Below, piece after piece: positions 1-64,000 of a stretch of DNA of 64,000 nt. Position 1 is the first letter of the stretch. Every line of letters starts with the position of its first letter. Where the stretch lies: assembly GCF_021919345.1 (NCBI RefSeq), contig NZ_CP089293.1, positions 4,030,001-4,094,000 on the forward strand, written 5' to 3'. The position numbers were made by a program, and so were the translations under genes. Below the pieces are notes generated by a model that worked only from the letters and a program-made list of their open reading frames with translations, was not told the origin of the DNA and ran no database searches. The stretch is from Paenarthrobacter nicotinovorans (GTDB taxonomy: Bacteria > Actinomycetota > Actinomycetes > Actinomycetales > Micrococcaceae).

Positions 1-186
1 TTCTTCGCATTCCTTGTCTGGGCGCTCACTACGCAGCCCGACACCCTCACGGCACTGCTGGTGACACCCATCTGGTTCGCAATCCTCGGCGTCGCGTACG
101 CCGTAGTCCGCAAGTCTCCGCTCCACCAGGCCCGCGTGGCTGAGTGGAAGGCGATGTCGGAAGCGGAAACCTCGGCAGCGCACTAG
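1..186 (+). CDS. C-terminal end of a multi-pass permease (partial)
   Basis: The first 61 codons of the window stay open in frame 1 and end at TAG. They hold one and a half hydrophobic stretches (FFAFLVWALT..., LTALLVTPIWFAILGVAYAVV) followed by a short basic/acidic cytoplasmic tail. This is the usual look of the last transmembrane helices and tail of an APC-type amino acid permease (CycA/GabP-like), but too little is left to name a substrate. The gene starts upstream of the window. It converges with mtlD, with a strong hairpin between them. Confidence 0.5.
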   Translation, partial: FFAFLVWALTTQPDTLTALLVTPIWFAILGVAYAVVRKSPLHQARVAEWKAMSEAETSAAH

Positions 187-204
187 ACCCCCGCACCCGA
201 AAAA

Positions 205-244
205 GCCCGACGTCGGGCACTCACTTGAGTGCTCGACGTCGGGC
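205..244. terminator. Bidirectional hairpin terminator
   Basis: Nineteen-base arms (GCCCGACGTCGGGCACTCA and its near-exact complement, one mismatch) with a tiny loop. A-run on the left and TTT on the right. It separates the permease (+) from mtlD (-) and can serve both. Confidence 0.85.
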
Positions 245-268
245 CTTTATGTGGAACGTGAGAGAGCG

Positions 269-1417
269 TCAGAGCTCGGCCTGCCGGTCCTCCACCAGCT
301 TCTGCACGGCGGGGAATAGCGGGTGCGTCGGCGGCAGTTCTGTAACGCGTTCGACGACGGCGGCCGCGTCCAGTTCGGACAGCATCCTGGCAAGCTCCAC
401 GGCTTCGTCATCGGCACCGTCGTCAAAACGGAGGGCTGCCGACATCGCCTCGAGCAGGGCCACCGGGGTGACGCCCCGCTCTGCCAGCTCGGCCGCCGGA
501 CCAACGAACCGCTCATGCCGGCCAAGCTTCCGCAGCGGCGCACGGCCCACGCGGTTCACGGTATCCGGCAGGTGCGGGTTGCTGAAGCGTTGCAGGATTT
601 TCTGGACGTACGCTTCCTGCTCGGCCTCCACGAAACCGTGCTTGGCAACCAGGAGTTCCTTGGTTTCCTCCAGCACGGCCCGGACCTTCGCGGCCACGGC
701 AGGATCGGCCATGGCGTCCGAGATCTTCTCAAGCCCTGCACCGTAGCCGAAGTACGCAGCCGACGCATGGCCGGTGTTAACCGTGAACAGCTTGCGCTCG
801 ATGTACGGTCCCAGCTCGTCCACGAACGTCGCGCCGGGGATGCTCGGCGCATTGCCGCGGAACGGCGTACGGTCGATGACCCACTCGTAGAACGTTTCCA
901 CCGTGACGTCCAGGCCTTGGCCTGGTGCCTGGTTGGGCACGATCCGGTCCACTGCGGTGTTGGCAAAAACCGCGACGGCGTCCAGGTCACCGGCAGAATC
1001 GTCCCAGGCCGCCCGGATCTCCGTGTGGAGGAGGTCCGTGGCATTGATGGCGTTCTCGCAGGCCATGACCTGCAGCGGAGGGAGGTCCGCGGGCCGGGCG
1101 GCCAGCCCGCGGGCGATCACCGGCGCCACGAACTTCAGGATGTGGGGCCCCACCGCGGTGGTGACCACATCCGCCGTCGCGATTTCCTCCACAACAGCCG
1201 CTTCCTGTGCAGCCGAGTTCAAGGCGCGGAAGCCTTCCACGGTCTTGACCGCCGGGTTTTCGCCTACCTCATGGACGTCGTAGCTGCTGGCCTCCGCGAG
1301 CTGGCTGATGAGTGCATCCGCGACGTCGGCGAACACCACCTCATACCCGGATTCGTGCAGCAGCAGCCCCACGAAACCCCGCCCGATGTTGCCTGCCCCA
1401 AAATGGACTGCCTTCAC
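269..1417 (-). CDS. mtlD: Mannitol-1-phosphate 5-dehydrogenase
   Basis: A 382-aa cytoplasmic enzyme that oxidises mannitol 1-phosphate to fructose 6-phosphate with NAD+, the step after PTS uptake. The Rossmann motif GAGNIGRGF sits at residues 7-15, and the C-terminal catalytic helix carries K209 followed by VNTGHA (213-218), as in the polyol-specific long-chain dehydrogenase family. Length fits the family. The start is GTG, and it overlaps the mtlA stop by one base (TAGTG), so translation is probably coupled. It is the last gene of the tetR-mtlA-mtlD operon and ends at a strong hairpin. Confidence 0.95.
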
Positions 1418-3435
1418 TATGCGTTGACCTTTCCGAACAGCTCCAGGACTTCATCCACCGTGGTTGCCTGCTCCAACTGGGCAACCTGCGCCTTGTTGGT
1501 GAAGATCTTGGCGATGGAAGAGAGGATGTGGAGGTGTTCGTTGTTGATGCCGGCCACGCCGACTACGAACTTCACTTGCTTGCCGCCCCAGTCGATGCCC
1601 TCGGGGTACCGGATGATGGACACGGCCGAGTGGTTGATGTGTTCCTTGGCATCGTTGGTGCCGTGAGGGATCGCCAGGAAGCTGCCCATGTAGGTGGACA
1701 CGGATTCCTCACGCTCGTGCATGGCATGGACGTAGCTGACATCCACGGCGCCACGGTCCAGCAGCAGCTTTCCGGCCTCGTCGATCGCACTGTCGCGGTC
1801 GCGGGAGGTGCCGTTCAGGATCACGCTTTCGCGAAGCAGGACGCCTTTGCCTTCGACGGCGGCAGCCGGCTCGGCGGCATGGGCACCATGGGCGGGGGCT
1901 TCTTCGACGGCCCCCGAAGGAGCAGCCGCTGCTGGAGCGTCTGCGCTGTTGCTCGAACGTACCAAGTCAACGATTTCGTCGTACCTGGGGCTGTTCATGA
2001 AGTTGTCTACCGAGTAGTGCACGGCGCTGGACGTGCGCGGTTGTGCACGTTCGGTGAGGTCCTGGTGGGTGACCACGACGTCGTAGGTGTCGCTGAGGTT
2101 GGCGATGGCCGAGTTGGTGACCTTGACGTCCGGGAAGCCGGCCGCCTTGATCTTGTTGCGGAGGACGGAGGCACCCATGGCGCTCGAGCCCATGCCGGCG
2201 TCGCAGGCAAACACGATGTTCCGGACCGGACGGGTCAGGACGGTGCCTTCACCCTGAGCTGCTTGCCGGTCTCCCACGAGGGCGGAGGAGACGGAGCTCT
2301 TCTTGCCCTTCATGGCTTCCATGCGGGACGTGGCTTCACTGAGATCGTCGTCGCCCTTGTTCTTGGACGTGCGCAGGATCAGGGAGGCGATCAGGAAGGA
2401 CACAGTGGTGGCAAGCACGACAGCGAGGACCACGCCCACGTAGCTGTCACGTGAGGTTTGGGCTATGACGGCAATGATGGAACCCGGAGCTGCCGGAGCC
2501 ACGAGACCGGAGTTGGTGATGGCCAGGGTAGCGATGCCCGTCATGCCGCCGCCGATGGCAGCGAGGATGAGGATGGGCTTCATCAGGACGTACGGGAAAT
2601 AGATCTCGTGGATTCCGCCCAGGAAGTGGATGATCGCAGCACCGGGAGCCGATGCCCGTGCAGCACCACGGCCGAAGAACATGTAGGCCAGCAGGATGCC
2701 CAGGCCGGGGCCGGGGTTGGCTTCGAGCAGGAACAGGATGGACTTGCCCTGGTCCAGCGACTGCTGGATGCCCAGCGGTGTCAGTACGCCGTGGTTGATG
2801 GCGTTGTTCAGGAAGAGGACCTTGGCAGGCTCGATGAAGATGCTGGTGAGGGGCAGCAGGCCGTTGTCCACCAGGAACTGAACCACTGAGCCGGCACCGG
2901 CTGTGAAGGCCTTGACTACGGGGGTCAGGCCGTAGAACCCGAGCAGGGTCAGAATTCCGCCCCAGATACCGGCGGAGAAGTTGTTGACCAGCATTTCGAA
3001 GCCCGGACGGATCTTGCCGTCCCAGATGCTGTCGATCTTTTTCATGGTCCAGCCGCCCAGCGGCCCCATGATCATGGCCCCGATGAACATAGGAATACCC
3101 GTGCCCACAATGACACCCATGGTGGCGATGGCACCCACCACACCGCCGCGGACGTCATAGACCATCCGGCCACCGGTGTAGGCAATCAGAAGCGGAAGCA
3201 GGTAGTTGACCATTGGGCCCACAAGGCCCACGTTGGCAACACCCTCGGCGTTGGTCCCATAGCCCCCGAGTTCCGGGACGGGAATCCAGCCCTTCTCGAT
3301 GAACAGGGCCGTGATGAGGCCCCAGGCGATGAAGGCGCCGATGTTGGGCATGATCATGCCGGACAGGAATGTTCCGAACTTCTGGACGCCAACGCGGGCG
3401 CTGGTGCGGGGCTTCGCAACTGTCTCTGTTGCCAT
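1417..3435 (-). CDS. mtlA: PTS mannitol transporter, EIICBA in one chain
   Basis: A 672-aa membrane protein that takes up and phosphorylates mannitol. The EIIC membrane domain (about 15-355) contains the family signature [11 protein letters not shown] around 273-283. The EIIB domain (about 405-490) has its phosphocysteine at C411 in [10 protein letters not shown]. An Ala/Pro-rich linker (about 495-530) leads to EIIA, with phosphohistidine H591 in AIPHGTN. All three phosphotransfer sites are intact. AGGA lies 7 nt before ATG. HPr and EI, which feed it phosphate, are encoded just across the tetR promoter region (ptsI, ptsH). Confidence 0.95.
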
Positions 3436-3501
3436 GTGAATTCCTAACGTGTTTCCCGCGGCGGCGCGGGGTCAGTCGATATAGAGATCGAGAGAGAGCA
3501 G

Positions 3502-4224
3502 CTAGGAGCTGCTGGAAATGCGATGAAGCCATTCCAGGAAAAGCTTCAGTTCAGAGCTGGAAAGTTGGTCCGAATGCGAGGCCTGCAGTGCCGCATTCAG
3601 GGCGATTGCCGCAACAACTACCGACGACTTACCGGAGTCGTCCGCTGCGGCGCCACGGGCGGTTTCCGTGGAGACGGCAAAAATCATGGAATCCCGGGTC
3701 ATCGTTGAGAGCTCGAGGTTCCGTTCTTCCACCGGTTCAGCGATCAGCATGAGCGTGACGCCCACGTTGGCCGCGAGAATGCTCCGTGCCGCTTCGCGGG
3801 GCGGCACATTGATCTGACCTGCGATGGCGGCCTTGTTCAACATCTCTTCCAGGAGCGCTTCAGCATCGGCCACGATTGCCGGGCGGCTCTCCGGCCTGAT
3901 GTTGCCGAACATGACCAGGTACAGATGGGGTTGGGTCAATCCGAACTGGACGTGGTTGTCCCACATCCGCCGGACGTCTTCCAAGGGCTCCCCGGACGGC
4001 GCAAAGTCCCGCTCCCCCGCCACGTACTCTTCGAAGCCTGCTGATACGACGGCGTCGAACAGTCCTTCCTTGTCACCAAAGTGGTGGTAGAGCGTAGGCG
4101 CCGTGACACCGGCAAGCTTGGTGATCTGGCGCGTTGAGACCGCTGACCCCTCCGAATTCGCCAGCAATTCGGCAGCTGCGCGAAGCAACCGAATTTTAGG
4201 CGGAAGCTGGTCATCGAAACTCAT
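3502..4224 (-). CDS. TetR-family regulator of the mtl/pts region
   Basis: A 240-aa DNA-binding protein with a TetR helix-turn-helix at about residues 29-52 (TRQITKLAGVTAPTLYHHFG) and a long helical ligand-binding part. It is the first gene of the minus-strand unit tetR-mtlA-mtlD (66-bp gap to mtlA) and is divergent from ptsI. Mannitol operons usually use MtlR-type activators, so a TetR protein here is less common. The palindrome at 4243-4257 lies in its own promoter, so autorepression and control of the operon are likely, and ptsI may respond too. The ligand is unknown. ATG is 7 nt from TAGGGT, so the mRNA is probably leaderless. Confidence 0.85.
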   Translation of the reverse strand: MSFDDQLPPKIRLLRAAAELLANSEGSAVSTRQITKLAGVTAPTLYHHFGDKEGLFDAVVSAGFEEYVAGERDFAPSGEPLEDVRRMWDNHVQFGLTQPHLYLVMFGNIRPESRPAIVADAEALLEEMLNKAAIAGQINVPPREAARSILAANVGVTLMLIAEPVEERNLELSTMTRDSMIFAVSTETARGAAADDSGKSSVVVAAIALNAALQASHSDQLSSSELKLFLEWLHRISSSS

Positions 4225-4231
4225 AACCGCT

Positions 4232-4237
4232 ACCCTA
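4232..4237 (-). promoter_or_regulatory. -10 box of leaderless tetR transcript
   Basis: TAGGGT on the minus strand ends 7 nt before the tetR ATG, and no Shine-Dalgarno sequence is present in that gap. Confidence 0.55.
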
Positions 4238-4242
4238 GCACC

Positions 4243-4257
4243 TATAGCGTTGCTATA
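4243..4257. promoter_or_regulatory. Palindromic operator between tetR and ptsI
   Basis: TATAGC-GTT-GCTATA is a perfect inverted repeat with 6-base arms. It lies just upstream of the tetR -10 box, where bound repressor would block RNA polymerase, and about 100 bp upstream of the ptsI start. It is the natural candidate site for the adjacent TetR protein. Confidence 0.6.
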
Positions 4258-4353
4258 TGAAGTGGCTCACAAAGGAATTTTGTAGGCTGGTTACAGAGGC
4301 TCCCGGTGCCGTCGCCGACGGGTCTGAAACAACAAGCAGGAACAGAGGATTCA

Positions 4354-6039
4354 GTGCAGAATTTCCAAGGAGTTGGGGTAAGCCCTGGCCGCATCACGGG
4401 TTCCGTCCGCCAGATGCCCAAGCCGGTGAGTGAACCGCCGTCGGGGGAACGCCTGGCCGCGGACGTCGCTCCGGAAGACGCCGTCGCGCGGTTGAAGGCA
4501 GCGGCGCAAGCCGTCCATGATGAACTCAAGGCGCGCGCGGAAACCGCCTCCGGCGACGGCAAGGCCGTCCTTGAGGCCACCGCCCTCATGGCCAAAGACA
4601 CCATGCTGCTGAAGTCGGCGGGCAAACTCGTCAACGCCGGAACCTCCGCAGAACGGGCCATCTGGGAAGCCGGCGCATCGGTCTCTGAAATGCTGCACAA
4701 CCTGGGCGGCTACATGGCCGAGCGCGCCACCGACGTCCTGGATGTCCGCGCACGCATTGTCGCTGAACTCCGGGGTGTCCCCGCACCGGGCATCCCGTCC
4801 TCCGAAACACCCTTCATCCTGGTAGCCGAGGATCTCGCTCCCGCCGACACTGCGACCCTGAATCCCGCAGTTGTCCTGGCGCTGGTGACCTCAGGCGGCG
4901 GGCCGCAGTCCCACACGGCGATCATCGCGCGCTCCCTCGGCCTGCCCGCCGTCGTTGCGGCCCACGGCGTGGACGGGATCGCGGATGGCTCAGAGGTTTA
5001 TGTGGACGGCGCTGCCGGCTTCGTCGCCGTCGAACCGACCGAGGAACAACGTGCACTTGCCACCGCCTGGGCGGAAACCTCCGCCACGCTGGCAGCCTTC
5101 GACGGAAACGGCACGACGGCGGACGGCCACCTGGTCCCGCTCCTCGCCAATGTGGGCGGAGCCAAGGATGCCGTGGCAGCTGCGAAGCTGGGCGCCCAGG
5201 GCGTTGGCCTGTTCCGCACCGAATTCTGCTTCCTGGAGCGCGACACCGAGCCCTCCGTGGATGAGCAGGCCGCCGCCTACAAAGCCGTGTTTGACGCGTT
5301 CCCGGGCAAGAAGGTGGTCCTCCGCACCCTCGACGCCGGCGCCGACAAGCCCCTCCCCTTCCTCACGGATGCCACCGAGCCCAACCCTGCACTGGGCGTT
5401 CGCGGCTACCGCACCGACTTCACCACCCCGGGCGTCCTGGAACGCCAGCTCGAGGCGATCGCCCGCGCCGCGTCGGAATCCGAGGCCGATGTGTGGGTCA
5501 TGGCTCCCATGATCTCCACAGCTGCCGAGGCAGGACGCTTTGCCTCGCTCTGCGCAGCAGCGGGAATCCGGACGCCAGGCGTAATGGTGGAGGTCCCCTC
5601 CGCTGCGCTGACGGCCGCAACCGTGCTGCGTGAAGTGGGATTCGCGTCCCTGGGCACGAACGACCTCACCCAGTACGCCATGGCCGCCGACCGCCAGCTG
5701 GGCCCCCTCGCGGACCTGAACACTCCGTGGCAACCCGCGGTGCTGCGGCTGGTGCAGCTCACCGTGGAAGGCTCGGCACAGGAGGGCAACAACAAGCCCG
5801 TTGGCGTCTGTGGCGAGGCCGCCGCGGACCCCGCCCTCGCTGTCGTCCTCACCGGACTGGGCGTCACCACACTGTCCATGACCGCGCGCTCGTTGGCCGC
5901 GGTCGGGACCGTGCTGAAGACCGTCACGCTGGAGCAGGCGCAGGAACTTGCACGCCTGGCTCTTTCCGCCCCCAGCGCCACCGAGGCACGCGACTGGGTC
6001 CGCGCCAAGCTCCCCGTGCTCGAAGAGCTCGGCCTCTAA
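4354..6039 (+). CDS. ptsI: PTS enzyme I (phosphoenolpyruvate-protein phosphotransferase)
   Basis: A 561-aa cytoplasmic enzyme that autophosphorylates from PEP and passes phosphate to HPr. The phosphohistidine is H187 in GGPQSHTAI. The PEP-binding TIM barrel follows with GLFRTEF, GVMVEVPSA, LGTNDLTQYAMAADR and the catalytic cysteine in GVCGEAA. I chose the GTG at 4354 (product begins MQNFQGVGVSPG, the family N-terminus) because AGAGGA lies just upstream. A GTG at 4306 would add 16 unlikely residues. It is followed 29 bp later by ptsH. Confidence 0.95.
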   Translation: MQNFQGVGVSPGRITGSVRQMPKPVSEPPSGERLAADVAPEDAVARLKAAAQAVHDELKARAETASGDGKAVLEATALMAKDTMLLKSAGKLVNAGTSAERAIWEAGASVSEMLHNLGGYMAERATDVLDVRARIVAELRGVPAPGIPSSETPFILVAEDLAPADTATLNPAVVLALVTSGGGPQSHTAIIARSLGLPAVVAAHGVDGIADGSEVYVDGAAGFVAVEPTEEQRALATAWAETSATLAAFDGNGTTADGHLVPLLANVGGAKDAVAAAKLGAQGVGLFRTEFCFLERDTEPSVDEQAAAYKAVFDAFPGKKVVLRTLDAGADKPLPFLTDATEPNPALGVRGYRTDFTTPGVLERQLEAIARAASESEADVWVMAPMISTAAEAGRFASLCAAAGIRTPGVMVEVPSAALTAATVLREVGFASLGTNDLTQYAMAADRQLGPLADLNTPWQPAVLRLVQLTVEGSAQEGNNKPVGVCGEAAADPALAVVLTGLGVTTLSMTARSLAAVGTVLKTVTLEQAQELARLALSAPSATEARDWVRAKLPVLEELGL

Positions 6040-6068
6040 CCCTTCCCGCACCAACGCAAGGAGAAACC

Positions 6069-6347
6069 ATGCCAGAACGCACAGCAACCGTAGCCAGCCG
6101 CTCCGGACTGCACGCCCGGCCCGCTGCCCTGTTCGCCGAGGCAGCCGGCGAGCAGCCGGTGGATGTCACCATCGCCATGCAGGGCCAGCCCGAGGACGAA
6201 GCGATGGACGCGGCCAGCATCCTCTCGCTTATGACCCTCGGCGCTGCGAAGGGTGACGTGGTGGTGCTTCGAGCCGAGGGGGACGGTGCCGATGCCGCGC
6301 TGGACGCACTGGTGAAGCTGCTGGAAACGGATCTGGACGCGGAGTAA
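6069..6347 (+). CDS. ptsH: PTS phosphocarrier protein HPr
   Basis: A 92-aa phosphocarrier with H15 in SGLHARPA, the site phosphorylated by EI, and a serine (S50, in DAASILSLM) at the usual regulatory position. No HPr kinase is seen nearby, so regulation through that serine is uncertain. AAGGAG ends 7 nt before ATG. It is cotranscribed with ptsI and serves MtlA. Confidence 0.95.
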   Translation: MPERTATVASRSGLHARPAALFAEAAGEQPVDVTIAMQGQPEDEAMDAASILSLMTLGAAKGDVVVLRAEGDGADAALDALVKLLETDLDAE

Positions 6348-6369
6348 GTTCTTCCTCCACGCCGCAGGC

Positions 6370-6375
6370 TAGGCT
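6370..6375 (+). promoter_or_regulatory. -10 box of leaderless transcript
   Basis: TAGGCT followed by exactly 6 nt and then the ATG at 6382. There is no ribosome-binding site in the gap. Confidence 0.6.
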
Positions 6376-6381
6376 TCTGCC

Positions 6382-6789
6382 ATGGCATTGATAGCTCCCC
6401 GCGTCACAGCAGGCCTCCCCACCGACGACGCCCGGAACCTGGCACGCTCCCTCAACGACAGCGACGACATCACCGTGTTCGTGGACGGCACGGTCCACCG
6501 CCTGCCCGATCAGGCGCGGGACGCCGTCGTCGACCTCCTTGCGAGGCTCGGGCGGGGCGAAACGGTGACCGTCAGCAGCGTGGAGGAAATGCTGACGACT
6601 TCGCAGGCTGCGGAGCTTGCCGGGATCTCACACACCTATCTGCGGAACATGACCGACCGTGGCGAGATTCCGGTGGAGTACCGGGGAACGCATCGTCGGA
6701 TCCGGCAGGCGGCGATCATTGCGTGGCTGGAAACCCAGAAGCGCAAGCAGGACGAAACCGCCGCTGCGGAGGCTGCGGAAAGCGACTGA
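6382..6789 (+). CDS. Excisionase-type (MerR-like HTH) DNA-binding protein
   Basis: 135 aa. The N-terminal 70 residues form a small acidic/hydrophobic domain (DDITVFVDGTVHRLP...VVDLLARL). The C-terminal part is an excisionase-family winged helix: TTSQAAELAGISHTYLRNM, then EYRGTHRRIRQAAIIAWLE, the family's DNA-binding wing. Such proteins often act as antitoxins for a downstream PIN-domain toxin, but the next gene encodes a small membrane protein, so no toxin partner is visible. The acidic tail is low-complexity. It could be a stand-alone regulator. Confidence 0.75.
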   Translation: MALIAPRVTAGLPTDDARNLARSLNDSDDITVFVDGTVHRLPDQARDAVVDLLARLGRGETVTVSSVEEMLTTSQAAELAGISHTYLRNMTDRGEIPVEYRGTHRRIRQAAIIAWLETQKRKQDETAAAEAAESD

Positions 6790-6857
6790 AAGCGTCCGAG
6801 TGATAAGGATCAAGCAACGATCCCAGCCAACAGGCGGGGACCTGTAAAGCCCGGGGT

Positions 6858-6863
6858 TACGCT
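6858..6863 (+). promoter_or_regulatory. -10 box of leaderless transcript
   Basis: TACGCT, then 6 nt, then GTG at 6870. This spacing is repeated at many starts in the window. Confidence 0.5.
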
Positions 6864-6869
6864 TGATCG

Positions 6870-7124
6870 GTGGGCAATTTCAAAGGGTGGCATATCGTGG
6901 CCGGTTTGGCTGCGCTTGCCCTTGCCATACCCTTGGGCTCAGCCATGGGATTGAACTTTGTGGCCACCTTCATGTTCGCGTGCACGGTGTTCGTGGCGGT
7001 CACCATGTGGACCGAATCGAAAATCGCACGACGCCGGGAGGCGGCTGACGCTGCGAAGGCAACTGATGCGCGGCCGGCCGACTCCAATGAATCGGACGAC
7101 GCCGCGCGGGACTCGCGGGACTAG
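6870..7124 (+). CDS. Small two-helix membrane protein
   Basis: 84 aa with two hydrophobic stretches (about residues 8-26 and 28-46), a positively charged break (ESKIARRRE), and a hydrophilic Ala/Asp-rich tail. The start is GTG. No Shine-Dalgarno sequence is present, but a -10-like box lies 6 nt upstream, consistent with a leaderless mRNA. I do not recognise a family. The topology suggests both ends inside the cell with the charged tail cytoplasmic. Confidence 0.6.
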   Translation: MGNFKGWHIVAGLAALALAIPLGSAMGLNFVATFMFACTVFVAVTMWTESKIARRREAADAAKATDARPADSNESDDAARDSRD

Positions 7125-7151
7125 CTCGCACCGGCGAGCCCTCCGAAACCG

Positions 7152-7163
7152 ACAGCATGCTGT
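7152..7163. promoter_or_regulatory. 12-bp palindrome upstream of the hydrolase gene
   Basis: ACAGCATGCTGT is perfectly symmetrical. It sits in the 85-bp gap before the alpha/beta hydrolase. It could be an operator, but there is no other support. Confidence 0.25.
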
Positions 7164-7209
7164 TCAATAGCTGTATGGCTTCAAGGTACTTCTCCGTCAT
7201 TTGTCCCGC

Positions 7210-7995
7210 ATGAGCGCGCTACTGTCCTCCGACATAGAGGCCCATGGCCTCACCGGACGCATCTTCTGGACCGAGGGGTCTCCCGAACCCGGGGCCGGGT
7301 CGGCAGAGAAGCCTGCCTACATCCTGATCCACGGCATCGGGGTTTCCCACAGGTACCTGGCACGACTGCACGCCGTGCTGGCGGCGCATGCGCCCACGTA
7401 CTCCTTCGACCTGCCGGGCTTCGCCGGCACTCCCCGGCCCGGCAGGCAACTCCAGGTCGAGGACTACGGCGCCTTCATTGCCGGGGCCCTGGCATCCCGC
7501 GGCATCGACTCCTACATTTTGGTAGGCCACTCCATGGGGGTGCAGTTCGCCATTGAGGCTGCACTGCACCGGCCGGAAAGTGCACGGCAGCTTGTGCTCA
7601 TGGGGCCGGTTGTCGATTCGCGGCACAAGAACGTGATGCAGCAGTCGATTGCCCTGACACTGGATGGCATCCTCCGCGAGAGTCCTTCGTCCAACTGGAT
7701 CGTCATGGGGGACTACTTCCGGTGCGGACCGCGCTGGTACGTCACCGAACTGCCCGTGATGATGAAGTACCCGACCCTGGATCGGCTGTCCGGCATCGAT
7801 GTCCCGGTCCTGGTTCTCCGGGGAAGCCGCGACCGTGTTGCCGGACCGGATTGGTCCTTGAGGCTTTCGCGGGCGGTGGCCCAAGGGCGCCTGGTGGAAA
7901 TTCCCGGCGTCGGCCACGTTGCCCAGCACATGCGCCCCAAAGCCGTGGCGGACGCCATCCGCAGCTTCGTCAACGCCACCACCCGGCACCGCTGA
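7210..7995 (+). CDS. Alpha/beta-hydrolase
   Basis: 261 aa. The oxyanion-hole strand YILIHGIGVSH is followed by nucleophile elbow GHSMG, a late acid in LVLRGSRDRV and the catalytic histidine in GVGHVAQH, a complete Ser-Asp-His triad. The substrate is unknown, and esterase or lactonase activity is possible. I prefer ATG 7210 to TTG 7201. A 12-codon upstream reading frame (ATG 7175) ends with its TGA overlapping this ATG, and it may either couple translation or be chance. Confidence 0.8.
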   Translation: MSALLSSDIEAHGLTGRIFWTEGSPEPGAGSAEKPAYILIHGIGVSHRYLARLHAVLAAHAPTYSFDLPGFAGTPRPGRQLQVEDYGAFIAGALASRGIDSYILVGHSMGVQFAIEAALHRPESARQLVLMGPVVDSRHKNVMQQSIALTLDGILRESPSSNWIVMGDYFRCGPRWYVTELPVMMKYPTLDRLSGIDVPVLVLRGSRDRVAGPDWSLRLSRAVAQGRLVEIPGVGHVAQHMRPKAVADAIRSFVNATTRHR

Positions 7996-8100
7996 GCAAG
8001 CAGGACGCCGAGGTGCAGGGAGCCGCACCGGCACGGGCACCTCTGCGGACGGCCTTGTTGGCGCGGCCCGTCCCGGATAGGCTGGCGGAGCAAGCTAATT

Positions 8101-8112
8101 AGTAAGCTTACT
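8101..8112. promoter_or_regulatory. 12-bp palindrome upstream of small acidic protein gene
   Basis: AGTAAGCTTACT is a perfect palindrome in the leader of the next gene, with a TAGGCT -10-like box about 20 bp further upstream. It is a possible operator or stress-promoter part. Confidence 0.3.
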
Positions 8113-8128
8113 TACGAAAGGGCTCACC

Positions 8129-8392
8129 ATGACCAGCTATGACCCGGAAGACGATCCCCGGACCTTCGGCGTGAGCGGCGCCAGTGGACCCATAGACACT
8201 ACCGCCGACGCGGACAGCATCCACGAAGATCCCGACATGCGCCAGGACGAGGACGACGACCCCGCTTCCTCGGCCAATCCCGACCCCCTGGATGGAAACG
8301 TCACAGGCCTCGAGCCAGGCGGCGGCGTGCCCCCGGGAGAAACCCCGCCCGCCGAAGGCAGCATGAGCAGCGACCAGGGGCACGAGGAGTAG
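8129..8392 (+). CDS. Small acidic protein (DUF6480-like)
   Basis: 87 aa, strongly acidic, no membrane segment and low predicted structure. The C-terminal [24 protein letters not shown] segment resembles short actinobacterial proteins of the DUF6480 group (from memory, not searched). AAAGG lies before ATG. It is convergent with the ligase gene, with 15 bp between the stops. Function unknown. Confidence 0.65.
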
Positions 8393-8407
8393 TTCCCCAC
8401 CGGGCCG

Positions 8408-9472
8408 CTACGGCAGGCTCAGGATCTCCCCAAGGTCGTACTCCGCAGGCTCTTCCAGCTGCGAGTACGTGCAACTTTCAGGAGTCCGGTCCGGCCGCCA
8501 CCGACGGAACTGCGTCGTGTGGCGGAACCGGTCACCCTCCATGTAGTCGTAGGTCACCTCGATCACCAGTTCGGGGCGCAGCGGCACAAAGGAGAAGTCC
8601 TTTCCGGCGCTCCACCTGCTCTGCGCCCCGGGCATCCGAGACCCCCCGGGCGAATCGTCCTGCTTGGCCCACTCGCCCCACGGATGGTCGCCGAGCTCCA
8701 CTTGATAGGGCTCAAGCTCCGCCACCAACGCCTCCCGCTTTGCCATGGGGAATGACGCCACGACGCCGACGTGATGAAGCCGGCCTGAGTCGTCGTAGAG
8801 CCCCAGGAGCATCGACCCCACAACTTTCGCGGTCTTGTGCCAACGGAATCCGGCCACCACGCAATCGGCTGTCCGCTCATGCTTCGTCTTGAACATCACC
8901 CGCTTGTTCGGCTGGTAGGTGCCGTCGAGCGGTTTCGACAGCACGCCGTCGAGGCCTGCTCCCTCAAGCTGCACGAACCATTCCTTGGCGCGCCCCAGGT
9001 CCGTCACCGCAGGCGTTACGTACACAGGAGGCCGGGCGTCGGCGAGGGCCTTCTCCAAGGCAGCGCGCCGCTCGGCGAAGGGCCGGCCGGTCAGATCCTC
9101 GTCGCCGAGGGCAAGCAGGTCGAACGCCACCAGGGACGCCGGCGTCTTCTCCGCAAGCATCCGAACCCGGCTGTCCGCGGGATGGATTCGCTGCTGCAGC
9201 ACCTCGAACTCAAGCCTGTTGCCCTGGATCAGGATGATCTCGCCGTCCACAACGCACTTGTCCGGAAGGTTCTTCTTCAGCGCTTCCACCAGCTCCGGGA
9301 AGTAACGGGTCATGGGCTTCTCGTTGCGGCTGCCCAGGACGATGTCGTCCCCGTCCTTGAAGACGATGGTCCGGAATCCGTCCCATTTGGGCTCGTAATG
9401 CCCAACGTCGGGGATGTTCGTGACGGACTTGGCGAGCATGGGCGAAACGGGCGGCATCACTGGTAGGTCCAT
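8408..9472 (-). CDS. ATP-dependent DNA ligase (LigC type)
   Basis: 354 aa. The adenylation motif is EPKWDGFR with nucleophile K29, followed by the VDGEI motif, a motif-IV segment (GLDGVLSKPLDG) and motif V (KTKHERTADCVV), then an OB-fold domain. There is no polymerase or nuclease domain, which fits the stand-alone LigC group that acts in gap/nick repair in actinobacteria. The main replicative ligase would be the NAD-dependent LigA elsewhere. The start ATG is 6 nt from TAGACA and overlaps a compact divergent promoter region. Confidence 0.9.
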   Translation of the reverse strand: MDLPVMPPVSPMLAKSVTNIPDVGHYEPKWDGFRTIVFKDGDDIVLGSRNEKPMTRYFPELVEALKKNLPDKCVVDGEIILIQGNRLEFEVLQQRIHPADSRVRMLAEKTPASLVAFDLLALGDEDLTGRPFAERRAALEKALADARPPVYVTPAVTDLGRAKEWFVQLEGAGLDGVLSKPLDGTYQPNKRVMFKTKHERTADCVVAGFRWHKTAKVVGSMLLGLYDDSGRLHHVGVVASFPMAKREALVAELEPYQVELGDHPWGEWAKQDDSPGGSRMPGAQSRWSAGKDFSFVPLRPELVIEVTYDYMEGDRFRHTTQFRRWRPDRTPESCTYSQLEEPAEYDLGEILSLP

Positions 9473-9478
9473 AGCTCA

Positions 9479-9484
9479 TGTCTA
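9479..9484 (-). promoter_or_regulatory. -10-like box of leaderless ligase transcript
   Basis: TAGACA on the minus strand, 6 nt before the ligase ATG. The last base departs from the TAnnnT pattern. Confidence 0.4.
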
Positions 9485-9506
9485 CCGGCCAGTACGTGCC
9501 CAAGGC

Positions 9507-9512
9507 TAGTGT
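9507..9512 (+). promoter_or_regulatory. -10 box of leaderless transcript
   Basis: TAGTGT, then 6 nt, then ATG at 9519. Only 22 bp from the opposing ligase -10 box. Confidence 0.55.
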
Positions 9513-9518
9513 TGGCGG

Positions 9519-9749
9519 ATGGACATCTTGGCCGTGTTGGCAGCAGTGCTCGGAGTTCCCGCGCTCATAGGCGCGCTTTGGTACTGGATTGCGCGGGAGA
9601 ACAAGCGCGGCGTCCGGCGGGCCGCAGCAGGCGGCATGCTGGGGATCGCAGACGAAGTCTTCCGCCCTGCCACACATCAAGCCCACCAGGTCCGGAAAAT
9701 CGAACACGAAATCCCCGCCCCCGCACCGGCCCCGAAGCCTAAGCGGTAG
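9519..9749 (+). CDS. Small membrane-anchored hypothetical protein
   Basis: 76 aa with one N-terminal transmembrane helix (about residues 3-23), a basic segment (RENKRGVRR) and a Pro/Ala/Lys tail. It is divergent from the ligase gene with only 46 bp between the start codons. No family recognised. Confidence 0.6.
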   Translation: MDILAVLAAVLGVPALIGALWYWIARENKRGVRRAAAGGMLGIADEVFRPATHQAHQVRKIEHEIPAPAPAPKPKR

Positions 9750-9858
9750 CACCCTCCCGCGGGGGCAGAACTACCGCCCGTTACATTAATGTGACTTTAC
9801 TTTCCGCCTCCTGTACGGTCGTAGGGCGACCCGATCTCCGCTGGGCCGCTTCTGGATT

Positions 9859-10018
9859 GACGCCGGGCTCTGCCGCAATCCAGGATCCGCCAGACCCGCG
9901 GCAGAGACGGGGGACCCACAGTTTCCCGGGCTTGTTTTCTCCGCAAGCCCTTGGGGTGAAGCCGCCACGCGCGGCCGGACGGCCTCGTCCGAACCCGACA
10001 GCTAACCTCGCAGGCGTT
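9859..10018 (+). promoter_or_regulatory. c-di-AMP riboswitch (ydaO/yuaA class)
   Basis: The three conserved blocks of the ydaO class are present in order: CGGGGGACCCA (9908-9918), TTGGGGTGAA (9951-9960) and GAACCCGACAGCTAACCTCG (9991-10010), followed by CAGGC. Closing stem P1 can form between GACGCC (9859-9864) and GGCGTT (10013-10018), and a second long stem between CTCTGCCGC and GCGGCAGAG. The class senses c-di-AMP and usually switches genes off when the ligand is high. Here P1 ends right at the Shine-Dalgarno region (10019-10024), with no terminator in between. Confidence 0.9.
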
Positions 10019-10031
10019 GAGAGGCACAACC

Positions 10032-11258
10032 ATGTCCCCAACCATGGATAACCCACGCCGCGCGCAACTCGAGCGCGAGCGCACCAAGCCAACCGGACGC
10101 CGTCGGGCCCAACCCAGCGGATCCCCGGAACCAGCCACGACGGCGATGCCCACCCAAGCAGAACCCGCCACGACGGCGATCCCCACCGTAACGGCACCCA
10201 CCCCGGCATCACCCGCTACGGCTGCGCCCACCACGCGGGCTGCGGCCCGGGCCGCTGAGCGTGAGCGTGCGGCAAGGGCTGTGATCGCCCCTGCCGAGCC
10301 GAAGGCGGCCCCTGCGCTTCGGGAGCCGGCAACCGCAGGCCCGGAGCCAGCAACCGCAGCGATTCCGGTAGTCGAAGCCGCGCGGGCCGCAGCTCCGGCA
10401 TCCACCACACCCGGGCCTCCCACGTCAGCCATTCCCGTGGTTGCCGCCCGCAAGGCAGCCACCCGCGGGGAAGCCGGAGCCGAAGCGGCCGCCCCGGCCC
10501 CGGCGGCATCCCGCAAGACACCTCCGCCGGTGACGGCATCAACCCTCGGCACCACCTCCTCATTTGGCCGCGAACCCCAAGCTGTTCTGCGGAAAGCCGC
10601 GTCGGTGAAACACATGAGCCAGCGCATGGCAGTGGTTGCCGGAGCGCTGGGCCTGGTACTGACTGCGGGAACCGTCGGGCAGGCACTGGAGCTTCCGTTC
10701 TTCGGTCAGGAAAGTCCGGCCCAGGAAGCCAGCGGCGGCCAGAGTGGCGAGGACCGCCAACCGGGCTCGGCAGCCCCTGCGCCCCGGGCTTCCTACACCA
10801 CAGCGTCCTCCCCGTCGTCGTCGGGTCAATCGTCATCCGAAGCAGGCCAACCGGCCACGGTACCGGAGGCGACGGTACCGGAAGCGCCTGTGGCGGTTTC
10901 GCCGTCGTCGGTTCCTTCACCGCACGTCTCCCTGGCAGCCCCTGTCTGGGTCCCCTCGGCGTCCGCCCCGGCAGTCGCAGCGCCGTCCCCCGTAGCCGGC
11001 ACTCCGGCTCCGACCCAACCTGCGCCGGCGCCCGGCGACGTGCCCTCGGACACGATCACGACGCCGCCGGCAACACCGACGCCCACCACGACGCCGACGC
11101 CGACCACCACTCCCACGCCGACCCCGACGCCAACACCGACGGGAACTCAAACGGCAAAGCCCCGGCCCACCGGCAAGCCCACCGCAGGCACGTCGCCTCA
11201 GCCGCAGGCGTCCACCTTGGAGTCGCTCCTTGACGCCGCACAGAAGGCACTGCAGTGA
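10032..11258 (+). CDS. Riboswitch-controlled Pro/Thr/Ala-rich single-pass membrane protein
   Basis: 408 aa. The cytoplasmic N-terminal half (about 1-200) is Ala/Pro/Thr-rich with several AIPVV/TAIPT-like repeats. One transmembrane segment follows (MAVVAGALGLVLTAGTVGQAL, about 202-222), then an extracellular Ser/Pro/Thr region ending in a long T-P repeat and a short helix (ESLLDAAQKALQ). No enzymatic domain is visible. GAGAGG lies 7 nt before ATG 10032. It is controlled by the c-di-AMP riboswitch just upstream, which points to a role in the envelope or osmotic response. Genes of this riboswitch class in actinobacteria typically encode cell-wall hydrolases, so the lack of one is odd. Confidence 0.85.
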   Translation: MSPTMDNPRRAQLERERTKPTGRRRAQPSGSPEPATTAMPTQAEPATTAIPTVTAPTPASPATAAPTTRAAARAAERERAARAVIAPAEPKAAPALREPATAGPEPATAAIPVVEAARAAAPASTTPGPPTSAIPVVAARKAATRGEAGAEAAAPAPAASRKTPPPVTASTLGTTSSFGREPQAVLRKAASVKHMSQRMAVVAGALGLVLTAGTVGQALELPFFGQESPAQEASGGQSGEDRQPGSAAPAPRASYTTASSPSSSGQSSSEAGQPATVPEATVPEAPVAVSPSSVPSPHVSLAAPVWVPSASAPAVAAPSPVAGTPAPTQPAPAPGDVPSDTITTPPATPTPTTTPTPTTTPTPTPTPTPTGTQTAKPRPTGKPTAGTSPQPQASTLESLLDAAQKALQ

Positions 11259-11422
11259 GCACGCGGTTGCCCCGCACCAACGTGCACGCCGGCTGGCACG
11301 GGCGGTACTGCAGCAGCAGCCGCACGGCAACGTTCCGGCGCCGTTTGGGCCGCTGGAGTTGCCAGCGGCTGAGGCGCTCCTGACGCGTTCCCCAGTTAAC
11401 GGCCAGGCAAGCGCATTGGCAT

Positions 11423-11466
11423 CAGATAAGGCAGGTACCCGCGCGGGTACCTGCCTTATCTGTTTC
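11423..11466 (+). terminator. 40-bp perfectly palindromic terminator
   Basis: Positions 11423-11462 are a perfect inverted repeat (arms begin CAGATAAGGCAGGTACCC around a GCGC centre), followed by TTTCTT. It ends the riboswitch transcript and can also stop the convergent PucR gene. Confidence 0.85.
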
Positions 11467-11508
11467 TTACGCTGAGTTTTGCCGGTGCTTAGATCCGCGG
11501 GTCCGGGC

Positions 11509-12723
11509 TCAGATCCGCGGCCTGCCGGCCCAGCGCCGCGCCTTCAAGGCAGCATGCAATTCAAGCCGGATGGCACCGTTCAAGGGATCAGCACCGATGA
11601 GCTGGCGGATGCGTCCGAGCCTGTTGTAGATGCTGCTCCTGTGGAGGTGAAGTTTCGCCGCGACATCCTGCACGGCACTGTCGTTGTCGTAGAGAAGCTC
11701 CAGGACCGGCAGGAGCTCGCCGCTTTTGTCCTGGTCCTCAAGCGTCCGGAAATGCACCGAGCCGGTATCGTCCCAGCCGCCCGGTGCCAGCAGGCGGTCA
11801 AAGAGCTGGTACACGCCCACGGAACGGCTGTCCACCAGTTCCCCGAGCTGCGCATCCACGGCCGCCGCCTGCGCAGCAACCTTGGACTGCCGGTACGCCC
11901 CCGCGAGCTGCCTGATCACCTGGAATGGTTCGCTGATCCCCAGGATGACGCGGTCCACGGTCCGGCCGGCACGCTTTGCGAGCTCAAGCTGGTAATGGAC
12001 CAGGACCTGCGCGTGGTCTGCCCGTCCTCCGGATTCCCGGAACAGGACCACCGAGTGGGTTTCCGTGCCCGCGCTGAACAAAGCCGCGTTCACGCCGATG
12101 GTGGACTGCAGCGCGGCTGAGCGGTGCGTGAGGGTTGCCGCGATGGGATCGACGTCGGACCGGGCACCTTCGGCGTCAAGGATCGTCACCAGTTGCCACG
12201 GGCCGCGGCCTTGGATCTCCTTCCACCCCGCAACGGCCGCCACGGCGTTCGATTCGCCGCCACAGGCCGAGAGGAACTCCTGCTCACGCCTGCGCCGGAA
12301 CTCGGACTCGGCCGTGTTCGAGTCCAGGAGCAAGCCCGCCAACAGGTCCAGTTCGTCCCGGACGCCGGGCAACTGGGCGAGGATCGCCGTCGCGCTTTGC
12401 TCCTCAAGGTCCTGTTGCACCCACAAGTACCCCACACGGAAACCGCGGACCAACAAGGGGACACAGACGCGGCCGAGCATCCCGAGTTCGTCGTTGGCGG
12501 GCACCACCACGGGGCGCACGGCGGTGGAGATGCCGTGCGAGAGCTGCCAGGCGCTGACGTCGCTGGGGACGCGCTTGCTGAGCAGGAAATTCACCCGGAC
12601 GCGGTCTGCGTGGGATTGGTTGGAACTGTAGGCGAGAAGAACGCCGTCGAGGTCCTCCAAGGACAGTCCGCGGCCGAGCTTCAGTGCTACGCGTTCAACG
12701 ATCTGTTCCACGTCTTGCTGCAT
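11509..12723 (-). CDS. PucR-family transcriptional regulator, likely of ald
   Basis: 404 aa. The N-terminal half is a GAF-like sensory region, the middle is the GGDEF-like helper domain of PucR/CdaR proteins (LVTILDAEG...GISEPFQVIRQLAGAYRQS), and the C-terminus carries HTH_30 (VAAKLHLHRSSIYNRLGRIR). It is divergent from alanine dehydrogenase. In Bacillus the PucR-type protein AdeR activates ald, so the same role is likely here. I chose ATG 12723 over an upstream ATG because the extra 40 residues are Arg/Ser-rich junk and TACGCT lies exactly 6 nt before it. Confidence 0.85.
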   Translation of the reverse strand: MQQDVEQIVERVALKLGRGLSLEDLDGVLLAYSSNQSHADRVRVNFLLSKRVPSDVSAWQLSHGISTAVRPVVVPANDELGMLGRVCVPLLVRGFRVGYLWVQQDLEEQSATAILAQLPGVRDELDLLAGLLLDSNTAESEFRRRREQEFLSACGGESNAVAAVAGWKEIQGRGPWQLVTILDAEGARSDVDPIAATLTHRSAALQSTIGVNAALFSAGTETHSVVLFRESGGRADHAQVLVHYQLELAKRAGRTVDRVILGISEPFQVIRQLAGAYRQSKVAAQAAAVDAQLGELVDSRSVGVYQLFDRLLAPGGWDDTGSVHFRTLEDQDKSGELLPVLELLYDNDSAVQDVAAKLHLHRSSIYNRLGRIRQLIGADPLNGAIRLELHAALKARRWAGRPRI

Positions 12724-12729
12724 CCGGAA

Positions 12730-12735
12730 AGCGTA
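12730..12735 (-). promoter_or_regulatory. -10 box of leaderless pucR transcript
   Basis: TACGCT on the minus strand ends 6 nt before the PucR ATG. Confidence 0.55.
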
Positions 12736-12765
12736 CCAACAGCAGGCGACACCTGACGCCTTGGT

Positions 12766-12783
12766 GCTCGACAAATGTCGAGC
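12766..12783. promoter_or_regulatory. Palindromic operator in the pucR-ald intergenic region
   Basis: GCTCGACA-AA-TGTCGAGC is a perfect 8-base inverted repeat, 43 bp upstream of the PucR start and 148 bp upstream of ald. It is the best candidate binding site for the PucR protein. Confidence 0.6.
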
Positions 12784-12931
12784 TTGACGGCAGGAGTTCC
12801 TTGAATTTCCGGGGTTTTGCTCCCGGGCCGATCGGGAATCCATGTCGCCTGCCTCACAGCCGGATTTATTCTGGAATCACAGCCCGCAGCAAATATTCGG
12901 CCGAACAGGCCGCTAACGATGGAGCCAGCAA

Positions 12932-14050
12932 ATGATCATCGGCGTCCCCAAAGAAATCAAGAACAACGAGTTCCGCGTAGCCATCACGGCCGCCGGCGTC
13001 CACGAGTTCCGCACCCACGGACACACCGTTCTGGTTGAGCGCGGCGCAGGCCTCGGCTCGGGCATCACCGACGAGGAATACTCGATCGCCGGCGCCGAAA
13101 TCGTCAACGAAGCCGATGACGTGTGGGGCCGCGCGGACATGGTCATGAAGGTCAAGGAACCCATCGCCGCGGAGTACCACCGCTTCCGCAAGGGCCTGAT
13201 CCTCTTCACCTACCTGCACCTCGCCGCAGAACCCGAGCTCACCGCCGAGCTCATCAACTCCGGCGTCACGGCCATCGCCTACGAAACCGTGCAGGAAGGC
13301 CGCACGCTTCCGCTGCTTGCCCCCATGTCCGAGGTCGCAGGCCGCCTGTCCGTCGTGGTCGGCGCTTCCTCGCTGATGGCTCCGGCCGGCGGCAAGGGTG
13401 TCCTCCTGGGCGGCGTACCGGGCGTCCGCCCGGCCAAGGTTGTTGTCCTCGGCGCCGGCGTTGCGGGAACCAACGCCGCTGCCATGGCGCTGGGCCTCGG
13501 TGCTGATGTCACCATCATGGACATCAACATCAACCGGCTGCGCGAACTGGACGCCCTCTACCAGGGCCGCCTGAAGACCGTTGCCTCCAACGCCTACGAG
13601 ATCGAGAAGTCAGTCATCGACGCAGATCTCGTGATCGGCTCCGTCCTGATCCCGGGCGCCAAGGCTCCCAAGCTGGTCACCAACGAACTCGTCTCCCGCA
13701 TGAAGCCGGGCTCGGTCCTGGTGGACATCGCTGTGGACCAGGGCGGCTGCTTCGAGGACACGCACCCCACCACCCACCAGGAACCGACGTACAAGGTCCA
13801 CAACTCGATCTTCTACTGCGTTGCCAACATGCCTGGCGCTGTTCCGAACACCTCCACGTACGCACTGACCAACGTCACCCTGCGCTACGCCGTGGCACTG
13901 GCCAACCTGGGCGTCAAGGCCGCCTTCGACCGCGACCCCGCCCTGGCCGCCGGCCTCAACATCGCCGCAGGCCACGTGGCACACCACTCCGTTTCCGAGG
14001 CGCACAACCTGCCCCTCGTCAACGACTGGCACAGCCTGGTCTCCGCCTAA
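12932..14050 (+). CDS. ald: Alanine dehydrogenase
   Basis: A 372-aa cytoplasmic enzyme that interconverts L-alanine with pyruvate plus ammonia using NAD+. The substrate-binding and catalytic residues are at the family positions: R15, K75 (MKVKEP) and H96 (YLHLAAE), with the catalytic aspartate near 269 in VDIAVD. The NAD fold [10 protein letters not shown] is around 174-183. Length is typical. GGAG lies 8 nt before ATG. A strong terminator follows, so it is monocistronic. Likely activated by the divergent PucR protein when alanine is present. Confidence 0.97.
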
Positions 14051-14056
14051 GCAGCC

Positions 14057-14111
14057 AACCACGACGGCGGGGTGCAGCTTCCACGTGAAGCCGCACCCCG
14101 CCGTCGTGGTT
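14057..14111 (+). terminator. ald terminator
   Basis: Eighteen to nineteen-base perfect arms (AACCACGACGGCGGGGTGC and complement) followed by TTAA. Its 3' arm shares 19 identical bases with the purB terminator at 32121-32139. Confidence 0.85.
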
Positions 14112-14125
14112 TAACGCCTGCCGAG

Positions 14126-14160
14126 TGACAGTTAATGCCAATGTTCCCGAGGCAAAGTCA
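14126..14160 (+). repeat. Left inverted repeat of IS30 element
   Basis: Begins TGACAGTTAATGCCAATGTT; ends GGCAAAGTCA. Differs from the right repeat at three central positions (CGA versus TCG). Confidence 0.9.
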
Positions 14161-14197
14161 TAGGGTCGTTGCAACGCTCTGATTGATGGAGCGTTTT

Positions 14198-15382
14198 ATG
14201 GTCAAGTTGTTCCCCAAGGCTGCGCGTACTGAGTTTCTTGATTTGGTGTGTGCGGGGATGCCTGTTCGTACTGCTGCCCAGCGTGTCGGGGCGGTGCACG
14301 CTACCGGGCACAATTGGTGGGTTCAGTCTGGCCTAATGATGACCGTGAACCGGGGTGCTACCGGAGGTCTTGCCGATCCTGCTCCTTCAGTCGGGGGCCC
14401 TGGCCGTGCGTTGGGTCTGGAAGAGCGAGGCATGATCCAGATGGGTGTGCGGATGGGCCTCAGTTACGCGAAGATCGGCGCATTGATCGGGCGGGATAAG
14501 TCCGTAGTTTGGCGGGAGGTCAAACGCCACACGAGCGCGGACGGGAAGTACTACGCCTCGGTCGCTCACGCCAAAGCGCATCAGGACAGGCGCCGTCCCA
14601 AACCCTTCAGGCTGGCCAAGGACGAGGGTTTGTGCCGGCTGATCGGCGTCTGGATGGATGACGGGTGGAGTCCGAAGCTGATCTCCTCGATGTTGGCGTA
14701 TTACTTCGGTGACGATCAGACTATGCAGGTGAGCCACGAGACGATCTACCAGGCCCTTTACGTCCAAACCCGCGGGAACCTGCGGGCGGACCTGGCCGAA
14801 AAGCTCAGCCTGAAACGCAAACAACGCATCCCCCACGGCACTGACCGGCGCGCCAACAGCCCCTATAAAGAGGCCTTCAAGATCAGCCAACGTCCCGCCG
14901 AGGTCCAGGACCGGGCAGTGCCCGGGCATTGGGAAGGTGACCTCATCATCGGCGCCAACGGGACAGCGATCGGAACCTTGGTGGAACGCTCAACCCGGTT
15001 CACGATCCTGCTGCACCTGCCAGGGGACCACACCGCGGAAACCGTTGCCGCCGCGATGATCCGGGAGATGGCCTCCCTCCCGGATCACCTGCGCCGGTCG
15101 ATCACCTGGGACCGCGGCACCGAACTGGCCGACTACGCAAAAATCCAGACCGCTCTCGATACGACGATGTACTTCTGCGACCCGCACTCGCCCTGGCAGC
15201 GCGGCACCAACGAAAACACCAACCGGCTCCTGCGGTTCTGGTTCGAGAAAGGCACTGACCTTTCAGTGCACACCCCCGAGGACATCCGCCTGGTCGCAGC
15301 GAAACTCAACCGCCGCCCCAGACCAACACTGAACCTCGAGACCCCAGCCAACCGGCTAAACCAGCTGCTACAAGCGGCCTAA
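14198..15382 (+). CDS. IS30-family transposase
   Basis: 394 aa. N-terminal HTH region, then the IS30 helix-turn-helix (LSYAKIGALIGRDKSVVWRE), and a DDE catalytic domain: first Asp in GHWEGDLIIG, second in ITWDRGTELADY, and Glu in the NENTNRLLRFWFEKG segment. All three acids are present and there is no frameshift, so the enzyme looks active. I prefer ATG 14198 because TGGAG lies 7 nt upstream; ATG 14186 is the alternative. Confidence 0.9.
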   Translation: MVKLFPKAARTEFLDLVCAGMPVRTAAQRVGAVHATGHNWWVQSGLMMTVNRGATGGLADPAPSVGGPGRALGLEERGMIQMGVRMGLSYAKIGALIGRDKSVVWREVKRHTSADGKYYASVAHAKAHQDRRRPKPFRLAKDEGLCRLIGVWMDDGWSPKLISSMLAYYFGDDQTMQVSHETIYQALYVQTRGNLRADLAEKLSLKRKQRIPHGTDRRANSPYKEAFKISQRPAEVQDRAVPGHWEGDLIIGANGTAIGTLVERSTRFTILLHLPGDHTAETVAAAMIREMASLPDHLRRSITWDRGTELADYAKIQTALDTTMYFCDPHSPWQRGTNENTNRLLRFWFEKGTDLSVHTPEDIRLVAAKLNRRPRPTLNLETPANRLNQLLQAA

Positions 15383-15405
15383 CCCCCAGCGTTGCTCCCA
15401 CCAAT

Positions 15406-15440
15406 TGACTTTGCCCGAGGAACATTGGCATTAACTGTCA
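15406..15440 (-). repeat. Right inverted repeat of IS30 element
   Basis: Complement of the left repeat with three mismatches. Its outermost bases (TGA on the minus strand) form the stop codon of the neighbouring anti-sigma-like gene. Confidence 0.9.
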
Positions 15441-16235
15441 CTTCGCGGGGATTTTCGGGGCTTCCGGGACCGGGGGAATCAGCTGGGACGGGACCGGGAC
15501 GGGGATGTCCGATGGCCCGAGCTTCGAGGGATCAAGCTTTGAGGGGTCGATCTCCGGAGGCATGACCGGCAACGAGGGAGCCGTGGGGAGCACACGCTTG
15601 CCAGGGTCGGGCTGCGACGGGCTCTTGGGATCCTGGGATGGGTTTCCGGGCGTCGCCGGGTGCGGTTCAGCGTGAGGTGTCCCGTCGGGGTTCCCGGGAT
15701 CCGCCGGGCTGGGGCTGGCCTGTCCCGGAACCACTGCCGGTTGGCTTTCCTGATGTGCAGGGCCGGGTTCCGGGGTCGATCCCGAAGGGGCAGCGGGTTG
15801 CGGCGCATTGCCCGCGCCGGGAGCCAGTTGTGAAACCACCGAACCGATGGCCGCGCCAAGATGCTGGAAAGCTCCGGGAATCCCGCCCTCGGAGGCGGCA
15901 GCCGCTGTGGCGCCACCGGCCAGCGACACCGCCACAGCGAGGCCCGCAATGGCTGCGCGCCGCTTCTTCCACCGCCGCGCAGCCAACTCATCTGTTGCCG
16001 GGGTTTGCTCGGGTGCCGGGACTTGCGGCGTTACGGCAGCGGGTCTGGTAACCATCGCCCCACCCGCCATCAGCGCACGAACGGCCTCGGACGGAATTGG
16101 CGCAGTGTCGGCCAGGGAGCGCAGCTCGAGAAGTTCGCTGCGGAGGTCCGTGCTGCCCTCAAGCCCGGCGTCGGCCAGCAAGGAATCGATGGCCTGCTGG
16201 TCATTGCCGCGACCGGGTGCGGTGTATTCGCTCAT
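15438..16235 (-). CDS. Anti-sigma-factor-like single-pass membrane protein, 3' end changed by IS
   Basis: 265 aa: cytoplasmic N-terminal domain (about 1-90, DLRSELLELRSLADTAPIP), one transmembrane helix (AAIAGLAVAVSLAGGATAAAA, about 93-113), then a long Pro/Ser-rich extracellular region. It overlaps the sigma-factor stop by ATGA, the usual arrangement for sigma/anti-sigma pairs. Its stop codon TGA is the last three bases of the IS30 inverted repeat, so the original C-terminus has been lost or replaced. The regulatory N-terminus is intact, so function may be kept. Confidence 0.75.
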   Translation of the reverse strand: MSEYTAPGRGNDQQAIDSLLADAGLEGSTDLRSELLELRSLADTAPIPSEAVRALMAGGAMVTRPAAVTPQVPAPEQTPATDELAARRWKKRRAAIAGLAVAVSLAGGATAAAASEGGIPGAFQHLGAAIGSVVSQLAPGAGNAPQPAAPSGSTPEPGPAHQESQPAVVPGQASPSPADPGNPDGTPHAEPHPATPGNPSQDPKSPSQPDPGKRVLPTAPSLPVMPPEIDPSKLDPSKLGPSDIPVPVPSQLIPPVPEAPKIPAK

Positions 16236-16783
16236 GATGTGCCGTTCCTTAGTAGCGCACGTTTCTTCAATGCGCCCAATGCCCTGCGCTGCAGCTGTTT
16301 CACGGACCCTTGGGATTTGCCCATGATGTCCGCAGTTTCTTCCACCGACAGGTCAGCAACGACCCGCAGTGCCAGGACCTCCCGATAATCCTCGGTCAGG
16401 TCCTCCAAAAGTTCCGTAACCCCCAGGCCGGACGCCCTTCCGAATGCCTGCTCTTCGGCCGACGGTGAGCGCCGGGTGTCGAAGTCGGCCTCGTACGGCG
16501 TGGCATCGGGGGTTCGTTCGCGCTTCCGGTAGTGATCCACCAGCCGGGCGTGCGCAATGGTGAACAGCAATGTCTTGGCTCCCTGCAGCCCGCCGTGGAG
16601 AGTCTCCAGTTTGGGGTAGAGGGCAAGGAAGACGTCCTGCGTTACGGCCTCGGGATCGTCCACGCCGCGTGCTTTGAGATAGCCAAAGACCGGTCCGGAG
16701 AAGGCGTTGTAGGCAGCAGTGAAGAGCAGCGCGGGATCGTCGTGATCCGCCTGCACATATTCATCAGCCAAGGGTTCAAGCAC
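16232..16783 (-). CDS. RNA polymerase sigma factor (sigma-70 family, ECF type)
   Basis: 183 aa. Region 2 (LLFTAAYNAFSGPVFGYLKARG...VTQDVFLALYPKL) and region 4 (LALRVVADLSVEETADIMGKSQGSVKQLQRR) are clear. GTG start with GGGAGG 9 nt upstream. It is cotranscribed with the downstream anti-sigma-like gene and probably with the secreted protein gene upstream. The target regulon is unknown; envelope signals are likely given its membrane partner. Confidence 0.9.
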   Translation of the reverse strand: MLEPLADEYVQADHDDPALLFTAAYNAFSGPVFGYLKARGVDDPEAVTQDVFLALYPKLETLHGGLQGAKTLLFTIAHARLVDHYRKRERTPDATPYEADFDTRRSPSAEEQAFGRASGLGVTELLEDLTEDYREVLALRVVADLSVEETADIMGKSQGSVKQLQRRALGALKKRALLRNGTS

Positions 16784-16811
16784 CCGTGGACGCCTCCCAT
16801 CCCGCGTTATG

Positions 16812-16850
16812 AGGCAGGGCTCCTTGTCATCAAGCCAAGGAGCCCTGCCT
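16812..16850. terminator. Hairpin between the secreted-protein gene and the sigma gene
   Basis: Perfect 15-base arms (AGGCAGGGCTCCTTG and complement). A T-run follows on the plus strand only. On the minus strand it may partially terminate, which would set a lower level for the sigma gene. Confidence 0.6.
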
Positions 16851-16872
16851 TTAAACCGTAGCCGTTCTCCGC

Positions 16873-17601
16873 TTAGCGGACAGAATCGACGGGTGCTCCG
16901 TGAACAGCCGGCAGCTCAGTGGGGACCTGGGTAGGCAGCGACGGTACGGCCGGGACTGCAGGCACGGCAGGCACTGCGGGAGTGGCCGGAACAGCCGGGA
17001 CGGCAGGCGTGGCCGGAAGTCCGGACGTAACGGAGGCATCGGCGTCGGCGTCTGCCTTGGCGTTGCCGTCAGCCTTGAGTCCGGCAGCCTTGCCGGCTTC
17101 CACCACGGCCTCGCAGTGCGCCTCTACGTTGGCCTCGCCACCGGCAGCGATGGTCAGTGACTTGAAGCCGGCAACCTTGGTGTCGGCCTTCAAGCCGCCG
17201 TTGAGGAAGGAAGTGCACAGTCCGAATGCTTCAGGCGACGTGGCATCTTCCAGGGCTGCCTTGGCGTCTTTGGTTGCGTCACCGGCAGCGCCGCTGACTT
17301 CGCCCTTGGCATCCTTCGCAGTTGCCCTGCCGGCTTCTGCGGCGTCATTCGCTGTTGCCTTGGCGGTCTCGACGGCGTCTGCCGCCTTGGCCTGGGCAGT
17401 TTCCGCTGCGTCGGCTGCTTCACCGGCAGTTCCGGCAGCGAGGGGGGCAGGTGCACCTACGACGTCGTGGGCGGTCTGCTGGATTTCGGTGGGAAGAGCG
17501 CCATTGAAGGCAGCGACGCCGGTTCCGCCGACAGCAACAGCTCCGGCAGCCAGGACGCCTGCGGCGACTTTGCTGGTGGCAAGGACAGTGAACAAGGACA
17601 T
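16873..17601 (-). CDS. Ala-rich secreted or membrane-anchored protein linked to the sigma factor
   Basis: 242 aa. An N-terminal hydrophobic segment (about 3-30, KVAAGVLAAGAVAVGGTGVAAF) acts as signal or anchor. A long Ala/Glu/Lys helical stretch (about 60-115) is followed by a small domain with two cysteines (FGLCTSFLNGG ... EAHCEAVVEAG), then a run of AVPATPAVP-type repeats. The two-cysteine domain recurs in actinobacterial proteins next to ECF sigma genes (from memory). GGAGGG lies 5 nt before ATG 17601. It may be a target or sensor partner of the sigma system. Confidence 0.7.
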   Translation of the reverse strand: MSLFTVLATSKVAAGVLAAGAVAVGGTGVAAFNGALPTEIQQTAHDVVGAPAPLAAGTAGEAADAAETAQAKAADAVETAKATANDAAEAGRATAKDAKGEVSGAAGDATKDAKAALEDATSPEAFGLCTSFLNGGLKADTKVAGFKSLTIAAGGEANVEAHCEAVVEAGKAAGLKADGNAKADADADASVTSGLPATPAVPAVPATPAVPAVPAVPAVPSLPTQVPTELPAVHGAPVDSVR

Positions 17602-17734
17602 GAAACCCTCCGACAAACGATTTTGGGATTGCCCCGGCAGCTGTTGGGTGGCTGCCGGATGATCAGCGTGCGGACGTGGCCCGCACTCCCTTTACATCGC
17701 TGGGGGCGTTGGTGAGGTTACGCCTCGTGCAGAT

Positions 17735-18790
17735 TTATTTTTTTCGGGCCAGATCCCGGGCCTGCTCAATGAGTTTCAGGACCGCCACTGAGTCCGCCGG
17801 ATCCACAGGTGCCGGACGCGCGGAGGCGGTTCCGCCGTCGTCGAGCTTTTCCGCGAGGAGGCGATAGAACTCCGGGTAGGCGCCGCGCTCGGTGGGGATG
17901 GTGGACCGCTGGCCGTCCACCTCCAGGATGCCGTAGTCCTCTTCAGGCTCGACGCCGTACTGCGGGTCCGTGGGCAACCCGCCACCCAGGACAAACGGCT
18001 CCTGGGGGTCGGAGCCGAACTTCGCGAAAGCACCCTGCGTGCCGAGGATCCGGAACCGCGGGCCGTGGAGGTGGCTGTTGAGGTTGATGGTGACGTGCGT
18101 GATTACACCGGAGTCGTGCCGGAGGACAAGGAAGACGTCGTCGTCGGCGTTCTCCTGGGGGCGGCGGGCAGCGATTTCGGAGTAGGTGACCGTCGCCGGG
18201 CCAAAGAACCGGAGAGCGAGGTCCAGGACGTGGGTCCCGAGGTCGAACAGGACTCCGCCGCCGTCCTCCACCGTGGCCCCGGCTTTCCAGGCTTTTGCAA
18301 TTTCCGGCGCCCACCGCTCCATGCCTACCTCGAACCGGGTGACGGTACCCAGCGTCCCGGCGTCGAGCAGTTGCCGCACGGTGAGCGCATCGCCGTCCCA
18401 GCGCCGGTTCTGATACACCGTGAGGACCCTGCCCAGCCTGGCTGCCAGCTGGATCAGTTCCTCGCCTTGCGCACTGTGGGTGACGAACGGCTTATCGACG
18501 ACGACGTCGAGCCCGGCTTCCAGCGCGGCTTTAGCAAGCGGGTAGTGGGTTGCCGGCGGTGTGCCGAGGACGATGAGGTCCAGTTCACCGGCGAGGGCCA
18601 GGGCGTCGGCAGGGGTGTTAACGATCTTCGCCTGGGGATAGCGTTCCTTGGCCTTGGCCTGCCGTTCCGCGTCCGAGGTGGCGATGACGGCGAGCTCATA
18701 GGCAGGATTGGCGGAGATGTAGGGCGAGTGGAAGACACTGCCCGAAAGTCCAAAGCCTGCGACTGCGGTACGGATCGGCTGGGAAGTCAT
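17735..18790 (-). CDS. Gfo/Idh/MocA-family NAD(P)-dependent oxidoreductase
   Basis: 351 aa. The N-terminal Rossmann fold has GFGLSGSVFH at about 12-21, the conserved DKPF (catalytic lysine) at about 99-102, and the family's second-domain DLGTHVLDLALRFFG motif. It acts on sugars, inositols or related polyols; the substrate cannot be told. Monocistronic, and the start ATG is 6 nt from TAGCCT with no Shine-Dalgarno sequence. Confidence 0.85.
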   Translation of the reverse strand: MTSQPIRTAVAGFGLSGSVFHSPYISANPAYELAVIATSDAERQAKAKERYPQAKIVNTPADALALAGELDLIVLGTPPATHYPLAKAALEAGLDVVVDKPFVTHSAQGEELIQLAARLGRVLTVYQNRRWDGDALTVRQLLDAGTLGTVTRFEVGMERWAPEIAKAWKAGATVEDGGGVLFDLGTHVLDLALRFFGPATVTYSEIAARRPQENADDDVFLVLRHDSGVITHVTINLNSHLHGPRFRILGTQGAFAKFGSDPQEPFVLGGGLPTDPQYGVEPEEDYGILEVDGQRSTIPTERGAYPEFYRLLAEKLDDGGTASARPAPVDPADSVAVLKLIEQARDLARKK

Positions 18791-18796
18791 GACCCT

Positions 18797-18802
18797 AGGC
18801 TA
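18797..18802 (-). promoter_or_regulatory. -10 box of leaderless oxidoreductase transcript
   Basis: TAGCCT on the minus strand, 6 nt before the ATG. Confidence 0.55.
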
Positions 18803-18852
18803 CCGATCCTCGCTCACGTAATAGCCCCTTTCCGGCAACCCTCGATCACCGG

Positions 18853-18897
18853 GTGAGCAAGCGATTGGCTCAAGCACCCGGAACGTGAGCAAGCGAT
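18853..18897 (+). repeat. 13-bp direct repeat pair
   Basis: GTGAGCAAGCGAT occurs at 18853-18865 and 18885-18897 in the gap between the oxidoreductase promoter and the binding-protein terminator. Role unknown. Confidence 0.4.
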
Positions 18898-18907
18898 GGG
18901 GACGGCG

Positions 18908-18962
18908 AAGGCCGGGAACCTCCGCGAACCGATGATCAGGTTCAGGGAGATTCCCGGCCTTC
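18908..18962 (-). terminator. Terminator of the binding-protein gene
   Basis: Long interrupted hairpin: outer arms GAAGGCCGGGAA/TTCCCGGCCTTC, inner CTCC/GGAG and AACC/GGTT pairings, just past the stop of the minus-strand gene. Confidence 0.75.
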
Positions 18963-18982
18963 AGGACGTTACTGCTGCAGGG

Positions 18983-20395
18983 CTACTTCTTGGCGCCCTT
19001 TTCCCAGCCGAGGGTGGTCCAGTCCGGAACGTTGGAGAGGCTCTTGAACAGGGACGGGCCGTAGTTGGCCAGGCCCTTGTGCACGAACTGGATCTCCGGG
19101 CCGTTCAGCACGGTTCCCATGGAGAAGTACTTCTCCATGTGCTTCTTTTCGACGTCCATGGCCGCTTTGTTGCGCTCCGTGTCGTCGGCGATGGTGGCAA
19201 GGCGCTTGATTTCGGCGTCGAGCTCAGCATCGCCCAGGCCGTTCTCGTTGGTGGTGGAGTCGTAGTACTGCTTCACGGCGTCCGTTGCGTCCGCACCCAC
19301 GGTGTAACCGGAGATGGTCACATCGAACTCGCGGGATCCAACCACCTTGCCGAAGTCGGCGTCACCGCGCTGGTCAATGCCAACATCCATGCCGGCTGCC
19401 TGGAGCTGCTTCTGCAGGGTCTGGGAGGTTGCAGCCGTGGTGGGATCGTCACCGAAGTTGGTGATCTTGAAGGAGACCGGAACGCCGTCCTTGGCCATGA
19501 TTCCCTTGTCGTTGGCCGTGTAGCCGGCGTCAGTCAGGACCTTCTTGGCAGCCTCAGCGCCCGTATCCTTCACGGGGTAGTTGTCCTGGTAGTACTCGGA
19601 GAACGGCATGAGCATCATGGAGCCCGAGCTCTCTTCGGACCAGTTCAGGCCGTTGAAGCGGACGTCGCGGATGGCCTTGCGGTCCACGGCGGTGAAGATT
19701 GCCTTACGCACGGCAACGTCCGTCAAGGCCGGGCGCTTGGCGTTCAGGTTCAAGCCACCAGCGAAGAGGCGCTGGCCGCGGCGAACGTCAGCGTCCTTGG
19801 TGCCCTCGAGCTGCTTGTAACGGCCAAGAGTACGGCCGCTCGTCGCGTCGATCTCACCATTCTTGAACGCTGCGATGGTTGCGCTCGGCTCCATCTGGCG
19901 CCAGATGACCTTCTCGAGAACCGGCTTCTGGCCCCACCATTTGTCGTTCGGGACCATCGTGACGGTCTTGGCAGTGGTGTCGTAGTTCTCCACCTTGAAC
20001 GGACCTGCCATCCATTCAGGGTGCATTTCTCCCGCGAAGCCCTTGTTGAAAATCTCGGGTGTATTGATGGCGGGGTGGATCAGGCCGAAGAAGAGACCTT
20101 CAAGGGGGAAGACGGGCTGGGTTGTGGTGACGATGACTTCTTTGTCGTTGGCACCGGCCTTGACCGAATCCACGAAGGCGTAGGCACCAGCGGTGACGAT
20201 GTCGATGGACTTGTCTTCGCCGCGGAGCATCTTCCACGTGTTCTCGAAGGTCTTCACATCAATGGGAGTGCCATCGTTCCAGGTCGCCTTGTCGTTGACC
20301 TTGATGGTGATGGTCTGCTTGCCGTCCTTGACTTCGCTGGTCACCGATTCGCAGAAGTCCTTGTTCGGCTCTGCCTTGCCGTTGAAGTCCAACAG
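18983..20395 (-). pseudogene. 5'-truncated peptide/solute-binding protein (SBP_bac_5)
   Basis: About 470 residues match the family 5 extracellular solute-binding fold of oligopeptide/dipeptide ABC importers (VNDKATWNDGTPIDVKTFENTW, the EWMAGPFKVENY segment, LNLNAKRPALTDVAVRKAIF, C-terminal YGPSLFKSL). The signal peptide, lipobox and about the first 70-90 residues are missing. Upstream of about 20395 the reading frame runs into the antisense of an aminotransferase gene. With no export signal or native promoter it is very probably dead, although the rest has no stop or frameshift, so the event looks recent. Confidence 0.75.
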
Positions 20396-21538
20396 CCCGG
20401 CCTTGTCTCCCTCGCCGGAGGCAACCCGTACCTGCAGTCCCTGCCCTTGGAGAAGCTCGGCCAGACTGCCGCGCGGATCATCGCCGAGGAAGGAATGACC
20501 GCCCTGCAATACGGCGGCGGCCAAGGCACGGAAGAACTGCGCGCGCAGATCTGCGACATCATGGCCGCTGAAGGCATCACCGACGCCCGGCCCGAAAACG
20601 TCGTCATCACGGCCGGATCGCAGTCCGCGCAGGATGTCGCCACCAAGGTCTTCTGCAACCCCGGAGATGTGGTCCTGGTGGAAAACCCCACCTATGTGGG
20701 CGCCCTGAACACGTTCGAGGCGTACCAGGTGCAGGTGGAACCCGTGGAAATGGACGACGACGGTTTGGTACCGGAGCTGCTCGCGGCCAGGATCGCGGCG
20801 CTCCAGTCAGAGGGCAAGAACATCAAGTTCCTCTACACGATTCCCAACTTCAACAACCCCTCCGGAATCACACTGGCCCAGGAACGCCGGCAGCGCATCG
20901 TCGACATATGCCGCGAAGCGAATATTATCGTCCTCGAGGACAACCCCTACGGACTCCTGCGTTTTGACGGTCACCCCATCGCCCCCATGCGTGCGGCGAA
21001 CCCGGATGACGTGATCTACCTCGGGTCCTTCTCCAAGATTTTCGCCCCCGGACTGCGGATCGGCTGGGCGCTGGTTCCCGCCCATCTGCAACGGCGCTTC
21101 TACCTGGCGTCCGAGGCCGTGACACTCTGCCCGCCACCGCTGAACCAGATGATCGTCTCGGCCTATCTGCGCGATTACGACTGGCAGGGACAGATCGACA
21201 CCTACCGGACGCTCTACTCCGAGCGTTGCGAGGCCCTGCTGTCCGCGCTGGACGAGTACATGCCCGAGGGACTCTCGTGGACCCGGCCGGCCGGCGGCTT
21301 CTTCGTGTGGGTCACCCTGCCGAAGGGCGTGGACACCTATCCGCTCCTCGGAAAGGCGATCGACGCCGGCGTCGTCTTCATCCCCGGCGCAGCCTTCTCG
21401 CCCGCCGACGGCCCCTCCAACAAACTGCGCCTCGCCTTCAGCGCGGTGCCGCCGGATACCATTGCCGAAGGCGTGCGACGCCTGGCACCTGTCCTGGCAG
21501 AAGCCATCAAAGCCACCACTGAAGGAGCAGCACAATGA
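20396..21538 (+). pseudogene. 5'-truncated PLP-dependent aminotransferase (2-aminoadipate/MocR-domain type)
   Basis: About 380 residues of a fold-type I aminotransferase begin abruptly at VSLAGGNPYLQSLPLEKL, which in the family lies about 30-50 residues from the N-terminus. Later motifs are intact: NPTYVGALNTF, the NFNNPSG segment, DNPYGLLRF and the Schiff-base lysine in GSFSKIFAPGLR. No in-frame start with a ribosome-binding site exists at the junction, and the first bases continue the antisense of the binding-protein gene. Its stop overlaps the start of the stress-protein gene, so that gene has lost its upstream promoter as well. Confidence 0.75.
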
Positions 21539-21963
21539 CCGGAGTTGTGATTGTAGGAGTCGACGGCAGCGAGACGGCGATGAGGGCGGCGCAGGCAGCA
21601 CAGCAGCTGGCGCTCGGACTGGGAGCCAGCCTGCGCGTTGTCAGCGCCTTCGACAGCAACCGGACCGAGGTGGTTGAAATCGGCACCGACAAGTGGATCG
21701 TGTCCGACGCCGCCGAAGCCGAAACCGTAGCCCGCACCGTAGCCGAGCGCCTCGCTCACGAAGGCCTCGAAGTGACCTACTCCGCAGCCCGCGGCAAGCC
21801 GGGCGAGGCCTTGGTCAAGGAGGCCGAGATGCAGGACGCCCGCCTGATCGTCGTGGGCAACCGACGCATGCAGGGCCTGGGCCGCGTCCTCGGCAGCGTG
21901 GCCAACACGGTAGCCCACACGGCCCCCTGCGATGTGTACATCGCCAAGACCGACCAGCCCTAA
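21535..21963 (+). CDS. Universal stress protein (UspA family)
   Basis: 142 aa, single Usp domain. N-terminal VVIVGVDGSETA and the ATP-binding loop G-x2-G-x9-G-S region (VVGNRRMQGLGRVLGSVANTV) are present, so it is of the ATP-binding type. ATG overlaps the aminotransferase stop (ATGA), suggesting that it was cotranscribed with it. After the upstream deletion its expression is uncertain. A terminator follows. Confidence 0.9.
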   Translation: MTGVVIVGVDGSETAMRAAQAAQQLALGLGASLRVVSAFDSNRTEVVEIGTDKWIVSDAAEAETVARTVAERLAHEGLEVTYSAARGKPGEALVKEAEMQDARLIVVGNRRMQGLGRVLGSVANTVAHTAPCDVYIAKTDQP

Positions 21964-21980
21964 AGCGAGCTGAATCACTG

Positions 21981-22010
21981 CGCCGGGTGGGGAGACTCAC
22001 CCGGCGTTTG
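21981..22010 (+). terminator. Terminator after the stress-protein gene
   Basis: CGCCGGGTG and CACCCGGCG arms with an 8-nt loop, followed by TTT. Confidence 0.8.
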
Positions 22011-22108
22011 GCGTATTTCGGGCCGGTCAGCAAACCGAACCGTTATAAAATCGAGATGCCCCCAATGGCGTGAGCCGCCATCCACTTCTCGATTTCAGGG
22101 GAACTTTC

Positions 22109-22447
22109 TTGCTTACCTTGCAGCCGCGCCAGCGCGTGGGCCACGACATCCTGCTTGCCCGCCACGGCAACACCATCAGCACCATGCGCTACGACCGCGC
22201 CAACAACCAGGTCATCGCAATGCTCGATGACGGCTCCTGGGACAGCGCTCCGAACATGATCACTCCGGGCCTCGAGATGCCCGAGACCATCGGCAGCGTG
22301 TTCCGCAAGGATTGGCGCTTCCTCTCCCTGGCCTGCGTTGCGATGGTCACCGTAGCGGCGGTTGCCATGGGTATCAGCGTTGAGCTGGCCAACCACATGT
22401 CGACGACCGAGCTCCAGGCACTGTTGGTGAACTACCCGGCTTTCTAG
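22109..22447 (+). CDS. Small single-pass membrane protein
   Basis: 112 aa from TTG 22109, which has AGGGGA 6 nt upstream; a GTG at 22070 would add 13 residues without a ribosome-binding site. A soluble N-terminal part (LQPRQRVGHDILLARHGNTI..., about 1-65) is followed by one transmembrane helix (FLSLACVAMVTVAAVAMGIS) and a short tail. No family recognised. The 177 bp after it hold no convincing gene. Confidence 0.5.
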   Translation: MLTLQPRQRVGHDILLARHGNTISTMRYDRANNQVIAMLDDGSWDSAPNMITPGLEMPETIGSVFRKDWRFLSLACVAMVTVAAVAMGISVELANHMSTTELQALLVNYPAF

Positions 22448-22624
22448 CCGAATTCAAGGGCTTCCCGGGCACCAGACCGGCTGCGGCGGACCAGGAAGAC
22501 CGCGAGCCCCACGGCCAGCCAGGCAGCGCCGAGCAAGTAGGGAGTTGGCGAGGCGCTTCCGGATTGCCACCGTCGACGGCGCAGAGCTCGTGGCGGACCG
22601 GCCTCCACGGCTGCGGCTGCGCTG

Positions 22625-23266
22625 CTAGAGCATGAGCTCCCGCAGCAGCCACCACAGGCCTGCAATCACAATGCCGCCGAACAATGATCCCGCTATGACC
22701 TGCCCCAGGGTATGGGCGCGAAGGACGAGCCGCGACCAGCCCACGGCAGGTACGAGCACCAGCAGCGGAAGCCACGCGGGACCGAACATGAGGATAGCGA
22801 TGACCACGGCCGCCGCCAGTGCGGAAGCGTGCCCGCTCATCTTCCAAAAAGCACTGACAACAGCCAGAACCGCGATGCCCCCGATCAGGGCGATGATCAT
22901 CACGGACACACTGACCGGCCCACCCAGCAACTGCAGCACGAACAGTCCAAGCACCACGGATATGAGTGCCATCAGAAGCAACGCCGGCCTCTGCCGCCGG
23001 TCGCTGACATGGTGGTCGGTGATCCGGCCCAGCTTGACCATCACCAGGACATAGGCCAGTGGCAGCACGCAAACGAAAAACGCTCCCAGCAGCCCGAACC
23101 ACATGGTTCCCGGGAATCCAGGCTCGATCGCAGGACTGATCAGCAGCAGGACCAGGACAACGGCCGGTGGCTGGAAAACCTCCGTCAGGACGCGGGCCAA
23201 GGTCCGCCACGGACCTGTCACCAGCTGGGGCGGCGTGTGGCCCGCTTCTGTCTTCTGTTCAGTCAA
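22625..23266 (-). CDS. PAP2-superfamily membrane phosphatase
   Basis: 213 aa with six hydrophobic helices. PAP2 signatures appear as DRRQRP, SGHAS and [16 protein letters not shown]; the last position normally holds Asp where this protein has Gln, a variant that is common in actinobacterial PAP2 proteins. It probably dephosphorylates a lipid phosphate in the membrane. The TTG at 23266 overlaps the E2 stop by 8 nt; a start further upstream would lie inside E2. No strong ribosome-binding site, so translation may be coupled to E2. Confidence 0.7.
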
Positions 23267-24818
23267 GCAGCAGCGCCGGTTCCTCAAGAATGGCAGCAAC
23301 ATCTGCCATGAAGCGCGCCGACAAGTCGCCGTCGACCACCCGGTGGTCGAAGGAACCGCCAAGGGTGGTAATCCACCGCGGAATCACTTCGCCATCCAGA
23401 ACCCACGGCTTCTGCTTGATGGTGCCGAAAGCAATGATCGCTACTTCGCCCGGGTTGATGATCGGTGTGCCGGTATCGATTCCCAGTGCACCGATGTTCG
23501 TGATGGTCAAAGTACCGCCCTGCATTTCGGCAGGCTGCGTCTTTCCCGCGCGGGCCTTGGTTGCCAGCTCATTGAGCGCCAGGGCAAGTTCCTTGAGGGA
23601 AAGGTCCTGAGCGTCCTTGATGTTCGGGACCATGAGGCCGCGCGGGGTAGCTGCGGCGATTCCCAGATTCATGAAGTGCTTGATCTGGATCTCGGCCCCG
23701 CCCTTGCCGTCAGCGTCCTCAACCCAGGTGGCGTTGACGCTGGGGTTTCGGGCTGCTGCCCAAATGACGGCCTTGGCCAGGATGAGCAGCGGAGAGACCT
23801 TAATGCCTTCAAAATCACGCGAAACCTTGAGCCGCTTGACGAACTCCATGGTCCGGCTGGCGTCGACATCCACAAAGATGCTGACGTGGGGCGCCGAGAA
23901 AGCGGATTCCACCATGGCCTTGGCTGTGGCTTTGCGTACGCCCTTGACCGGCACGCGTTCGACCCGCTGCTCCTGCGGCTTCCTCGAGGCGCCCCAGAAC
24001 GTGTCTGCCTGATCGAGCTCGGCGTCGCGCTGGGCCTGGTAACTGACCAGGTCCTCACGGGTCACTTCACCGCGTTGCCCCGTGGCCACGACATCGGCGA
24101 GGTCGATACCAAGGTCACGGGCAAACTTGCGTACCGGCGGCTTGGCCAGAACTTTGTTGACCAAACCGCTGATGGTGCCGCCGAAAGCCGCGCCTCGGGT
24201 GGCCGCGGGCTGCTGCGCAGAAGGTTGCGCCGACGGGGCTGCCGGCGCCTGCTGCAGGGGTTCGACGACGGCGCGGGCCGGCGTCGGGCGCTGCGAAACC
24301 GGCGCTTCGGCTGCTTTCGCTGCCAGGACCGCTTGGTTGTCCTGCACGGTTCCTTCAGCGTTTTCGGCGACTCCGGCAGCCTCAACCACAGCGCCGGCGG
24401 GGCGTTTGCGGGCACGGCGCTTGACGGCGTCGGCCTTGGGGCCCGAACCGACCAGGGGGCCGCCGGCGGGCTGTTCGCCGGCCTCGGCGGTGAGCTTGCC
24501 GTACAGGGGAGTGAAGGTTTCCTCGGCGACCGCCGCAGGGGCCGGGGCGTCGGGGGCGGCTTGGGCGTCGCCGTCCTGACCTTCCGAGACAGCGATGATC
24601 GCCGTTCCCACCTCCACGGTTATGCCTTCTTCCACCAACAACTCCGTGACCGTGCCGGCAAAGGGCGACGGCAGTTCAACGAGGGACTTGGCGGTCTCGA
24701 TCTCACAGAGAACGTCGTTGATCGCAACGGTGTCGCCCGGTTTGACCTTCCAGGCAACGACCTCGGCCTCGGTCAGGCCTTCTCCGACGTCCGGCAGGTT
24801 GAATTTCTTTACAGTCAC
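23259..24818 (-). CDS. bkdC: Branched-chain 2-oxoacid dehydrogenase E2 (dihydrolipoamide acyltransferase)
   Basis: 519 aa. One N-terminal lipoyl domain with the lipoylated lysine K44 in [10 protein letters not shown], an Ala/Pro-rich linker (about 85-180), a peripheral subunit-binding domain ([19 protein letters not shown]), a second linker, and the CoA acyltransferase domain with H492 and D496 in FDHRVVDGD. Third gene of the E1alpha-E1beta-E2 operon. GTG start, GAGGACC 5 nt upstream. No E3 is encoded here, so it must use the cell's common lipoamide dehydrogenase. Confidence 0.93.
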
Positions 24819-24873
24819 AGTGGTCCTCGATTTTCCGGTTACCAGGCCGCGAAGCCGGGCAGGATCAGACGGG

Positions 24874-25854
24874 TTAGTAGGCCAGGGAGCGGTCTAGGGC
24901 TTCGAGGATCTTGTCGATGTCCGGCAGGTAATCCTCTTCCACCTTTGCAACCGGGTAGGGCATGTGGAAACCGCCCACACGGATGACCGGGGCTTCGAGG
25001 TGCAGGAACGCCCGCTCGCTGATGCGGGCCGCGATCTCACCACCGATGCCGCCAAAGGTCGGGGCCTCGTGCGCAACGATCAACCTGCCGGTCTTTTTGA
25101 CGGAAGCTTCCACAGTGTCAAAGTCCAAGGGTGAGATGGAACGCAGATCGATGACCTCGATACTCCGTCCGTCCTCGACGGCAGCGTTTGCAGCTGCCAA
25201 CGCCACCGGTACCAGCGGTCCGTACGCGACGATGGTGGCGTCGGAGCCCTCCCGGACAACGTGCGCCTTGAACGGGTCCGCGGAAAGACCCGGGTTCTGG
25301 ACATCGACCTCACCCTTGAGCCAGTAACGGCGCTTGGGCTCGAAGAAGATCACGGGATCCTGGCACTCGACGGCTTTCTGGATCATCCAGTAGGCATCGT
25401 GGGCGTTGGAAGGGGTGATGATGCGCAGGCCCGCGGTGTGTGCGAATAAAGCCTCCGGCGACTCGGAGTGGTGCTCAATGGAACCGATACCTCCGCCGTA
25501 GGGAATGCGGATGACAACGGGAACCGTGAGCTTGCCCAGGCTCCGGGCATGGATCTTTGCCAGCTGCGTGGTGATCTGGTTGAAGGCCGGGTACACGAAG
25601 CCGTCGAACTGGATCTCGCAAACGGGCGAATATCCGCGAAGGGCCAAGCCGATCGCAGTGCCCACGATCCCGGACTCGGCCAGCGGCGTATCCAGGACGC
25701 GGTCGTCACCGAATTCCTTGATGAGGCCGTCAGTGACCCGGTAGACACCACCGAGATGTCCGATGTCTTCACCCATCAAGAGTGATTTGGGGTTTCCCGT
25801 CAGAGTTGCACGGAGACCTTCGTTGATGGCCTTGGCAATGGTCATTGTTGCCAT
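24874..25854 (-). CDS. bkdB: Branched-chain 2-oxoacid dehydrogenase E1 beta
   Basis: 326 aa, transketolase-like pyrimidine-binding and C-terminal domains ([36 protein letters not shown]). It forms an alpha2beta2 ThDP enzyme with the preceding gene and decarboxylates branched-chain 2-oxoacids. The start ATG overlaps the E1alpha stop (TGATG), which gives one-to-one coupled translation. Confidence 0.93.
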
Positions 25855-27047
25855 CAGTTGTCTGCCTCCTGGTCGCTTTCAAAGCCGGCAGAGTACTCCT
25901 CGAACCAGGCCAATTCCTCTGCAATCAGCGGATGTTGCTCGGCGTAGACGCTGGCGAACGCGTCGCGGATGTCGGGGACTTCCAGCCCGTGGGTGGTGCT
26001 GCGTACGTACTTGGCAAGTTCGTCGCCGTCGGCCTTGACCTGCTCGAAGAACGCCTCGTCGGCGAGTCCTTCGGCCCGAAGGTACTTTTCCAGGCGGTCC
26101 AGCGGATCCTTCTCGCGCCAGGCAGCCTCTTCGGCCGACTCCCTGTACTTGGTGGGATCATCAGCCGTGGTGTGGGCACCAACCCGGTAGGTGTAAGCCT
26201 CGATCAGGACCGGCCCGCGGCCCTCGCGGGCATGCTCCAGGGCCCACTCCGTGACGGCGTGGACCGCGATGACGTCGTTGCCGTCCACCCGGATACCCGG
26301 GAACCCGTAACCCTTGGCACGGTTGGCCAGCGGAACCTTGGTCTGGACTTCGGTCGGCACTGAGATGGCCCAGTGGTTGTTCTGGCAGAAGAACACCACG
26401 GGCGCGTTGTAAGACGCCGCGAAAACCATGGACTCGTGAACGTCGCCCTCTGAGCTGGCGCCATCTCCGAAGTAGGCGATGACTGCGGCTTTGGGGTCAG
26501 ACGATTCCGTGGCAGCAGCAGCCTTCTGGTCCCGCTGGATGCCCATGGCGTAGCCGACAGCGTGGAGTGTCTGGGCAGCGAGTACCAGCGTGTACAGGTG
26601 GAAGTTGTTCTCGCGGGGATCCCATCCGCCGTTCGATACTCCACGGAACTGCTTCAGCAGCTCTGCGAGGTCCACGCTCCGGACCAACGCAACTCCGTGC
26701 TCCCGGTACGTGGGGAAGATGTAGTCCTGCGGCTGGCTTGCGTGCCCGGAACCGATCTGGGCGGCTTCCTGGCCCGTCAAAGGAACCCACAAGGCGAGTT
26801 CGCCCTGGCGCTGGAGCGCGGTGGCCTCCTGGTCAAAGCGACGGATCCTGGCCATGTCGGTGTAGAACACCCGGAGTTTCTCGGGGTCGATCCGCTTGGC
26901 GTAGTCCGAGAAGATCGGGTCCGAACCCAGCGCCCCGTCGGGTCCGAGCAACTGCACCATTTCCGTAGGTTCGCCTGGTGCGGCTGCTAACGCGGTTGTC
27001 GCCGCGAGAGATTCTTCCGTCCCGGGGGGCAGTTGTGTCGAGCCCAT
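25854..27047 (-). CDS. bkdA: Branched-chain 2-oxoacid dehydrogenase E1 alpha
   Basis: 397 aa. ThDP motif GDG...NN is seen as YFGDGASSEGDVHE ... CQNNHWAIS, and the phosphorylation-loop-like segment YRVGAHTTADDPTKYR is typical of BCKDH/PDH E1alpha. ATG 27047 is chosen because AAGGAG lies 5 nt upstream; a further ATG would add 25 poorly coding residues. First gene of the operon. The adjacent aminotransferase could supply the 2-oxoacids from amino acids. Acetyl-CoA-forming PDH is a less likely alternative. Confidence 0.92.
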   Translation of the reverse strand: MGSTQLPPGTEESLAATTALAAAPGEPTEMVQLLGPDGALGSDPIFSDYAKRIDPEKLRVFYTDMARIRRFDQEATALQRQGELALWVPLTGQEAAQIGSGHASQPQDYIFPTYREHGVALVRSVDLAELLKQFRGVSNGGWDPRENNFHLYTLVLAAQTLHAVGYAMGIQRDQKAAAATESSDPKAAVIAYFGDGASSEGDVHESMVFAASYNAPVVFFCQNNHWAISVPTEVQTKVPLANRAKGYGFPGIRVDGNDVIAVHAVTEWALEHAREGRGPVLIEAYTYRVGAHTTADDPTKYRESAEEAAWREKDPLDRLEKYLRAEGLADEAFFEQVKADGDELAKYVRSTTHGLEVPDIRDAFASVYAEQHPLIAEELAWFEEYSAGFESDQEADN

Positions 27048-27100
27048 TCCGTCTCCTTGCTTTGCCGTGGCAGGTTGCCGGGCAATTCTGTCGCTGGGAT

Positions 27101-27138
27101 ATATGCCCGTTCCGGAATGCATTCCGGAACGGGCATAT
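27101..27138. promoter_or_regulatory. 38-bp perfect palindrome upstream of the bkd operon
   Basis: ATATGCCCGTTCCGGAATG followed by its exact complement, with TTCCGGAA repeated in each arm. A T-run follows only on the plus strand, so for the minus-strand genes on both sides it works either as the terminator of hisC or as an operator 54 bp before bkdA. Confidence 0.6.
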
Positions 27139-27197
27139 TTTTGGCTTTCGTCCCTTACTTTATCGGCAGTAAGTTCGGTTGGCGCATTTGTTAACCG

Positions 27198-28316
27198 CTA
27201 GGAACCTTGCGGCGCCTTTGTATAACCTGCACAGAGATTCAGGAAACGCGTGTTGGCCTCCACCTCTCCGATGCTGACACGGACGCCCTCATTGGCGAAG
27301 GCGCGAACGGACAGTGCCTGCTCTGCCGCCAGGGCCGCAAATTCGGCGCTGTTCTCGCCCAGATTCAACCATATGAAGTTGCCTTGGGCCTCTGGAATGA
27401 ACCAGCCCAACTCCCGAAGCCCGGCCGTCACGCGGTCCCGTTCATCGACGAGGCTTTGTACCCTTTCCACAACCTGGTCGAAATTCTCAATCGAGGTTAC
27501 GGCTGCCCTTTCCGCAATTTGTGAAACCGCAAACGGCGTTGCGGTGACCCGGAGGTGTTGGGTAAGCGCCGGGCCGGACACGCTGTATCCAACGCGCAAG
27601 CCAGCGAGCCCATGCGCCTTTGAAAAGGTTCGCAAAACCACCACATTGGGGTACTTGCGGTAGAGCTTGATGCCGTCAACGGCCTGGGGGTCGCGGACGA
27701 ATTCCTGGTAGGCCTCGTCGATAACCACCACCACATTCGGGGGTACTGACTGAATAAAGCGCTCAGTTTCCTCGGCGGTCAGAATCGGCCCGGTGGGGTT
27801 GTTGGGCGTGCACAACAGAATCACCTTGGTACGTACGGTAACTGCCGCAGCCATGGTGTCGAGATCGTGCCGGCCGTCCGCCAGAAGAGGAATCTGAACA
27901 CTGGCAGCGCCCGCCAGGCCTACGCAGATGGGGTACGCCTCGAAGGAACGCCACGCGTAGATCACCTCGTCTGCCTTGCCGTCGTCGTTTTGCCCGGCGA
28001 ACGTCGCAAGGATTTGGTTCAGCGCTCCGAGGCTGCCGGCACCGGTGACGACATCGTCAGCCGGGACGTCCAGAAAGCCTGCAAGGGCGGTCCGAAGCTT
28101 CGTTGCCAGCGGATCGGGGTAGCGGTTGATGTCAGTCTGGTCCGCAATCGCCTGCAACACTGCAGGAACCGGAGGCAGCGGATTCTCGTTGGACGACAAT
28201 TTATAGCTGGTGAGGCCTTCAATTGCTGCCGGTGGTTTACCGGCAGCGTATTTGGGAAGCCTGTCCACGACCGGTCGAGGGAGTACGCCCTCCGGTGCGT
28301 TGTCAGTAGTAGTCAT
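27198..28316 (-). CDS. HisC/Pat-type aminotransferase
   Basis: 372 aa, fold-type I PLP enzyme of the histidinol-phosphate/aromatic aminotransferase group: SSNENPLPP at the N-terminus, PNNPTG (170-175), D200 and Y203, and Schiff-base K233 in FSKAHGLAGLRVGY. Position next to branched-chain dehydrogenase genes, not in a his operon, favours the aromatic/general Pat role. ATG 28316 lies 7 nt after TAGGCT; an upstream ATG at 28415 would add 33 unlikely residues. Confidence 0.88.
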   Translation of the reverse strand: MTTTDNAPEGVLPRPVVDRLPKYAAGKPPAAIEGLTSYKLSSNENPLPPVPAVLQAIADQTDINRYPDPLATKLRTALAGFLDVPADDVVTGAGSLGALNQILATFAGQNDDGKADEVIYAWRSFEAYPICVGLAGAASVQIPLLADGRHDLDTMAAAVTVRTKVILLCTPNNPTGPILTAEETERFIQSVPPNVVVVIDEAYQEFVRDPQAVDGIKLYRKYPNVVVLRTFSKAHGLAGLRVGYSVSGPALTQHLRVTATPFAVSQIAERAAVTSIENFDQVVERVQSLVDERDRVTAGLRELGWFIPEAQGNFIWLNLGENSAEFAALAAEQALSVRAFANEGVRVSIGEVEANTRFLNLCAGYTKAPQGS

Positions 28317-28323
28317 GGCTTCA

Positions 28324-28329
28324 AGCCTA
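28324..28329 (-). promoter_or_regulatory. -10 box of leaderless hisC/pat transcript
   Basis: TAGGCT on the minus strand, 7 nt before the ATG. Confidence 0.55.
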
Positions 28330-28405
28330 CTTGCACCCCTCGCACGGCCGGAGTGATGGAGAAACCGCCCAGCCACGGCACAGGTGAGTGTGAAAGCATG
28401 GGGCC

Positions 28406-28834
28406 ATGGGTTCATTCATCATCCGCGTCCTCATCAACGGGCTCGCCCTGTGGGTTGCAACCTGGCTGTTGCAAGGCATGGACATCACAACCAGCGCCAC
28501 GGAGTCAGCGGCCGCCAATGCGGGACTGACGCAGGGCGCTGACACGGTGGGCATAATTTTGGCGTATTTGTTCATTGGGCTCATTTTTGGAGTGGTCAAC
28601 GCCTTCGTGCGTCCCTTGGTGAGGCTTCTTTCGCTTCCCGTGACCATCCTGACCCTGGGCCTGTTCACCATCGTCATCAACGCGGCGATGCTGTACCTCA
28701 CTGCGTGGCTCAGCACTTTCACCCCCGTACACCTGACTTTGGATTCCTTCTTCTGGACAGCCATCCTGGCGTCGATCATCATCAGCATCATCTCCATGGT
28801 GGCCGGGCTCATCCCTGGTACCCGTAAGCGGTAG
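28406..28834 (+). CDS. YvlD/phage-holin-like (DUF360) membrane protein
   Basis: 142 aa with four hydrophobic helices and the family signature FGVVNAFVRPLVRLLSLPVT followed by LGLFTIVINAAMLYLT. Homologues are widespread envelope-stress membrane proteins of unclear function; despite the holin name there is no phage context. No good ribosome-binding site. An AAGCAT hexamer lies 6 nt before ATG and may mark a leaderless start. Stops 3 nt from the convergent hydrolase gene. Confidence 0.85.
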   Translation: MGSFIIRVLINGLALWVATWLLQGMDITTSATESAAANAGLTQGADTVGIILAYLFIGLIFGVVNAFVRPLVRLLSLPVTILTLGLFTIVINAAMLYLTAWLSTFTPVHLTLDSFFWTAILASIIISIISMVAGLIPGTRKR

Positions 28835-28837
28835 GAA

Positions 28838-30184
28838 TCATCGCGCTCCGGCCGTGGACCGTGATTCGGGAAGGGCAGGTACCGTCAGACTGCCCCTACG
28901 ATCTGTCCGCGGATCCCGGGTGAGCTTGAACCGGCTAATCTTCGCCGCTCCGCCAACGCCCACGACTCCTGCGAACGCCGCAGTGGATGCAAGCAACGAA
29001 GGATCTCCGCTCGCGCTGACCAGCTCGGCTCCTTTCGCATAATTCTCCTGATCGTGCCCGGGGCCCAGGCCCGGATCTTCCCCTTCGGGAGTCTGGACGT
29101 GGTCCGTCAGCGTCACTGTCACGCGTTCCTTCGTGTCGGGGTTCATGTGCCCGTCCGTTCCGGGAACCCAATCCTGCACGTGTTCCAGATGCAGGGAGTT
29201 GATGCCGGGCTCGGGAACTATGCCTCCAACAGGAGCACCGGCAGTAAGCACGAATTTGAGGTCGAACTCACTGAGGAACGCCTTGTCCCGACCAAGGTTC
29301 ATGGCGTGCACACCGCCCTGGCTATGCCCGACTGCCACCACCTGATCCCCGGCCCCAGCCCCTGCTTCGTGCAGGGCCTGCGCGACTGCGGGGATGACCT
29401 CCTCGGAGCCATAGCCGACTGCTTCGCCGATTCCCTGGATGTCCAGAGGGTTGGTTGAGGGCGTATGGGGCTGTGTGCCGGGTATCAGGACCATCCATGA
29501 GGACGAACCGTCGTTATCAAACTCGATCACCTCAATCTCGCCGTCGTTCCTGGCATAGACCTTCTCGAGACGCCGGAGACTTTCGGCCATGGAAGGCTGC
29601 ATATCTTCCACGCTTTCGCTGACCTTCGCCACGCTGACGGGACGGGGTTGGAACGCTGCCAGCAACGGTGAACCGAGCACCAGCCCCACCACCGGCTCTG
29701 CTTCGAGACCCGGGGTGATCACCAGGTTGAGGATGTCCTCAGTAAGGTCACGTCCCGGTCTGAGGAAGTGGCCCGGATCCGGGAACATCATTGCCCCGGG
29801 CCCAAAAAGATGAAGCCGTGAATTCAGCGCCTCCGTCACCGTGTAGTCCCGGTGGCTGGCCCGCACACTTGCGCTGACGTCGCACAGGTCCTGACGCAGG
29901 CGTCCTATGTCTTTCCTGCTTTCGGCCACGGCATCGATGGCAAGACAGCCCGAGTCATAGGAGTCGGAGAGATACGGCGTGAGTGCATCCTGAACGCGAC
30001 GGGCCTCTTCCTCTATGCCCAATAGCTGCCCAACAATGTCATCGAGCCGGTCGGCCCCCCTCACAAGTTCTTCCAGCTGGAAAGAGATCCCGCCAACTCC
30101 TCCCCGGATGCTCAGGCTTCCGTCGGCCGGCGGCGGAGAAGGCGTGGGCGCCGCGCCGGCACCCACCGGAGCCGCATCGGCCAT
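28838..30184 (-). CDS. Large alpha/beta-hydrolase with N-terminal helical WXG-like domain
   Basis: 448 aa. The first about 130 residues are Pro-rich, then coiled helices (LDDIVGQLLGIEEEARRVQ...RKDIGRLRQDLCDVSASVRAS), like the N-terminal parts of type VII secretion substrates. The C-terminal half is a PGAP1/lipase-like hydrolase with VLIPGTQPHTP and nucleophile GHSQGG, then a possible acid/His in DWVPGTDGHMN. No signal peptide is seen. ATG overlaps the stop of the small WXG-like gene (TGATG), so the two products are probably made together and may interact. Confidence 0.7.
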   Translation of the reverse strand: MADAAPVGAGAAPTPSPPPADGSLSIRGGVGGISFQLEELVRGADRLDDIVGQLLGIEEEARRVQDALTPYLSDSYDSGCLAIDAVAESRKDIGRLRQDLCDVSASVRASHRDYTVTEALNSRLHLFGPGAMMFPDPGHFLRPGRDLTEDILNLVITPGLEAEPVVGLVLGSPLLAAFQPRPVSVAKVSESVEDMQPSMAESLRRLEKVYARNDGEIEVIEFDNDGSSSWMVLIPGTQPHTPSTNPLDIQGIGEAVGYGSEEVIPAVAQALHEAGAGAGDQVVAVGHSQGGVHAMNLGRDKAFLSEFDLKFVLTAGAPVGGIVPEPGINSLHLEHVQDWVPGTDGHMNPDTKERVTVTLTDHVQTPEGEDPGLGPGHDQENYAKGAELVSASGDPSLLASTAAFAGVVGVGGAAKISRFKLTRDPRTDRRGSLTVPALPESRSTAGAR

Positions 30185-30495
30185 CAGTATCCCCTCCCGC
30201 TCTGGAGGGAGACGTTCTGTGAGTGCCTCAGCACTACCGCGGCGGCGCCGTCCAAGTTCTCCCGCGCCCGCATAAGGGCAGAAGCATGGATGGCGATCGT
30301 GGTCCGGTACTCACGGCCCGCCGGGGACTGCCATTCCTCCAGCTGAATCTTCCGCAGGGAGGCAAGGACTGTATCTGCCTGGTCGACGCAGGTCTTCATT
30401 CGCCATGCAAGCCGTTGGACTTCGTGGCTCCGGGAAGCACATTCCGAAGGATCGAAAGCTGGTGGATTGGCTGCAGGCATCACGCCGAGGCTCAT
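30184..30495 (-). CDS. Small WXG100-like helical protein
   Basis: 103 aa from ATG 30495 (GGAG 11 nt upstream). Two predicted helices flank a W-x-S-P-A-G turn (LEEWQSPAGREYRTT), close to the WXG100 hairpin of ESX proteins. Length, helix pattern and coupling to a large enzyme with a similar N-terminal domain fit the small-partner/large-effector layout of type VII systems. No EccC-type ATPase lies in the window. Divergent from purB. Confidence 0.55.
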   Translation of the reverse strand: MSLGVMPAANPPAFDPSECASRSHEVQRLAWRMKTCVDQADTVLASLRKIQLEEWQSPAGREYRTTIAIHASALMRARENLDGAAAVVLRHSQNVSLQSGRGY

Positions 30496-30662
30496 GTGGG
30501 TTGTACTCCAGTGGTCGTTCTGCTGATCGGTAGCCAAAACGCTACGGACGGGCAGAGGCCGACGGAAGTATCGACGTCGCGTATGTGGATAACCTGACGG
30601 GTCGTCCACATAGCCCCGTCATCGACGCCGGCCTCCGCGCCGGGCATGAAAGAATAGGCACC

Positions 30663-32069
30663 ATGGCTGAATCCCCTCGTGTGTCCCTCGCTTCCGAACC
30701 TCTGGCTCTTGGCGCCCTTGACGGCCGCTACCGTGCCGCCGTCGCACCCCTCGTGGACTACCTGTCCGAGGCCGCGCTGAACCGCGATCGCGTGCACGTC
30801 GAAGTCGAATGGCTCATCCACCTGACCAGCCAGTCTGTTCTTCCGGGTGCCGGTCCGCTCTCCGACTCCCAGATTGCCCAGCTGCGGGCCATCGTCACCG
30901 AATTCGACGCGTCATCCGTCGCCGAGCTCGCAGAGATCGAAGCCGTTACCGTCCACGACGTGAAGGCTGTCGAGTACTATATCGGCCGCCGGCTGCCCGC
31001 CATCGGCATCGAAAACCTGACCGCCATGGTTCACTTCGGCTGCACCTCCGAGGACATCAACAACCTCTCCTACGCTGTGGGAATCAAGGGTGCTGTTGAA
31101 GATGTCTGGCTTCCCAATGCCACGGCCTTGGTCAAGCAGATCGAGGCCATGGCCGAGGAAAACCGCTCCGTGCCCATGCTCTCCCGCACGCACGGCCAAC
31201 CGGCCACGCCCACCACTCTCGGCAAGGAACTGGCGGTCATTGCACATCGCCTCAACCGCCAGCTCGCACGCATCGCCAGGACCGAATTCCTGGGCAAGAT
31301 CAACGGCGCCACCGGCACTTACGCCGCCCATGTCGCATCTGTGCCGGGCGCTGACTGGGAAGCTGTCGCCAAGTCCTTCGTGGAAGGGCTGGGCCTCACG
31401 TGGAACCCGCTCACCACGCAGATCGAAAGCCACGACTGGCAGGCCGAGCTGTACGCCGATATCGCACGCTTCAACCGCATCCTGCACAACGTGTGCACGG
31501 ACATCTGGAGCTACATCTCCATCGGCTACTTCCGCCAGATCCCGGTGGCCGGAGCCACTGGTTCATCCACCATGCCGCACAAGGTAAACCCGATCCGCTT
31601 CGAGAACGCCGAAGCCAACCTGGAAATCTCCAACGGTCTCCTGGACACCCTGGGCGCAACGCTGGTCACGTCCCGCTGGCAGCGTGACCTCACGGATTCC
31701 TCTTCGCAGCGCAACATCGGCGTCGCGTTCGGCCACTCGCTGCTTGCGATTTCCAACGTCGCCAAGGGTCTCAAGGCCCTCGATGTAGCCGAGGAAGTCC
31801 TGGCCGGCGACCTCGACACCAACTGGGAAGTCCTGGGCGAAGCCATCCAGATGGTCATGCGCGCCGAAGCCATCGCCGGAGTCGAAGGCATGGAAAACCC
31901 CTACGAACGGCTCAAGGACCTCACGCGCGGCCAGCGGGTGGACGGTGCCCGCATGCAGGAGTTCGTTCAGGGCCTGGGCCTCTCCGCTGAGGCTGAAGCA
32001 CGTCTGCTCGCCCTGACGCCGGGCAAGTACACGGGCATCGCTGACAAGCTCGTGGACCACCTGAAGTAG
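30663..32069 (+). CDS. purB: Adenylosuccinate lyase
   Basis: 468 aa fumarase/aspartase-superfamily enzyme acting twice in purine synthesis (SAICAR to AICAR, adenylosuccinate to AMP). The signature loop SSTMPHKVNP and the catalytic SRTHGQPATPTT are present. It belongs to the longer PurB subgroup. ATG 30663 is taken as the start; an upstream TTG/ATG extension has no support. Monocistronic with a terminator. Confidence 0.96.
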   Translation: MAESPRVSLASEPLALGALDGRYRAAVAPLVDYLSEAALNRDRVHVEVEWLIHLTSQSVLPGAGPLSDSQIAQLRAIVTEFDASSVAELAEIEAVTVHDVKAVEYYIGRRLPAIGIENLTAMVHFGCTSEDINNLSYAVGIKGAVEDVWLPNATALVKQIEAMAEENRSVPMLSRTHGQPATPTTLGKELAVIAHRLNRQLARIARTEFLGKINGATGTYAAHVASVPGADWEAVAKSFVEGLGLTWNPLTTQIESHDWQAELYADIARFNRILHNVCTDIWSYISIGYFRQIPVAGATGSSTMPHKVNPIRFENAEANLEISNGLLDTLGATLVTSRWQRDLTDSSSQRNIGVAFGHSLLAISNVAKGLKALDVAEEVLAGDLDTNWEVLGEAIQMVMRAEAIAGVEGMENPYERLKDLTRGQRVDGARMQEFVQGLGLSAEAEARLLALTPGKYTGIADKLVDHLK

Positions 32070-32089
32070 CCAAAGCAACGCACGGCGTT

Positions 32090-32139
32090 CGACGGCGGCG
32101 GGCGGGGCTGGGAGCCTTGGCCCGCCGTCGTGGTTTAAC
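32090..32139 (+). terminator. purB terminator
   Basis: CGACGGCGG(c)GGGC pairs with GCCCGCCGTCG. The 3' arm and tail CCCGCCGTCGTGGTTTAAC is identical to that of the ald terminator. Confidence 0.7.
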
Positions 32140-32293
32140 CTGCCGCTGACCCTTGGGGCGACACGGCGTGTCGGGTCCTTTCCGGGCCTTCGCGACTGAT
32201 TGGCTGGAACCAACCGGGCTGCGGCACAGTACGCAGGACGCAAAGCCCGGATGGAACGCCGGCCAGACGAAACGATGTAAGGAGCGGGGCAAT

Positions 32294-32950
32294 ATGAAGC
32301 TCCTGTTGATCAGGCACGGACAAACCCCGGGCAATGTTGCGGGCCAGTTGGATACAGCCTTCCCCGGCCCGGGCCTGACGGCACTCGGAGAGCGCCAAGC
32401 GGCCGCCCTTCCTGAAGCACTGGCAGACGAAGCCATCGACGCCATCTACACTTCTACTTTGCTACGCACCCAACGCACTGTTTTGCCGCTGGTCAAGGCC
32501 ACCGGGCTGCAGCCAACCATCCTGGACGGCGTCCACGAGATCGAAGCCGGCAGCCTGGAAAAGAAGACCGATCACGAGTCGCACATGCGCTACATGAGCA
32601 CGGTATTCGCCTGGACCGACGGCGACTTGGACGTACGCATGCCCGGGGCGTTCGCGGGGCACGACTTCTTCGCCCGCTTCGACGCCTCCGTGGAGCAAGT
32701 GGCGGCCGCCGGGCATCAGACCGCGGTGATTGTCAGCCACGGAGCAGCAATCCGTTGCTGGGCCGGCCGCAGGGCTTCAGACATCGACGCAGTGTTCGCC
32801 CGAACGCACCAGTTGCCCAACACCGGAATTGTGGCCCTCGAAGGTGACCCGGCAAGCGGTTGGCGAGTCCTGCACTGGGACCAGATCCCCGTTGGCGGTA
32901 TGGCACTCACGGACCAAACCTCCGAGGATCCCACAGGCGAGGCACTGTAA
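32294..32950 (+). CDS. Histidine phosphatase (phosphoglycerate-mutase-like)
   Basis: 218 aa. Catalytic LLLIRHGQTPGN at residues 3-14, a second conserved His in VIVSHGAAIR, and the helper Arg/Glu residues in LLRTQRT and HEIEAG. A general phosphomonoesterase of the RHG family; substrate unknown. AAGGAG lies 9 nt before ATG 32294. The 220 bp before it hold only the purB terminator and leader. Confidence 0.88.
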   Translation: MKLLLIRHGQTPGNVAGQLDTAFPGPGLTALGERQAAALPEALADEAIDAIYTSTLLRTQRTVLPLVKATGLQPTILDGVHEIEAGSLEKKTDHESHMRYMSTVFAWTDGDLDVRMPGAFAGHDFFARFDASVEQVAAAGHQTAVIVSHGAAIRCWAGRRASDIDAVFARTHQLPNTGIVALEGDPASGWRVLHWDQIPVGGMALTDQTSEDPTGEAL

Positions 32951-33069
32951 AGCTGGAGACGGGCAGTATTTCTCCCGACGCTTACGCGCAGGAAACACCA
33001 CGGTAACCCCGGCTACCTAGGCTTAAGTCGCATAGACACCTCCCCGAAACCCGGCGAATTGAGGCATAA

Positions 33070-33573
33070 ATGCAGACCAACCCACGGCTCAACATCCGGC
33101 AGGTCACGTGGGCCAACCCCGTAGGTGCCGACCTTCGAGCCGCGCAGCAGGCAGAACTGGATTCACGTTTCGGAAGCACTGACCACGAACCCGGGCCTCC
33201 CCCGTCGGAAGCCGATACCGCAGTCTTTGTGGTGGCTTACGAAAAGTGTTCCGGCCAACCGCTCGGCTGTGGCGGCCTGAGGATGCTGGACGAGAACACG
33301 GCAGAGGTAAAGAGGCTCTACGTGGTTCCCTATGCCCGTGGCTCGGGAGTGGCGAGCTCAATCCTTGCCGCACTCGAAGCCCAGGCACATTCACACGGAT
33401 TCACGGTGATCGCAGCCGAGGCAGGTTCAGCCCAGTCGGACGGCCGCAGCTTCTACGAAAGCGCGGGCTTTGCGGCCGTGCCCAATTTTGGTCCCTATGT
33501 GGGCGTCAACGAGTCATATTGCTATTCCAAGCGCCTGGACTCCCACAGTGCTTCACACACAGCAATGGCCTAA
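33070..33573 (+). CDS. GNAT-family N-acetyltransferase
   Basis: 167 aa with acetyl-CoA motif A as VKRLYVVPYARGSGVASSIL and the C-terminal SFYESAGFAAVPNFGPY segment. Substrate unknown. TTGAGG lies 6 nt before ATG, with a TAGGCT box about 45 bp upstream, so unlike its neighbours this is a leadered transcript. A hairpin terminator follows at once. Confidence 0.85.
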   Translation: MQTNPRLNIRQVTWANPVGADLRAAQQAELDSRFGSTDHEPGPPPSEADTAVFVVAYEKCSGQPLGCGGLRMLDENTAEVKRLYVVPYARGSGVASSILAALEAQAHSHGFTVIAAEAGSAQSDGRSFYESAGFAAVPNFGPYVGVNESYCYSKRLDSHSASHTAMA

Positions 33574-33585
33574 GCGGGACGGACT

Positions 33586-33617
33586 CCGGCGCAACATCCA
33601 GCATGGAGTTGCGCCGG
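33586..33617 (+). terminator. Terminator after GNAT gene
   Basis: CCGGCGCAAC and GTTGCGCCGG arms, 12-nt loop. The next gene's -10 box begins 6 nt later. Confidence 0.75.
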
Positions 33618-33622
33618 TTCGA

Positions 33623-33628
33623 TAATCT
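33623..33628 (+). promoter_or_regulatory. -10 box of leaderless thioesterase transcript
   Basis: TAATCT, then 6 nt, then ATG at 33635. One of the clearest examples in the window. Confidence 0.6.
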
Positions 33629-33634
33629 CGGATT

Positions 33635-34069
33635 ATGGAAAAAGCAGACATCACCTTTCGGACCCGTAAATGGGTTCGGCCCGAGGACCTTAACGCCAAC
33701 GGCACGCTCTTCGGCGGTAGCCTGCTGAAGTGGATCGATGAAGAGGCCGCGATCTACGCCATCCTTCAACTCGGCAACGGCAGGGCCGTCACCAAGTACA
33801 TCTCGGAGATCAACTTCGTGAGCTCCGCAGTCCAGGGCGACCTCATCGAGATGGGGCTGACGGCCAAGCACTTCGGCCGCACGTCCTTGACCATGCGGGC
33901 CGAGGTCCGGAACATGATCACGCGGCAGGCCATCCTGACCATCGAGGAGATCGTGTTCGTCAACCTCGGAGCTGACGGGCGTCCCCAGCCCCACGGTTAC
34001 ACGGAAATCACGTACGACCGCGACCGGATCCCCACCCACCACCTGACCGAGACGCTCGACGAAGACTGA
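33635..34069 (+). CDS. Acyl-CoA thioesterase (hotdog fold)
   Basis: 144 aa. The N-terminal hotdog helix region NANGTLFGGSLLKWIDEEAA (catalytic Asp in WIDE) and FVSSAVQGDLIEM match YciA/BFIT-type acyl-CoA thioesterases. Cytoplasmic; chain-length preference cannot be told. Leaderless start. Confidence 0.85.
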   Translation: MEKADITFRTRKWVRPEDLNANGTLFGGSLLKWIDEEAAIYAILQLGNGRAVTKYISEINFVSSAVQGDLIEMGLTAKHFGRTSLTMRAEVRNMITRQAILTIEEIVFVNLGADGRPQPHGYTEITYDRDRIPTHHLTETLDED

Positions 34070-34112
34070 ACCACCCGCCGTCGGGCAGCCTTAAAACTGC
34101 AGTTAAACGGGT

Positions 34113-34149
34113 GCTGGCGGCCGCGAATACGCGGCCGCCAGCTTGTATT
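34113..34149 (+). terminator. Terminator after thioesterase gene
   Basis: GCTGGCGGCCGCG-AATA-CGCGGCCGCCAGC, perfect 13-base arms, then TTGTATTT. Confidence 0.85.
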
Positions 34150-34191
34150 TCCGGCGACGGGAGTGAGTGCCGCCGGAACCTGTGGGGCGCT

Positions 34192-34941
34192 TTAGCGCCG
34201 GTCGAACGTCAGCCCGCCGGGTACCTGGAACGTCGGCATGAGTTCGAGCATGCCTACGTTGACGTGGCGGGGCGTTTCGATGGCGTAGTCCAGCGCATTG
34301 ACGATGTCGTCCGTGGTCAGCGACTCGTAGCCCTCGTAGTAGGTCTGCCAGGCTTCTTCCATGGCCTCGGGCGTGCCACCGAGGTTGCGGCCGAAGATCT
34401 CGGTCTCCACGCGGCCGGGGCAGATTTCGGTAACGCGGATGCGCTTGCCCACGGTGTCGTTCCGGAGCTGGCGGGAAATCTGGTGCACGGCGGCCTTGGT
34501 GGCGTGATAGACCGTGTGCCCGTAGAAGTTGTACAGACCAGCGATCGAGCTGATGTTGATGACATGGCCAAGATCGCGCTCCACCATGCCCGGCAGCACC
34601 AGCCGGGTGAGCTGCAGCAGGCCGCGAAGGTTCACGTCCACGAGCTCGTCAATGTCTTCCTCGGAGGAATCCAGGATGTTGCCCGGTCGGGAAACACCGG
34701 CGCAGTTCACCAGGACATCCACCTTGAGGTCACCGACGACGGCGGCCAGCGCGGCCGTGTCGGTTAGGTCGACTACGTGCGGGATGGCTCCGGTGCGGTC
34801 GGCCAGTTCGGCGAGGCGTTCCTCGTTGCGGGCGACGGCGTGGACTGTCAGGCCGCGCTTGGCGAGGCGCTCCGCGATGGCGGCACCCATCCCGGTTGAC
34901 GCTCCGGTGACGAGGGCGGTGGTGTAGTCGGAAAAAGACAT
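34192..34941 (-). CDS. SDR-family dehydrogenase (YdfG-like) in the oxoprolinase operon
   Basis: 249 aa classical short-chain dehydrogenase: cofactor loop GASTGMG (13-19), NCAG, catalytic Ser in ISSIAG and YHATK. The C-terminal NVGMLELMPTFQVPGG segment resembles YdfG/serine-3-dehydrogenase enzymes that oxidise 3-hydroxy acids or hydroxy amino acids. The last gene of the pxpABC-MFS-SDR unit, 81 bp after the transporter. GGAGGAC 5 nt before ATG. It may handle a hydroxylated substrate of this pathway. Confidence 0.85.
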   Translation of the reverse strand: MSFSDYTTALVTGASTGMGAAIAERLAKRGLTVHAVARNEERLAELADRTGAIPHVVDLTDTAALAAVVGDLKVDVLVNCAGVSRPGNILDSSEEDIDELVDVNLRGLLQLTRLVLPGMVERDLGHVINISSIAGLYNFYGHTVYHATKAAVHQISRQLRNDTVGKRIRVTEICPGRVETEIFGRNLGGTPEAMEEAWQTYYEGYESLTTDDIVNALDYAIETPRHVNVGMLELMPTFQVPGGLTFDRR

Positions 34942-35022
34942 GGTGTCCTCCAGAAGGTGGGGAATCGGTGGGCCACTGTGCGCCGGACCGGTAAGGCCCG
35001 GCGCACAGCCGCTAGGTGGTGG

Positions 35023-36363
35023 CTAGGCGTCGCGGAGCGGTTCGTGGGCTCGGTCCTTGACCGTGCTGACCGCGATGAGCGTGCCGAGGGCGGTGATGAC
35101 TGCGTAGAAAGCAGGCATGTAGATGTTGCCGGTGCTGCCGATCAGCCAGGTCATGAGCAGCGGGGCAGTGCCGCCGAACAATGCCGAGGAGATGTTGTAG
35201 CCGAGACCGTAAGCCGAGTAGCGGACGCGGGTGGGGAACAGCTCGACGATCAGGATATGGATGACTGCGGTGTGCCCGGCGAAGACGATGGCCATGATGC
35301 AGGCGCCGAGGATGGCCAGGCCCATTTCGCCGGTGGCGATGAGGGCGTAGGACGGAATGCCGAGGACAGCCATGGCGATCGCGGAACCAGCGATGACTTT
35401 CTTGCGGCCAATGCGGTCGGACAAGGCGCCCACGAACGGGATGGCGATGCAGATGACCACCAGGCTGCAGGCGGTGACGAGGAGTGCCTCACCGATGGTG
35501 AAGTTCAGCTGCTTGCCCTTGAGGAACGTCGGCATGTAGGAGAAGAGAACGTAGTAGCCGGAGCCGTTCATCAGCGGGATGAAGAGGGCCAGGAGCATGG
35601 CACGGCGGTGTTCTTTGGACTGGAAGGCTTCCTTGAGGGGGTTCTTGGAGAGGCCGCCCTCTTCCTTGAGCTTCTCGAAGTTCGGGGTGTCGCTGATGGC
35701 CTTGCGGATGTACCAACCGATGATGCCCATGGGGATGGCGACCAGGAACGGGATGCGCCAGGCGAACGCACCGAAGCCGCCGCCGTCGATCGCTGCCTGG
35801 GTGAGCCACGGCGACATGGAGTAGGCCACCAAAGTACCGGTGAGCAGCGCTGCGAAAGAGGCAATCTGCGCGTAGGAAGTGATGACGCCGCGCTTGCCTT
35901 CAGGGGCGTGTTCAGCGAGGAACGTCATGGCGCCGGCAGCTTCGCCACCAACGGAGAAGCCCTGCAGGAGCCGCAGGAGAACCAGCAGGATGGGAGCTGC
36001 AACACCGATTGCTGCGTAAGGGGGAAGCAGGCCGATACCGGCGGTGGCGACGCTGATCAGGAGGATGACAAAGACCAGTAGTTTCTGCCTGCCGATCCGG
36101 TCGCCAAGGTAGCCGCAGACCACTGCGCCGAGGGGACGGACAAAGAAGGAGACCGCGTACCCGGCGAAAACGAAGAGCAGGGCGTTGTCCGGGTTGCCGG
36201 GCGCCAGGAAGACCAGGGCCAGAGTCCCTGCCATGAAGGCGAAAATGCCGTTGTCGTACAGTTCCACGAAGATGCCAACGCACCCTGCGGTGACAACCTT
36301 GCGGGTTTGGCGGCCCGTGAGCCGCTCATGCTGCACTGGAGCAGCATTGGTGCTTGCGGTCAT
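35023..36363 (-). CDS. MFS transporter, metabolite:H+ symporter type
   Basis: 446 aa, 12 hydrophobic helices. MHS-family (ProP/KgtP/ShiA-like) signatures: FVRPLGAVVCGYLGDRIGRQ between helices 2 and 3, LQGFSVGGEAAGA, and ELFPTRVRYSAYGLGYN. This family carries organic acids and betaines. Located between pxpC and the SDR, it is the likely importer of the substrate used by the oxoprolinase. AAGGA before ATG. Confidence 0.88.
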   Translation of the reverse strand: MTASTNAAPVQHERLTGRQTRKVVTAGCVGIFVELYDNGIFAFMAGTLALVFLAPGNPDNALLFVFAGYAVSFFVRPLGAVVCGYLGDRIGRQKLLVFVILLISVATAGIGLLPPYAAIGVAAPILLVLLRLLQGFSVGGEAAGAMTFLAEHAPEGKRGVITSYAQIASFAALLTGTLVAYSMSPWLTQAAIDGGGFGAFAWRIPFLVAIPMGIIGWYIRKAISDTPNFEKLKEEGGLSKNPLKEAFQSKEHRRAMLLALFIPLMNGSGYYVLFSYMPTFLKGKQLNFTIGEALLVTACSLVVICIAIPFVGALSDRIGRKKVIAGSAIAMAVLGIPSYALIATGEMGLAILGACIMAIVFAGHTAVIHILIVELFPTRVRYSAYGLGYNISSALFGGTAPLLMTWLIGSTGNIYMPAFYAVITALGTLIAVSTVKDRAHEPLRDA

Positions 36364-36417
36364 GACTTTTCCTTACTGGGATGAGCGTAGCAACGCCTAC
36401 TGGTTGACGACAGGGTT

Positions 36418-37431
36418 TTAGCTGCATGCCGCAACTGGTAGGTCCTGCCACTGGGGACGGCATCCAATGCCGAGGAGTCCGAAGACGGTGTGGACGGATT
36501 CGCGGAGGGTCTCAAGCTGAGCCCGCGAGCGCCTGTGGGCGGCAGTTGCTTCTGCCACTGTGGTTTTCCGAAAACGGACTTTGTCCCCTGGCCTCGCTTG
36601 GGCCAGGACATCCAGTCCGGTGCTGGTAACCACTGCAAGGACGGGATATCCGGCGGTGACGCCGCGTCCCCGGTGCAGTACCAGCAGCTCTTCCCTTGAG
36701 GGAACCTCGACGGCGCCCACTGGCACGCCGCGGGAAAGGACCTCACCGCTTGAGGTTCTTTCCGGAAGTTCTCCGCCAAGCCGCAGGCCTATGTGGTTGC
36801 TGCGGCCGCTGACGGCGTACTCGGAGGTGAAGAGCAGTTCACCGGATTCGCCGAACTCGGCGACGTCCGGCCCGTCGGTCACGTCGACCAACAAGTCTGA
36901 ACCCATGCCCGGCCTTTCGAGGCCGAGCCGGAAAAGGGGAAGGTCGAAGTACGGCTGACGTACAGGTGTCACGCTCCGACGGGTGACGAGCGCGGTTCCT
37001 TCCTTGAGCTGGCGTCCGAAGCCCACGACGGTGTCCGGGGCGGCGCTACCAAGCAATGTCTCGGCCTCAATGGAGCCGTGGACGGCCAGGTAGGCACGGA
37101 GTCCGCGGTGGATCCCGCGGATGGACACGGATTCGCCCGCACGCACCGAAACGGGTTCCCACTGGTTGCATGCTCGTCCGCCGACGGTCAGGGTAAGGGG
37201 TGCGCCGGTCACAGCGATCAGGACATCTGTGTTCGCGGTCATCCGAAAGTCGAGGGCCGTGATCTCCACCAGGGGATCGTTGTCAGGATTTCCGGCCAGG
37301 ATATTGGCGGCGCGCGCTGAATACTGGTCGAGGGCGCCGTTCACGGGAAGTCCGAAGCGGGGGCCCCGGGTCCTGCCGAGGTCCGTCACCACGGAGTTTC
37401 CCGGCTGCTGGATCAGGATCCGGCCGCTCAT
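36418..37431 (-). CDS. pxpC: 5-oxoprolinase subunit C (biotin-dependent carboxyltransferase family)
   Basis: 337 aa, KipA/PxpC family: VVTDLGRTRGPRFGLPVNGALD at the N-terminus, then the carboxyltransferase-like fold (ALDFRMTANTDVLIAVTG, GFGRQLKEG). With PxpA and PxpB it forms ATP-dependent 5-oxoprolinase that opens pyroglutamate to glutamate. Start ATG overlaps the pxpB stop (ATGA); a longer reading frame upstream is only the antisense-like extension through pxpB. All three subunits are consecutive. Confidence 0.9.
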   Translation of the reverse strand: MSGRILIQQPGNSVVTDLGRTRGPRFGLPVNGALDQYSARAANILAGNPDNDPLVEITALDFRMTANTDVLIAVTGAPLTLTVGGRACNQWEPVSVRAGESVSIRGIHRGLRAYLAVHGSIEAETLLGSAAPDTVVGFGRQLKEGTALVTRRSVTPVRQPYFDLPLFRLGLERPGMGSDLLVDVTDGPDVAEFGESGELLFTSEYAVSGRSNHIGLRLGGELPERTSSGEVLSRGVPVGAVEVPSREELLVLHRGRGVTAGYPVLAVVTSTGLDVLAQARPGDKVRFRKTTVAEATAAHRRSRAQLETLRESVHTVFGLLGIGCRPQWQDLPVAACS

Positions 37432-38165
37432 GGCAGGCGTTCCAATTCCAGCGGTTCCAACTCCCGGCCAACGAAGTCGTTGAAGTCTTCGCTGCCGATC
37501 TGCCGAAACCGCAAAATGTCGCCGGGCTTGTACGGGACCAACGGTTCCTTGCGGATGTTCAGCACGGAAAGCGGTGTCTGGCCAATCACGCACCAGCCAC
37601 CCGGAGCAGCGGCCGGAGCGATGACTGCCTGGCGTCCGGCAACGGACACCGCACCTGCCGGGACGCTGAGCCGGGGATCCTTCAACCGGGGTACAGGCCT
37701 GGGGAACGCGGGACCGTCCATCATGGGAGAACCTGCGGGAGCGCCCAGGCATCGTACGGTGTAGGTCTTTTCAGTGTGGAGCCGAATGACTTCTCCGGTT
37801 GAAATGCCTTGATGCTCCGCAACGAGTTCCAGGTCCGGACCGAAGTCGCCACCGTAGACCACGGGGACATCGAATTCACGGGGCGCCTGCGCTCCCTCGG
37901 CTGCATGGCCCAGCTCCAGCAGCCCCAGCTTGACGAAGGCGCGCACTTGGCGGGCCGAAACCAGGATGGGATCGAATTCCACCAGGACGGAGTCGTAGGT
38001 GGGAACGGCACCGTAGAGACCTTCGGCGCCGCAGCTTTCCAGCCAGTCGGCCAAGCGGTGAACTGTGAGCCAGTTGTCTTCGTTTGCTTGCGAGATGGCC
38101 ACGACACGCAGTGCGGAGTCACCTGACTCGTAAATCTCGGTGGGGGCCACTGTCAGGACGGTCAT
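37428..38165 (-). CDS. pxpB: 5-oxoprolinase subunit B (KipI/allophanate hydrolase family)
   Basis: 245 aa. Family motifs: SGDSALRVV near the N-terminus, PTYDSVLVEFDP, the VPVVYGGDFGPDLE segment and GGWCVIGQTP near the C-terminus. Partner of PxpC and PxpA. ATG 38165 lies 1 nt after the pxpA stop; a start 19 codons upstream would lie in pxpA. Confidence 0.9.
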   Translation of the reverse strand: MTVLTVAPTEIYESGDSALRVVAISQANEDNWLTVHRLADWLESCGAEGLYGAVPTYDSVLVEFDPILVSARQVRAFVKLGLLELGHAAEGAQAPREFDVPVVYGGDFGPDLELVAEHQGISTGEVIRLHTEKTYTVRCLGAPAGSPMMDGPAFPRPVPRLKDPRLSVPAGAVSVAGRQAVIAPAAAPGGWCVIGQTPLSVLNIRKEPLVPYKPGDILRFRQIGSEDFNDFVGRELEPLELERLP

Positions 38166-38166
38166 G

Positions 38167-38955
38167 TCAGGCCGCCTTCTTCCTGGCATCCATGACCTCG
38201 GCCAGCGGGGCGATGCGAACACCGGCGGAGATGAGCTCGGAACGGATCAGGCGGGCCAGTCCGACAGCGCCGGGGTTGTCCCCGTGGAGGAGGACTGTGT
38301 CGACGTCGATATCCATGTCAGCGCCGTTGGCGCAGCGGATCTTGCCGTCAACCACCATGCGGAGTGTCCGCTCCACGATGTCGGCGGGATCATGCAGCAC
38401 AGCACCGGGTTGGCTCCGGGGAACCAGTGTCCCGTCTTCCTGGTAGGCGCGGTCAACGATGCCGACAATTGCCACGTCCAGCCCGGCGGCGCGTGCAGCC
38501 ACAGCCAGTTCGCCTTCCTGGGCCACCACCACGAGTTCGTTGTCCACGCGGGCCGCTGCCTCGGCCACGGCCCGGGCGTAATCGGCCCGGACGGCAACGA
38601 GGTTGCCGAGCCGGCCGTGGGGTGCCAAGTGCGTGACCTTGGTGCCGTGGAATGCGGCGAAGCCATTCAGCGCGCCCACTTGGTACACGACGTCGTTCTG
38701 AACTTCACCGGCCGAAAGGCCCATGTCGCGCCGACCGAAACCCCGCAGGTCCGGGAAACCCGGATGGGCCCCGATTCCAACTCCACGTCGCACGCATTCG
38801 CCAACAGTAGCGGCCATAATGTCCGGATCGCCGGCATGGAACCCGCATGCGATATTGGCGCTTGAGACGATCTCAAGGAGTTCGGAATCGTCGCCAATGG
38901 TGTAGGCGCCAAATCCCTCTCCGAGATCCGCTACAAGATCAATTATCGGGTTCAC
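38167..38955 (-). CDS. pxpA: 5-oxoprolinase subunit A (LamB/YcsF family)
   Basis: 262 aa. The LamB/YcsF N-terminus DLVADLGEGFGAY, followed by SSANIACGFHAGDP, IGAHPGFPDLRGFGRR and THLAPHGRL, carries the family's conserved Asp/His residues. First gene of the pxpABC-MFS-SDR operon. GTG 38955 is chosen since the product then begins VNPIIDLVADLGEG as in homologues; the ribosome-binding site (AGAG) is weak. A LysR-type regulator is divergent, and the bipartite element at 39081-39121 lies upstream. Confidence 0.9.
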   Translation of the reverse strand: MNPIIDLVADLGEGFGAYTIGDDSELLEIVSSANIACGFHAGDPDIMAATVGECVRRGVGIGAHPGFPDLRGFGRRDMGLSAGEVQNDVVYQVGALNGFAAFHGTKVTHLAPHGRLGNLVAVRADYARAVAEAAARVDNELVVVAQEGELAVAARAAGLDVAIVGIVDRAYQEDGTLVPRSQPGAVLHDPADIVERTLRMVVDGKIRCANGADMDIDVDTVLLHGDNPGAVGLARLIRSELISAGVRIAPLAEVMDARKKAA

Positions 38956-39080
38956 GTGGTTCTCTTTTCGTGGTTTTGCCGTGGAATTGAATTCCAAGGA
39001 AACGGCGGGTGATTTCAGGATTCCCCTCCGTTGCCGGATGTTCTTTCCAAAAGTCTCGCACCGGTCAACCACGCGGCACA

Positions 39081-39121
39081 AAGACCTAATAGTTATCCCG
39101 TAATAGCTCTCCGTTATGACC
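39081..39121. promoter_or_regulatory. Bipartite element, copy 1 (pxp/lysR intergenic)
   Basis: AAGACCTAAT (39081-39090), 23 nt, TTATGACC (39114-39121). The same two words with exactly 23 nt between them occur at 42736-42776 upstream of the aminotransferase-aldolase operon. Position, 126 bp before pxpA and next to lysR, fits a LysR binding region. Confidence 0.65.
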
Positions 39122-39219
39122 TGCACCACCCTGTACTGTGGCTTGGGTCCCACCGGCCCCGGATAGAATTTCCCTAACGCAAGCCACCCGGGGACGTGGC
39201 CCTCGAGGAAGGCAGACCA

Positions 39220-40164
39220 ATGGATACGCGCAAGCTCTCATACTTCGTGCAGATCGTTGACTCCGGCAGCATTACCAAGGCTGCTGCGGCGCTCCACGTG
39301 GCACAGCCCGCCCTGAGCCAACAGGTATCGGCACTGGAAAACGACCTCAAGCAGCGCCTCCTGATCCGCAGCAAACAAGGCGTTGAGCCCACCGCGGCGG
39401 GACACACCCTCTACCGGCACGCGCAGTCGATCCTCCGGCTGGTGGAGCAGGCCCGGCAGGACGTCGCCACCTCCGGCGCCGCACCCTCCGGCCGGGTCTC
39501 CATAGCGATTGCGCCCTACAGCATGGCCTCCAGCCTGACGCCGCAGATCATCAGCGAAGTCAGCCGGCGCTATCCGGATATCGTGGTGCACCTGACGGAG
39601 ATTTTTGGCGGGGTATTGAGCGAAGCCATCAAGAACGGCCGCCTGGACATGGCACTCATCTACGAGCCCGGAAAGATCCGCGGAGTGCAATTCACCACCA
39701 TGATCGTGGAAGACCTGCACTTGGTGGTCCATCCGGACCTGGACGTGAACCACGGCGAGGATACGGTCACGCTTGCGGAAGCCAGCAAGGTGGGACTCTT
39801 CCTTCCGGAGAAGAACCACACCCTCCGTCAGATCATCGAGAAGGGCCTCGCCGAACAGGACCTGCCCCTCAAGCTGGTGGGCGAAGTCGAGTCGGTACCG
39901 TCACTGACCCGCCTGATCCGGGCCAACCTGGGTGGCACTGTGTTGCCCAAGTCGGCCGCCGACGCCCTCTTCCCGGACCAGGACTTCAAGGTGCTGCGGA
40001 TCGTCGAACCCGGGCTGCAGAGCAAGATCGCCCTCTGCACTCCCGACCACGAGCCGCTTTCCGAGGCAGCCTCAGCCGTGCTCATGGTGGTCAAGGAAAT
40101 GCTGCACCAGCAACTGATCAGGAAGTACGGAACCGACCCCGTGCAACTGCCGGCCCATCCATAA
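39220..40164 (+). CDS. LysR-family regulator (Nac/Cbl-like)
   Basis: 314 aa. The winged helix (SGSITKAAAALHVAQPALSQQVSALE, about 15-40) and LLIRSKQGVEPTAAG are close to the Nac/CynR branch. The effector domain follows. ATG 39220 has GAGGAAGG 8 nt upstream; GTG 39196 would include that site. Divergent from pxpA, so it is the likely activator of 5-oxoproline use, and the shared element suggests that it also controls the operon at 40.7-42.7 kb. Confidence 0.9.
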   Translation: MDTRKLSYFVQIVDSGSITKAAAALHVAQPALSQQVSALENDLKQRLLIRSKQGVEPTAAGHTLYRHAQSILRLVEQARQDVATSGAAPSGRVSIAIAPYSMASSLTPQIISEVSRRYPDIVVHLTEIFGGVLSEAIKNGRLDMALIYEPGKIRGVQFTTMIVEDLHLVVHPDLDVNHGEDTVTLAEASKVGLFLPEKNHTLRQIIEKGLAEQDLPLKLVGEVESVPSLTRLIRANLGGTVLPKSAADALFPDQDFKVLRIVEPGLQSKIALCTPDHEPLSEAASAVLMVVKEMLHQQLIRKYGTDPVQLPAHP

Positions 40165-40191
40165 CAAAGCCTTATCCGGACAGACGGCTTT

Positions 40192-40207
40192 GGTCTTATT
40201 CAAGACC
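40192..40207. promoter_or_regulatory. Inverted AAGACC half-sites
   Basis: GGTCTT-ATTC-AAGACC is a perfect inverted repeat of the AAGACC word found in the two bipartite elements. It lies between lysR and the small gene at 40289. Confidence 0.35.
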
Positions 40208-40288
40208 GTTTTAATTTCCTAATATCGAATCAGCAAGGAATTCGAAAACAGCTCACGGACACCGCGGGCACGTTCAAAGGAAAAAACG

Positions 40289-40510
40289 GTGAAAAAGATC
40301 AGCACGACCGGATGGGTTTCGAATCCAACCCGTGGAACGATCAGCGCACGAACCGGATTCCACTGCCCGCGGAATGGTTTTTGGCGTCCCATCGGTGGCA
40401 TCGGTGAACCACTGTTTGTCTTCGAAGGCAGCCTGATGCCCGCACACTCCGGAAACAGCATCGAGTGGCACCTGGTGGATACCCGCCCCGGCCACTCCGG
40501 TCTCGACTGA
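40289..40510 (+). CDS. Small hypothetical protein (short W/P/G-rich domain)
   Basis: 73 aa, GTG start with AAAGGA 8 nt upstream and a terminator 90 bp downstream, so it looks like a real gene. The core TGFHCPRNGFWRPIG...FVFEGSLMPAH...IEWHLV resembles very short YjzC-type proteins of unknown function (loose resemblance from memory). Lies between the regulator and the aldolase operon, but on the opposite strand from the latter. Confidence 0.55.
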   Translation: MKKISTTGWVSNPTRGTISARTGFHCPRNGFWRPIGGIGEPLFVFEGSLMPAHSGNSIEWHLVDTRPGHSGLD

Positions 40511-40599
40511 GCGGCGGCCGCAGGGGCAGCCGCCGGACCCGGCCACCCGCCGTCGTACTTCCACCGCCGCTGCACCGGACCGCTTAACTCGACCGCACC

Positions 40600-40632
40600 A
40601 AGGCGCCCTGCCCCCGGCAAGGGCGCCTTTTT
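40600..40632 (+). terminator. Terminator of the small gene
   Basis: AAGGCGCCC and GGGCGCCTT arms with a 12-nt loop, followed by TTT on the plus strand. Confidence 0.8.
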
Positions 40633-40705
40633 CATGCCCGCGGCCCTGATCGTGCCACAAACCAGACTTGCCGCAAACCGCTCGTGCCGTAAACAGGCAC
40701 ACCAA

Positions 40706-40744
40706 AGGGCCGGCCGCAACGCCACAGACGCGCGACCGGCCCCT
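40706..40744 (-). terminator. Terminator of the aminotransferase-aldolase operon
   Basis: AAGGGGCCGGTCGC pairs with GCGGCCGGCCCTTT on the minus strand (one G-T/G-C imperfection), just after the aldolase stop. Confidence 0.65.
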
Positions 40745-40754
40745 TCGCCGAAGA

Positions 40755-41429
40755 TCAGTCCTCTACCAGGAGGCCCTTCTCCTTGAGCTTCTCCGTCAGT
40801 CCGCAGAGCTCAATGGTGTTGCCGCCGTCATGGTAGAGCTTGATGAGTTCGCGCTCGTGGTCATCGCGTGCTTGGGACAGCGCAATGACTTCCTCGGCCT
40901 CTTCGCGGCGGACCACCACAACGCCGTCAGCGTCGCCGCGGAGGATGTCGCCCGGGTAGATGATTTCGTCGCCGAAGACGATGGGGTGGTTGATCGGGCC
41001 GAGGGTTTCCTTGACGGTGCCCTTGATACTGACGCTGCCGGAGAACACGGGAAGGCCGAGTTCAATCAAGTCCTGGGTATCCCGCACGCCGGAATCAGTG
41101 ACCATGGCAGCGATCCCCTTGGCTTTCATCGCGTTGCCCAGGACATCGCCGAACGTGCCGGCCTCGGCCATTTCCTGCGCGCCGACCAGGACCACATCGC
41201 CGGCCTGGGCATAGTGGATGGCGACCTGGAGCATGAGGTTGTCCTGTGGTGCGCAGGCGACAGTGACGGCCGGGCCGCAGAAGGACATGGAACGGTCGAT
41301 CGGCTTGATCCTGGAGCTCAGCGCGCCGCGGCGGCCCTGTGCTTCGTGGATGGTGGCAGAGGAAAACTTGGCGAGGCGGCTGACGACATCGGCGTCGGGG
41401 CGCTCGAACTTGGTCTTGACGTGGATCAT
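40755..41429 (-). CDS. RraA-family aldolase (HMG/CHA aldolase type)
   Basis: 224 aa. Family core: SSATIHEAQGRRGAL, AQAGDVVLVGAQEMAEAGTFGDVL, and the catalytic VTDSGVRDTQDL (Arg and Asp of the metal/pyruvate site). Related enzymes cleave 4-hydroxy-4-methyl-2-oxoglutarate or 4-carboxy-4-hydroxy-2-oxoadipate to pyruvate plus a second oxoacid. Oxaloacetate decarboxylase activity is a common side reaction. ATG 41429 is 13 bp after the aminotransferase stop, so the pair is an operon. Confidence 0.85.
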   Translation of the reverse strand: MIHVKTKFERPDADVVSRLAKFSSATIHEAQGRRGALSSRIKPIDRSMSFCGPAVTVACAPQDNLMLQVAIHYAQAGDVVLVGAQEMAEAGTFGDVLGNAMKAKGIAAMVTDSGVRDTQDLIELGLPVFSGSVSIKGTVKETLGPINHPIVFGDEIIYPGDILRGDADGVVVVRREEAEEVIALSQARDDHERELIKLYHDGGNTIELCGLTEKLKEKGLLVED

Positions 41430-41442
41430 TGTCTGGATCTTT

Positions 41443-42651
41443 CTAGTTGAGGGCGTTGACGGCATCGCGGATCGAGTCCACACCGGCGTTGATGGTCTCC
41501 AGCGAGGTGGCGAAGGAGATCCGGAAGTAAGGGCCCAAGCCGTAGGCCGAACCCTGGATGACGGCCACGCGTGCGGCGTCCAACAGGTAGAGCGTGAAGT
41601 CCTGGTCGTTCCCGATGACCTTGCCGTCGGGCGCGGTTTTGCCGATTACGCCTGAGCAGTTCACGTACGCGTAGAAGGCGCCTTCGGCCGGCGCAACGGA
41701 CAGGCCGTTGATGGCGTTGAGGCCCTCGACGGCGGCGTCCCGGCGTTTGCGGTAGACCTCCACCGAGTCACCGACGAAGGACTGGTCACCGTTCAGCGCC
41801 GCGACTGCTGCGGCCTGGCTGATGGACGACGGGCACGACGACGTCTGCGACTGCAGTTTGTTCATGGCCGCAATCAGGGGTACTGGACCCACTCCGTAGC
41901 CGAGCCGCCAACCGGTCATGGCATAGGCCTTGGAAACTCCGTTGACCAACAGGACGCGGTCTTTGAGCGCCGGGACGGCTGTGACCAGGCTGGTCACGCG
42001 GCCGTCGCCGAAGTGGACTTCGTCGTAGATCTCGTCGGTGAGGATGAAGACGTGCGGATTCTTCCCGAGGACCTCCCCGAGCTCCTGCAGTTCCTCACGC
42101 GTGTAGACGGCCCCGGTCGGGTTGGACGGAGCGTTGAGGATGAGCCACTTGGTTTTGGGGGTGATGGCCGCCTCCAGTGCGGCCGGTGTGAGCTTGAAGC
42201 CCGTATCCTCGCCGCACGGGACAATCACCGGAGTGCCGTCATTGGCCAGGACCATGTCCGGGTAGGAAACCCAGTATGGCGCTGGGACGATCACTTCGTC
42301 GCCCTGGTTGAGCGATGCCATCAGTGCCACGTACAGGACCTGCTTCGCTCCGCCACCGATGGTGAGCTGCTTGGCGTCATAGCGATGTCCGGCGTCCCGC
42401 TCGATCTTGTTCAGGATGGCGGCCTGCAGCTCAGGGGTGCCAGTGACCGACGTGTACTTCGTCTCGCCGGCGTTGATTGCCTTGATGGCGGCGGCCTTGA
42501 TGTGGTCAGGGGTGTCGAAATCCGGCTCGCCGACCGTGAGGTCGATGATTTGGACGCCTTCGGCTTTCAGTTCGCGGACGCGGGCGGCAGCGGCGACGCT
42601 GGCTGAGGCCTTGATGCGGCTGACCCTCGACGCCGGCAGGAACTCGGACAT
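41443..42651 (-). CDS. Class I aminotransferase (aspartate aminotransferase-like)
   Basis: 402 aa. LTVGEPDFDTPDH near residue 40, NAPSNPTG (173-180), DEIYDEV, and Schiff-base lysine K241 in NGVSKAYAMTGWRLGYG: the Ib subgroup of aspartate/glutamate-type aminotransferases. GGAGGAG just before ATG. It precedes the RraA-family aldolase and has bipartite element copy 2 85 bp upstream, so it probably makes or removes the 2-oxoacid that the aldolase uses. Confidence 0.88.
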   Translation of the reverse strand: MSEFLPASRVSRIKASASVAAAARVRELKAEGVQIIDLTVGEPDFDTPDHIKAAAIKAINAGETKYTSVTGTPELQAAILNKIERDAGHRYDAKQLTIGGGAKQVLYVALMASLNQGDEVIVPAPYWVSYPDMVLANDGTPVIVPCGEDTGFKLTPAALEAAITPKTKWLILNAPSNPTGAVYTREELQELGEVLGKNPHVFILTDEIYDEVHFGDGRVTSLVTAVPALKDRVLLVNGVSKAYAMTGWRLGYGVGPVPLIAAMNKLQSQTSSCPSSISQAAAVAALNGDQSFVGDSVEVYRKRRDAAVEGLNAINGLSVAPAEGAFYAYVNCSGVIGKTAPDGKVIGNDQDFTLYLLDAARVAVIQGSAYGLGPYFRISFATSLETINAGVDSIRDAVNALN

Positions 42652-42735
42652 GTCTCCTCCAGGAATGTGGAACCCGGGACGCGCGGATTCGCGGATCCCT
42701 TTTTCGAGACTAAGGACTGAAAGGGGGCTCTGGAT

Positions 42736-42776
42736 AAGACCTAATGTGCGTGGATCTATAAGGGACTCTTATGACC
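42736..42776. promoter_or_regulatory. Bipartite element, copy 2 (upstream of the aminotransferase)
   Basis: AAGACCTAAT (42736-42745), 23 nt, TTATGACC (42769-42776), identical words and spacing to copy 1. It also contains the dyad ATAAG-GGACT-CTTAT (42758-42772). Confidence 0.65.
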
Positions 42777-42913
42777 GAAGGCGGCACCATACCCATGCAC
42801 TTTGCTTATGGGTTCACGCGGTTTTGGTATTTCCGCGGCTTGCTGGACTCCGCCTAGATTCGAAGGGTTGGAAGTGTCCGCGCAGCGCCCGTTCCGTGGC
42901 CGAAAGGTAGCCC

Positions 42914-43426
42914 ATGCCAGCCCATACCCGGTCAACCACAGCCCGGTACTCATACCGCGCCCGTGCCCCACGAACCGAGGCTCCGACTCACGTAGAACGC
43001 GCCAAACTCGTGCATGCACTGGCCCTGCACCGGCAACTCCTGAGCCATGCTTCCAGCGCTATCCGTAACCTCACCGCCGCCAGGAACGAGTTGATTGCGC
43101 AAGCCATGGAAGACGGGTTGGGGTTCGCGACCATTTCCGCAGCGACTGGCGAGAATCTCCGCACCGTCCGAACCATCGCTTTGGCTTATGACGATCTCCA
43201 TCCGAGCGGACTTCCCCGGCAAGCCCAGTTGGCTGCGTTGAAGACCAAAAGCCGTGAGCTTCGTGCGGCCGAGAGGCACCGCGAACAGATCACGGAGCGG
43301 CGGGAAGCCCTGATTGTGATGGCACTCCGAAACCACGTGTGTGATGATCTGGAACTCGCGTCACTGACGGGGCTCACTCCGGACCATATCCGCCGGGCAA
43401 CCCGGGGAATCGCACGCCCGGCCTAG
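42914..43426 (+). CDS. Hypothetical helical, HTH-like protein
   Basis: 170 aa, very rich in Ala/Arg/Leu helices, no membrane segment. Two segments look like helix-turn-helix units (GLGFATISAATGENLRTVRT and LASLTGLTPDHIRRATRG), so it is probably a DNA-binding protein. GAAAGG 8 nt before ATG. It is divergent from the aminotransferase operon but its role is unknown. Confidence 0.6.
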   Translation: MPAHTRSTTARYSYRARAPRTEAPTHVERAKLVHALALHRQLLSHASSAIRNLTAARNELIAQAMEDGLGFATISAATGENLRTVRTIALAYDDLHPSGLPRQAQLAALKTKSRELRAAERHREQITERREALIVMALRNHVCDDLELASLTGLTPDHIRRATRGIARPA

Positions 43427-43509
43427 TACGCCCGGCTGGCCCTCCCCGCCTGCCGGCCCCGCCTGTCGTCCCCGGCTGGGCACCCGTTGAACCCAACCCC
43501 AGCGGAGGG

Positions 43510-43515
43510 TAGAAC
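43510..43515 (+). promoter_or_regulatory. -10-like box of leaderless transcript
   Basis: TAGAAC, 6 nt, ATG at 43522. The last base departs from TAnnnT. Confidence 0.4.
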
Positions 43516-43521
43516 GGGTAC

Positions 43522-43878
43522 ATGACCAACGACGTGAACTCCTGGATGGACCGGTACGAACGCGCATGGACCTCGAACGAGCCTGACGACATCCGGGCCC
43601 TCTTCACCGAGGACGCCACCTACTTCGACAAACCCAACACGGAGAAACCCTGGAATGGCCACGAAGAGATCGTCAAGGCGTGGGCGGACGCCGGCGACAA
43701 GCCCGAGGACTGGAAGTTCGAGTGGACACTCCTGGGGCAGGACGGCGATACCGCTTTCGTCCAAGGCGTGACCACATACCTCAACGGTGAGCCTACCTAT
43801 GACAACCTTTGGGTGATCCGTTTCGCCGACGACGGCCGCGCCCGTGAATTCACCGAGTGGTACATGGCGCGCAAGTAG
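43522..43878 (+). CDS. SnoaL/NTF2-like protein
   Basis: 118 aa, small cone-shaped SnoaL-like fold: N-terminal WMDRYERAWTSNEPDDIRALF, a central GHEEIVKAW and Trp-rich beta strands (WKFEWTLLG, LWVIRFADDGRAREFTEW). Such proteins bind or isomerise small molecules; no function can be assigned. The stop is 1 nt from the convergent lipoprotein stop. Confidence 0.8.
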   Translation: MTNDVNSWMDRYERAWTSNEPDDIRALFTEDATYFDKPNTEKPWNGHEEIVKAWADAGDKPEDWKFEWTLLGQDGDTAFVQGVTTYLNGEPTYDNLWVIRFADDGRAREFTEWYMARK

Positions 43879-43879
43879 C

Positions 43880-44326
43880 TCAGGATCGGTCAGCGGGGCG
43901 GATCAGCACATTCTCTTGGATCTGGCTCCAGCCCTGGTACTTCGCTTGGCCGGCGTCGACGTCATCGTTGATGAGCTTCGCCTGCGAACCGTCAAACACA
44001 GTGAGGGTGAGGATCTCCTCACCTGTGGCAACCGCCGCGCAGCCTGCCCTCCATCGCTCCGGGAGTCCGACCGGCACCGCATACAGGCAAGCGGATCCAC
44101 CTGTCTTGCTCTTTGCCCCGTAGTACTTCACGTCATCATGGGTAGCCAACAAACGGGCCGACCCCGGCTCGACCTCAAGATCCACTCCGGTGAGGCTCAC
44201 GGGCTCCGGAAGCTGGTCCTCTGCCGTCGCTTCCCTGGCCAGGACGTCCGGACCTGTTGGCGACGAACAACCGGCCAGCCCCAACGCGGCAACAACGGCA
44301 ACTGTAGCGACGACACGGCGTTTCAT
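43880..44326 (-). CDS. Putative lipoprotein
   Basis: 148 aa. Basic start MKRR, hydrophobic h-region and lipobox LAGC (cleavage before C20), then a hydrophilic extracellular domain with two further cysteines (SACLYAV, RAGCAAV). Lipid-anchored on the outer face of the membrane. GAGGGGG before ATG and a TAGGCT box about 30 bp upstream. No family recognised. Confidence 0.75.
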   Translation of the reverse strand: MKRRVVATVAVVAALGLAGCSSPTGPDVLAREATAEDQLPEPVSLTGVDLEVEPGSARLLATHDDVKYYGAKSKTGGSACLYAVPVGLPERWRAGCAAVATGEEILTLTVFDGSQAKLINDDVDAGQAKYQGWSQIQENVLIRPADRS

Positions 44327-44389
44327 GGCTCTGCCCCCTCAGGCTCCCGTGCCGTCCAGCCTAGCCCACCCCCTCTGGTCCAGTAGCTG

Positions 44390-45193
44390 TCAGTAGCTGT
44401 CGCGCTCCGCCGCTTCGGGCACGGGGATGAACGTCTTGGCAAACCTCTCCGACTCGCGGGCCAGCACCGCCACATCGGCACCGACAAGCACAAAGGAGGC
44501 ACCGGCGTCGAGATAGGCACGGGCGGTATCAGGGTTGAAGGCGTTCACACCGGCAGGCTTGCCGGCCGCTTTAGCGGCTTCCAGGCAATGCTCGACGACG
44601 GCCCTCACCAAGGGATTCTCCTGCTGTCCCAGCAGGCCCATGGACGCGGCGAGGTCCGAGGGGCCGAGGAAGATGCCATCCACGCCGTCGACGGCCAGGA
44701 TCTCCTCCACGGCCGAGGCCGCAGCCTCGGATTCGATCTGGACCGTGAGGCTGATGGACTCGGAAGCAGCAGCCAGGTAGTCCGGGACACGGTTCCACCG
44801 TGAAGCCCGGGCCAGTGCCGAGCCAACCCCGCGAACACCATGCGGCGGGTACCGTACAGCAGCAACCGCAGAGGCTGCCTCAAACGCAGAGTTCACCATG
44901 GGGATCAGCAGGTTCTGCACGCCGAGGTCCAGGTACTGCTTGATGACCACGGTGTCATTGACCGGGGGCCGGACCATGGCCTGCACGCGGTAACCGCTGA
45001 CGGCGTGGAGCTGGGCAAGGATCGATTCGAGGCCGTTGGGACTGTGCTCCGCGTCGATCAACACCCAGTCCAGACCTGAACCGGCACAGATTTCCGCCAC
45101 CAGCGGGCTACCGGAGCAGACCCACATCCCGGCCAATGGACGCCCAACCTCGGAGAGGGCCGAATAGAAGGTGGGGCTCAGCTGAAGTGACAT
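44390..45193 (-). CDS. hpaI: HpcH/HpaI aldolase (2,4-dihydroxyhept-2-ene-1,7-dioate aldolase)
   Basis: 267 aa class II pyruvate aldolase: CSGSPLVAEICAGSGLDWVLIDAEHSPN, MVRPP, VQIESEAAA and GIFLGPSDLAASMG (metal-binding Glu and Asp). Last step of homoprotocatechuate meta-cleavage, giving pyruvate and succinate semialdehyde. Start overlaps the hpaH end by 16 bp with GGAG inside hpaH. Last gene of the operon. Confidence 0.92.
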   Translation of the reverse strand: MSLQLSPTFYSALSEVGRPLAGMWVCSGSPLVAEICAGSGLDWVLIDAEHSPNGLESILAQLHAVSGYRVQAMVRPPVNDTVVIKQYLDLGVQNLLIPMVNSAFEAASAVAAVRYPPHGVRGVGSALARASRWNRVPDYLAAASESISLTVQIESEAAASAVEEILAVDGVDGIFLGPSDLAASMGLLGQQENPLVRAVVEHCLEAAKAAGKPAGVNAFNPDTARAYLDAGASFVLVGADVAVLARESERFAKTFIPVPEAAERDSY

Positions 45194-45963
45194 GTCACGA
45201 CTCCCAACGGTCCGTAATCCGCGTGCACGGTATCACCTTTGTACACCCACAGGGGGCGGGTAAACGAGCCCGCCAGGATGATATCTCCGGCCTTCATCGA
45301 ATCCCCGTGCGCGGCGATCTTGTTGGCCAGCCAGTGCACTCCATTGGCCGGGTGGTCGAGCACGCCGGCCGCGACTCCGGTCTCCTCGACGGTCTGGTTC
45401 TTGTACAGGATCGCGGACACCCAGCGGAGGTCGACGGCGTCAGGCCGCACCGGTCGTCCACCCACCACCATGGCCCCCATCGCGGCGTTGTCCGAGATGG
45501 TGTCCACGATGGTCCGGCCCTCCATTTCGATCCTGGAGTCCAGGATTTCGAGGGCCGGAACCACGTAGTCAGTCGCGTTGAGCACGTCGAAAATAGTGCA
45601 GCCGGGCCCCTTGAGGCCGGACTTCAGCACGAAGGCCAGCTCCACCTCAACTCGTGGATGGGTGTACTTGTCCCACTCCACGGAACAGCCGGTCTCCAGG
45701 ACCATGTCATCGAAAATGGCGCCGTAGTCGGGCTCGGTGATGCCGGTGGCAGCTTGCATGGCTTTGGACGTGAGGCCGATCTTGCGCCCCACCAACGTGC
45801 GTCCGGCTTCCTCGTTCCGCCGCATCCATAGCTGCTGCACGGCGTAGGAGTCCTCCACCGTCATGTCGGGGTAACGCGCGGTCAGGCGCGGGACCGGTTT
45901 ACGGTTCCGGCCGGCTTCGAGGAGCTCGTCGGCAATGGCTTCGATCGTCTTCGCGTCCAACAT
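45178..45963 (-). CDS. hpaH: 2-oxo-hept-4-ene-1,7-dioate hydratase
   Basis: 261 aa, MhpD/HpaH subgroup of the FAH superfamily: GRKIGLTSKAMQ, VEVELAFVLKSGL and LAGSFTRPLW at the C-terminus. Adds water before the aldolase step. ATG is 3 bp from the hpaD stop. Confidence 0.92.
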   Translation of the reverse strand: MLDAKTIEAIADELLEAGRNRKPVPRLTARYPDMTVEDSYAVQQLWMRRNEEAGRTLVGRKIGLTSKAMQAATGITEPDYGAIFDDMVLETGCSVEWDKYTHPRVEVELAFVLKSGLKGPGCTIFDVLNATDYVVPALEILDSRIEMEGRTIVDTISDNAAMGAMVVGGRPVRPDAVDLRWVSAILYKNQTVEETGVAAGVLDHPANGVHWLANKIAAHGDSMKAGDIILAGSFTRPLWVYKGDTVHADYGPLGVVTCHFS

Positions 45964-45966
45964 GGC

Positions 45967-47061
45967 CTAGACCTGGGCTCCCAGCTTGAAGCCCTCCGCC
46001 GTATCTGAAGCGCCCTCGGGCCGGGTGTAGGAGAAGCCGTCGGCGCCGACAGTGACGGCCATTTCGGACTTGTCCTCGCGCTCGATGATGGGCTGCGGGT
46101 TGCCATCGAGGTCCAGGACCAGGGAGGCCTCGGTGTACCAGGACGGGACCACGGGGTTGCCCCACCAGTCGCGGCGCTGGTTGTCGTGGACGTCCCAGGT
46201 GACGGTGGGGTTGTCGGGGTCGCCGGTGTAGTAGTCCTGCGTGTAGATCTCCACGCGGTGGCCGTCCGGGTCAAGGATGTAGAGGTAGAACGCGTTGGAC
46301 ACACCGTGGCGTCCGGGACCGCGTTCGATCCGGTCCGAGATGCGCAGGGCACCCATCTTGTCGCAGATCTGGATGATGTTGTGCTTCTCGTGCGTGGAGA
46401 ACGCGATGTGGTGCAGGCGGGGTCCGTTGCCCCCGGTCAGGGCGGTATCGTGCACGGTCTGCTTGCGGTGCATCCACGCGGCGTAAGTGACGCCGTCGGA
46501 ATCCTTGATGTCCTCGGAAACGCGGAAGCCGAGGTCCTCCAGGTACTTACGGCCGCGGGGAACGTCCGGGGTGACCTGGTTGAAGTGGTCCAGGCGGACC
46601 AGTTCCCCGGCGGAGTAGAGGTCGTAGCGCTGGGTGAGGCGTTCGACGTGCTCGACGTCGTAGAAGAACTCGTACGGGAAGCCCAGCGGATCCTCGACGC
46701 GGACGGAGTCGCCCACGCCCTTTGTGAAGCCCTCCTTGCGGCGCTCAACGCGGCAACCCAGCTCGCGGTAGTAGGCCTCGGCGGCGTCGACCTCGGCCGG
46801 GGACTTCACACGGTAGGCGAAGGCAGCAGCTGCGGCGACCGGGCCCTTGCGGAGGACCAGGTTGTGGTGGATGAACTCCTCGAAGGAGCGCAGGTAGATG
46901 GTGTTCTCGTCCTCTTCGGTGACGTGCAGGCCCAGCAGGTCCACGTAGAACGCGCGGGACTTCTCCAGGTCCGTGACTACGAGTTCCAGGTACGCGCAGC
47001 GGACGATATCCGGAGCCGGGACTGTGGGAGTGGGGATGGGGCCGGTGAATGGGTTGCTCAT
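45967..47061 (-). CDS. hpaD: 3,4-dihydroxyphenylacetate 2,3-dioxygenase (type I extradiol)
   Basis: 364 aa, two vicinal-oxygen-chelate modules. The metal ligands line up with the well-studied Arthrobacter/Brevibacterium enzymes at a constant offset of +4: H159 (VRLDHF), H218 (RLHHIAF) and E271 (HRVEIY), and the acid/base histidine H204 (QTVHDT). It opens the homoprotocatechuate ring with O2 using Fe or Mn. The conserved C-terminal lid is present. Third gene of the hpa operon, after a 104-bp gap with an inverted repeat. Confidence 0.95.
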   Translation of the reverse strand: MSNPFTGPIPTPTVPAPDIVRCAYLELVVTDLEKSRAFYVDLLGLHVTEEDENTIYLRSFEEFIHHNLVLRKGPVAAAAAFAYRVKSPAEVDAAEAYYRELGCRVERRKEGFTKGVGDSVRVEDPLGFPYEFFYDVEHVERLTQRYDLYSAGELVRLDHFNQVTPDVPRGRKYLEDLGFRVSEDIKDSDGVTYAAWMHRKQTVHDTALTGGNGPRLHHIAFSTHEKHNIIQICDKMGALRISDRIERGPGRHGVSNAFYLYILDPDGHRVEIYTQDYYTGDPDNPTVTWDVHDNQRRDWWGNPVVPSWYTEASLVLDLDGNPQPIIEREDKSEMAVTVGADGFSYTRPEGASDTAEGFKLGAQV

Positions 47062-47100
47062 GGGATTCTCTCTTCGTTGAAAGGGGTCATTTGGATGGAT

Positions 47101-47157
47101 TTTTTGTACAGGTGCGGCCCTTTAGAACGGGTTTTAGGGGCGTTATCTGTACAAAAA
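47101..47157. promoter_or_regulatory. Inverted repeat between hpaE and hpaD
   Basis: TTTTTGTACAG (47101-47111) and CTGTACAAAAA (47147-47157) are perfect 11-base arms 35 nt apart. It could be a pair of GntR-type half-sites or an RNA hairpin; the TGTACA core is part of each arm. Confidence 0.45.
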
Positions 47158-47165
47158 CTCCGAGT

Positions 47166-48677
47166 TTAGGCGCCGAATTTGGGTGTGTGGACCGAACCGA
47201 GGGTGATGTGCACGGCCTGCTGGTCGGTGTAGAAGTCGATGGAACGGTAGCCGCCTTCGTGGCCCAGGCCGGAGGCTTTGACGCCGCCGAACGGGGTGCG
47301 GAGGTCGCGGACGTTGTGGCTGTTGAGCCAGACCATGCCGGCTTCGACGTTCTGGGAGAAGTTGTGGGCCCGGGTCAGGTTCTGGGTCCAGATGTAGGCC
47401 GCCAGGCCGTACTTGGTGTTGTTCGCCAAGGCGAGGGCTTCGTCGTCGTTCTCGAAGGGCGTGATGGCCACGACGGGACCGAAGATTTCCTCCTGGAAGA
47501 TCCGCGCGTCAGGCGCGACGTCGGCAAACACCGTGGGTGCGATGTAGTTGCCTTCAGGCAGGTGGTCGGGCCTGCCGCCACCGGCCAGGAGCCGGCCTTC
47601 GGACTTGCCGATCTCCACGTACGATGCCACCTTGTCGTAGTGCTCCGGGTGGACGAGTGCGCCGACCTGGGTCTTGGGATCGTGGGGATCGCCCACCACG
47701 ATGTTCTTGGCCCGGGCTGCGTATTTTTCGCAGAATTCGTCGTAGATGGCGCGCTCAACCAGGATGCGGGAGCCGGCGGTGCAGCGTTCTCCGTTGAGGG
47801 AGAACACCCCGAACAGTGCCGAGTCGATCGCAGCGTCCAGGTCGGCGTCGGCGAACACGACGCACGGGGACTTGCCGCCGAGTTCCATGGACAGGCCTTT
47901 GAGGTTGGCGGCTGCGTTGCGGAAGATCGTCTGGCCCGTGGTGGTCTCGCCGGTGAAGGAAATCAGCGGCACGTCCGGGTGCTTCACCAGTGCATCGCCG
48001 GCTTCCTCGCCCAGGCCGTTCACCAGGTTGAACACGCCGTCGGGCAGGCCGGCGTCCTTGAAAATCTGCGCCCACAGCGACGCAGAGAGCGGCGTGAACT
48101 CGGCAGGCTTGAGGACCACGGTGTTGCCCGTTGCCAAAGCCGGGGCGAGCTTCCAGGACTCCAGCATGAACGGCGTGTTCCACGGCGTGATGAGCCCTGC
48201 GACGCCGATCGGCTTGCGGTTCACGTAGTTGATCTGCGAGCCCGGAACCTTCATGGCGTCGTCGAACTGGGCCACGATCAGGTCCGCGAAGAAGCGGAAG
48301 TTCTCGGCAGCCCGGAGCGCTTGGCCCTTTGCCTGGGTGATCGGCAGGCCGGTATCGAACGTCTCCAGCTCGGCGAGTCGTGCTTCCTGCGCTTCAACGG
48401 CGTCGGCGATCTTGTTCAGGACGCGGGCACGTTCGCGCGGCTTCATCTTCGGCCACGGGCCGTTCTTGAAGGCTTCGCGGGCGGCTGCCACGGCGAGGTC
48501 GATGTCTTCCTTCTGGCCGGCAGCGGCGGTGGCGTAATTGCCGTTGGAGACCGGATCCAGGACGTCGAAGGTCTTACCGGACACGGAGTCAACGAACTCG
48601 CCGTTGATGAAGTGCTGGATATGGGTGGGCAGGTTTTCGGGAATGTAATGCTTGTTGGTTTCTACCGAGGTCGTCAT
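47166..48677 (-). CDS. hpaE: 5-carboxymethyl-2-hydroxymuconate semialdehyde dehydrogenase
   Basis: 503 aa aldehyde dehydrogenase: cofactor region TPWNTPFMLES, catalytic Glu in MELGGKSP and catalytic Cys in NGERCTAGSR. Oxidises the ring-opened semialdehyde. ATG 48677 has AAAGGAAG upstream; an ATG 11 codons earlier lies in the hairpin leader. Position between gntR and hpaD is consistent. Confidence 0.93.
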   Translation of the reverse strand: MTTSVETNKHYIPENLPTHIQHFINGEFVDSVSGKTFDVLDPVSNGNYATAAAGQKEDIDLAVAAAREAFKNGPWPKMKPRERARVLNKIADAVEAQEARLAELETFDTGLPITQAKGQALRAAENFRFFADLIVAQFDDAMKVPGSQINYVNRKPIGVAGLITPWNTPFMLESWKLAPALATGNTVVLKPAEFTPLSASLWAQIFKDAGLPDGVFNLVNGLGEEAGDALVKHPDVPLISFTGETTTGQTIFRNAAANLKGLSMELGGKSPCVVFADADLDAAIDSALFGVFSLNGERCTAGSRILVERAIYDEFCEKYAARAKNIVVGDPHDPKTQVGALVHPEHYDKVASYVEIGKSEGRLLAGGGRPDHLPEGNYIAPTVFADVAPDARIFQEEIFGPVVAITPFENDDEALALANNTKYGLAAYIWTQNLTRAHNFSQNVEAGMVWLNSHNVRDLRTPFGGVKASGLGHEGGYRSIDFYTDQQAVHITLGSVHTPKFGA

Positions 48678-48701
48678 CGTTGTCTTCCTTTTCTTCCAAC
48701 G

Positions 48702-48754
48702 CGGGGTCACTTATGGCCCATTCGAGGTGGGTTTATGGGCCATAAGTGACCCCG
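48702..48754 (-). terminator. Long hairpin between gntR and hpaE
   Basis: Perfect 20-base arms (CGGGGTCACTTATGGCCCAT and its complement) with a 13-nt loop, but no T-run after it on the minus strand. It may attenuate read-through from gntR or stabilise the hpaE mRNA. Confidence 0.6.
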
Positions 48755-48762
48755 GGTTGCTT

Positions 48763-49428
48763 TTAGGTGGTGGTGGAGAGGTATGCGTCGAGGGTGGCGG
48801 CGCGGTGTTGGCGGGCTGCTTTTTCGATGGTGTCGGCGTCTGCTCCGGACTCGATGAGCTGCAGCAGTGCTTCGTGTTCGCGGACTGATTCCTGCGCGCG
48901 GCCGGGGACGAACCGGAACGTGGAGGACCTCAACGAGGCCAACCGGTTCCAGCCCCGGTGGACCAGGTCGAGGATGTGCGGGTTCGGGCAGTGTTCAAAG
49001 AGGACACTGTGGAAGTCCTGGTTCAAAGCCGTGAAGCGGACGGGATCGAAGTGTTCCAGGCACTCACGCATCTCGTCGTTCACAGCACGTGCCCGGGCAA
49101 TCGCAACCGAATCGATCAGCGGAGCCGACAATGCCGTGGCGGCACCTTCCACGATGCTCAAGGTCTGCATCGTGTAGAGGTATTCGGTGGGATCGATCCC
49201 GGAGACCGTGGCTCCCACGTTCCGTTCGAACTTCACCAGTCCTTCGGCCTCCAGCCGGCGGATCGCCTCCCGGACCGGGACCACGCTGAAGCCCAGGTCT
49301 TCGGCGATCTTTGCGAGCACCAGCCGGTAACCCGGCGTGTAGGTCCCCTCGACGATCCGCGCTTTGACGGCGGTATAGGCCTGCTGGGACTTGCTTTGGG
49401 CGGCACTTTCGACGGCGGTTTCAGTCAC
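48763..49428 (-). CDS. GntR-family (FCD) regulator of the hpa operon
   Basis: 221 aa. N-terminal winged HTH (AYTAVKARIVEGTYTPGYRL, SVVPVREAIRRLEAEGLV) and the FCD domain with its metal-site histidines (NQDFHSVLFEHCPN, VREHEALLQLIESGD). GTG 49428 with GGAAGGAG 6 nt upstream overlaps the preceding gene by 8 bp. As a gene inside the operon it is probably an autoregulated repressor released by a pathway acid. The candidate operator is at 50991-51007. Confidence 0.9.
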   Translation of the reverse strand: MTETAVESAAQSKSQQAYTAVKARIVEGTYTPGYRLVLAKIAEDLGFSVVPVREAIRRLEAEGLVKFERNVGATVSGIDPTEYLYTMQTLSIVEGAATALSAPLIDSVAIARARAVNDEMRECLEHFDPVRFTALNQDFHSVLFEHCPNPHILDLVHRGWNRLASLRSSTFRFVPGRAQESVREHEALLQLIESGADADTIEKAARQHRAATLDAYLSTTT

Positions 49429-50947
49429 TGTGGGCTCCTTCCGCGGCATGCCGGCGGGCTGACCATTCCTGGTAGCGGGCCTGCCATTCGGCGTTCATCG
49501 GATACAGCCCATCAACGCTGTTGCCTTCCTGGACCATCTGGAAGATGAACGTCTCTTCCTTTTCCTGCTGGATGCAGTCGTCCACGAGTTCCTCGGCGAT
49601 GGCCGGCGGGATCACCAGGATTCCGTCCGAGTCGGCCACGATGATGTCACCGGGCTGGACGGTGGCTCCCCCGCAGGCGATGGTGATGTCCGTGTCCCAA
49701 GGAATGTGCCGGCGTCCGAGGACTGCCGGGTGCGGGTTGGCGAAGTACGTGGGCATCTCCAGGTCAGCGACTGCCGAGTAGTCGCGGACGCCGCCGTCGG
49801 TAATGATCGCCGCAGCACCGCGGACCTGGGCCCGCAGTGCGAGGATGTCCCCAACAGTGCCAGTCCCCTTCTCTCCCCGGGCTTCCATGACCAGGATTTC
49901 GCCTTCGTTGACGGAATCGATAGCGCGTTTCTGGGCATTGAACCCGCCGCCGTGGGTCTTGAAGAGATCCTCCCGGTTGGGCACGTAGCGCAGCGTTCGC
50001 GCGAGGCCCACGACTTTGCGGTCCGGGCGCGTGGCCTGCAGGCCGTCGATACTCACGTTGTTAAGGCCGCGCTTGCGCAGCTGCGAGGACAAAGTGGCTG
50101 TCGCGACGGACTCGAGCTTGGCCTTCAACTCCGGCGTCAGGACATTCCCGGTGCCGGCATCAGCCGCGGCGGGGGCCAGTCCCGCAGCCTCCCGGGAGCC
50201 GTACGCCTCTTCGCGCTGGGTGTCATCGGACTTGGGCAGGGCACCAAAGTCCGCGAACGGCGTCGTACCTTCCGTGACTTTGGTGGTCAGGCGGCCGCTG
50301 CTGAACCCAGCGCCGGTGACCTCAATTTCGACGACGTCACCCGGCTTGGCCACGGAGGCGCCGGCGGGAGTGCCGGTGAGGATGATGTCGCCCTCTTCGA
50401 GCGTGAGCAGCTGGGAAAGGTCCGCGACGAGCTGCCCGAACGGGAAGAGCAGGTCCTCGGTGGTGTCGTCCTGGACCAACTCGCCGTTGTGCCAGGTGCG
50501 GATGGTTAGGGCAGCGGGATCAACGGCGTCGGCAGGGATCAGCGCCGGGCCAACGGGGGTAAATCCGTCGCCGCCCTTGGACCGGACATTGGAGCCCTTG
50601 TCCGCGTAGCGCAGGTCGTAGACGCCGAGGTCGTTGGACGCGGTCACCCACTCGACGTGGCTCCATGCATCCGCAAGGCCGACACGACGGGCGGACTTGC
50701 CGATGATAAGCGCGATCTCGCCCTCGTAGCCCAGCAATTCACAACCTGCCGGACGTTCAACAATGCCGGGGGCCTCAGCCGAACCGAGCGCCAAGGACGA
50801 GGAAGGCTTCAGGAAGTACGACGGCTGCTGCGGGGTACGTCCACGCTGCGCGGCACGGCTGGGGTAATTGATGTGGACCGCAATGACCTTGCGCGTCCGG
50901 GCCAGCATGTCCTGGCTGACTTCCTCGGTCCGGACCTCCAGTGTCAC
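49421..50947 (-). CDS. hpaG: FAH-domain isomerase/decarboxylase fused to an RraA-like domain
   Basis: 508 aa. Residues about 15-225 are a fumarylacetoacetate-hydrolase-fold domain (YEGEIALIIGKSARRV, VYDLRYADKGSN, LTGTPAGASVAKPGD), as in HpaG/HpcE, which decarboxylates and isomerises the ring-fission acid. Residues about 260-480 are RraA-like (SSQLRKRGLNNVSIDG, ITDGGVRDYSAVADL). E. coli HpaG instead has two FAH repeats, so here the RraA-like half replaces one. GTG start with a very strong AGGAGGAGG. First gene of the operon. Confidence 0.85.
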   Translation of the reverse strand: MTLEVRTEEVSQDMLARTRKVIAVHINYPSRAAQRGRTPQQPSYFLKPSSSLALGSAEAPGIVERPAGCELLGYEGEIALIIGKSARRVGLADAWSHVEWVTASNDLGVYDLRYADKGSNVRSKGGDGFTPVGPALIPADAVDPAALTIRTWHNGELVQDDTTEDLLFPFGQLVADLSQLLTLEEGDIILTGTPAGASVAKPGDVVEIEVTGAGFSSGRLTTKVTEGTTPFADFGALPKSDDTQREEAYGSREAAGLAPAAADAGTGNVLTPELKAKLESVATATLSSQLRKRGLNNVSIDGLQATRPDRKVVGLARTLRYVPNREDLFKTHGGGFNAQKRAIDSVNEGEILVMEARGEKGTGTVGDILALRAQVRGAAAIITDGGVRDYSAVADLEMPTYFANPHPAVLGRRHIPWDTDITIACGGATVQPGDIIVADSDGILVIPPAIAEELVDDCIQQEKEETFIFQMVQEGNSVDGLYPMNAEWQARYQEWSARRHAAEGAHSD

Positions 50948-50990
50948 GGCGCCTCCTCCTGATAAGTATCTGATCGCCCCAGTTATCGAG

Positions 50991-51007
50991 TACGAAATCG
51001 TATACGA
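50991..51007. promoter_or_regulatory. Candidate GntR operator upstream of the hpa operon
   Basis: Two overlapping palindromes, TACGA-AA-TCGTA (50991-51002) and TCGTATACGA (50998-51007), 44 bp before hpaG. The second is close to the TTGTATACAA-type sites of FCD GntR proteins. Confidence 0.55.
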
Positions 51008-51150
51008 AAACTATGACGCGTTAATGTGATGCCCGTCAACCCCCTCCATAAGGCTGAGTCTCGCGGGAGGGGGAACACGGCGGGGAGAAGGATGCGGCGA
51101 AGCCCTGGCGTGAGAACTGATGAACACTACAAAGTGTCGTCGGCCTCCCG

Positions 51151-51156
51151 TAGGGT
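51151..51156 (+). promoter_or_regulatory. -10 box of leaderless transcript
   Basis: TAGGGT, 6 nt, ATG at 51163. Confidence 0.6.
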
Positions 51157-51162
51157 ACCCGC

Positions 51163-51867
51163 ATGGACATCATCCTCGTACCGGGTTTTTGGTTGGACGC
51201 ATCGTCGTGGGATGGGGTGACGCCGGCCCTGGTGGAAGCAGGGCATCGGGTCCATCCGCTCACCTTGCCAGGCTTGGAATCGGCGGACGCACCCCGGGCG
51301 GGCATCGGCCTTCGAACACACATCGATGCCGTCGTGGACAAGGTGGATTCGCTGGACGGGAAAGTGATCCTGGTGGGTCACTCGGGCGGGGGCGCCATTA
51401 TTCATGGCGTGGCCGACGCCCGTCCGGACCGCATAGCCCGGGCCATCTATGTGGACAGCGGGCCGCTGGGTGAGGGCGGGGTCATCAATGATGAATTACC
51501 GGACGACGGCGACGGGATACCCCTCCCGCCGTGGGAAGCATTCGAAGATGAGGATCTCGTGGACCTCACCGACGAGCTTAAAGCAGTCTTCCGCGCCCGG
51601 GCGATTCCCGAACCCAAGGGCGTCGCCTTCGACCAGCAACACCTCACGAACACTGCCCGCTACGACGTCCCCGCAACGATCATCGCGTGCGAATTTCCAT
51701 CGTCACTGCTCAAGGAGTGGATGGACGCCGGGCATCCGTTCACGGCCGAACTAGCCCGGATCCGGGACGTTGACTACGTGGATCTGCCCACGGGGCACTG
51801 GCCCCAGCTCACCAAACCCGGTGAACTGGGCCAGGCCATCCTGACGGCCGTCAACCACAGCGGTTAA
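51163..51867 (+). CDS. Alpha/beta-hydrolase
   Basis: 234 aa. Begins directly with strand MDIILVPGFWLDASSW, nucleophile elbow VGHSGGG, and a C-terminal His in PTGHWPQLT. Complete triad likely. Resembles RsbQ/methylesterase-like small hydrolases; substrate unknown. Monocistronic and leaderless. Convergent with the next gene (13 bp between stops). Confidence 0.82.
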   Translation: MDIILVPGFWLDASSWDGVTPALVEAGHRVHPLTLPGLESADAPRAGIGLRTHIDAVVDKVDSLDGKVILVGHSGGGAIIHGVADARPDRIARAIYVDSGPLGEGGVINDELPDDGDGIPLPPWEAFEDEDLVDLTDELKAVFRARAIPEPKGVAFDQQHLTNTARYDVPATIIACEFPSSLLKEWMDAGHPFTAELARIRDVDYVDLPTGHWPQLTKPGELGQAILTAVNHSG

Positions 51868-51880
51868 CGGACTGCAGCTA

Positions 51881-52333
51881 CTAGTGGCGGGGTGGCGTGT
51901 TGGTTGCCGGGCCTTCCGGCGCCGCGCCGCCCTCATCGGTCCAGTCCGTACCTGTCGTGTCGTCGAGGGCAGGATCGGACACGACGTCCGAGGCTACGGC
52001 AGGAGCAGGAGCCGCCACGGGAACTGTGGCCGCCTTGGTCTCCTCGCCGCCAGTGGAGTCCGCCCGATCACCGGACGTGGATGAGTTGTGTCCAGGGAAC
52101 ATGGTTTCCGCCTTCTCCATTAGCTTCTTGCCGGCTTCATACAGATTTTCCAGAATGTCCGGAACGGTCTCCTGGACTGTCTCTGCAGCCTGATGGACGT
52201 TCTCCTGGACCTCTGGGTTCTTCAGGACTTTCTCGGTGCCTCCGCGGACCCGCCGGTACACTTCCGGCCAGGACTTTGACCCCCACACGTAGCCAACAGC
52301 CACGCCGACGGCGAACAATGCTTTACCTTTCAC
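51881..52333 (-). CDS. YtxH-like membrane-anchored protein
   Basis: 150 aa. One N-terminal helix (ALFAVGVAVGYVWGSKSW, about 5-22) then basic and long amphipathic helices (VQENVHQAAETVQETVPDIL), and an Ala/Pro/Asp-rich tail. Typical of YtxH-type general stress proteins. GTG 52333 has AAGGAG 8 nt upstream, and the product begins MKGKALFAVGVAVGY. Confidence 0.7.
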   Translation of the reverse strand: MKGKALFAVGVAVGYVWGSKSWPEVYRRVRGGTEKVLKNPEVQENVHQAAETVQETVPDILENLYEAGKKLMEKAETMFPGHNSSTSGDRADSTGGEETKAATVPVAAPAPAVASDVVSDPALDDTTGTDWTDEGGAAPEGPATNTPPRH

Positions 52334-52984
52334 GGCACTCACTCCTTCAGAGGTGTTCTTATTCGACCCTAGTCCCGCTCCACGCGCCCTGTCACCTGCC
52401 AATAGTCCGGCCCCCAATGACCGGGCCATGTAATGGCCTGCACTCAGCTGGTTCCATCGCCTTGGTGAAAAGCAAAGATTGGTCCGTGCGAATTGTCATT
52501 TACTGGAACAAAGGGATCGAGGGGCGCCTCGATATTCCGGGAGTGACGCAAGGTCATTGCCGGCAAGCACCGGGAAAAGCAGGACTTTACCGGGTGGCGA
52601 AGAGCCGGATTGCGCACCTTCCACGGCCGGAGAACGCAACCACGCCGGGAACCCCACCGGGACCGCCCCGCATGACTGGTCAAAGCACCATTCGCAGCAC
52701 TTCCGGCTTCCCGGCCATGACAAGTAGATAGTCAGGTTACTTGCTACTTGTGCCGCGAGCGGCTAGCGTTGCATATGTAGTACCAAGTCCGACCCATTGG
52801 CAGGAGTGCTTTATTGGCTGGATATAACAAATACATCGGAGTCGAATGAGCAATTCCTCTCCTTACATTCCATAGGGCCTCCGGGGCCCCATTGCGATGC
52901 CCGCACCGCAGCATCGGCCCCCGGTGAACTTACTCGCTTAATCGCGTCCGTGGAATTTCCATCGACATGAAAGTAGGAACAAAA
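52334..52984. other. Intergenic region without a supported gene
   Basis: About 650 bp. Open frames here lack ribosome-binding sites and family likeness. It contains a small palindromic stretch ATCGAGGGGCGCCTCGAT (about 52517), and a promoter-like block GGTTACTTG...GGCTAGCGT (about 52734-52768). Downstream is an 11-codon reading frame with CAGGAG before TTG (about 52814), ending 135 bp before the next gene. It most likely holds the promoter and long leader of the GlsB-type stress gene. Confidence 0.4.
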
Positions 52985-53254
52985 ATGGGTTTCTTTGGTT
53001 TTCTTCTGCTCGGCCTTTTGGCCGGCGCTATCGCTAAACTTATTCTCCCCGGCCGCCAGGGTGGTGGCTGGTTCATCACGCTCATCCTCGGCGTCGTCGG
53101 CGCCCTCCTGGGTGGTTGGATCGGTGGCCTGATCTTCAACACGGGCCTGCAGGAATTCTTCTCCCTGACAACCTGGCTCCTGGCCATCGGCGGCTCGATC
53201 ATCGTGCTGCTGATCTACGGCCTCGTTACCAACCGCAGGGCTACCCATGGCTAA
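52985..53254 (+). CDS. GlsB/YeaQ/YmgE-family stress membrane protein
   Basis: 89 aa with three hydrophobic helices and the family's GLLAGAIAKLILPGRQGGGW, then ILGVVGALLGGWIGGLI. A transglycosylase-associated-type small membrane protein induced by stress in other bacteria. ATG 52985 has TAGGA 6 nt upstream; an ATG 18 bp earlier is less well placed. Confidence 0.9.
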   Translation: MGFFGFLLLGLLAGAIAKLILPGRQGGGWFITLILGVVGALLGGWIGGLIFNTGLQEFFSLTTWLLAIGGSIIVLLIYGLVTNRRATHG

Positions 53255-53504
53255 TAACCAGAACCGCGATGCCAACGGTGAAGAACTCGACGGCCAGTAC
53301 ACCGAGGGGGATTACGGAGACGCAGGAGCGTCGCCGGAAACCCTGAAGGAAGATGCTGGCGGAGACTACACCGAGGGTGACTACGCCGAGTCGACTGTGC
53401 CTTCAGCAGATGCCGAACTCGACGCCAAGAACACGGAAGACACCCCGGCTGACCGGCCGTTCTCGTCCGAACCGGATGAAGAAGCAGGCTCAGGCCGGCC
53501 GTAG
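53247..53504 (+). CDS. Small acidic protein with YTEGDY repeats
   Basis: 85 aa, very acidic and probably unstructured. The motif (Q/D)YTEGDY occurs twice, with a third related DYAES. Overlaps the GlsB-type gene by 8 bp, so they are coupled. No family recognised; likely a stress-related hydrophilic protein. A strong terminator follows. Confidence 0.7.
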   Translation: MANNQNRDANGEELDGQYTEGDYGDAGASPETLKEDAGGDYTEGDYAESTVPSADAELDAKNTEDTPADRPFSSEPDEEAGSGRP

Positions 53505-53531
53505 TGGCTCCCGCCTCGTGAATAACTGAAT

Positions 53532-53581
53532 CAACGCAAGAACCCGGAGGACTGCATTGCAGCCTCCGGGTTCTTGCGTTG
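53532..53581 (+). terminator. Terminator of the GlsB-type operon
   Basis: Perfect 19-base arms (CAACGCAAGAACCCGGAGG and complement); even the 12-nt loop can fold as CTGCA-T-TGCAG, so nearly all 50 bp pair. Confidence 0.85.
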
Positions 53582-53670
53582 GCGAAAGGCACTGATATTT
53601 TCAGGCATGGATTGTCGGGGCATGTGCGGACAGGGCCGCGTAGCGTCGTTCCCAAGGAATGGAGGCAACT

Positions 53671-54546
53671 GTGCAGGAGTGGAACCAGGCCATGGCCATC
53701 ATCGAGCAGGATCTGGCCGCGACCGCGGAGGTCAGCGAGCTGGCCAAGGCCGCACTGACCTCCGAATACCACTTCAGGAGGATGTTCTCCTCACTGGCAG
53801 GGATACCCATCTCCGAGTACATCCGACGACGCCGCCTCACCGCAGCGACGGCGGAAATCCTGGAAGGCGCAACCGTGCTGGACGTTGCCGTCCGCTACGG
53901 ATACGGGTCGGCCGAGGCGTTCACGCGGGCCTTCAAGGCAATGCATGGGCTGACACCCTCAGAGGCCCGGCGTCCCGGAGCGGTACTCCATTCCCAACCT
54001 CAACTGAGGTTCCATCTCCGCGTTGAAGGGAATACCGATATGAAACACCGCATAGTGGATAAGGGAGCTTTCCACTTGATTGGCTTGAAGGCCCGCATAC
54101 CGCTCGTACACTCGGGGCCCAACCAGGCGATCATCGACTTCCAGCGAAGCCTGGACCCTGCGCTGACGGCCAGGTTGCTTGAGTTGGCCGACACGGACCC
54201 CTCAGGTCCACTGTCTGTCACCGACAACATCCATGAGCAGCGGACCGAAGGAAGCGAGCTGGACTACTGGCATGCTGTGGCCTCCACCAGGGCAGCTCCG
54301 GAAGGCCTTGATTCCTTGGGGGTCCCCGCCGGACAGTGGGTAGTCTTCGAAGCCGAAGGAAAGTTCCCCGAGGTTCTTCAGAGCATGTGGGCGGACGCCG
54401 CCACTGAGTGGTTCCCGGCCAACCCGTACCGATGGGCGCCGGGACCCGAAATGCTCAGTGTCCAGGTTGAGGCAGGCGGAACACACGGCCGTGGCCAACT
54501 GTGGATTCCCGTGGAAAGGGATACCGCAGGTTCTGCCCCGGCCTAG
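53671..54546 (+). CDS. AraC-family regulator with GyrI-like effector domain
   Basis: 291 aa. N-terminal AraC double HTH (SELAKAALTSEYHFRRMFSSLAG, VAVRYGYGSAEAFTRAFKAMHG) and a C-terminal GyrI-like/SOUL ligand-binding domain (about 115-290; FHLIGLKARIPLV, QWVVFEAEG). Such proteins sense drugs or hydrophobic ligands. GTG 53671 is chosen because GGAGG lies 5 nt upstream; ATG 53659 is inside that site. The stop overlaps the convergent SDR stop by 4 bp. Confidence 0.88.
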   Translation: MQEWNQAMAIIEQDLAATAEVSELAKAALTSEYHFRRMFSSLAGIPISEYIRRRRLTAATAEILEGATVLDVAVRYGYGSAEAFTRAFKAMHGLTPSEARRPGAVLHSQPQLRFHLRVEGNTDMKHRIVDKGAFHLIGLKARIPLVHSGPNQAIIDFQRSLDPALTARLLELADTDPSGPLSVTDNIHEQRTEGSELDYWHAVASTRAAPEGLDSLGVPAGQWVVFEAEGKFPEVLQSMWADAATEWFPANPYRWAPGPEMLSVQVEAGGTHGRGQLWIPVERDTAGSAPA

Positions 54547-55478
54547 AGCCCCTTGCCTCCCGTCACGGGCAGTACTGCACCGGAAATGTAGGATCCCTCG
54601 TCGGAGGCAAGCAGGACGTATGCAGGAGCCAGCTCCGCGGGTTGTCCGGCACGGCCCAAGGGCGTGTCCTGACCAAATGAGGGCAACTTGTCCGGCCACT
54701 CGGTGGCGGGGATCAACGGAGTCCAAATGGGACCGGGCGCCACAGCGTTGACGCGGATTCCCTTGGGTCCGAGTTCCTCGGCCATGGCCTTGGTAAAGGC
54801 CACCTGGGCAGCCTTGGTCATGGCGTAATCCACCAGTTGCGCCGAGGGATTGAAAGCCTGGATGGATGCGGTCACGATGATCGACGCTCCGGGGCGGAGG
54901 TGGGGAATGGCCGCTTGTGCCGTCCAGATGAGGGAGTACAGGTTGGTCTTGAAGACGCGGTCGAACTCCTCAGTGGGGATCGTTTCCAGGCCCTCCCTGT
55001 TCTTTTGGTAGGCCGCGTTCAGCACTACGACGTTGAGGCCGCCGAGCTCCCGAACAGTGCGTTCCACGATTTCGGCGGCAAAGCCTTCGTCCCGCGCGTC
55101 GCCGGGCAGCAGTAGGACCCGGGCACCGCACTCGCGGATCCAGTCCGACGTCGATTGCGCGTCTTCTTCCTCTTCCGGGAGGTAGCTGATGGCTACATCG
55201 GCACCTTCCCGGGCGTAGGCGATGGCCACTGCGGCACCGATACCGGAGTCCCCACCGGTTATGAGCGCCGTTTTGCCCTGCAGCCGGCCGTGCCCAACGT
55301 AGCTTTTTTCGCCGTGGTCGGGCTGTGGGTCAAGGGGCTTGGTCAGGCCTGGCTGTTGCTGCTCCTGGCGGGGAAATTCATCCCCGTAATAGCCGCTCCG
55401 GGGATCCGAGGGCGCGGAGGCGAGGCGATGCCCGCCTGCTTCCGGGTCGTCATTCCGGCGTGGATCGTCGTGAGTCAT
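54543..55478 (-). CDS. General-stress SDR oxidoreductase (YhdF/YghA-like)
   Basis: 311 aa. A hydrophilic N-terminal extension (about 1-55, QEQQQPGLTKPLDPQPDHGE) precedes the SDR fold with GGDSGIGAA, NAAY and YAMTK, then VAPGPIWTPLIPA. This extended form is typical of the YhdF/YghA group linked to general stress. GAGAGG before ATG 55478. Confidence 0.88.
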   Translation of the reverse strand: MTHDDPRRNDDPEAGGHRLASAPSDPRSGYYGDEFPRQEQQQPGLTKPLDPQPDHGEKSYVGHGRLQGKTALITGGDSGIGAAVAIAYAREGADVAISYLPEEEEDAQSTSDWIRECGARVLLLPGDARDEGFAAEIVERTVRELGGLNVVVLNAAYQKNREGLETIPTEEFDRVFKTNLYSLIWTAQAAIPHLRPGASIIVTASIQAFNPSAQLVDYAMTKAAQVAFTKAMAEELGPKGIRVNAVAPGPIWTPLIPATEWPDKLPSFGQDTPLGRAGQPAELAPAYVLLASDEGSYISGAVLPVTGGKGL

Positions 55479-55631
55479 GATTCTGCCCCTCTCAGGTAGC
55501 CTGCTCGCAGGATTCACCGAACCGGTGTTCCATCGCACGGTTTGGCTCATCGCACGGTTTGTTGGACCTGTACCCACCACCCGGGCCCCTAAACGGTGCT
55601 CGGCTCCCTTGGCAGGACCCACCGGAAATCG

Positions 55632-56432
55632 CTAGGTCCGGAGGGACTTGGCCTTGACCATCAGGAAGAGCCCGTAGGCAATCAGCCCGACGGCGACGGC
55701 GGCCAGCAAGTACGGCCCATATGGCTGTTCCCGCAGCGCCTTCAGGCTTCCATCCAGGCCGGTTGATTGCTCCGGTTGGGCACGTATGGCGGCGATGACC
55801 ACCAGCAGGCCGACCAGGAACAGGGCAATGCCTTTCGCTATGTAGCCCACCACGCCCACGCCGACCTGGAACTTGCGGACGGCCTCCTCCGAGGACAACG
55901 AGATGTCCCGTTTGAACGTTTGCCGGAAGCCGCGCACGGCGAACACGATGCCCGTGATGGCGATGCCTGCACCGATCGCGACCAGCAGGAACACCCCGAA
56001 GGGAGCACTCAGGAGGGTGAGGGTGAAATCGCTGCTGGACTCGCGGCTGTTTTTGCCCTGGCCCATGATGAACGAGACGATCGTCGCCGCCAAGGCCGCG
56101 AACACGAGCGCCTGGCCTGCGGCGGACAGTCTTTTGGTGAGCTTCTTGCTGGAGGTCCGTTCCCCAAGGATGGCGTTACCCAGTTGCCACAACGCCAGCG
56201 CCGCGCAGGCACCGAAGCAGGCCCAGAGGAGCACCGGACCCACAGGTTGGCTGGCCAGCGAGGCCACCGCTCCTGACACATCGGCTTCGCCACCGCGCCC
56301 GAACGCCAGCTGGAGGGCGATGACTCCGATGAGGACGTGCAGCAGCCCGCTGACGGCGTACCCGGCACGCGCAACGATCTCGAAGGTCCGCGAGTTTGAG
56401 GCCTCTTCGGCCGCATCGGCGGCCTTCCTCAT
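55632..56432 (-). CDS. DUF1206 membrane protein
   Basis: 266 aa from ATG 56432. Three repeats of a two-helix unit, each starting with a segment such as ARAGYAVSGLLHVLIGVIALQ, GQALVFAALAA and VGVVGYIAKGIALFLVGLLV, the DUF1206 pattern. Function unknown; stress-associated in actinobacteria. AAGGAGG lies 6 nt before an in-frame ATT at 56444 but 18 nt before the ATG, so translation may start at ATT. Confidence 0.85.
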   Translation of the reverse strand: MRKAADAAEEASNSRTFEIVARAGYAVSGLLHVLIGVIALQLAFGRGGEADVSGAVASLASQPVGPVLLWACFGACAALALWQLGNAILGERTSSKKLTKRLSAAGQALVFAALAATIVSFIMGQGKNSRESSSDFTLTLLSAPFGVFLLVAIGAGIAITGIVFAVRGFRQTFKRDISLSSEEAVRKFQVGVGVVGYIAKGIALFLVGLLVVIAAIRAQPEQSTGLDGSLKALREQPYGPYLLAAVAVGLIAYGLFLMVKAKSLRT

Positions 56433-56517
56433 CTCCTCTTTAATGACAAGCCTCCTTAGTTTCCGATGGACACCATCGTCCCACCCGCACCCCGTGAATG
56501 CCACGGCATTAACGACG

Positions 56518-56545
56518 ACGGGCAGGCACCTGGGTGCCTGCCCGT
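56518..56545 (-). terminator. Hairpin between the small gene and DUF1206
   Basis: ACGGGCAGGCACC-TG-GGTGCCTGCCCGT, perfect arms. It follows the stop of the small minus-strand gene at 56564. Confidence 0.65.
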
Positions 56546-56563
56546 AGAAAAACCAAAAAGATC

Positions 56564-56767
56564 CTAGAACCCGACGACCGACTGGGGCCAGATACTCCGC
56601 AGCCCCGCACCAAGAGGGTTGAACTGCTCGCGGACTGTCACGACTGCTCGACCCTGGACCGGGGAATCCGCCGGCTGATGGTTGGCCTCCGCAGTAAAGG
56701 GACGTACGTCCGGGGCGGTGTTGGCCTCGCCGGCACCATTGGTCGGGGCGGTGATTTGAGCAGTCAT
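56564..56767 (-). CDS. Small hypothetical protein
   Basis: 67 aa from ATG 56767 (AGGAAGG upstream). Hydrophilic N-terminus, then VQGRAVVTVREQFNPLGAGL. No family recognised. Codon pattern and a following hairpin support it moderately. Downstream of a similarly small gene on the same strand. Confidence 0.45.
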   Translation of the reverse strand: MTAQITAPTNGAGEANTAPDVRPFTAEANHQPADSPVQGRAVVTVREQFNPLGAGLRSIWPQSVVGF

Positions 56768-56867
56768 TTCGGTCGCCTTCCTGGAAGTTCCCATCAACTC
56801 CAATAGCTGATGGTTCAACCATCGGGCAGCGTCCTCAAGAACGACGCCGGGTCATCTCAAGATTTGC

Positions 56868-57164
56868 TCAAGGTTTGGGACCGGCCACCTGCTGTGCCAT
56901 TAACTGCTCGATGTCCGCGAAGCTCATCCCGGATGCGATCGCCAGGTCCGGCAGGCCTGCTCCTGCCGTCACTGCGCTTCGCATGGCCTGGGCCAAGGAC
57001 TCCTCGGCCTCATCCATTTCCCACTGGAGACCCTCCACTCGGGCGGCCGCCGTCCACACCAGGTCAAGAAGCCCGGTTCTTTTCGACGGCGTGGAAACAG
57101 GGGCTTCCTTCAAGATTTCCGGAAGAGTCGCGTCCTTCGTCCCGGTCATAACCACTGCAGTCAT
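56868..57164 (-). CDS. Small helical protein, possible regulator
   Basis: 98 aa, GGGAGGGG 7 nt before ATG. A helical middle (LLDLVWTAAARVEGLQWEMDEAEESL) and a C-terminal HTH-like unit (GLPDLAIASGMSFADIEQLMAQ). Divergent from the Asp23 cluster, so it may regulate it. No family recognised. Confidence 0.6.
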   Translation of the reverse strand: MTAVVMTGTKDATLPEILKEAPVSTPSKRTGLLDLVWTAAARVEGLQWEMDEAEESLAQAMRSAVTAGAGLPDLAIASGMSFADIEQLMAQQVAGPKP

Positions 57165-57352
57165 TTGGTACCCCTCCCGTGAAGATGTGTCTCGATAAAC
57201 TAGTTATATGGCAAACTAACTACATGCGCCAGCGCCTCGCATGGGCAGTGACCCAGATCACAGGATTTCGAGCGTGAGGAATTCCCTGGCACGCACGTCT
57301 TATTCATGACGGCGCACAACAAGCGCCGCACAACAGACAAGGAGCCATCGCC

Positions 57353-57841
57353 ATGACGATCCAAACGCACACCCCCGCTGACGTTCCGGCCAAGAACACC
57401 AAAAACAGCTCTGTATCGACTGTGGACGCTCCGGAAAGGGACAAGGGCAAGGACGGCCGAGGCGCAACCACGGTCGCGGACGGCGTAGTCGCCAAGATTG
57501 CCGGCATCGCCATCCAGGAAATCCCTGGCGTACACGCCCTGGGCGGCGGCGCCGCCCGCGCCATCGGCAACCTGCGGGAGAAGGTCGGCCAGAAGGACCT
57601 CACCCAGGGCGTCAACGTGGAAGTGGGCCAAACCCAGGTAGCCGTCGACGTGACGCTGGTAGTCGAATACCCCCACCCGCTCCAGGAAGTTGCGGACAAC
57701 GCCCGCAATGCCGTCTACACCGCGATCGAGGACCTCGTGGGCATGGAAGTCACCGAGGTCAACGTCACCATCACGGACATCCACGTTCCGTCGGAAGACG
57801 CGGACGCTGACGACATCGAGCGTGAGCCGAGGGTCGCATGA
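57353..57841 (+). CDS. Asp23/Gls24-family envelope stress protein
   Basis: 162 aa. Disordered N-terminus (1-38), then the Asp23 domain: VADGVVAKIAGIAIQEIPGVHALG, VEVGQTQVAVDVTLVVEYPHPLQEV and VTEVNVTITDIHV. In Gram-positives these proteins form a layer under the membrane anchored by AmaP. AAGGAG 9 nt before ATG. First of five overlapping genes; likely under the cluster's ECF sigma factor. Confidence 0.92.
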   Translation: MTIQTHTPADVPAKNTKNSSVSTVDAPERDKGKDGRGATTVADGVVAKIAGIAIQEIPGVHALGGGAARAIGNLREKVGQKDLTQGVNVEVGQTQVAVDVTLVVEYPHPLQEVADNARNAVYTAIEDLVGMEVTEVNVTITDIHVPSEDADADDIEREPRVA

Positions 57842-58029
57842 GTCCCACCATCGCCGGCCTGGCAATAGGGGCAGTCCTCGCCCTGGCAGGCCTGGCCTTC
57901 GGATTCTGGGGTCTGCTGCTCACGGCACTGTTCATGGGGGTCGGTGCGGTGCTGGGCCGTTCCGCCGAGGGAAAGCTTGACCTTCGCGGGGTGCTTGATG
58001 CCCTGCGGGGCAAGCGTTCCTCCTCATGA
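57838..58029 (+). CDS. Small membrane protein of the Asp23 cluster (DUF2273-like)
   Basis: 63 aa, two hydrophobic helices (LAIGAVLALAGLAFGFWGLLL, ALFMGVGAVLG) and a charged tail. ATGA overlap with the asp23 gene. The two-helix protein next to asp23 is standard in these clusters and helps anchor it. Confidence 0.75.
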   Translation: MSPTIAGLAIGAVLALAGLAFGFWGLLLTALFMGVGAVLGRSAEGKLDLRGVLDALRGKRSSS

Positions 58030-58403
58030 ACCGGGCAGCTGCCGGCCCTCGGCCTGGCATGGACGCCGGGGACCGGGCCGGGCACAACCGCCTCACCCAC
58101 ACCGCCATCCGCAAGACCGTGGAATCGGTCACCGCCAACGCGTTCCGGGTGGCCACGGGCAACGTGTCAGCAACGCTGGACGACGACGCCGGGAAGCTCG
58201 GCGTCAGTGTGTCCGTCAAGCTGGCCCTCCCCCAGCTCCTGAAGCCACGGAACGGTGGGGACACGGTATTCGAACAGGCCCAATCCGCCCGGGAGCAGAT
58301 CGTGGCGCGGGGGCGGGAAATCACTGGCCTGGACATAGGCCGGGTAGACATCCGCCTCACCGGCGGGAAGGCCGAACAGCCCAGGGAAAGGAGAGTGGAA
58401 TGA
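58026..58403 (+). CDS. Second Asp23-like protein
   Basis: 125 aa. The central part (HTAIRKTVESVTANAFRV, VSVSVKLALPQLL, ITGLDIGRVDIRLTG) has the alternating strand/helix pattern of Asp23 domains, more divergent than the first. ATGA overlaps on both sides. Confidence 0.7.
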   Translation: MNRAAAGPRPGMDAGDRAGHNRLTHTAIRKTVESVTANAFRVATGNVSATLDDDAGKLGVSVSVKLALPQLLKPRNGGDTVFEQAQSAREQIVARGREITGLDIGRVDIRLTGGKAEQPRERRVE

Positions 58404-58993
58404 GCAGTGGAATCAGCAAGGACACGGCAAGCCGCCGTCTGATCAGACGCGAAACCCACTCCTCGAGGGCGGTCCCGTCAATCGTGGCCGCGTCCCTCCT
58501 GATAGCCGTCTTCCTGTGGCTGGCACTGGAATCAGTGTTGTGGCTGCTCAAGGACCAGCCGGTGCTCGCCAGCCCGGCCCAGATGCTCCGGTGGCTGATT
58601 GAGCTTCCGGCCAACACCACACAGGCAGGCATGGTGGCGGCCGGAGCCGGACTGGGAATCGTGGCACTGCTGCTTCTTGGACTTGCCCTTGGCAGCGGCC
58701 GCAAGCAACGCCGGGCCCTCGGCAGCGCACGCGCCGCCGTCGTGGTGGATCACGAAGTCATGGCGGCGGCGGTTTCCAAGGCGGCCCGACGCGCCGCAGG
58801 CCTGGCCCCGGGCCAGGTGACCACCACCGTTGGCGGACGTTCCGTACGCGTCCAGGTGCGTCCGACGTCGGGCGAACCACTGGCGGTGGAAGACATCCAG
58901 GCAGCGGTCGACGGCGAACTGGCCGCCTACGCGTTGGACCGCCCCGTCAGGTCCAGCGTCCACATTCTGAACGAAGGAGCGGTAGGGCAATGA
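58400..58993 (+). CDS. Two-helix membrane protein (DUF6286-like) of the Asp23 cluster
   Basis: 197 aa. Two transmembrane segments (AASLLIAVFLWLALESVLWLL and AAGAGLGIVALLLLGLALG), then a cytoplasmic alkaline-shock-type domain (VVVDHEVMAAAVSKAARRAAGL, VTTTVGGRSVRVQVRPTSG). GGAGAG before ATG. Probably a membrane anchor for the Asp23 proteins. Confidence 0.75.
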   Translation: MSSGISKDTASRRLIRRETHSSRAVPSIVAASLLIAVFLWLALESVLWLLKDQPVLASPAQMLRWLIELPANTTQAGMVAAGAGLGIVALLLLGLALGSGRKQRRALGSARAAVVVDHEVMAAAVSKAARRAAGLAPGQVTTTVGGRSVRVQVRPTSGEPLAVEDIQAAVDGELAAYALDRPVRSSVHILNEGAVGQ

Positions 58994-59595
58994 GAAACAC
59001 GAACCGGGCCCTCAACCGGATCCTGCTCACCATCCTGGGGATCATCCTGCTGGGCGCCGGCGCCGCACTCATCGCGGCCGGCACCCTCCCCGGGGCCGCA
59101 GGTTTCTGGGAAACAAACCTCTCCTCTGTTCGGGAGCACGTGCGCAACCTGGCGGGCACCGCCCCCTTGCCGGACCCGGTTCGGAGCTGGTGGCTGGCGC
59201 TGGGAATTGCCGTGCTGCTGGCCGGTGCGGTCCTTGGCGCAGCGTGGCTGGCGTCGCAGGGTGGCGGAAAGACACCCCGCCTGGCCGAACGCTCAGAGGG
59301 CAACGCAGGCCGGACGGTCGTGGACGCGGGGCTGGTTTCCGCAGCCATCAAGGAAGCCCTCAACGGAAACCCCGACGTGCTGGCGACCTCCGTTTCAGCC
59401 TGGGAATCACGCCGCGGAACGGCTCTGCGGCTGCGGCTCGAAGCCCGCAAAGGCGCATCCCCCCGGGATATCGGCGACACGGTGGAACAACTGCTCCAGG
59501 AAATTGATGCCTGGCTGGGACATCCGATGCCCGTCCTGGTGCGAATCACCAGCGGCACCCGGACACAAGTGTCCTCATCACGGCGCGCCCGGTGA
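58990..59595 (+). CDS. AmaP-like alkaline shock membrane anchor
   Basis: 201 aa: helix 1 (ILLTILGIILLGAGAALIAAG, about 12-32), an extracellular loop, helix 2 (WWLALGIAVLLAGAVLGAAWLA, about 67-88) and a cytoplasmic domain (TVVDAGLVSAAIKEALNG ... LRLRLEARKG). The two-helix hairpin with a cytoplasmic Asp23-like tail matches AmaP. ATGA overlap with the preceding gene. Confidence 0.78.
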   Translation: MRNTNRALNRILLTILGIILLGAGAALIAAGTLPGAAGFWETNLSSVREHVRNLAGTAPLPDPVRSWWLALGIAVLLAGAVLGAAWLASQGGGKTPRLAERSEGNAGRTVVDAGLVSAAIKEALNGNPDVLATSVSAWESRRGTALRLRLEARKGASPRDIGDTVEQLLQEIDAWLGHPMPVLVRITSGTRTQVSSSRRAR

Positions 59596-59671
59596 CAGTC
59601 AGCCAAAGTACTCCACGTAAACAAACTGCACGGCAACTCAGAGCCGCGCACCGAAAAGAAAAGGGAACACC

Positions 59672-59902
59672 ATGGGAATCAACGACAAGATCAACAATGC
59701 CGCCACCGAGCACCTTGGCGCCGCCAAGGAGGGCGCCGGTAAGCTCACCGGCGATTCCACCCTCGAGCGGGAAGGCCAGCAGGATCAGGCCCAGGCCAAG
59801 CTCCAGCAAGCCGGCGAGAAGGTCAAGGACGCTGCTGCCGACATCACCGGGAACATCAAGGACGCTGCCCGGAAGCTCAAGGAAGGCTTCACCGACAAGT
59901 AG
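59672..59902 (+). CDS. CsbD-family stress protein
   Basis: 76 aa, hydrophilic, low complexity: GINDKINNAATEHLGAAKEG, LTGDSTLEREGQQDQAQAKL and AGEKVKDAAADITG are CsbD signatures. General stress protein of unknown activity. AAAGGGAAC before ATG; terminator follows, so it may also have its own promoter. Confidence 0.9.
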   Translation: MGINDKINNAATEHLGAAKEGAGKLTGDSTLEREGQQDQAQAKLQQAGEKVKDAAADITGNIKDAARKLKEGFTDK

Positions 59903-59909
59903 GACGGGA

Positions 59910-59947
59910 GCAGGGACGGTTCCGCTTCATGGCGGGACCGTCCCTGC
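59910..59947 (+). terminator. Terminator after csbD
   Basis: GCAGGGACGGT and ACCGTCCCTGC arms with inner CCGC/GCGG pairing. Confidence 0.7.
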
Positions 59948-59992
59948 CCATCCGAGGATCAGCCGGACTCACACCACTTGAAAGGCAGAAAC

Positions 59993-60589
59993 GTGACTGG
60001 TTCACCTGCGGTTTCGCCCACCGCACAGCAGCAGCTGGACCTCGTGCCGGACGCGTTGCTCGCAGGCAGGGCAGCAGATGGTGATACTGCCGCTTTCGAA
60101 GCACTCGCCCGGCGCCATGGTCCATTGATGCGGGCCACTGCACGACGACTCACGGGCACCTTGGCTGACGCGGACGACGTCGTCCAGGAAAGCCTGATGC
60201 AGGCCTGGAAACAGCTGGACCAACTCCGTGATCCCGCAGCGGTGAAGAGCTGGTTGCTCCGCATTGTGGGCACGCGCAGCATCGACCACCTGCGAAAACG
60301 GCGCAACCACCTGGCCCTGGACGATCTCGAAAACCACGTCGATGCCCCGTCCGGCCAACGGACCCCGGACCCGGAAAGCACCGCCGTCAATGCCTCCCGG
60401 GTGGATGCGTTGAAGTCGGCGCTCGCCCGGCTTCCCGAGGAGCAGCGGCGCTGTTGGGTACTCAAGGAATTCAATGACCTGAGCTATGAGGAGATTGCGC
60501 TGACCTTGAATATCAGCCCCGCCAGCGTCCGCGGCCGCCTGGCCCGGGCACGGATTGCCCTTGCACGCACAATGGAGGAGTGGCGATGA
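59993..60589 (+). CDS. ECF-type RNA polymerase sigma factor
   Basis: 198 aa. Region 2 (RAADGDTAAFEALARRHGPLMRATARR, DADDVVQESLMQAWKQLDQL) and region 4 (EEQRRCWVLKEFNDLSYEEIALTLNISPASVRGRLARAR). GTG 59993 with AAAGG 8 nt upstream. Overlaps the anti-sigma gene by 4 bp (ATGA). Its place in the Asp23 cluster suggests envelope-stress control of these genes. Confidence 0.93.
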   Translation: MTGSPAVSPTAQQQLDLVPDALLAGRAADGDTAAFEALARRHGPLMRATARRLTGTLADADDVVQESLMQAWKQLDQLRDPAAVKSWLLRIVGTRSIDHLRKRRNHLALDDLENHVDAPSGQRTPDPESTAVNASRVDALKSALARLPEEQRRCWVLKEFNDLSYEEIALTLNISPASVRGRLARARIALARTMEEWR

Positions 60590-61212
60590 AAACCCCCGGC
60601 GATGCCTTGGAATGCGGACACAGTCTCGCGGAACTGAGTGCCTATTTGGACACGGGCGAGATTGCGGATCCGGCGCACTTGGACTCATGCCCTGAGTGCC
60701 AGGCCGGACTGGCCTCCCTGCGCCGGCTCTCGGAACTCGGAAATGAGTTGCTGACAGCTGACGTAGCCGACGCCGGTTCGGGCAGTGACGACTGGATGCA
60801 GACCATCCTGGACAACCTGCGCCTGGAGCTGCGGCCCGGACGGAGCATCCCGCTGCGCGCGGAGGACCCGCAGGACACCCTTTGGGAAACCGAGGGCTCG
60901 GTGTCGGCCCTGATCCGTTCGGTGGCCGATTCCTTCCCGGGAACGGCCGCGGGTAAATGCAGGTTGCTCGGCGACATTACCGTGCCGGGAGCCGGCATCA
61001 CTGTGGAGGTGGAGATCGCAGTGGTCTACGGACACGCCATGGAAGAGCGCGCGGCTGCACTGCGCAACGAACTCGCGAAGGTACTGGAGGTCCAGACCGA
61101 ACTGAACATCCAAGCCATCAACATCACTGTCACCGATGTGCTGGAGCTCCCCGCGCCAGCCATGACCCCGAACAAGCCAGGCATGACCCCGAACAAGGAG
61201 GACCAGCCATGA
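60586..61212 (+). CDS. Zinc-finger anti-sigma domain fused to an Asp23-like domain
   Basis: 208 aa. The N-terminus carries a ZAS-type zinc site H31-x3-C35-x2-C38 (HLDSCPEC), with C10/H12 as a possible fourth ligand. Residues about 110-190 look like an Asp23 domain (GDITVPGAGITVEVEIAVVYG ... NIQAINITVTDV). There is no transmembrane helix, unlike most anti-sigma factors, so it could be inactivated by joining the Asp23 layer. Start ATG 60586 has GGAGGAG 5 nt upstream. Confidence 0.8.
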   Translation: MKTPGDALECGHSLAELSAYLDTGEIADPAHLDSCPECQAGLASLRRLSELGNELLTADVADAGSGSDDWMQTILDNLRLELRPGRSIPLRAEDPQDTLWETEGSVSALIRSVADSFPGTAAGKCRLLGDITVPGAGITVEVEIAVVYGHAMEERAAALRNELAKVLEVQTELNIQAINITVTDVLELPAPAMTPNKPGMTPNKEDQP

Positions 61213-61538
61213 CGGAGCATGTGGAAGCCAAGTCTCCCGCCCTGGCCGACGAACTGCTCGGCATCGTCCAGGCAGTGGAGGGAGTCTCAGCGGTATATCC
61301 GGCCCAGCCGTTGTGGCAGTCGATTGCCGGGGCGGCCGTGGCGGCAGTAACCGGCGAACAGTTGCCGTTGATAAGCCTGACCGGGGAAGACGGCGTGGTG
61401 GCCGTCAAAGCCCGGATCGGCGTCGGAAACCTCCTGCCGGCTCCGCAGGTGGCGCGCGAAGTAGCCGCGGCGATCCGCAGGCACCTGGGCAACGTGCCCG
61501 CCGTCGTCGAGGTTTTGGTGGCCAAAATCGACGCCTGA
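61209..61538 (+). CDS. Short Asp23-like protein
   Basis: 109 aa. LADELLGIVQAVEGVSAVYPAQP, VAVKARIGVG and VAREVAAAIRRHLG resemble a minimal Asp23/DUF-type domain. ATGA overlap with the anti-sigma fusion gene; last of the cluster. Converges with the MFS gene 7 bp downstream. Confidence 0.65.
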   Translation: MTEHVEAKSPALADELLGIVQAVEGVSAVYPAQPLWQSIAGAAVAAVTGEQLPLISLTGEDGVVAVKARIGVGNLLPAPQVAREVAAAIRRHLGNVPAVVEVLVAKIDA

Positions 61539-61545
61539 CCGCGGC

Positions 61546-62958
61546 TCAACGGGAGGACGGGCTGTCCGCGTCCTCGCTCTGTTCCTCCTCGGCTGCCTGC
61601 GCGTAGGAGGCCGTGACCCTGCGGTAGACCGGGGCCAGGAAAGCAAGCAGGGCAACGACGATCATGATCAGGCCCGCCACCAGGAACACCAAGGCAATGC
61701 CCCGGGAGGTTCCTTCCCCCAGAAGCGGCGCCAACTGCGCGGCACCTTCCGCGGAGCGGGCGTAGGGGATGATCCAGAACTGGGCAATCGGTGCGATCAG
61801 GAACGCAGTGATGGGGGCCGCTGCGGATTCGAAGGCCATGGCGAAACCAAAGACCCTTCCTTGCCGTGACAGGGGCACAACTTTCTGAATGACCGTCTGC
61901 TCAGCTGCTTCCACCACCGGAACCAGTGCCATGTAGAGCCAAATCCCGGCAATGTAGAGCCAAGCCCATTCGCGGATGGTGAAGACAGCTCCGACGAGCC
62001 CCATCACCGCCACTGCGATGAGGAGGGTCCGCAAAGGGTTGGAGCCGAGCCCGAACTTTCCGATCAGCGCCCCGCCCAGGATGAAGCCGGTGGCGCCGAC
62101 CGCGAACACCGTGCCCCAGATCTCCACGGGGAACATCTCCAGGCCGTAAGGGTCCATCAATGCCATGTAGACCCCGCCGATGAAATTGTTGAAGGTGGAG
62201 AAAACAATCAGGGCGAACAACCCGGAGATGGCCATGACGGCTGCCCAGGATCCGCGAAGATCGAACCCGCCGTGGGCGTCGGATGCTGCTGCCCGGACCT
62301 CCTCCGGCAGGCGCAACGTCAGCAGATGCGCGAAGGCCAGGGCTGTGAGCACCAAGGCCACCACCACGGTCCAGCCCATTCCCAGCAGTCCCACTGACAG
62401 TCCTGAAAGGACCGAGGTGACGATGAACATCAACCCCTGGACCATCCCCACCAGTCCGTTGGCGTTGGCACGCTTGTCCGGTTCGATCAGGATGGTGACC
62501 GTGGTGGACAGGGCGATGTTGCGCATGTTCTCCACCACCGCGCCGACAAGGATAATCAAGGTGAAGATCCAAAACCACGGTTGGGACAGGTCCAACAGCG
62601 CCTGTTCCGGCGTCAGCAGGAACATCACCCCGGACAGCACGAACATCACCAGCGTAAATCCGGCGGCGAAGCGCATCACCGCGAGCTTCCTGTAGCGGTC
62701 CACGAAGGTGCCGAAGCTAATGCTGGACAGCGCGATCAGCAGCATGTAGGCCCCGCCGATCACCCCCGTAGCAATCACATTGCGGGTCTCCAGGTACACC
62801 CAGAACGTCAGCGCAAACCACAGGTAGCTGGTGGTGATGTTGGCCAGGGCAGTGTTGACCAGGATCCCCGTGAAGGTCCGTGTTCTCTCCGCGGGCGTGC
62901 GTTCCGGAGGATTGACATTGCCAGTAGACCCGGCGGCGGCCGGTTCCTGCTCGGTCAT
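61546..62958 (-). CDS. MFS transporter
   Basis: 470 aa with 12 hydrophobic helices. DRYRKLAVMRFAAG between helices 2 and 3, then VENMRNIALSTTVTILIEPDKRANANG, like the macrolide-efflux/MFS_3 group. An exporter of unknown substrate. Hydrophilic ends (N-terminal Pro/Thr and C-terminal Glu/Asp-rich). No ribosome-binding site; TTTACT lies 7 nt before ATG and may mark a leaderless start. Divergent from the histidine kinase gene. Confidence 0.85.
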   Translation of the reverse strand: MTEQEPAAAGSTGNVNPPERTPAERTRTFTGILVNTALANITTSYLWFALTFWVYLETRNVIATGVIGGAYMLLIALSSISFGTFVDRYRKLAVMRFAAGFTLVMFVLSGVMFLLTPEQALLDLSQPWFWIFTLIILVGAVVENMRNIALSTTVTILIEPDKRANANGLVGMVQGLMFIVTSVLSGLSVGLLGMGWTVVVALVLTALAFAHLLTLRLPEEVRAAASDAHGGFDLRGSWAAVMAISGLFALIVFSTFNNFIGGVYMALMDPYGLEMFPVEIWGTVFAVGATGFILGGALIGKFGLGSNPLRTLLIAVAVMGLVGAVFTIREWAWLYIAGIWLYMALVPVVEAAEQTVIQKVVPLSRQGRVFGFAMAFESAAAPITAFLIAPIAQFWIIPYARSAEGAAQLAPLLGEGTSRGIALVFLVAGLIMIVVALLAFLAPVYRRVTASYAQAAEEEQSEDADSPSSR

Positions 62959-63035
62959 GCGTCCCAGTAAACCACCGGGGCCAACCTCCCGGTAGTATCG
63001 GCAGGGAATTCAAAAGACTGCTGGGGGTTGTTTCA

Positions 63036-64000
63036 ATGACGGAAATTCAGGGACGGCTGGCTTTCACTACGGACTTCGGCCGGGACATGGAACTCCAGGA
63101 ATACGGCCTTGATCCGGCAGTGGATTCCGTCCTCCTTCCCAACGCCGCAGTCATGAGCGCCCTGCAAAACCTTGTACGGCTCGCCACTGAGCTTTGCGGT
63201 GCCCCGTTTGGGGTAGTCAATATCATCAGCGCCAAATACCAGCACCAAATCGGGGCCTGGGGCGTGGAGCCCGGTGTCTGTTCCCGGGAGGACTCGATGT
63301 GCGCCAAGGTCTTCCTCTCCCGGGAGCGGACGGTGGTGGCAGACGCTTCCCGGGATCCACGCTTTGCCGACAACCCTTTTGTCACGGGAGAAATAGGCAA
63401 CGTCCGCTTCTACGCGTCGGTGCCGCTGCAAACCGAATCGGGCTTCGTGCCGGGAACCTTGTGTGTTTTCTCGGACGAGACCAAGGAACTGAGCCAGGAA
63501 CAGCTCGGGATGTTGGAGGTTCTGGCCAAGCAGGTGGTTGAGCTCCTGGAACTTCAGCACCGTACCGCCCAGCTGGACCGCACCTATTCCGAGCTCAGGG
63601 CAAGCAACGCCAAGCTCGCAGGATTCGCCGGACGGGTAAGCCATGACCTGCGCATCCCCCTGACCACCATCCTCGGATACGTCGAACTGGTGGAGGACGA
63701 CCCCGACATTGAGCCCAACAGCCCCGCTGCACGGTACCTGGACCGCATTGGCGCCAGCGGGCGGCGGATGCTGGGGATGCTGGAAGACGTCCTCAGCTAC
63801 TCACGCGTCGGTGGCGGCATCCAGCCTGCCCGCGTCTCGCTGCTCGAGGTCACCCAAGAGGTGGTGAGGGATCTTGGAATAGAGAACGACGGAATCGTTG
63901 ACGTCCAGGACATCACTGTGCACGCGGACCGTGGGCAGCTGCGGACACTCCTGCAGAACCTGCTGTCCAACGCCATGAACTACCGCAGCCCCGAGCGGGA
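63036..64000 (+). CDS. GAF-domain sensor histidine kinase (3' end outside window)
   Basis: At least 321 residues, open to the window end. A GAF domain (about 35-170; GAPFGVVNIISAKYQHQIGA, FYASVPLQTESG, GTLCVFSDE) is followed by a coiled linker, the HisKA domain with H-box VSHDLRIPLTTILGYVE, and the N-box start (LRTLLQNLLSNAMNY). No transmembrane segment, so a cytoplasmic kinase of the phytochrome-like HWE/HisKA type. GGGGG lies 9 nt before ATG. The cognate regulator is not in view. Confidence 0.9.
   Translation, partial: MTEIQGRLAFTTDFGRDMELQEYGLDPAVDSVLLPNAAVMSALQNLVRLATELCGAPFGVVNIISAKYQHQIGAWGVEPGVCSREDSMCAKVFLSRERTVVADASRDPRFADNPFVTGEIGNVRFYASVPLQTESGFVPGTLCVFSDETKELSQEQLGMLEVLAKQVVELLELQHRTAQLDRTYSELRASNAKLAGFAGRVSHDLRIPLTTILGYVELVEDDPDIEPNSPAARYLDRIGASGRRMLGMLEDVLSYSRVGGGIQPARVSLLEVTQEVVRDLGIENDGIVDVQDITVHADRGQLRTLLQNLLSNAMNYRSPER

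What the first reader, a model, noticed from the sequence alone, without database searches (positions are those of the whole stretch)
34192..42776. A LysR-linked regulon joining 5-oxoprolinase, an aminotransferase and an RraA-type aldolase
Seen: pxpA-pxpB-pxpC-MFS-SDR and an aminotransferase-RraA pair flank one LysR gene, and both leftward operons carry AAGACCTAAT-N23-TTATGACC upstream. Known: PxpABC opens 5-oxoproline to glutamate; RraA-family HMG/CHA aldolases cleave 4-hydroxy-4-substituted 2-oxoglutarates to pyruvate plus an oxoacid. Inference: together they could open a hydroxylated or methylated pyroglutamate, transaminate the resulting 4-substituted glutamate and cleave it, a route I know of no description for. 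Plain pyroglutamate would not need the aldolase.
Basis: partly seen in the sequence, partly recalled or inferred. Interest (0 to 1): 0.82.

Follow-up and report, generated by a model that had tools for sequence, protein, structure and literature searches.

The report
Conserved regulon degrading a glutamate-like lactam
A soil bacterium and its relatives carry a set of genes, apparently switched on together, that looks like a hitherto undescribed route for eating a modified form of pyroglutamate, a ring-shaped relative of the amino acid glutamate; the exact food molecule is still a guess.

Summary
The 41-base element occurs exactly twice in the 4.48-Mb genome. Its core lies before the aminotransferase in 63 of 63 and before pxpA in 59 of 60 testable related loci; a similar palindrome lies between SDR and lysR of five rhizobial clusters. 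In 101 genomes of the genus, aldolase, this PxpA type and aminotransferase share the same 49 and, at the thresholds used, miss the same 52. The genome has two other PxpA genes with the canonical VKPHGxLYN motif; the window PxpA and every cluster-linked relative read lack its lysine and tyrosine. The aldolase keeps every catalytic residue checked but forms a clade apart from protocatechuate/gallate enzymes. Best reading: a dedicated pathway for a lactam other than plain 5-oxoproline, most likely a 4-hydroxy(-4-substituted) pyroglutamate. Substrate and SDR step are inferred. The listings of ten paper searches showed no description.

The parts
34192..34941 (-). SDR oxidoreductase, last gene of the pxp operon
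   Evidence: Pfam PF00106; nearest solved sequence 3asu, an SDR; a homologue found in 51 of 68 loci, one of them (L026) only 29% identical; several loci end before it
35023..36363 (-). MFS transporter, metabolite:H+ symporter type; replaced or joined by ABC or TRAP transporters in relatives
   Evidence: TIGR00883 336.3 bits, cut-off 443.45 not met
36418..37431 (-). pxpC-like (CT_A_B domain)
   Evidence: PF02626; PxpC equivalog NF045499 142.7 bits, cut-off 500 not met; start
37428..38165 (-). pxpB-like (CT_C_D domain)
   Evidence: PF02682; TIGR00370 122.7 bits, cut-off 145.55 not met; start
38167..38955 (-). pxpA-like (LamB/YcsF) with LAPHGRLGN in place of VKPHGxLYN
   Evidence: PF03746; motif
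39081..39121 (-). putative LysR operator of the pxp operon (and perhaps of lysR): GGTCATAACGGAGAGCTATTACGGGATAACTATTAGGTCTT
39220..40164 (+). LysR-type regulator, NAC-like
   Evidence: NF008410 304.9 bits, cut-off 309 not met; start
40158..40197 (+). third, weaker copy of the operator (3 mismatches), upstream of the small gene
   Evidence: a copy within 3 mismatches in 44 of 60 loci
40289..40510 (+). 73-residue conserved protein of unknown family (TGxHCPxNGxW...FVFEGSxMP)
   Evidence: within 4.5 kb of 51 of 51 aldolase copies in 101 genomes; differences at codon positions 1/2/3 of 0.27/0.23/0.48 over 60 loci; no Pfam or NCBIfam match
40755..41429 (-). RraA-family class II pyruvate aldolase, HMG/CHA type
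   Evidence: NF006731 226.5 bits, cut-off 179 met; catalytic residues kept; separate clade
41443..42651 (-). class I aminotransferase, aspartate-transaminase family
   Evidence: NF004769 703.3 bits, cut-off 617 met; nearest solved 6f77 and 6f35, named aspartate aminotransferase A and B
42736..42776 (-). putative LysR operator of the aminotransferase-aldolase operon: GGTCATAAGAGTCCCTTATAGATCCACGCACATTAGGTCTT

Best explanation
A NAC-like LysR regulator controls, from one conserved operator, two main operons and a small gene that together form one catabolic pathway for an imported amino-acid lactam. Steps: (1) uptake by the MFS symporter (other taxa use ABC or TRAP systems); (2) ATP-driven ring opening by a specialised PxpABC whose PxpA motif has changed (K to A, Y to G); (3) transamination of the resulting acidic amino acid by the aspartate-transaminase-type enzyme; (4) metal-dependent cleavage of the 4-hydroxy-2-oxo acid by the RraA-type aldolase to pyruvate plus a second 2-oxo acid. 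The substrate class that best fits step 4 is a 4-hydroxy(-4-substituted) 5-oxoproline. Plain 4-hydroxy-5-oxoproline would give pyruvate and glyoxylate; the 4-hydroxy-4-methyl form would give two pyruvates. Shown: co-location, co-occurrence, a shared conserved operator-like site, family and catalytic residues, divergence from canonical PxpA. Inferred: operator occupancy, every reaction, the substrate. Not placed: the SDR (perhaps reducing the released oxo acid or acting on the hydroxyl group first) and the 73-residue protein.
For: Operator exact only at the two operons in 4.48 Mb and conserved in 63/63 and 59/60 loci. The same 49 of 101 genomes hold aldolase, this PxpA type and aminotransferase, the other 52 none at the thresholds used (lists compared), while all 101 have some PxpA-family protein. 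The set recurs in Leifsonia (no lysR found in that locus), Labrenzia, Rhizobium, Sinorhizobium, Phyllobacterium, Paracoccus, Agrobacterium and Bradyrhizobium, with a CATAA-N7-TTAT site between SDR and lysR in five Rhizobiales loci. Own genome has two further PxpA-family genes, one with a PF02626 neighbour and, by my reading of the translations, GntR, MFS and biotin-carboxylase genes. PxpA motif change in every cluster-linked sequence read. The aldolase keeps the residues equivalent to Arg40, Asn71, Asp102, Arg123, Asp124, Lys147, Arg195 and Glu199 of the P. putida enzyme. The rhizobial binding protein is of amino-acid type (PF00497).
Against: No substrate, expression or binding data. PxpB, PxpC and NAC models score below their curated cut-offs. 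The SDR has no place in the scheme. Aldolases of this type also decarboxylate oxaloacetate (PMC5065237), so the aldolase step need not be an aldol cleavage. One cluster (Bradyrhizobium guangzhouense, L096) has a far more distant RraA protein lacking several of the residues, and one Neorhizobium plasmid holds its aldolase about 200 kb from the pxp genes. Rhizobia add biotin carboxylase genes that the Arthrobacter cluster lacks. In the Rhizobiaceae and Phyllobacterium loci no such site was found before accB, pxpA or rraA where tested, except a different ATA-N9-TAT match before rraA in L097. The third site, before the small gene, is weak (44 of 60 within 3 mismatches). The PxpA motif change has not been tied to substrate binding by any structure.
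Confidence: 0.42

Rival explanations
1. The substrate is a different cyclic amide or ureide (not a 4-hydroxylated pyroglutamate); the ring-opened product is an acidic amino acid that is transaminated, and the RraA enzyme cleaves or decarboxylates the oxo acid. The SDR may act first, on a hydroxyl group.
For: The PxpC-like protein also matches the urea carboxylase model TIGR02712 (107 bits, far under its cut-off) and rhizobial clusters carry biotin carboxylase and biotin-carrier genes; hydantoinase/oxoprolinase genes lie near the Bradyrhizobium 62B cluster; SDR present in most clusters; PxpA motif changed differently in rhizobia (mostly SFHAAMGN) and actinobacteria (APHGRLGN).
Against: PxpABC and HMG/CHA-aldolase kinship together point first to a C5 dicarboxylic skeleton; I recognised no ureide or hydantoin gene among the open reading frames printed for five Arthrobacter-type loci, judged by eye from their first 60 residues, which is a weak check.
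Confidence: 0.3
2. Ordinary 5-oxoproline use: PxpABC gives glutamate, the transaminase moves its amino group onto oxaloacetate or pyruvate, and the RraA enzyme works as oxaloacetate decarboxylase, feeding pyruvate.
For: The aminotransferase passes the aspartate-transaminase model; HMG/CHA aldolases decarboxylate oxaloacetate (PMC5065237); C. glutamicum grows on 5-oxoproline with pxpTABC (PMC13274462).
Against: In C. glutamicum the reported requirement is transporter plus PxpABC (PMC13274462, abstract, introduction and discussion read); the genome already has a PxpA of canonical motif beside what I read as a GntR gene; loss of the canonical lysine and tyrosine; strict co-occurrence of the aldolase.
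Confidence: 0.18
3. The aminotransferase-aldolase pair belongs to aromatic breakdown (4-hydroxyphenylacetate or protocatechuate/gallate) and only neighbours the pxp operon.
For: An hpa-like operon lies next door at 44390-48710 (best match HpaI, 304.2 bits, under the cut-off of 368.8).
Against: The hpa genes adjoin only in a subset of loci while the pxp genes stay in nearly all; the aldolase is outside the clade that holds the P. putida enzyme. Of the four plasmid members of that clade read, three sit beside 4-oxalomesaconate tautomerase and two of these also near protocatechuate 4,5-dioxygenase, the fourth (L106) near neither. Operator shared with pxp.
Confidence: 0.05

Closest known systems
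PxpABC prokaryotic 5-oxoprolinase (E. coli, B. subtilis; C. glutamicum pxpTABC with GntR-type PxpR, PMC13274462)
   Same: Three subunits with the same Pfam domains in one operon with a transporter
   Different: LysR instead of GntR; aminotransferase, aldolase and SDR in the regulon; PxpA motif VKPHGxLYN replaced; PxpB and PxpC below equivalog cut-offs
HMG/CHA aldolase (LigK; P. putida F1 enzyme, PDB 3noj)
   Same: Fold family, all catalytic residues checked, including Asn71 and Lys147, proposed to bind the C5-carboxylate of CHA (PMC5065237)
   Different: Separate clade (UFBoot 100) linked to PxpA rather than to protocatechuate or gallate genes; Trp after Asn71 replaced by Ile, Leu or Met
Mammalian hydroxyproline breakdown (4-hydroxyglutamate transaminated by aspartate aminotransferase, then 4-hydroxy-2-oxoglutarate aldolase) - recalled
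   Same: Same proposed order: transamination of a 4-hydroxyglutamate, then cleavage to pyruvate and glyoxylate
   Different: Unrelated aldolase (recalled); entry here would be through a lactam opened with ATP
NAC (nitrogen assimilation control) LysR protein
   Same: Best NCBIfam match (304.9 bits); sites contain ATA-N9-TAT, the NAC consensus as I recall it
   Different: Just under the curated cut-off of 309; appears to be a local pathway regulator encoded in the cluster

Membership tests
PxpABC 5-oxoprolinase | LamB/YcsF (PxpA), CT_C_D (PxpB) and CT_A_B (PxpC) proteins together | tested here: met
PxpABC 5-oxoprolinase | Curated equivalog scores for PxpB and PxpC | tested here: not met
   122.7 vs 145.55 and 142.7 vs 500 bits. 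For PxpA two subfamily models are passed (317.7 vs 226 and 221.3 vs 213) and three equivalog models are not
PxpABC 5-oxoprolinase | Canonical PxpA motif VKPHGxLYN | tested here: not met
   LAPHGRLGN here; VKPHGxLYN in E. coli, both own paralogues and 119 of the best 120 E. coli-type hits; VKPHGxLY in 4 of 4 PDB chains, one of them E. coli PxpA itself
PxpABC 5-oxoprolinase | ATP-dependent opening of 5-oxoproline | not testable with these tools
   needs enzyme assay
HMG/CHA class II pyruvate aldolase | Arg123, Asp124, Asp102, Glu199, Asn71, Lys147 (P. putida numbering) | tested here: met
   roles of Arg123, Asp124, Glu199, Asn71, Lys147 from PMC5065237; that of Asp102 recalled
HMG/CHA class II pyruvate aldolase | Member of the LigK/PcmE equivalog of aromatic pathways | tested here: not met
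   201.3 vs 304.5 bits; separate clade
HMG/CHA class II pyruvate aldolase | Cleavage of HMG or CHA | not testable with these tools
   needs enzyme assay
Aspartate transaminase PRK06107 | Curated cut-off | tested here: met
   703.3 vs 617 bits
NAC regulator PRK11233 | Curated cut-off | tested here: not met
   304.9 vs 309 bits
LysR regulon | Common conserved operator-like site before the member operons | tested here: met
LysR regulon | Binding and regulation by this LysR | not testable with these tools
   needs EMSA and RNA-seq

The most novel reading that the evidence does not exclude
This is the first dedicated bacterial pathway for 4-hydroxylated or 4-hydroxy-4-alkylated pyroglutamates, spread through Actinomycetota and Alphaproteobacteria with exchangeable transporters, and its PxpABC founds a lactamase family distinct from 5-oxoprolinase.
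Probability: 0.38. Interest if true: 0.78.

Novelty: new variant of a known kind. Interest (0 to 1): 0.66.

Why it matters
[quoted passage not shown] The evidence suggests that all three labels may mislead. The cluster is in 49 of a 101-genome sample of the genus, and an aldolase at least 80% identical to the Sinorhizobium one is on 170 plasmid records, including pRL10 of Rhizobium 3841, so it probably serves a common soil or root compound to which it has not been assigned. It offers a ready test of what PxpABC paralogues do.

Tried and rejected
Aromatic pathway role for the aldolase: rejected by clade and by neighbours. Chance motif: rejected. A wider regulon in the genome: at up to 3 mismatches only one further site outside the cluster (contig 1, 4270216-4270255), and the reversed control also gave one, so not pursued. 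Fold of the 73-residue protein: model of modest confidence (pLDDT 73.9, pTM 0.60), no PDB match with E up to 0.001, led nowhere. Broader search of Actinomycetota: 8 of 396 genomes matched at E up to 1e-45, own genome included, the other seven at 39-44% identity, so the tight subfamily is rare outside the genus in that sample. Glyoxylate-reductase hint: Leifsonia L066 and a Streptomyces plasmid L103 have a D-2-hydroxyacid dehydrogenase beside or near aldolase and aminotransferase, but only the L103 protein leads with a glyoxylate-reductase model and neither passes its cut-off: weak support for glyoxylate as a product.

Literature: ten searches. I saw listings only in part where many papers matched (20 of 178, 20 of 895, 40 of 154, 8 of 10, 12 of 15, 10 of 12; all). 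None of the listed titles and abstract starts described this cluster or a bacterial route for 4-hydroxypyroglutamate; the library holds only open-licence papers. Papers: PMC13274462 abstract, introduction and discussion; PMC5065237 first part and passages; PMC7105596, PMC13117884 and PMC8482765 passages; PMC11951559 and PMC12016517 search listing only. PMC7105596 was opened for locus tag pRL100444, which is an unrelated gene (gmcA); I had guessed tags near the cluster and none proved to be of it.

Rows dropped before counts: from the RraA tree, five sequences with a stop in the extended reading (L011, L012, L035, L036, L071), the partial L070 and most near-identical Micrococcaceae; from the aminotransferase-site count, L024 and L025 (contig edge). 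L066, L067 and L070 were left out of the footprint counts and show no site of this exact pattern. The 68 loci were found by short peptide patterns and are no random sample; the 101 genomes were drawn evenly by the tool from the genus. The cross-phylum operator comparison has no shuffle control.
Full report
What is there. On the minus strand lies pxpA-pxpB-pxpC-MFS-SDR (38955 down to 34192). Divergent from it is a LysR gene (39220-40164 +). Beyond that, on the minus strand, is an aminotransferase-RraA pair (42651 down to 40755). The element AAGACCTAAT-N23-TTATGACC occurs exactly twice in the window and exactly twice in the 4.48-Mb genome, 125 bases before pxpA and 84 before the aminotransferase. 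Its left half alone would not be significant. Read along the operons both copies contain ATA-N9-TAT, which I recall as the consensus of NAC; the LysR protein's best curated match is NAC, 4 bits under the cut-off.

The element is real. A scan for relatives of the aldolase in one-genome-per-species contigs gave 68 loci. The six genes aminotransferase, pxpA, pxpB, pxpC, lysR and rraA were found at more than 40% identity in 61 of 68; of the seven others, five (L020, L024, L025, L035, L047) are short contigs or cut at the contig end, L066 (Leifsonia) lacks only a detected lysR, and L067 (Labrenzia) has pxpB, pxpC and lysR at or below about 40%. Among the 65 loci left after setting aside L066, L067 and L070, the core GTCATAA-N8-TAT-N14-TANGTCTT (up to 3 mismatches) lies upstream of the aminotransferase in 63 of 63 testable and of pxpA in 59 of 60, with an additional site near the lysR start in 39 of 62. 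Apart from these and the small-gene sites, only 2 hits fall in 1,236,981 bases. In five Rhizobiales loci (L074, L078, L094, L097, L108) a palindrome CATAA-N7-TTAT lies between SDR and lysR; similar sites precede the aminotransferase, accB and SDR in Bradyrhizobium L096 and lie between the TRAP genes and lysR in Labrenzia L067. The other upstream regions tested (accB, pxpA, rraA and others) had none or a different match. This cross-phylum likeness is short and was not tested against shuffles.

One functional unit. In 101 genomes of the genus drawn by the tool, the aldolase (E up to 1e-60) is in 49, the window-type PxpA (E up to 1e-85) in 49 and the aminotransferase (E up to 1e-120) in 49, always the same 49 (lists compared). 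Fisher's exact test for two of them gives 5e-30, which ignores kinship. All 101 have at least one PxpA-family protein. Of 51 aldolase copies, 48 have this PxpA within 10.3 kb on the same contig; the other three begin within 2 kb of a contig start.

Beyond the genus. Plasmids of Rhizobium, Sinorhizobium, Phyllobacterium, Paracoccus, Bradyrhizobium and Agrobacterium vitis carry pxpB, pxpC, pxpA, aminotransferase, LysR, SDR, a transporter and an aldolase together, mostly with biotin carboxylase and carrier genes. For A. vitis the gene table, which is incomplete, lists carriers but no carboxylase, and the two Bradyrhizobium clusters differ in order or content. The transporter varies: MFS; ABC annotated as spermidine/putrescine type, or ABC whose binding protein matches SBP_bac_8 (L026, L042); amino-acid ABC (binding protein PF00497); TRAP (DctP in L067). 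Of 11 records that I found by eye in both plasmid lists of 60 rows (of 242 and 180), 10 have aldolase and SDR within 8 kb; the exception (Variovorax) has only a 43% identical aldolase, far away. In Actinomycetota at large the tight aldolase subfamily is rare.

A third member. A site with 3 mismatches at 40158-40197 + precedes a 73-residue gene at 40289-40510 +. The gene lies 0.3-4.4 kb from each of the 51 aldolase copies of the 101-genome sample, evolves like coding sequence and has no Pfam or NCBIfam match. Relatives of it also occur unlinked (67 of 101 genomes hold at least one). Its site is weaker: within 3 mismatches in 44 of 60 loci. Whether rhizobial plasmids carry it was not tested.

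Not plain 5-oxoprolinase. The genome has two more PxpA-family genes. One stands in a set that I read, from the translations, as GntR, PxpA, MFS, fused PxpBC and a biotin-carboxylase protein (the PxpC part also by PF02626). Those two, E. coli PxpA, and 119 of the best 120 relatives of the E. coli protein (of 8000 scored) carry VKPHGxLYN; four solved structures carry VKPHGxLY. All of the best 120 relatives of the window PxpA (of 7948) carry an APHG..GN variant instead. The cluster-linked PxpAs of Paracoccus and Labrenzia have MNPHGALGN, that of Curtobacterium LCPHGKLGN, those of rhizobia mostly SFHAAMGN. So lysine is lost and tyrosine becomes glycine in every cluster-linked one read. In the PxpA tree, cluster-linked and canonical sequences separate with ultrafast bootstrap 86. 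That these positions touch the substrate is my inference.

Aldolase. It keeps all the catalytic residues tested, including Arg123, essential in P. putida, and Asn71 and Lys147, whose alanine variants lose over 1000-fold (PMC5065237, passages). Eighteen aldolases, 17 from pxp clusters and one from a plasmid whose pxp cluster lies about 200 kb away, form one clade (100), apart from a clade of three sequences from aromatic-pathway loci, the P. putida enzyme and one from another setting (100). The aldolase of Bradyrhizobium guangzhouense falls outside.

Mechanism. Ring opening, transamination, aldol cleavage is the simplest order. 4-Hydroxyglutamate and its cyclised form are real compounds: urinary 4-hydroxyglutamate is converted to 4-hydroxy-5-oxoproline during sample processing (PMC13117884, passages), and 4-hydroxypyroglutamate was formed from an ester product of an aldol-transamination cascade (PMC8482765, passages). 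A paper on parapyruvate, which I recall to be the 4-hydroxy-4-methyl oxo acid, appeared in a listing only (PMC11951559). Which compound soil bacteria meet is open. The SDR, closest by sequence to structures named SDR, clavulanic acid dehydrogenase and sulfoacetaldehyde reductase among others, has no assigned step.

Verdict. Observation confirmed and extended; interpretation supported as to co-regulation (by motif) and shared function, undecided as to substrate.

Noticed in passing
window 44390-48710 (-): Genes resembling 4-hydroxyphenylacetate breakdown (best match HpaI by NCBIfam, under its cut-off; the others by my reading of the sequence) adjoin the cluster in a subset of the related loci only.
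   Followed up: partly
window 49421-50947 (-): A protein with a fumarylacetoacetate-hydrolase domain fused to an RraA-like domain.
   Followed up: no
window 42914-43426 (+): A 170-residue protein divergent from the aminotransferase, with a relative at this place in most related loci and only a sub-threshold match to DUF6003.
   Followed up: no
L042 (record titled Sporosarcina beigongshangi): The complete cluster with 83% identical aldolase in a record named as a Bacillota species: recent transfer, or a mislabelled or mixed assembly.
   Followed up: no
L070 10689-11828 (+): In the Curtobacterium cluster an M24 metallopeptidase-family gene lies between the aldolase and the aminotransferase matches, a possible hint to a peptide-derived substrate.
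   Followed up: partly
L103 7995-11632 (Streptomyces plasmid): A different aldolase-aminotransferase-cyclase-D-glycerate dehydrogenase run of genes beside a LacI gene, with no pxp gene listed in the 16.6 kb shown.
   Followed up: partly
L087 (own genome C1:341000-355000): A third PxpA-family gene with adjacent CT_A_B pieces matching PF02626 in two separate stretches.
   Followed up: no
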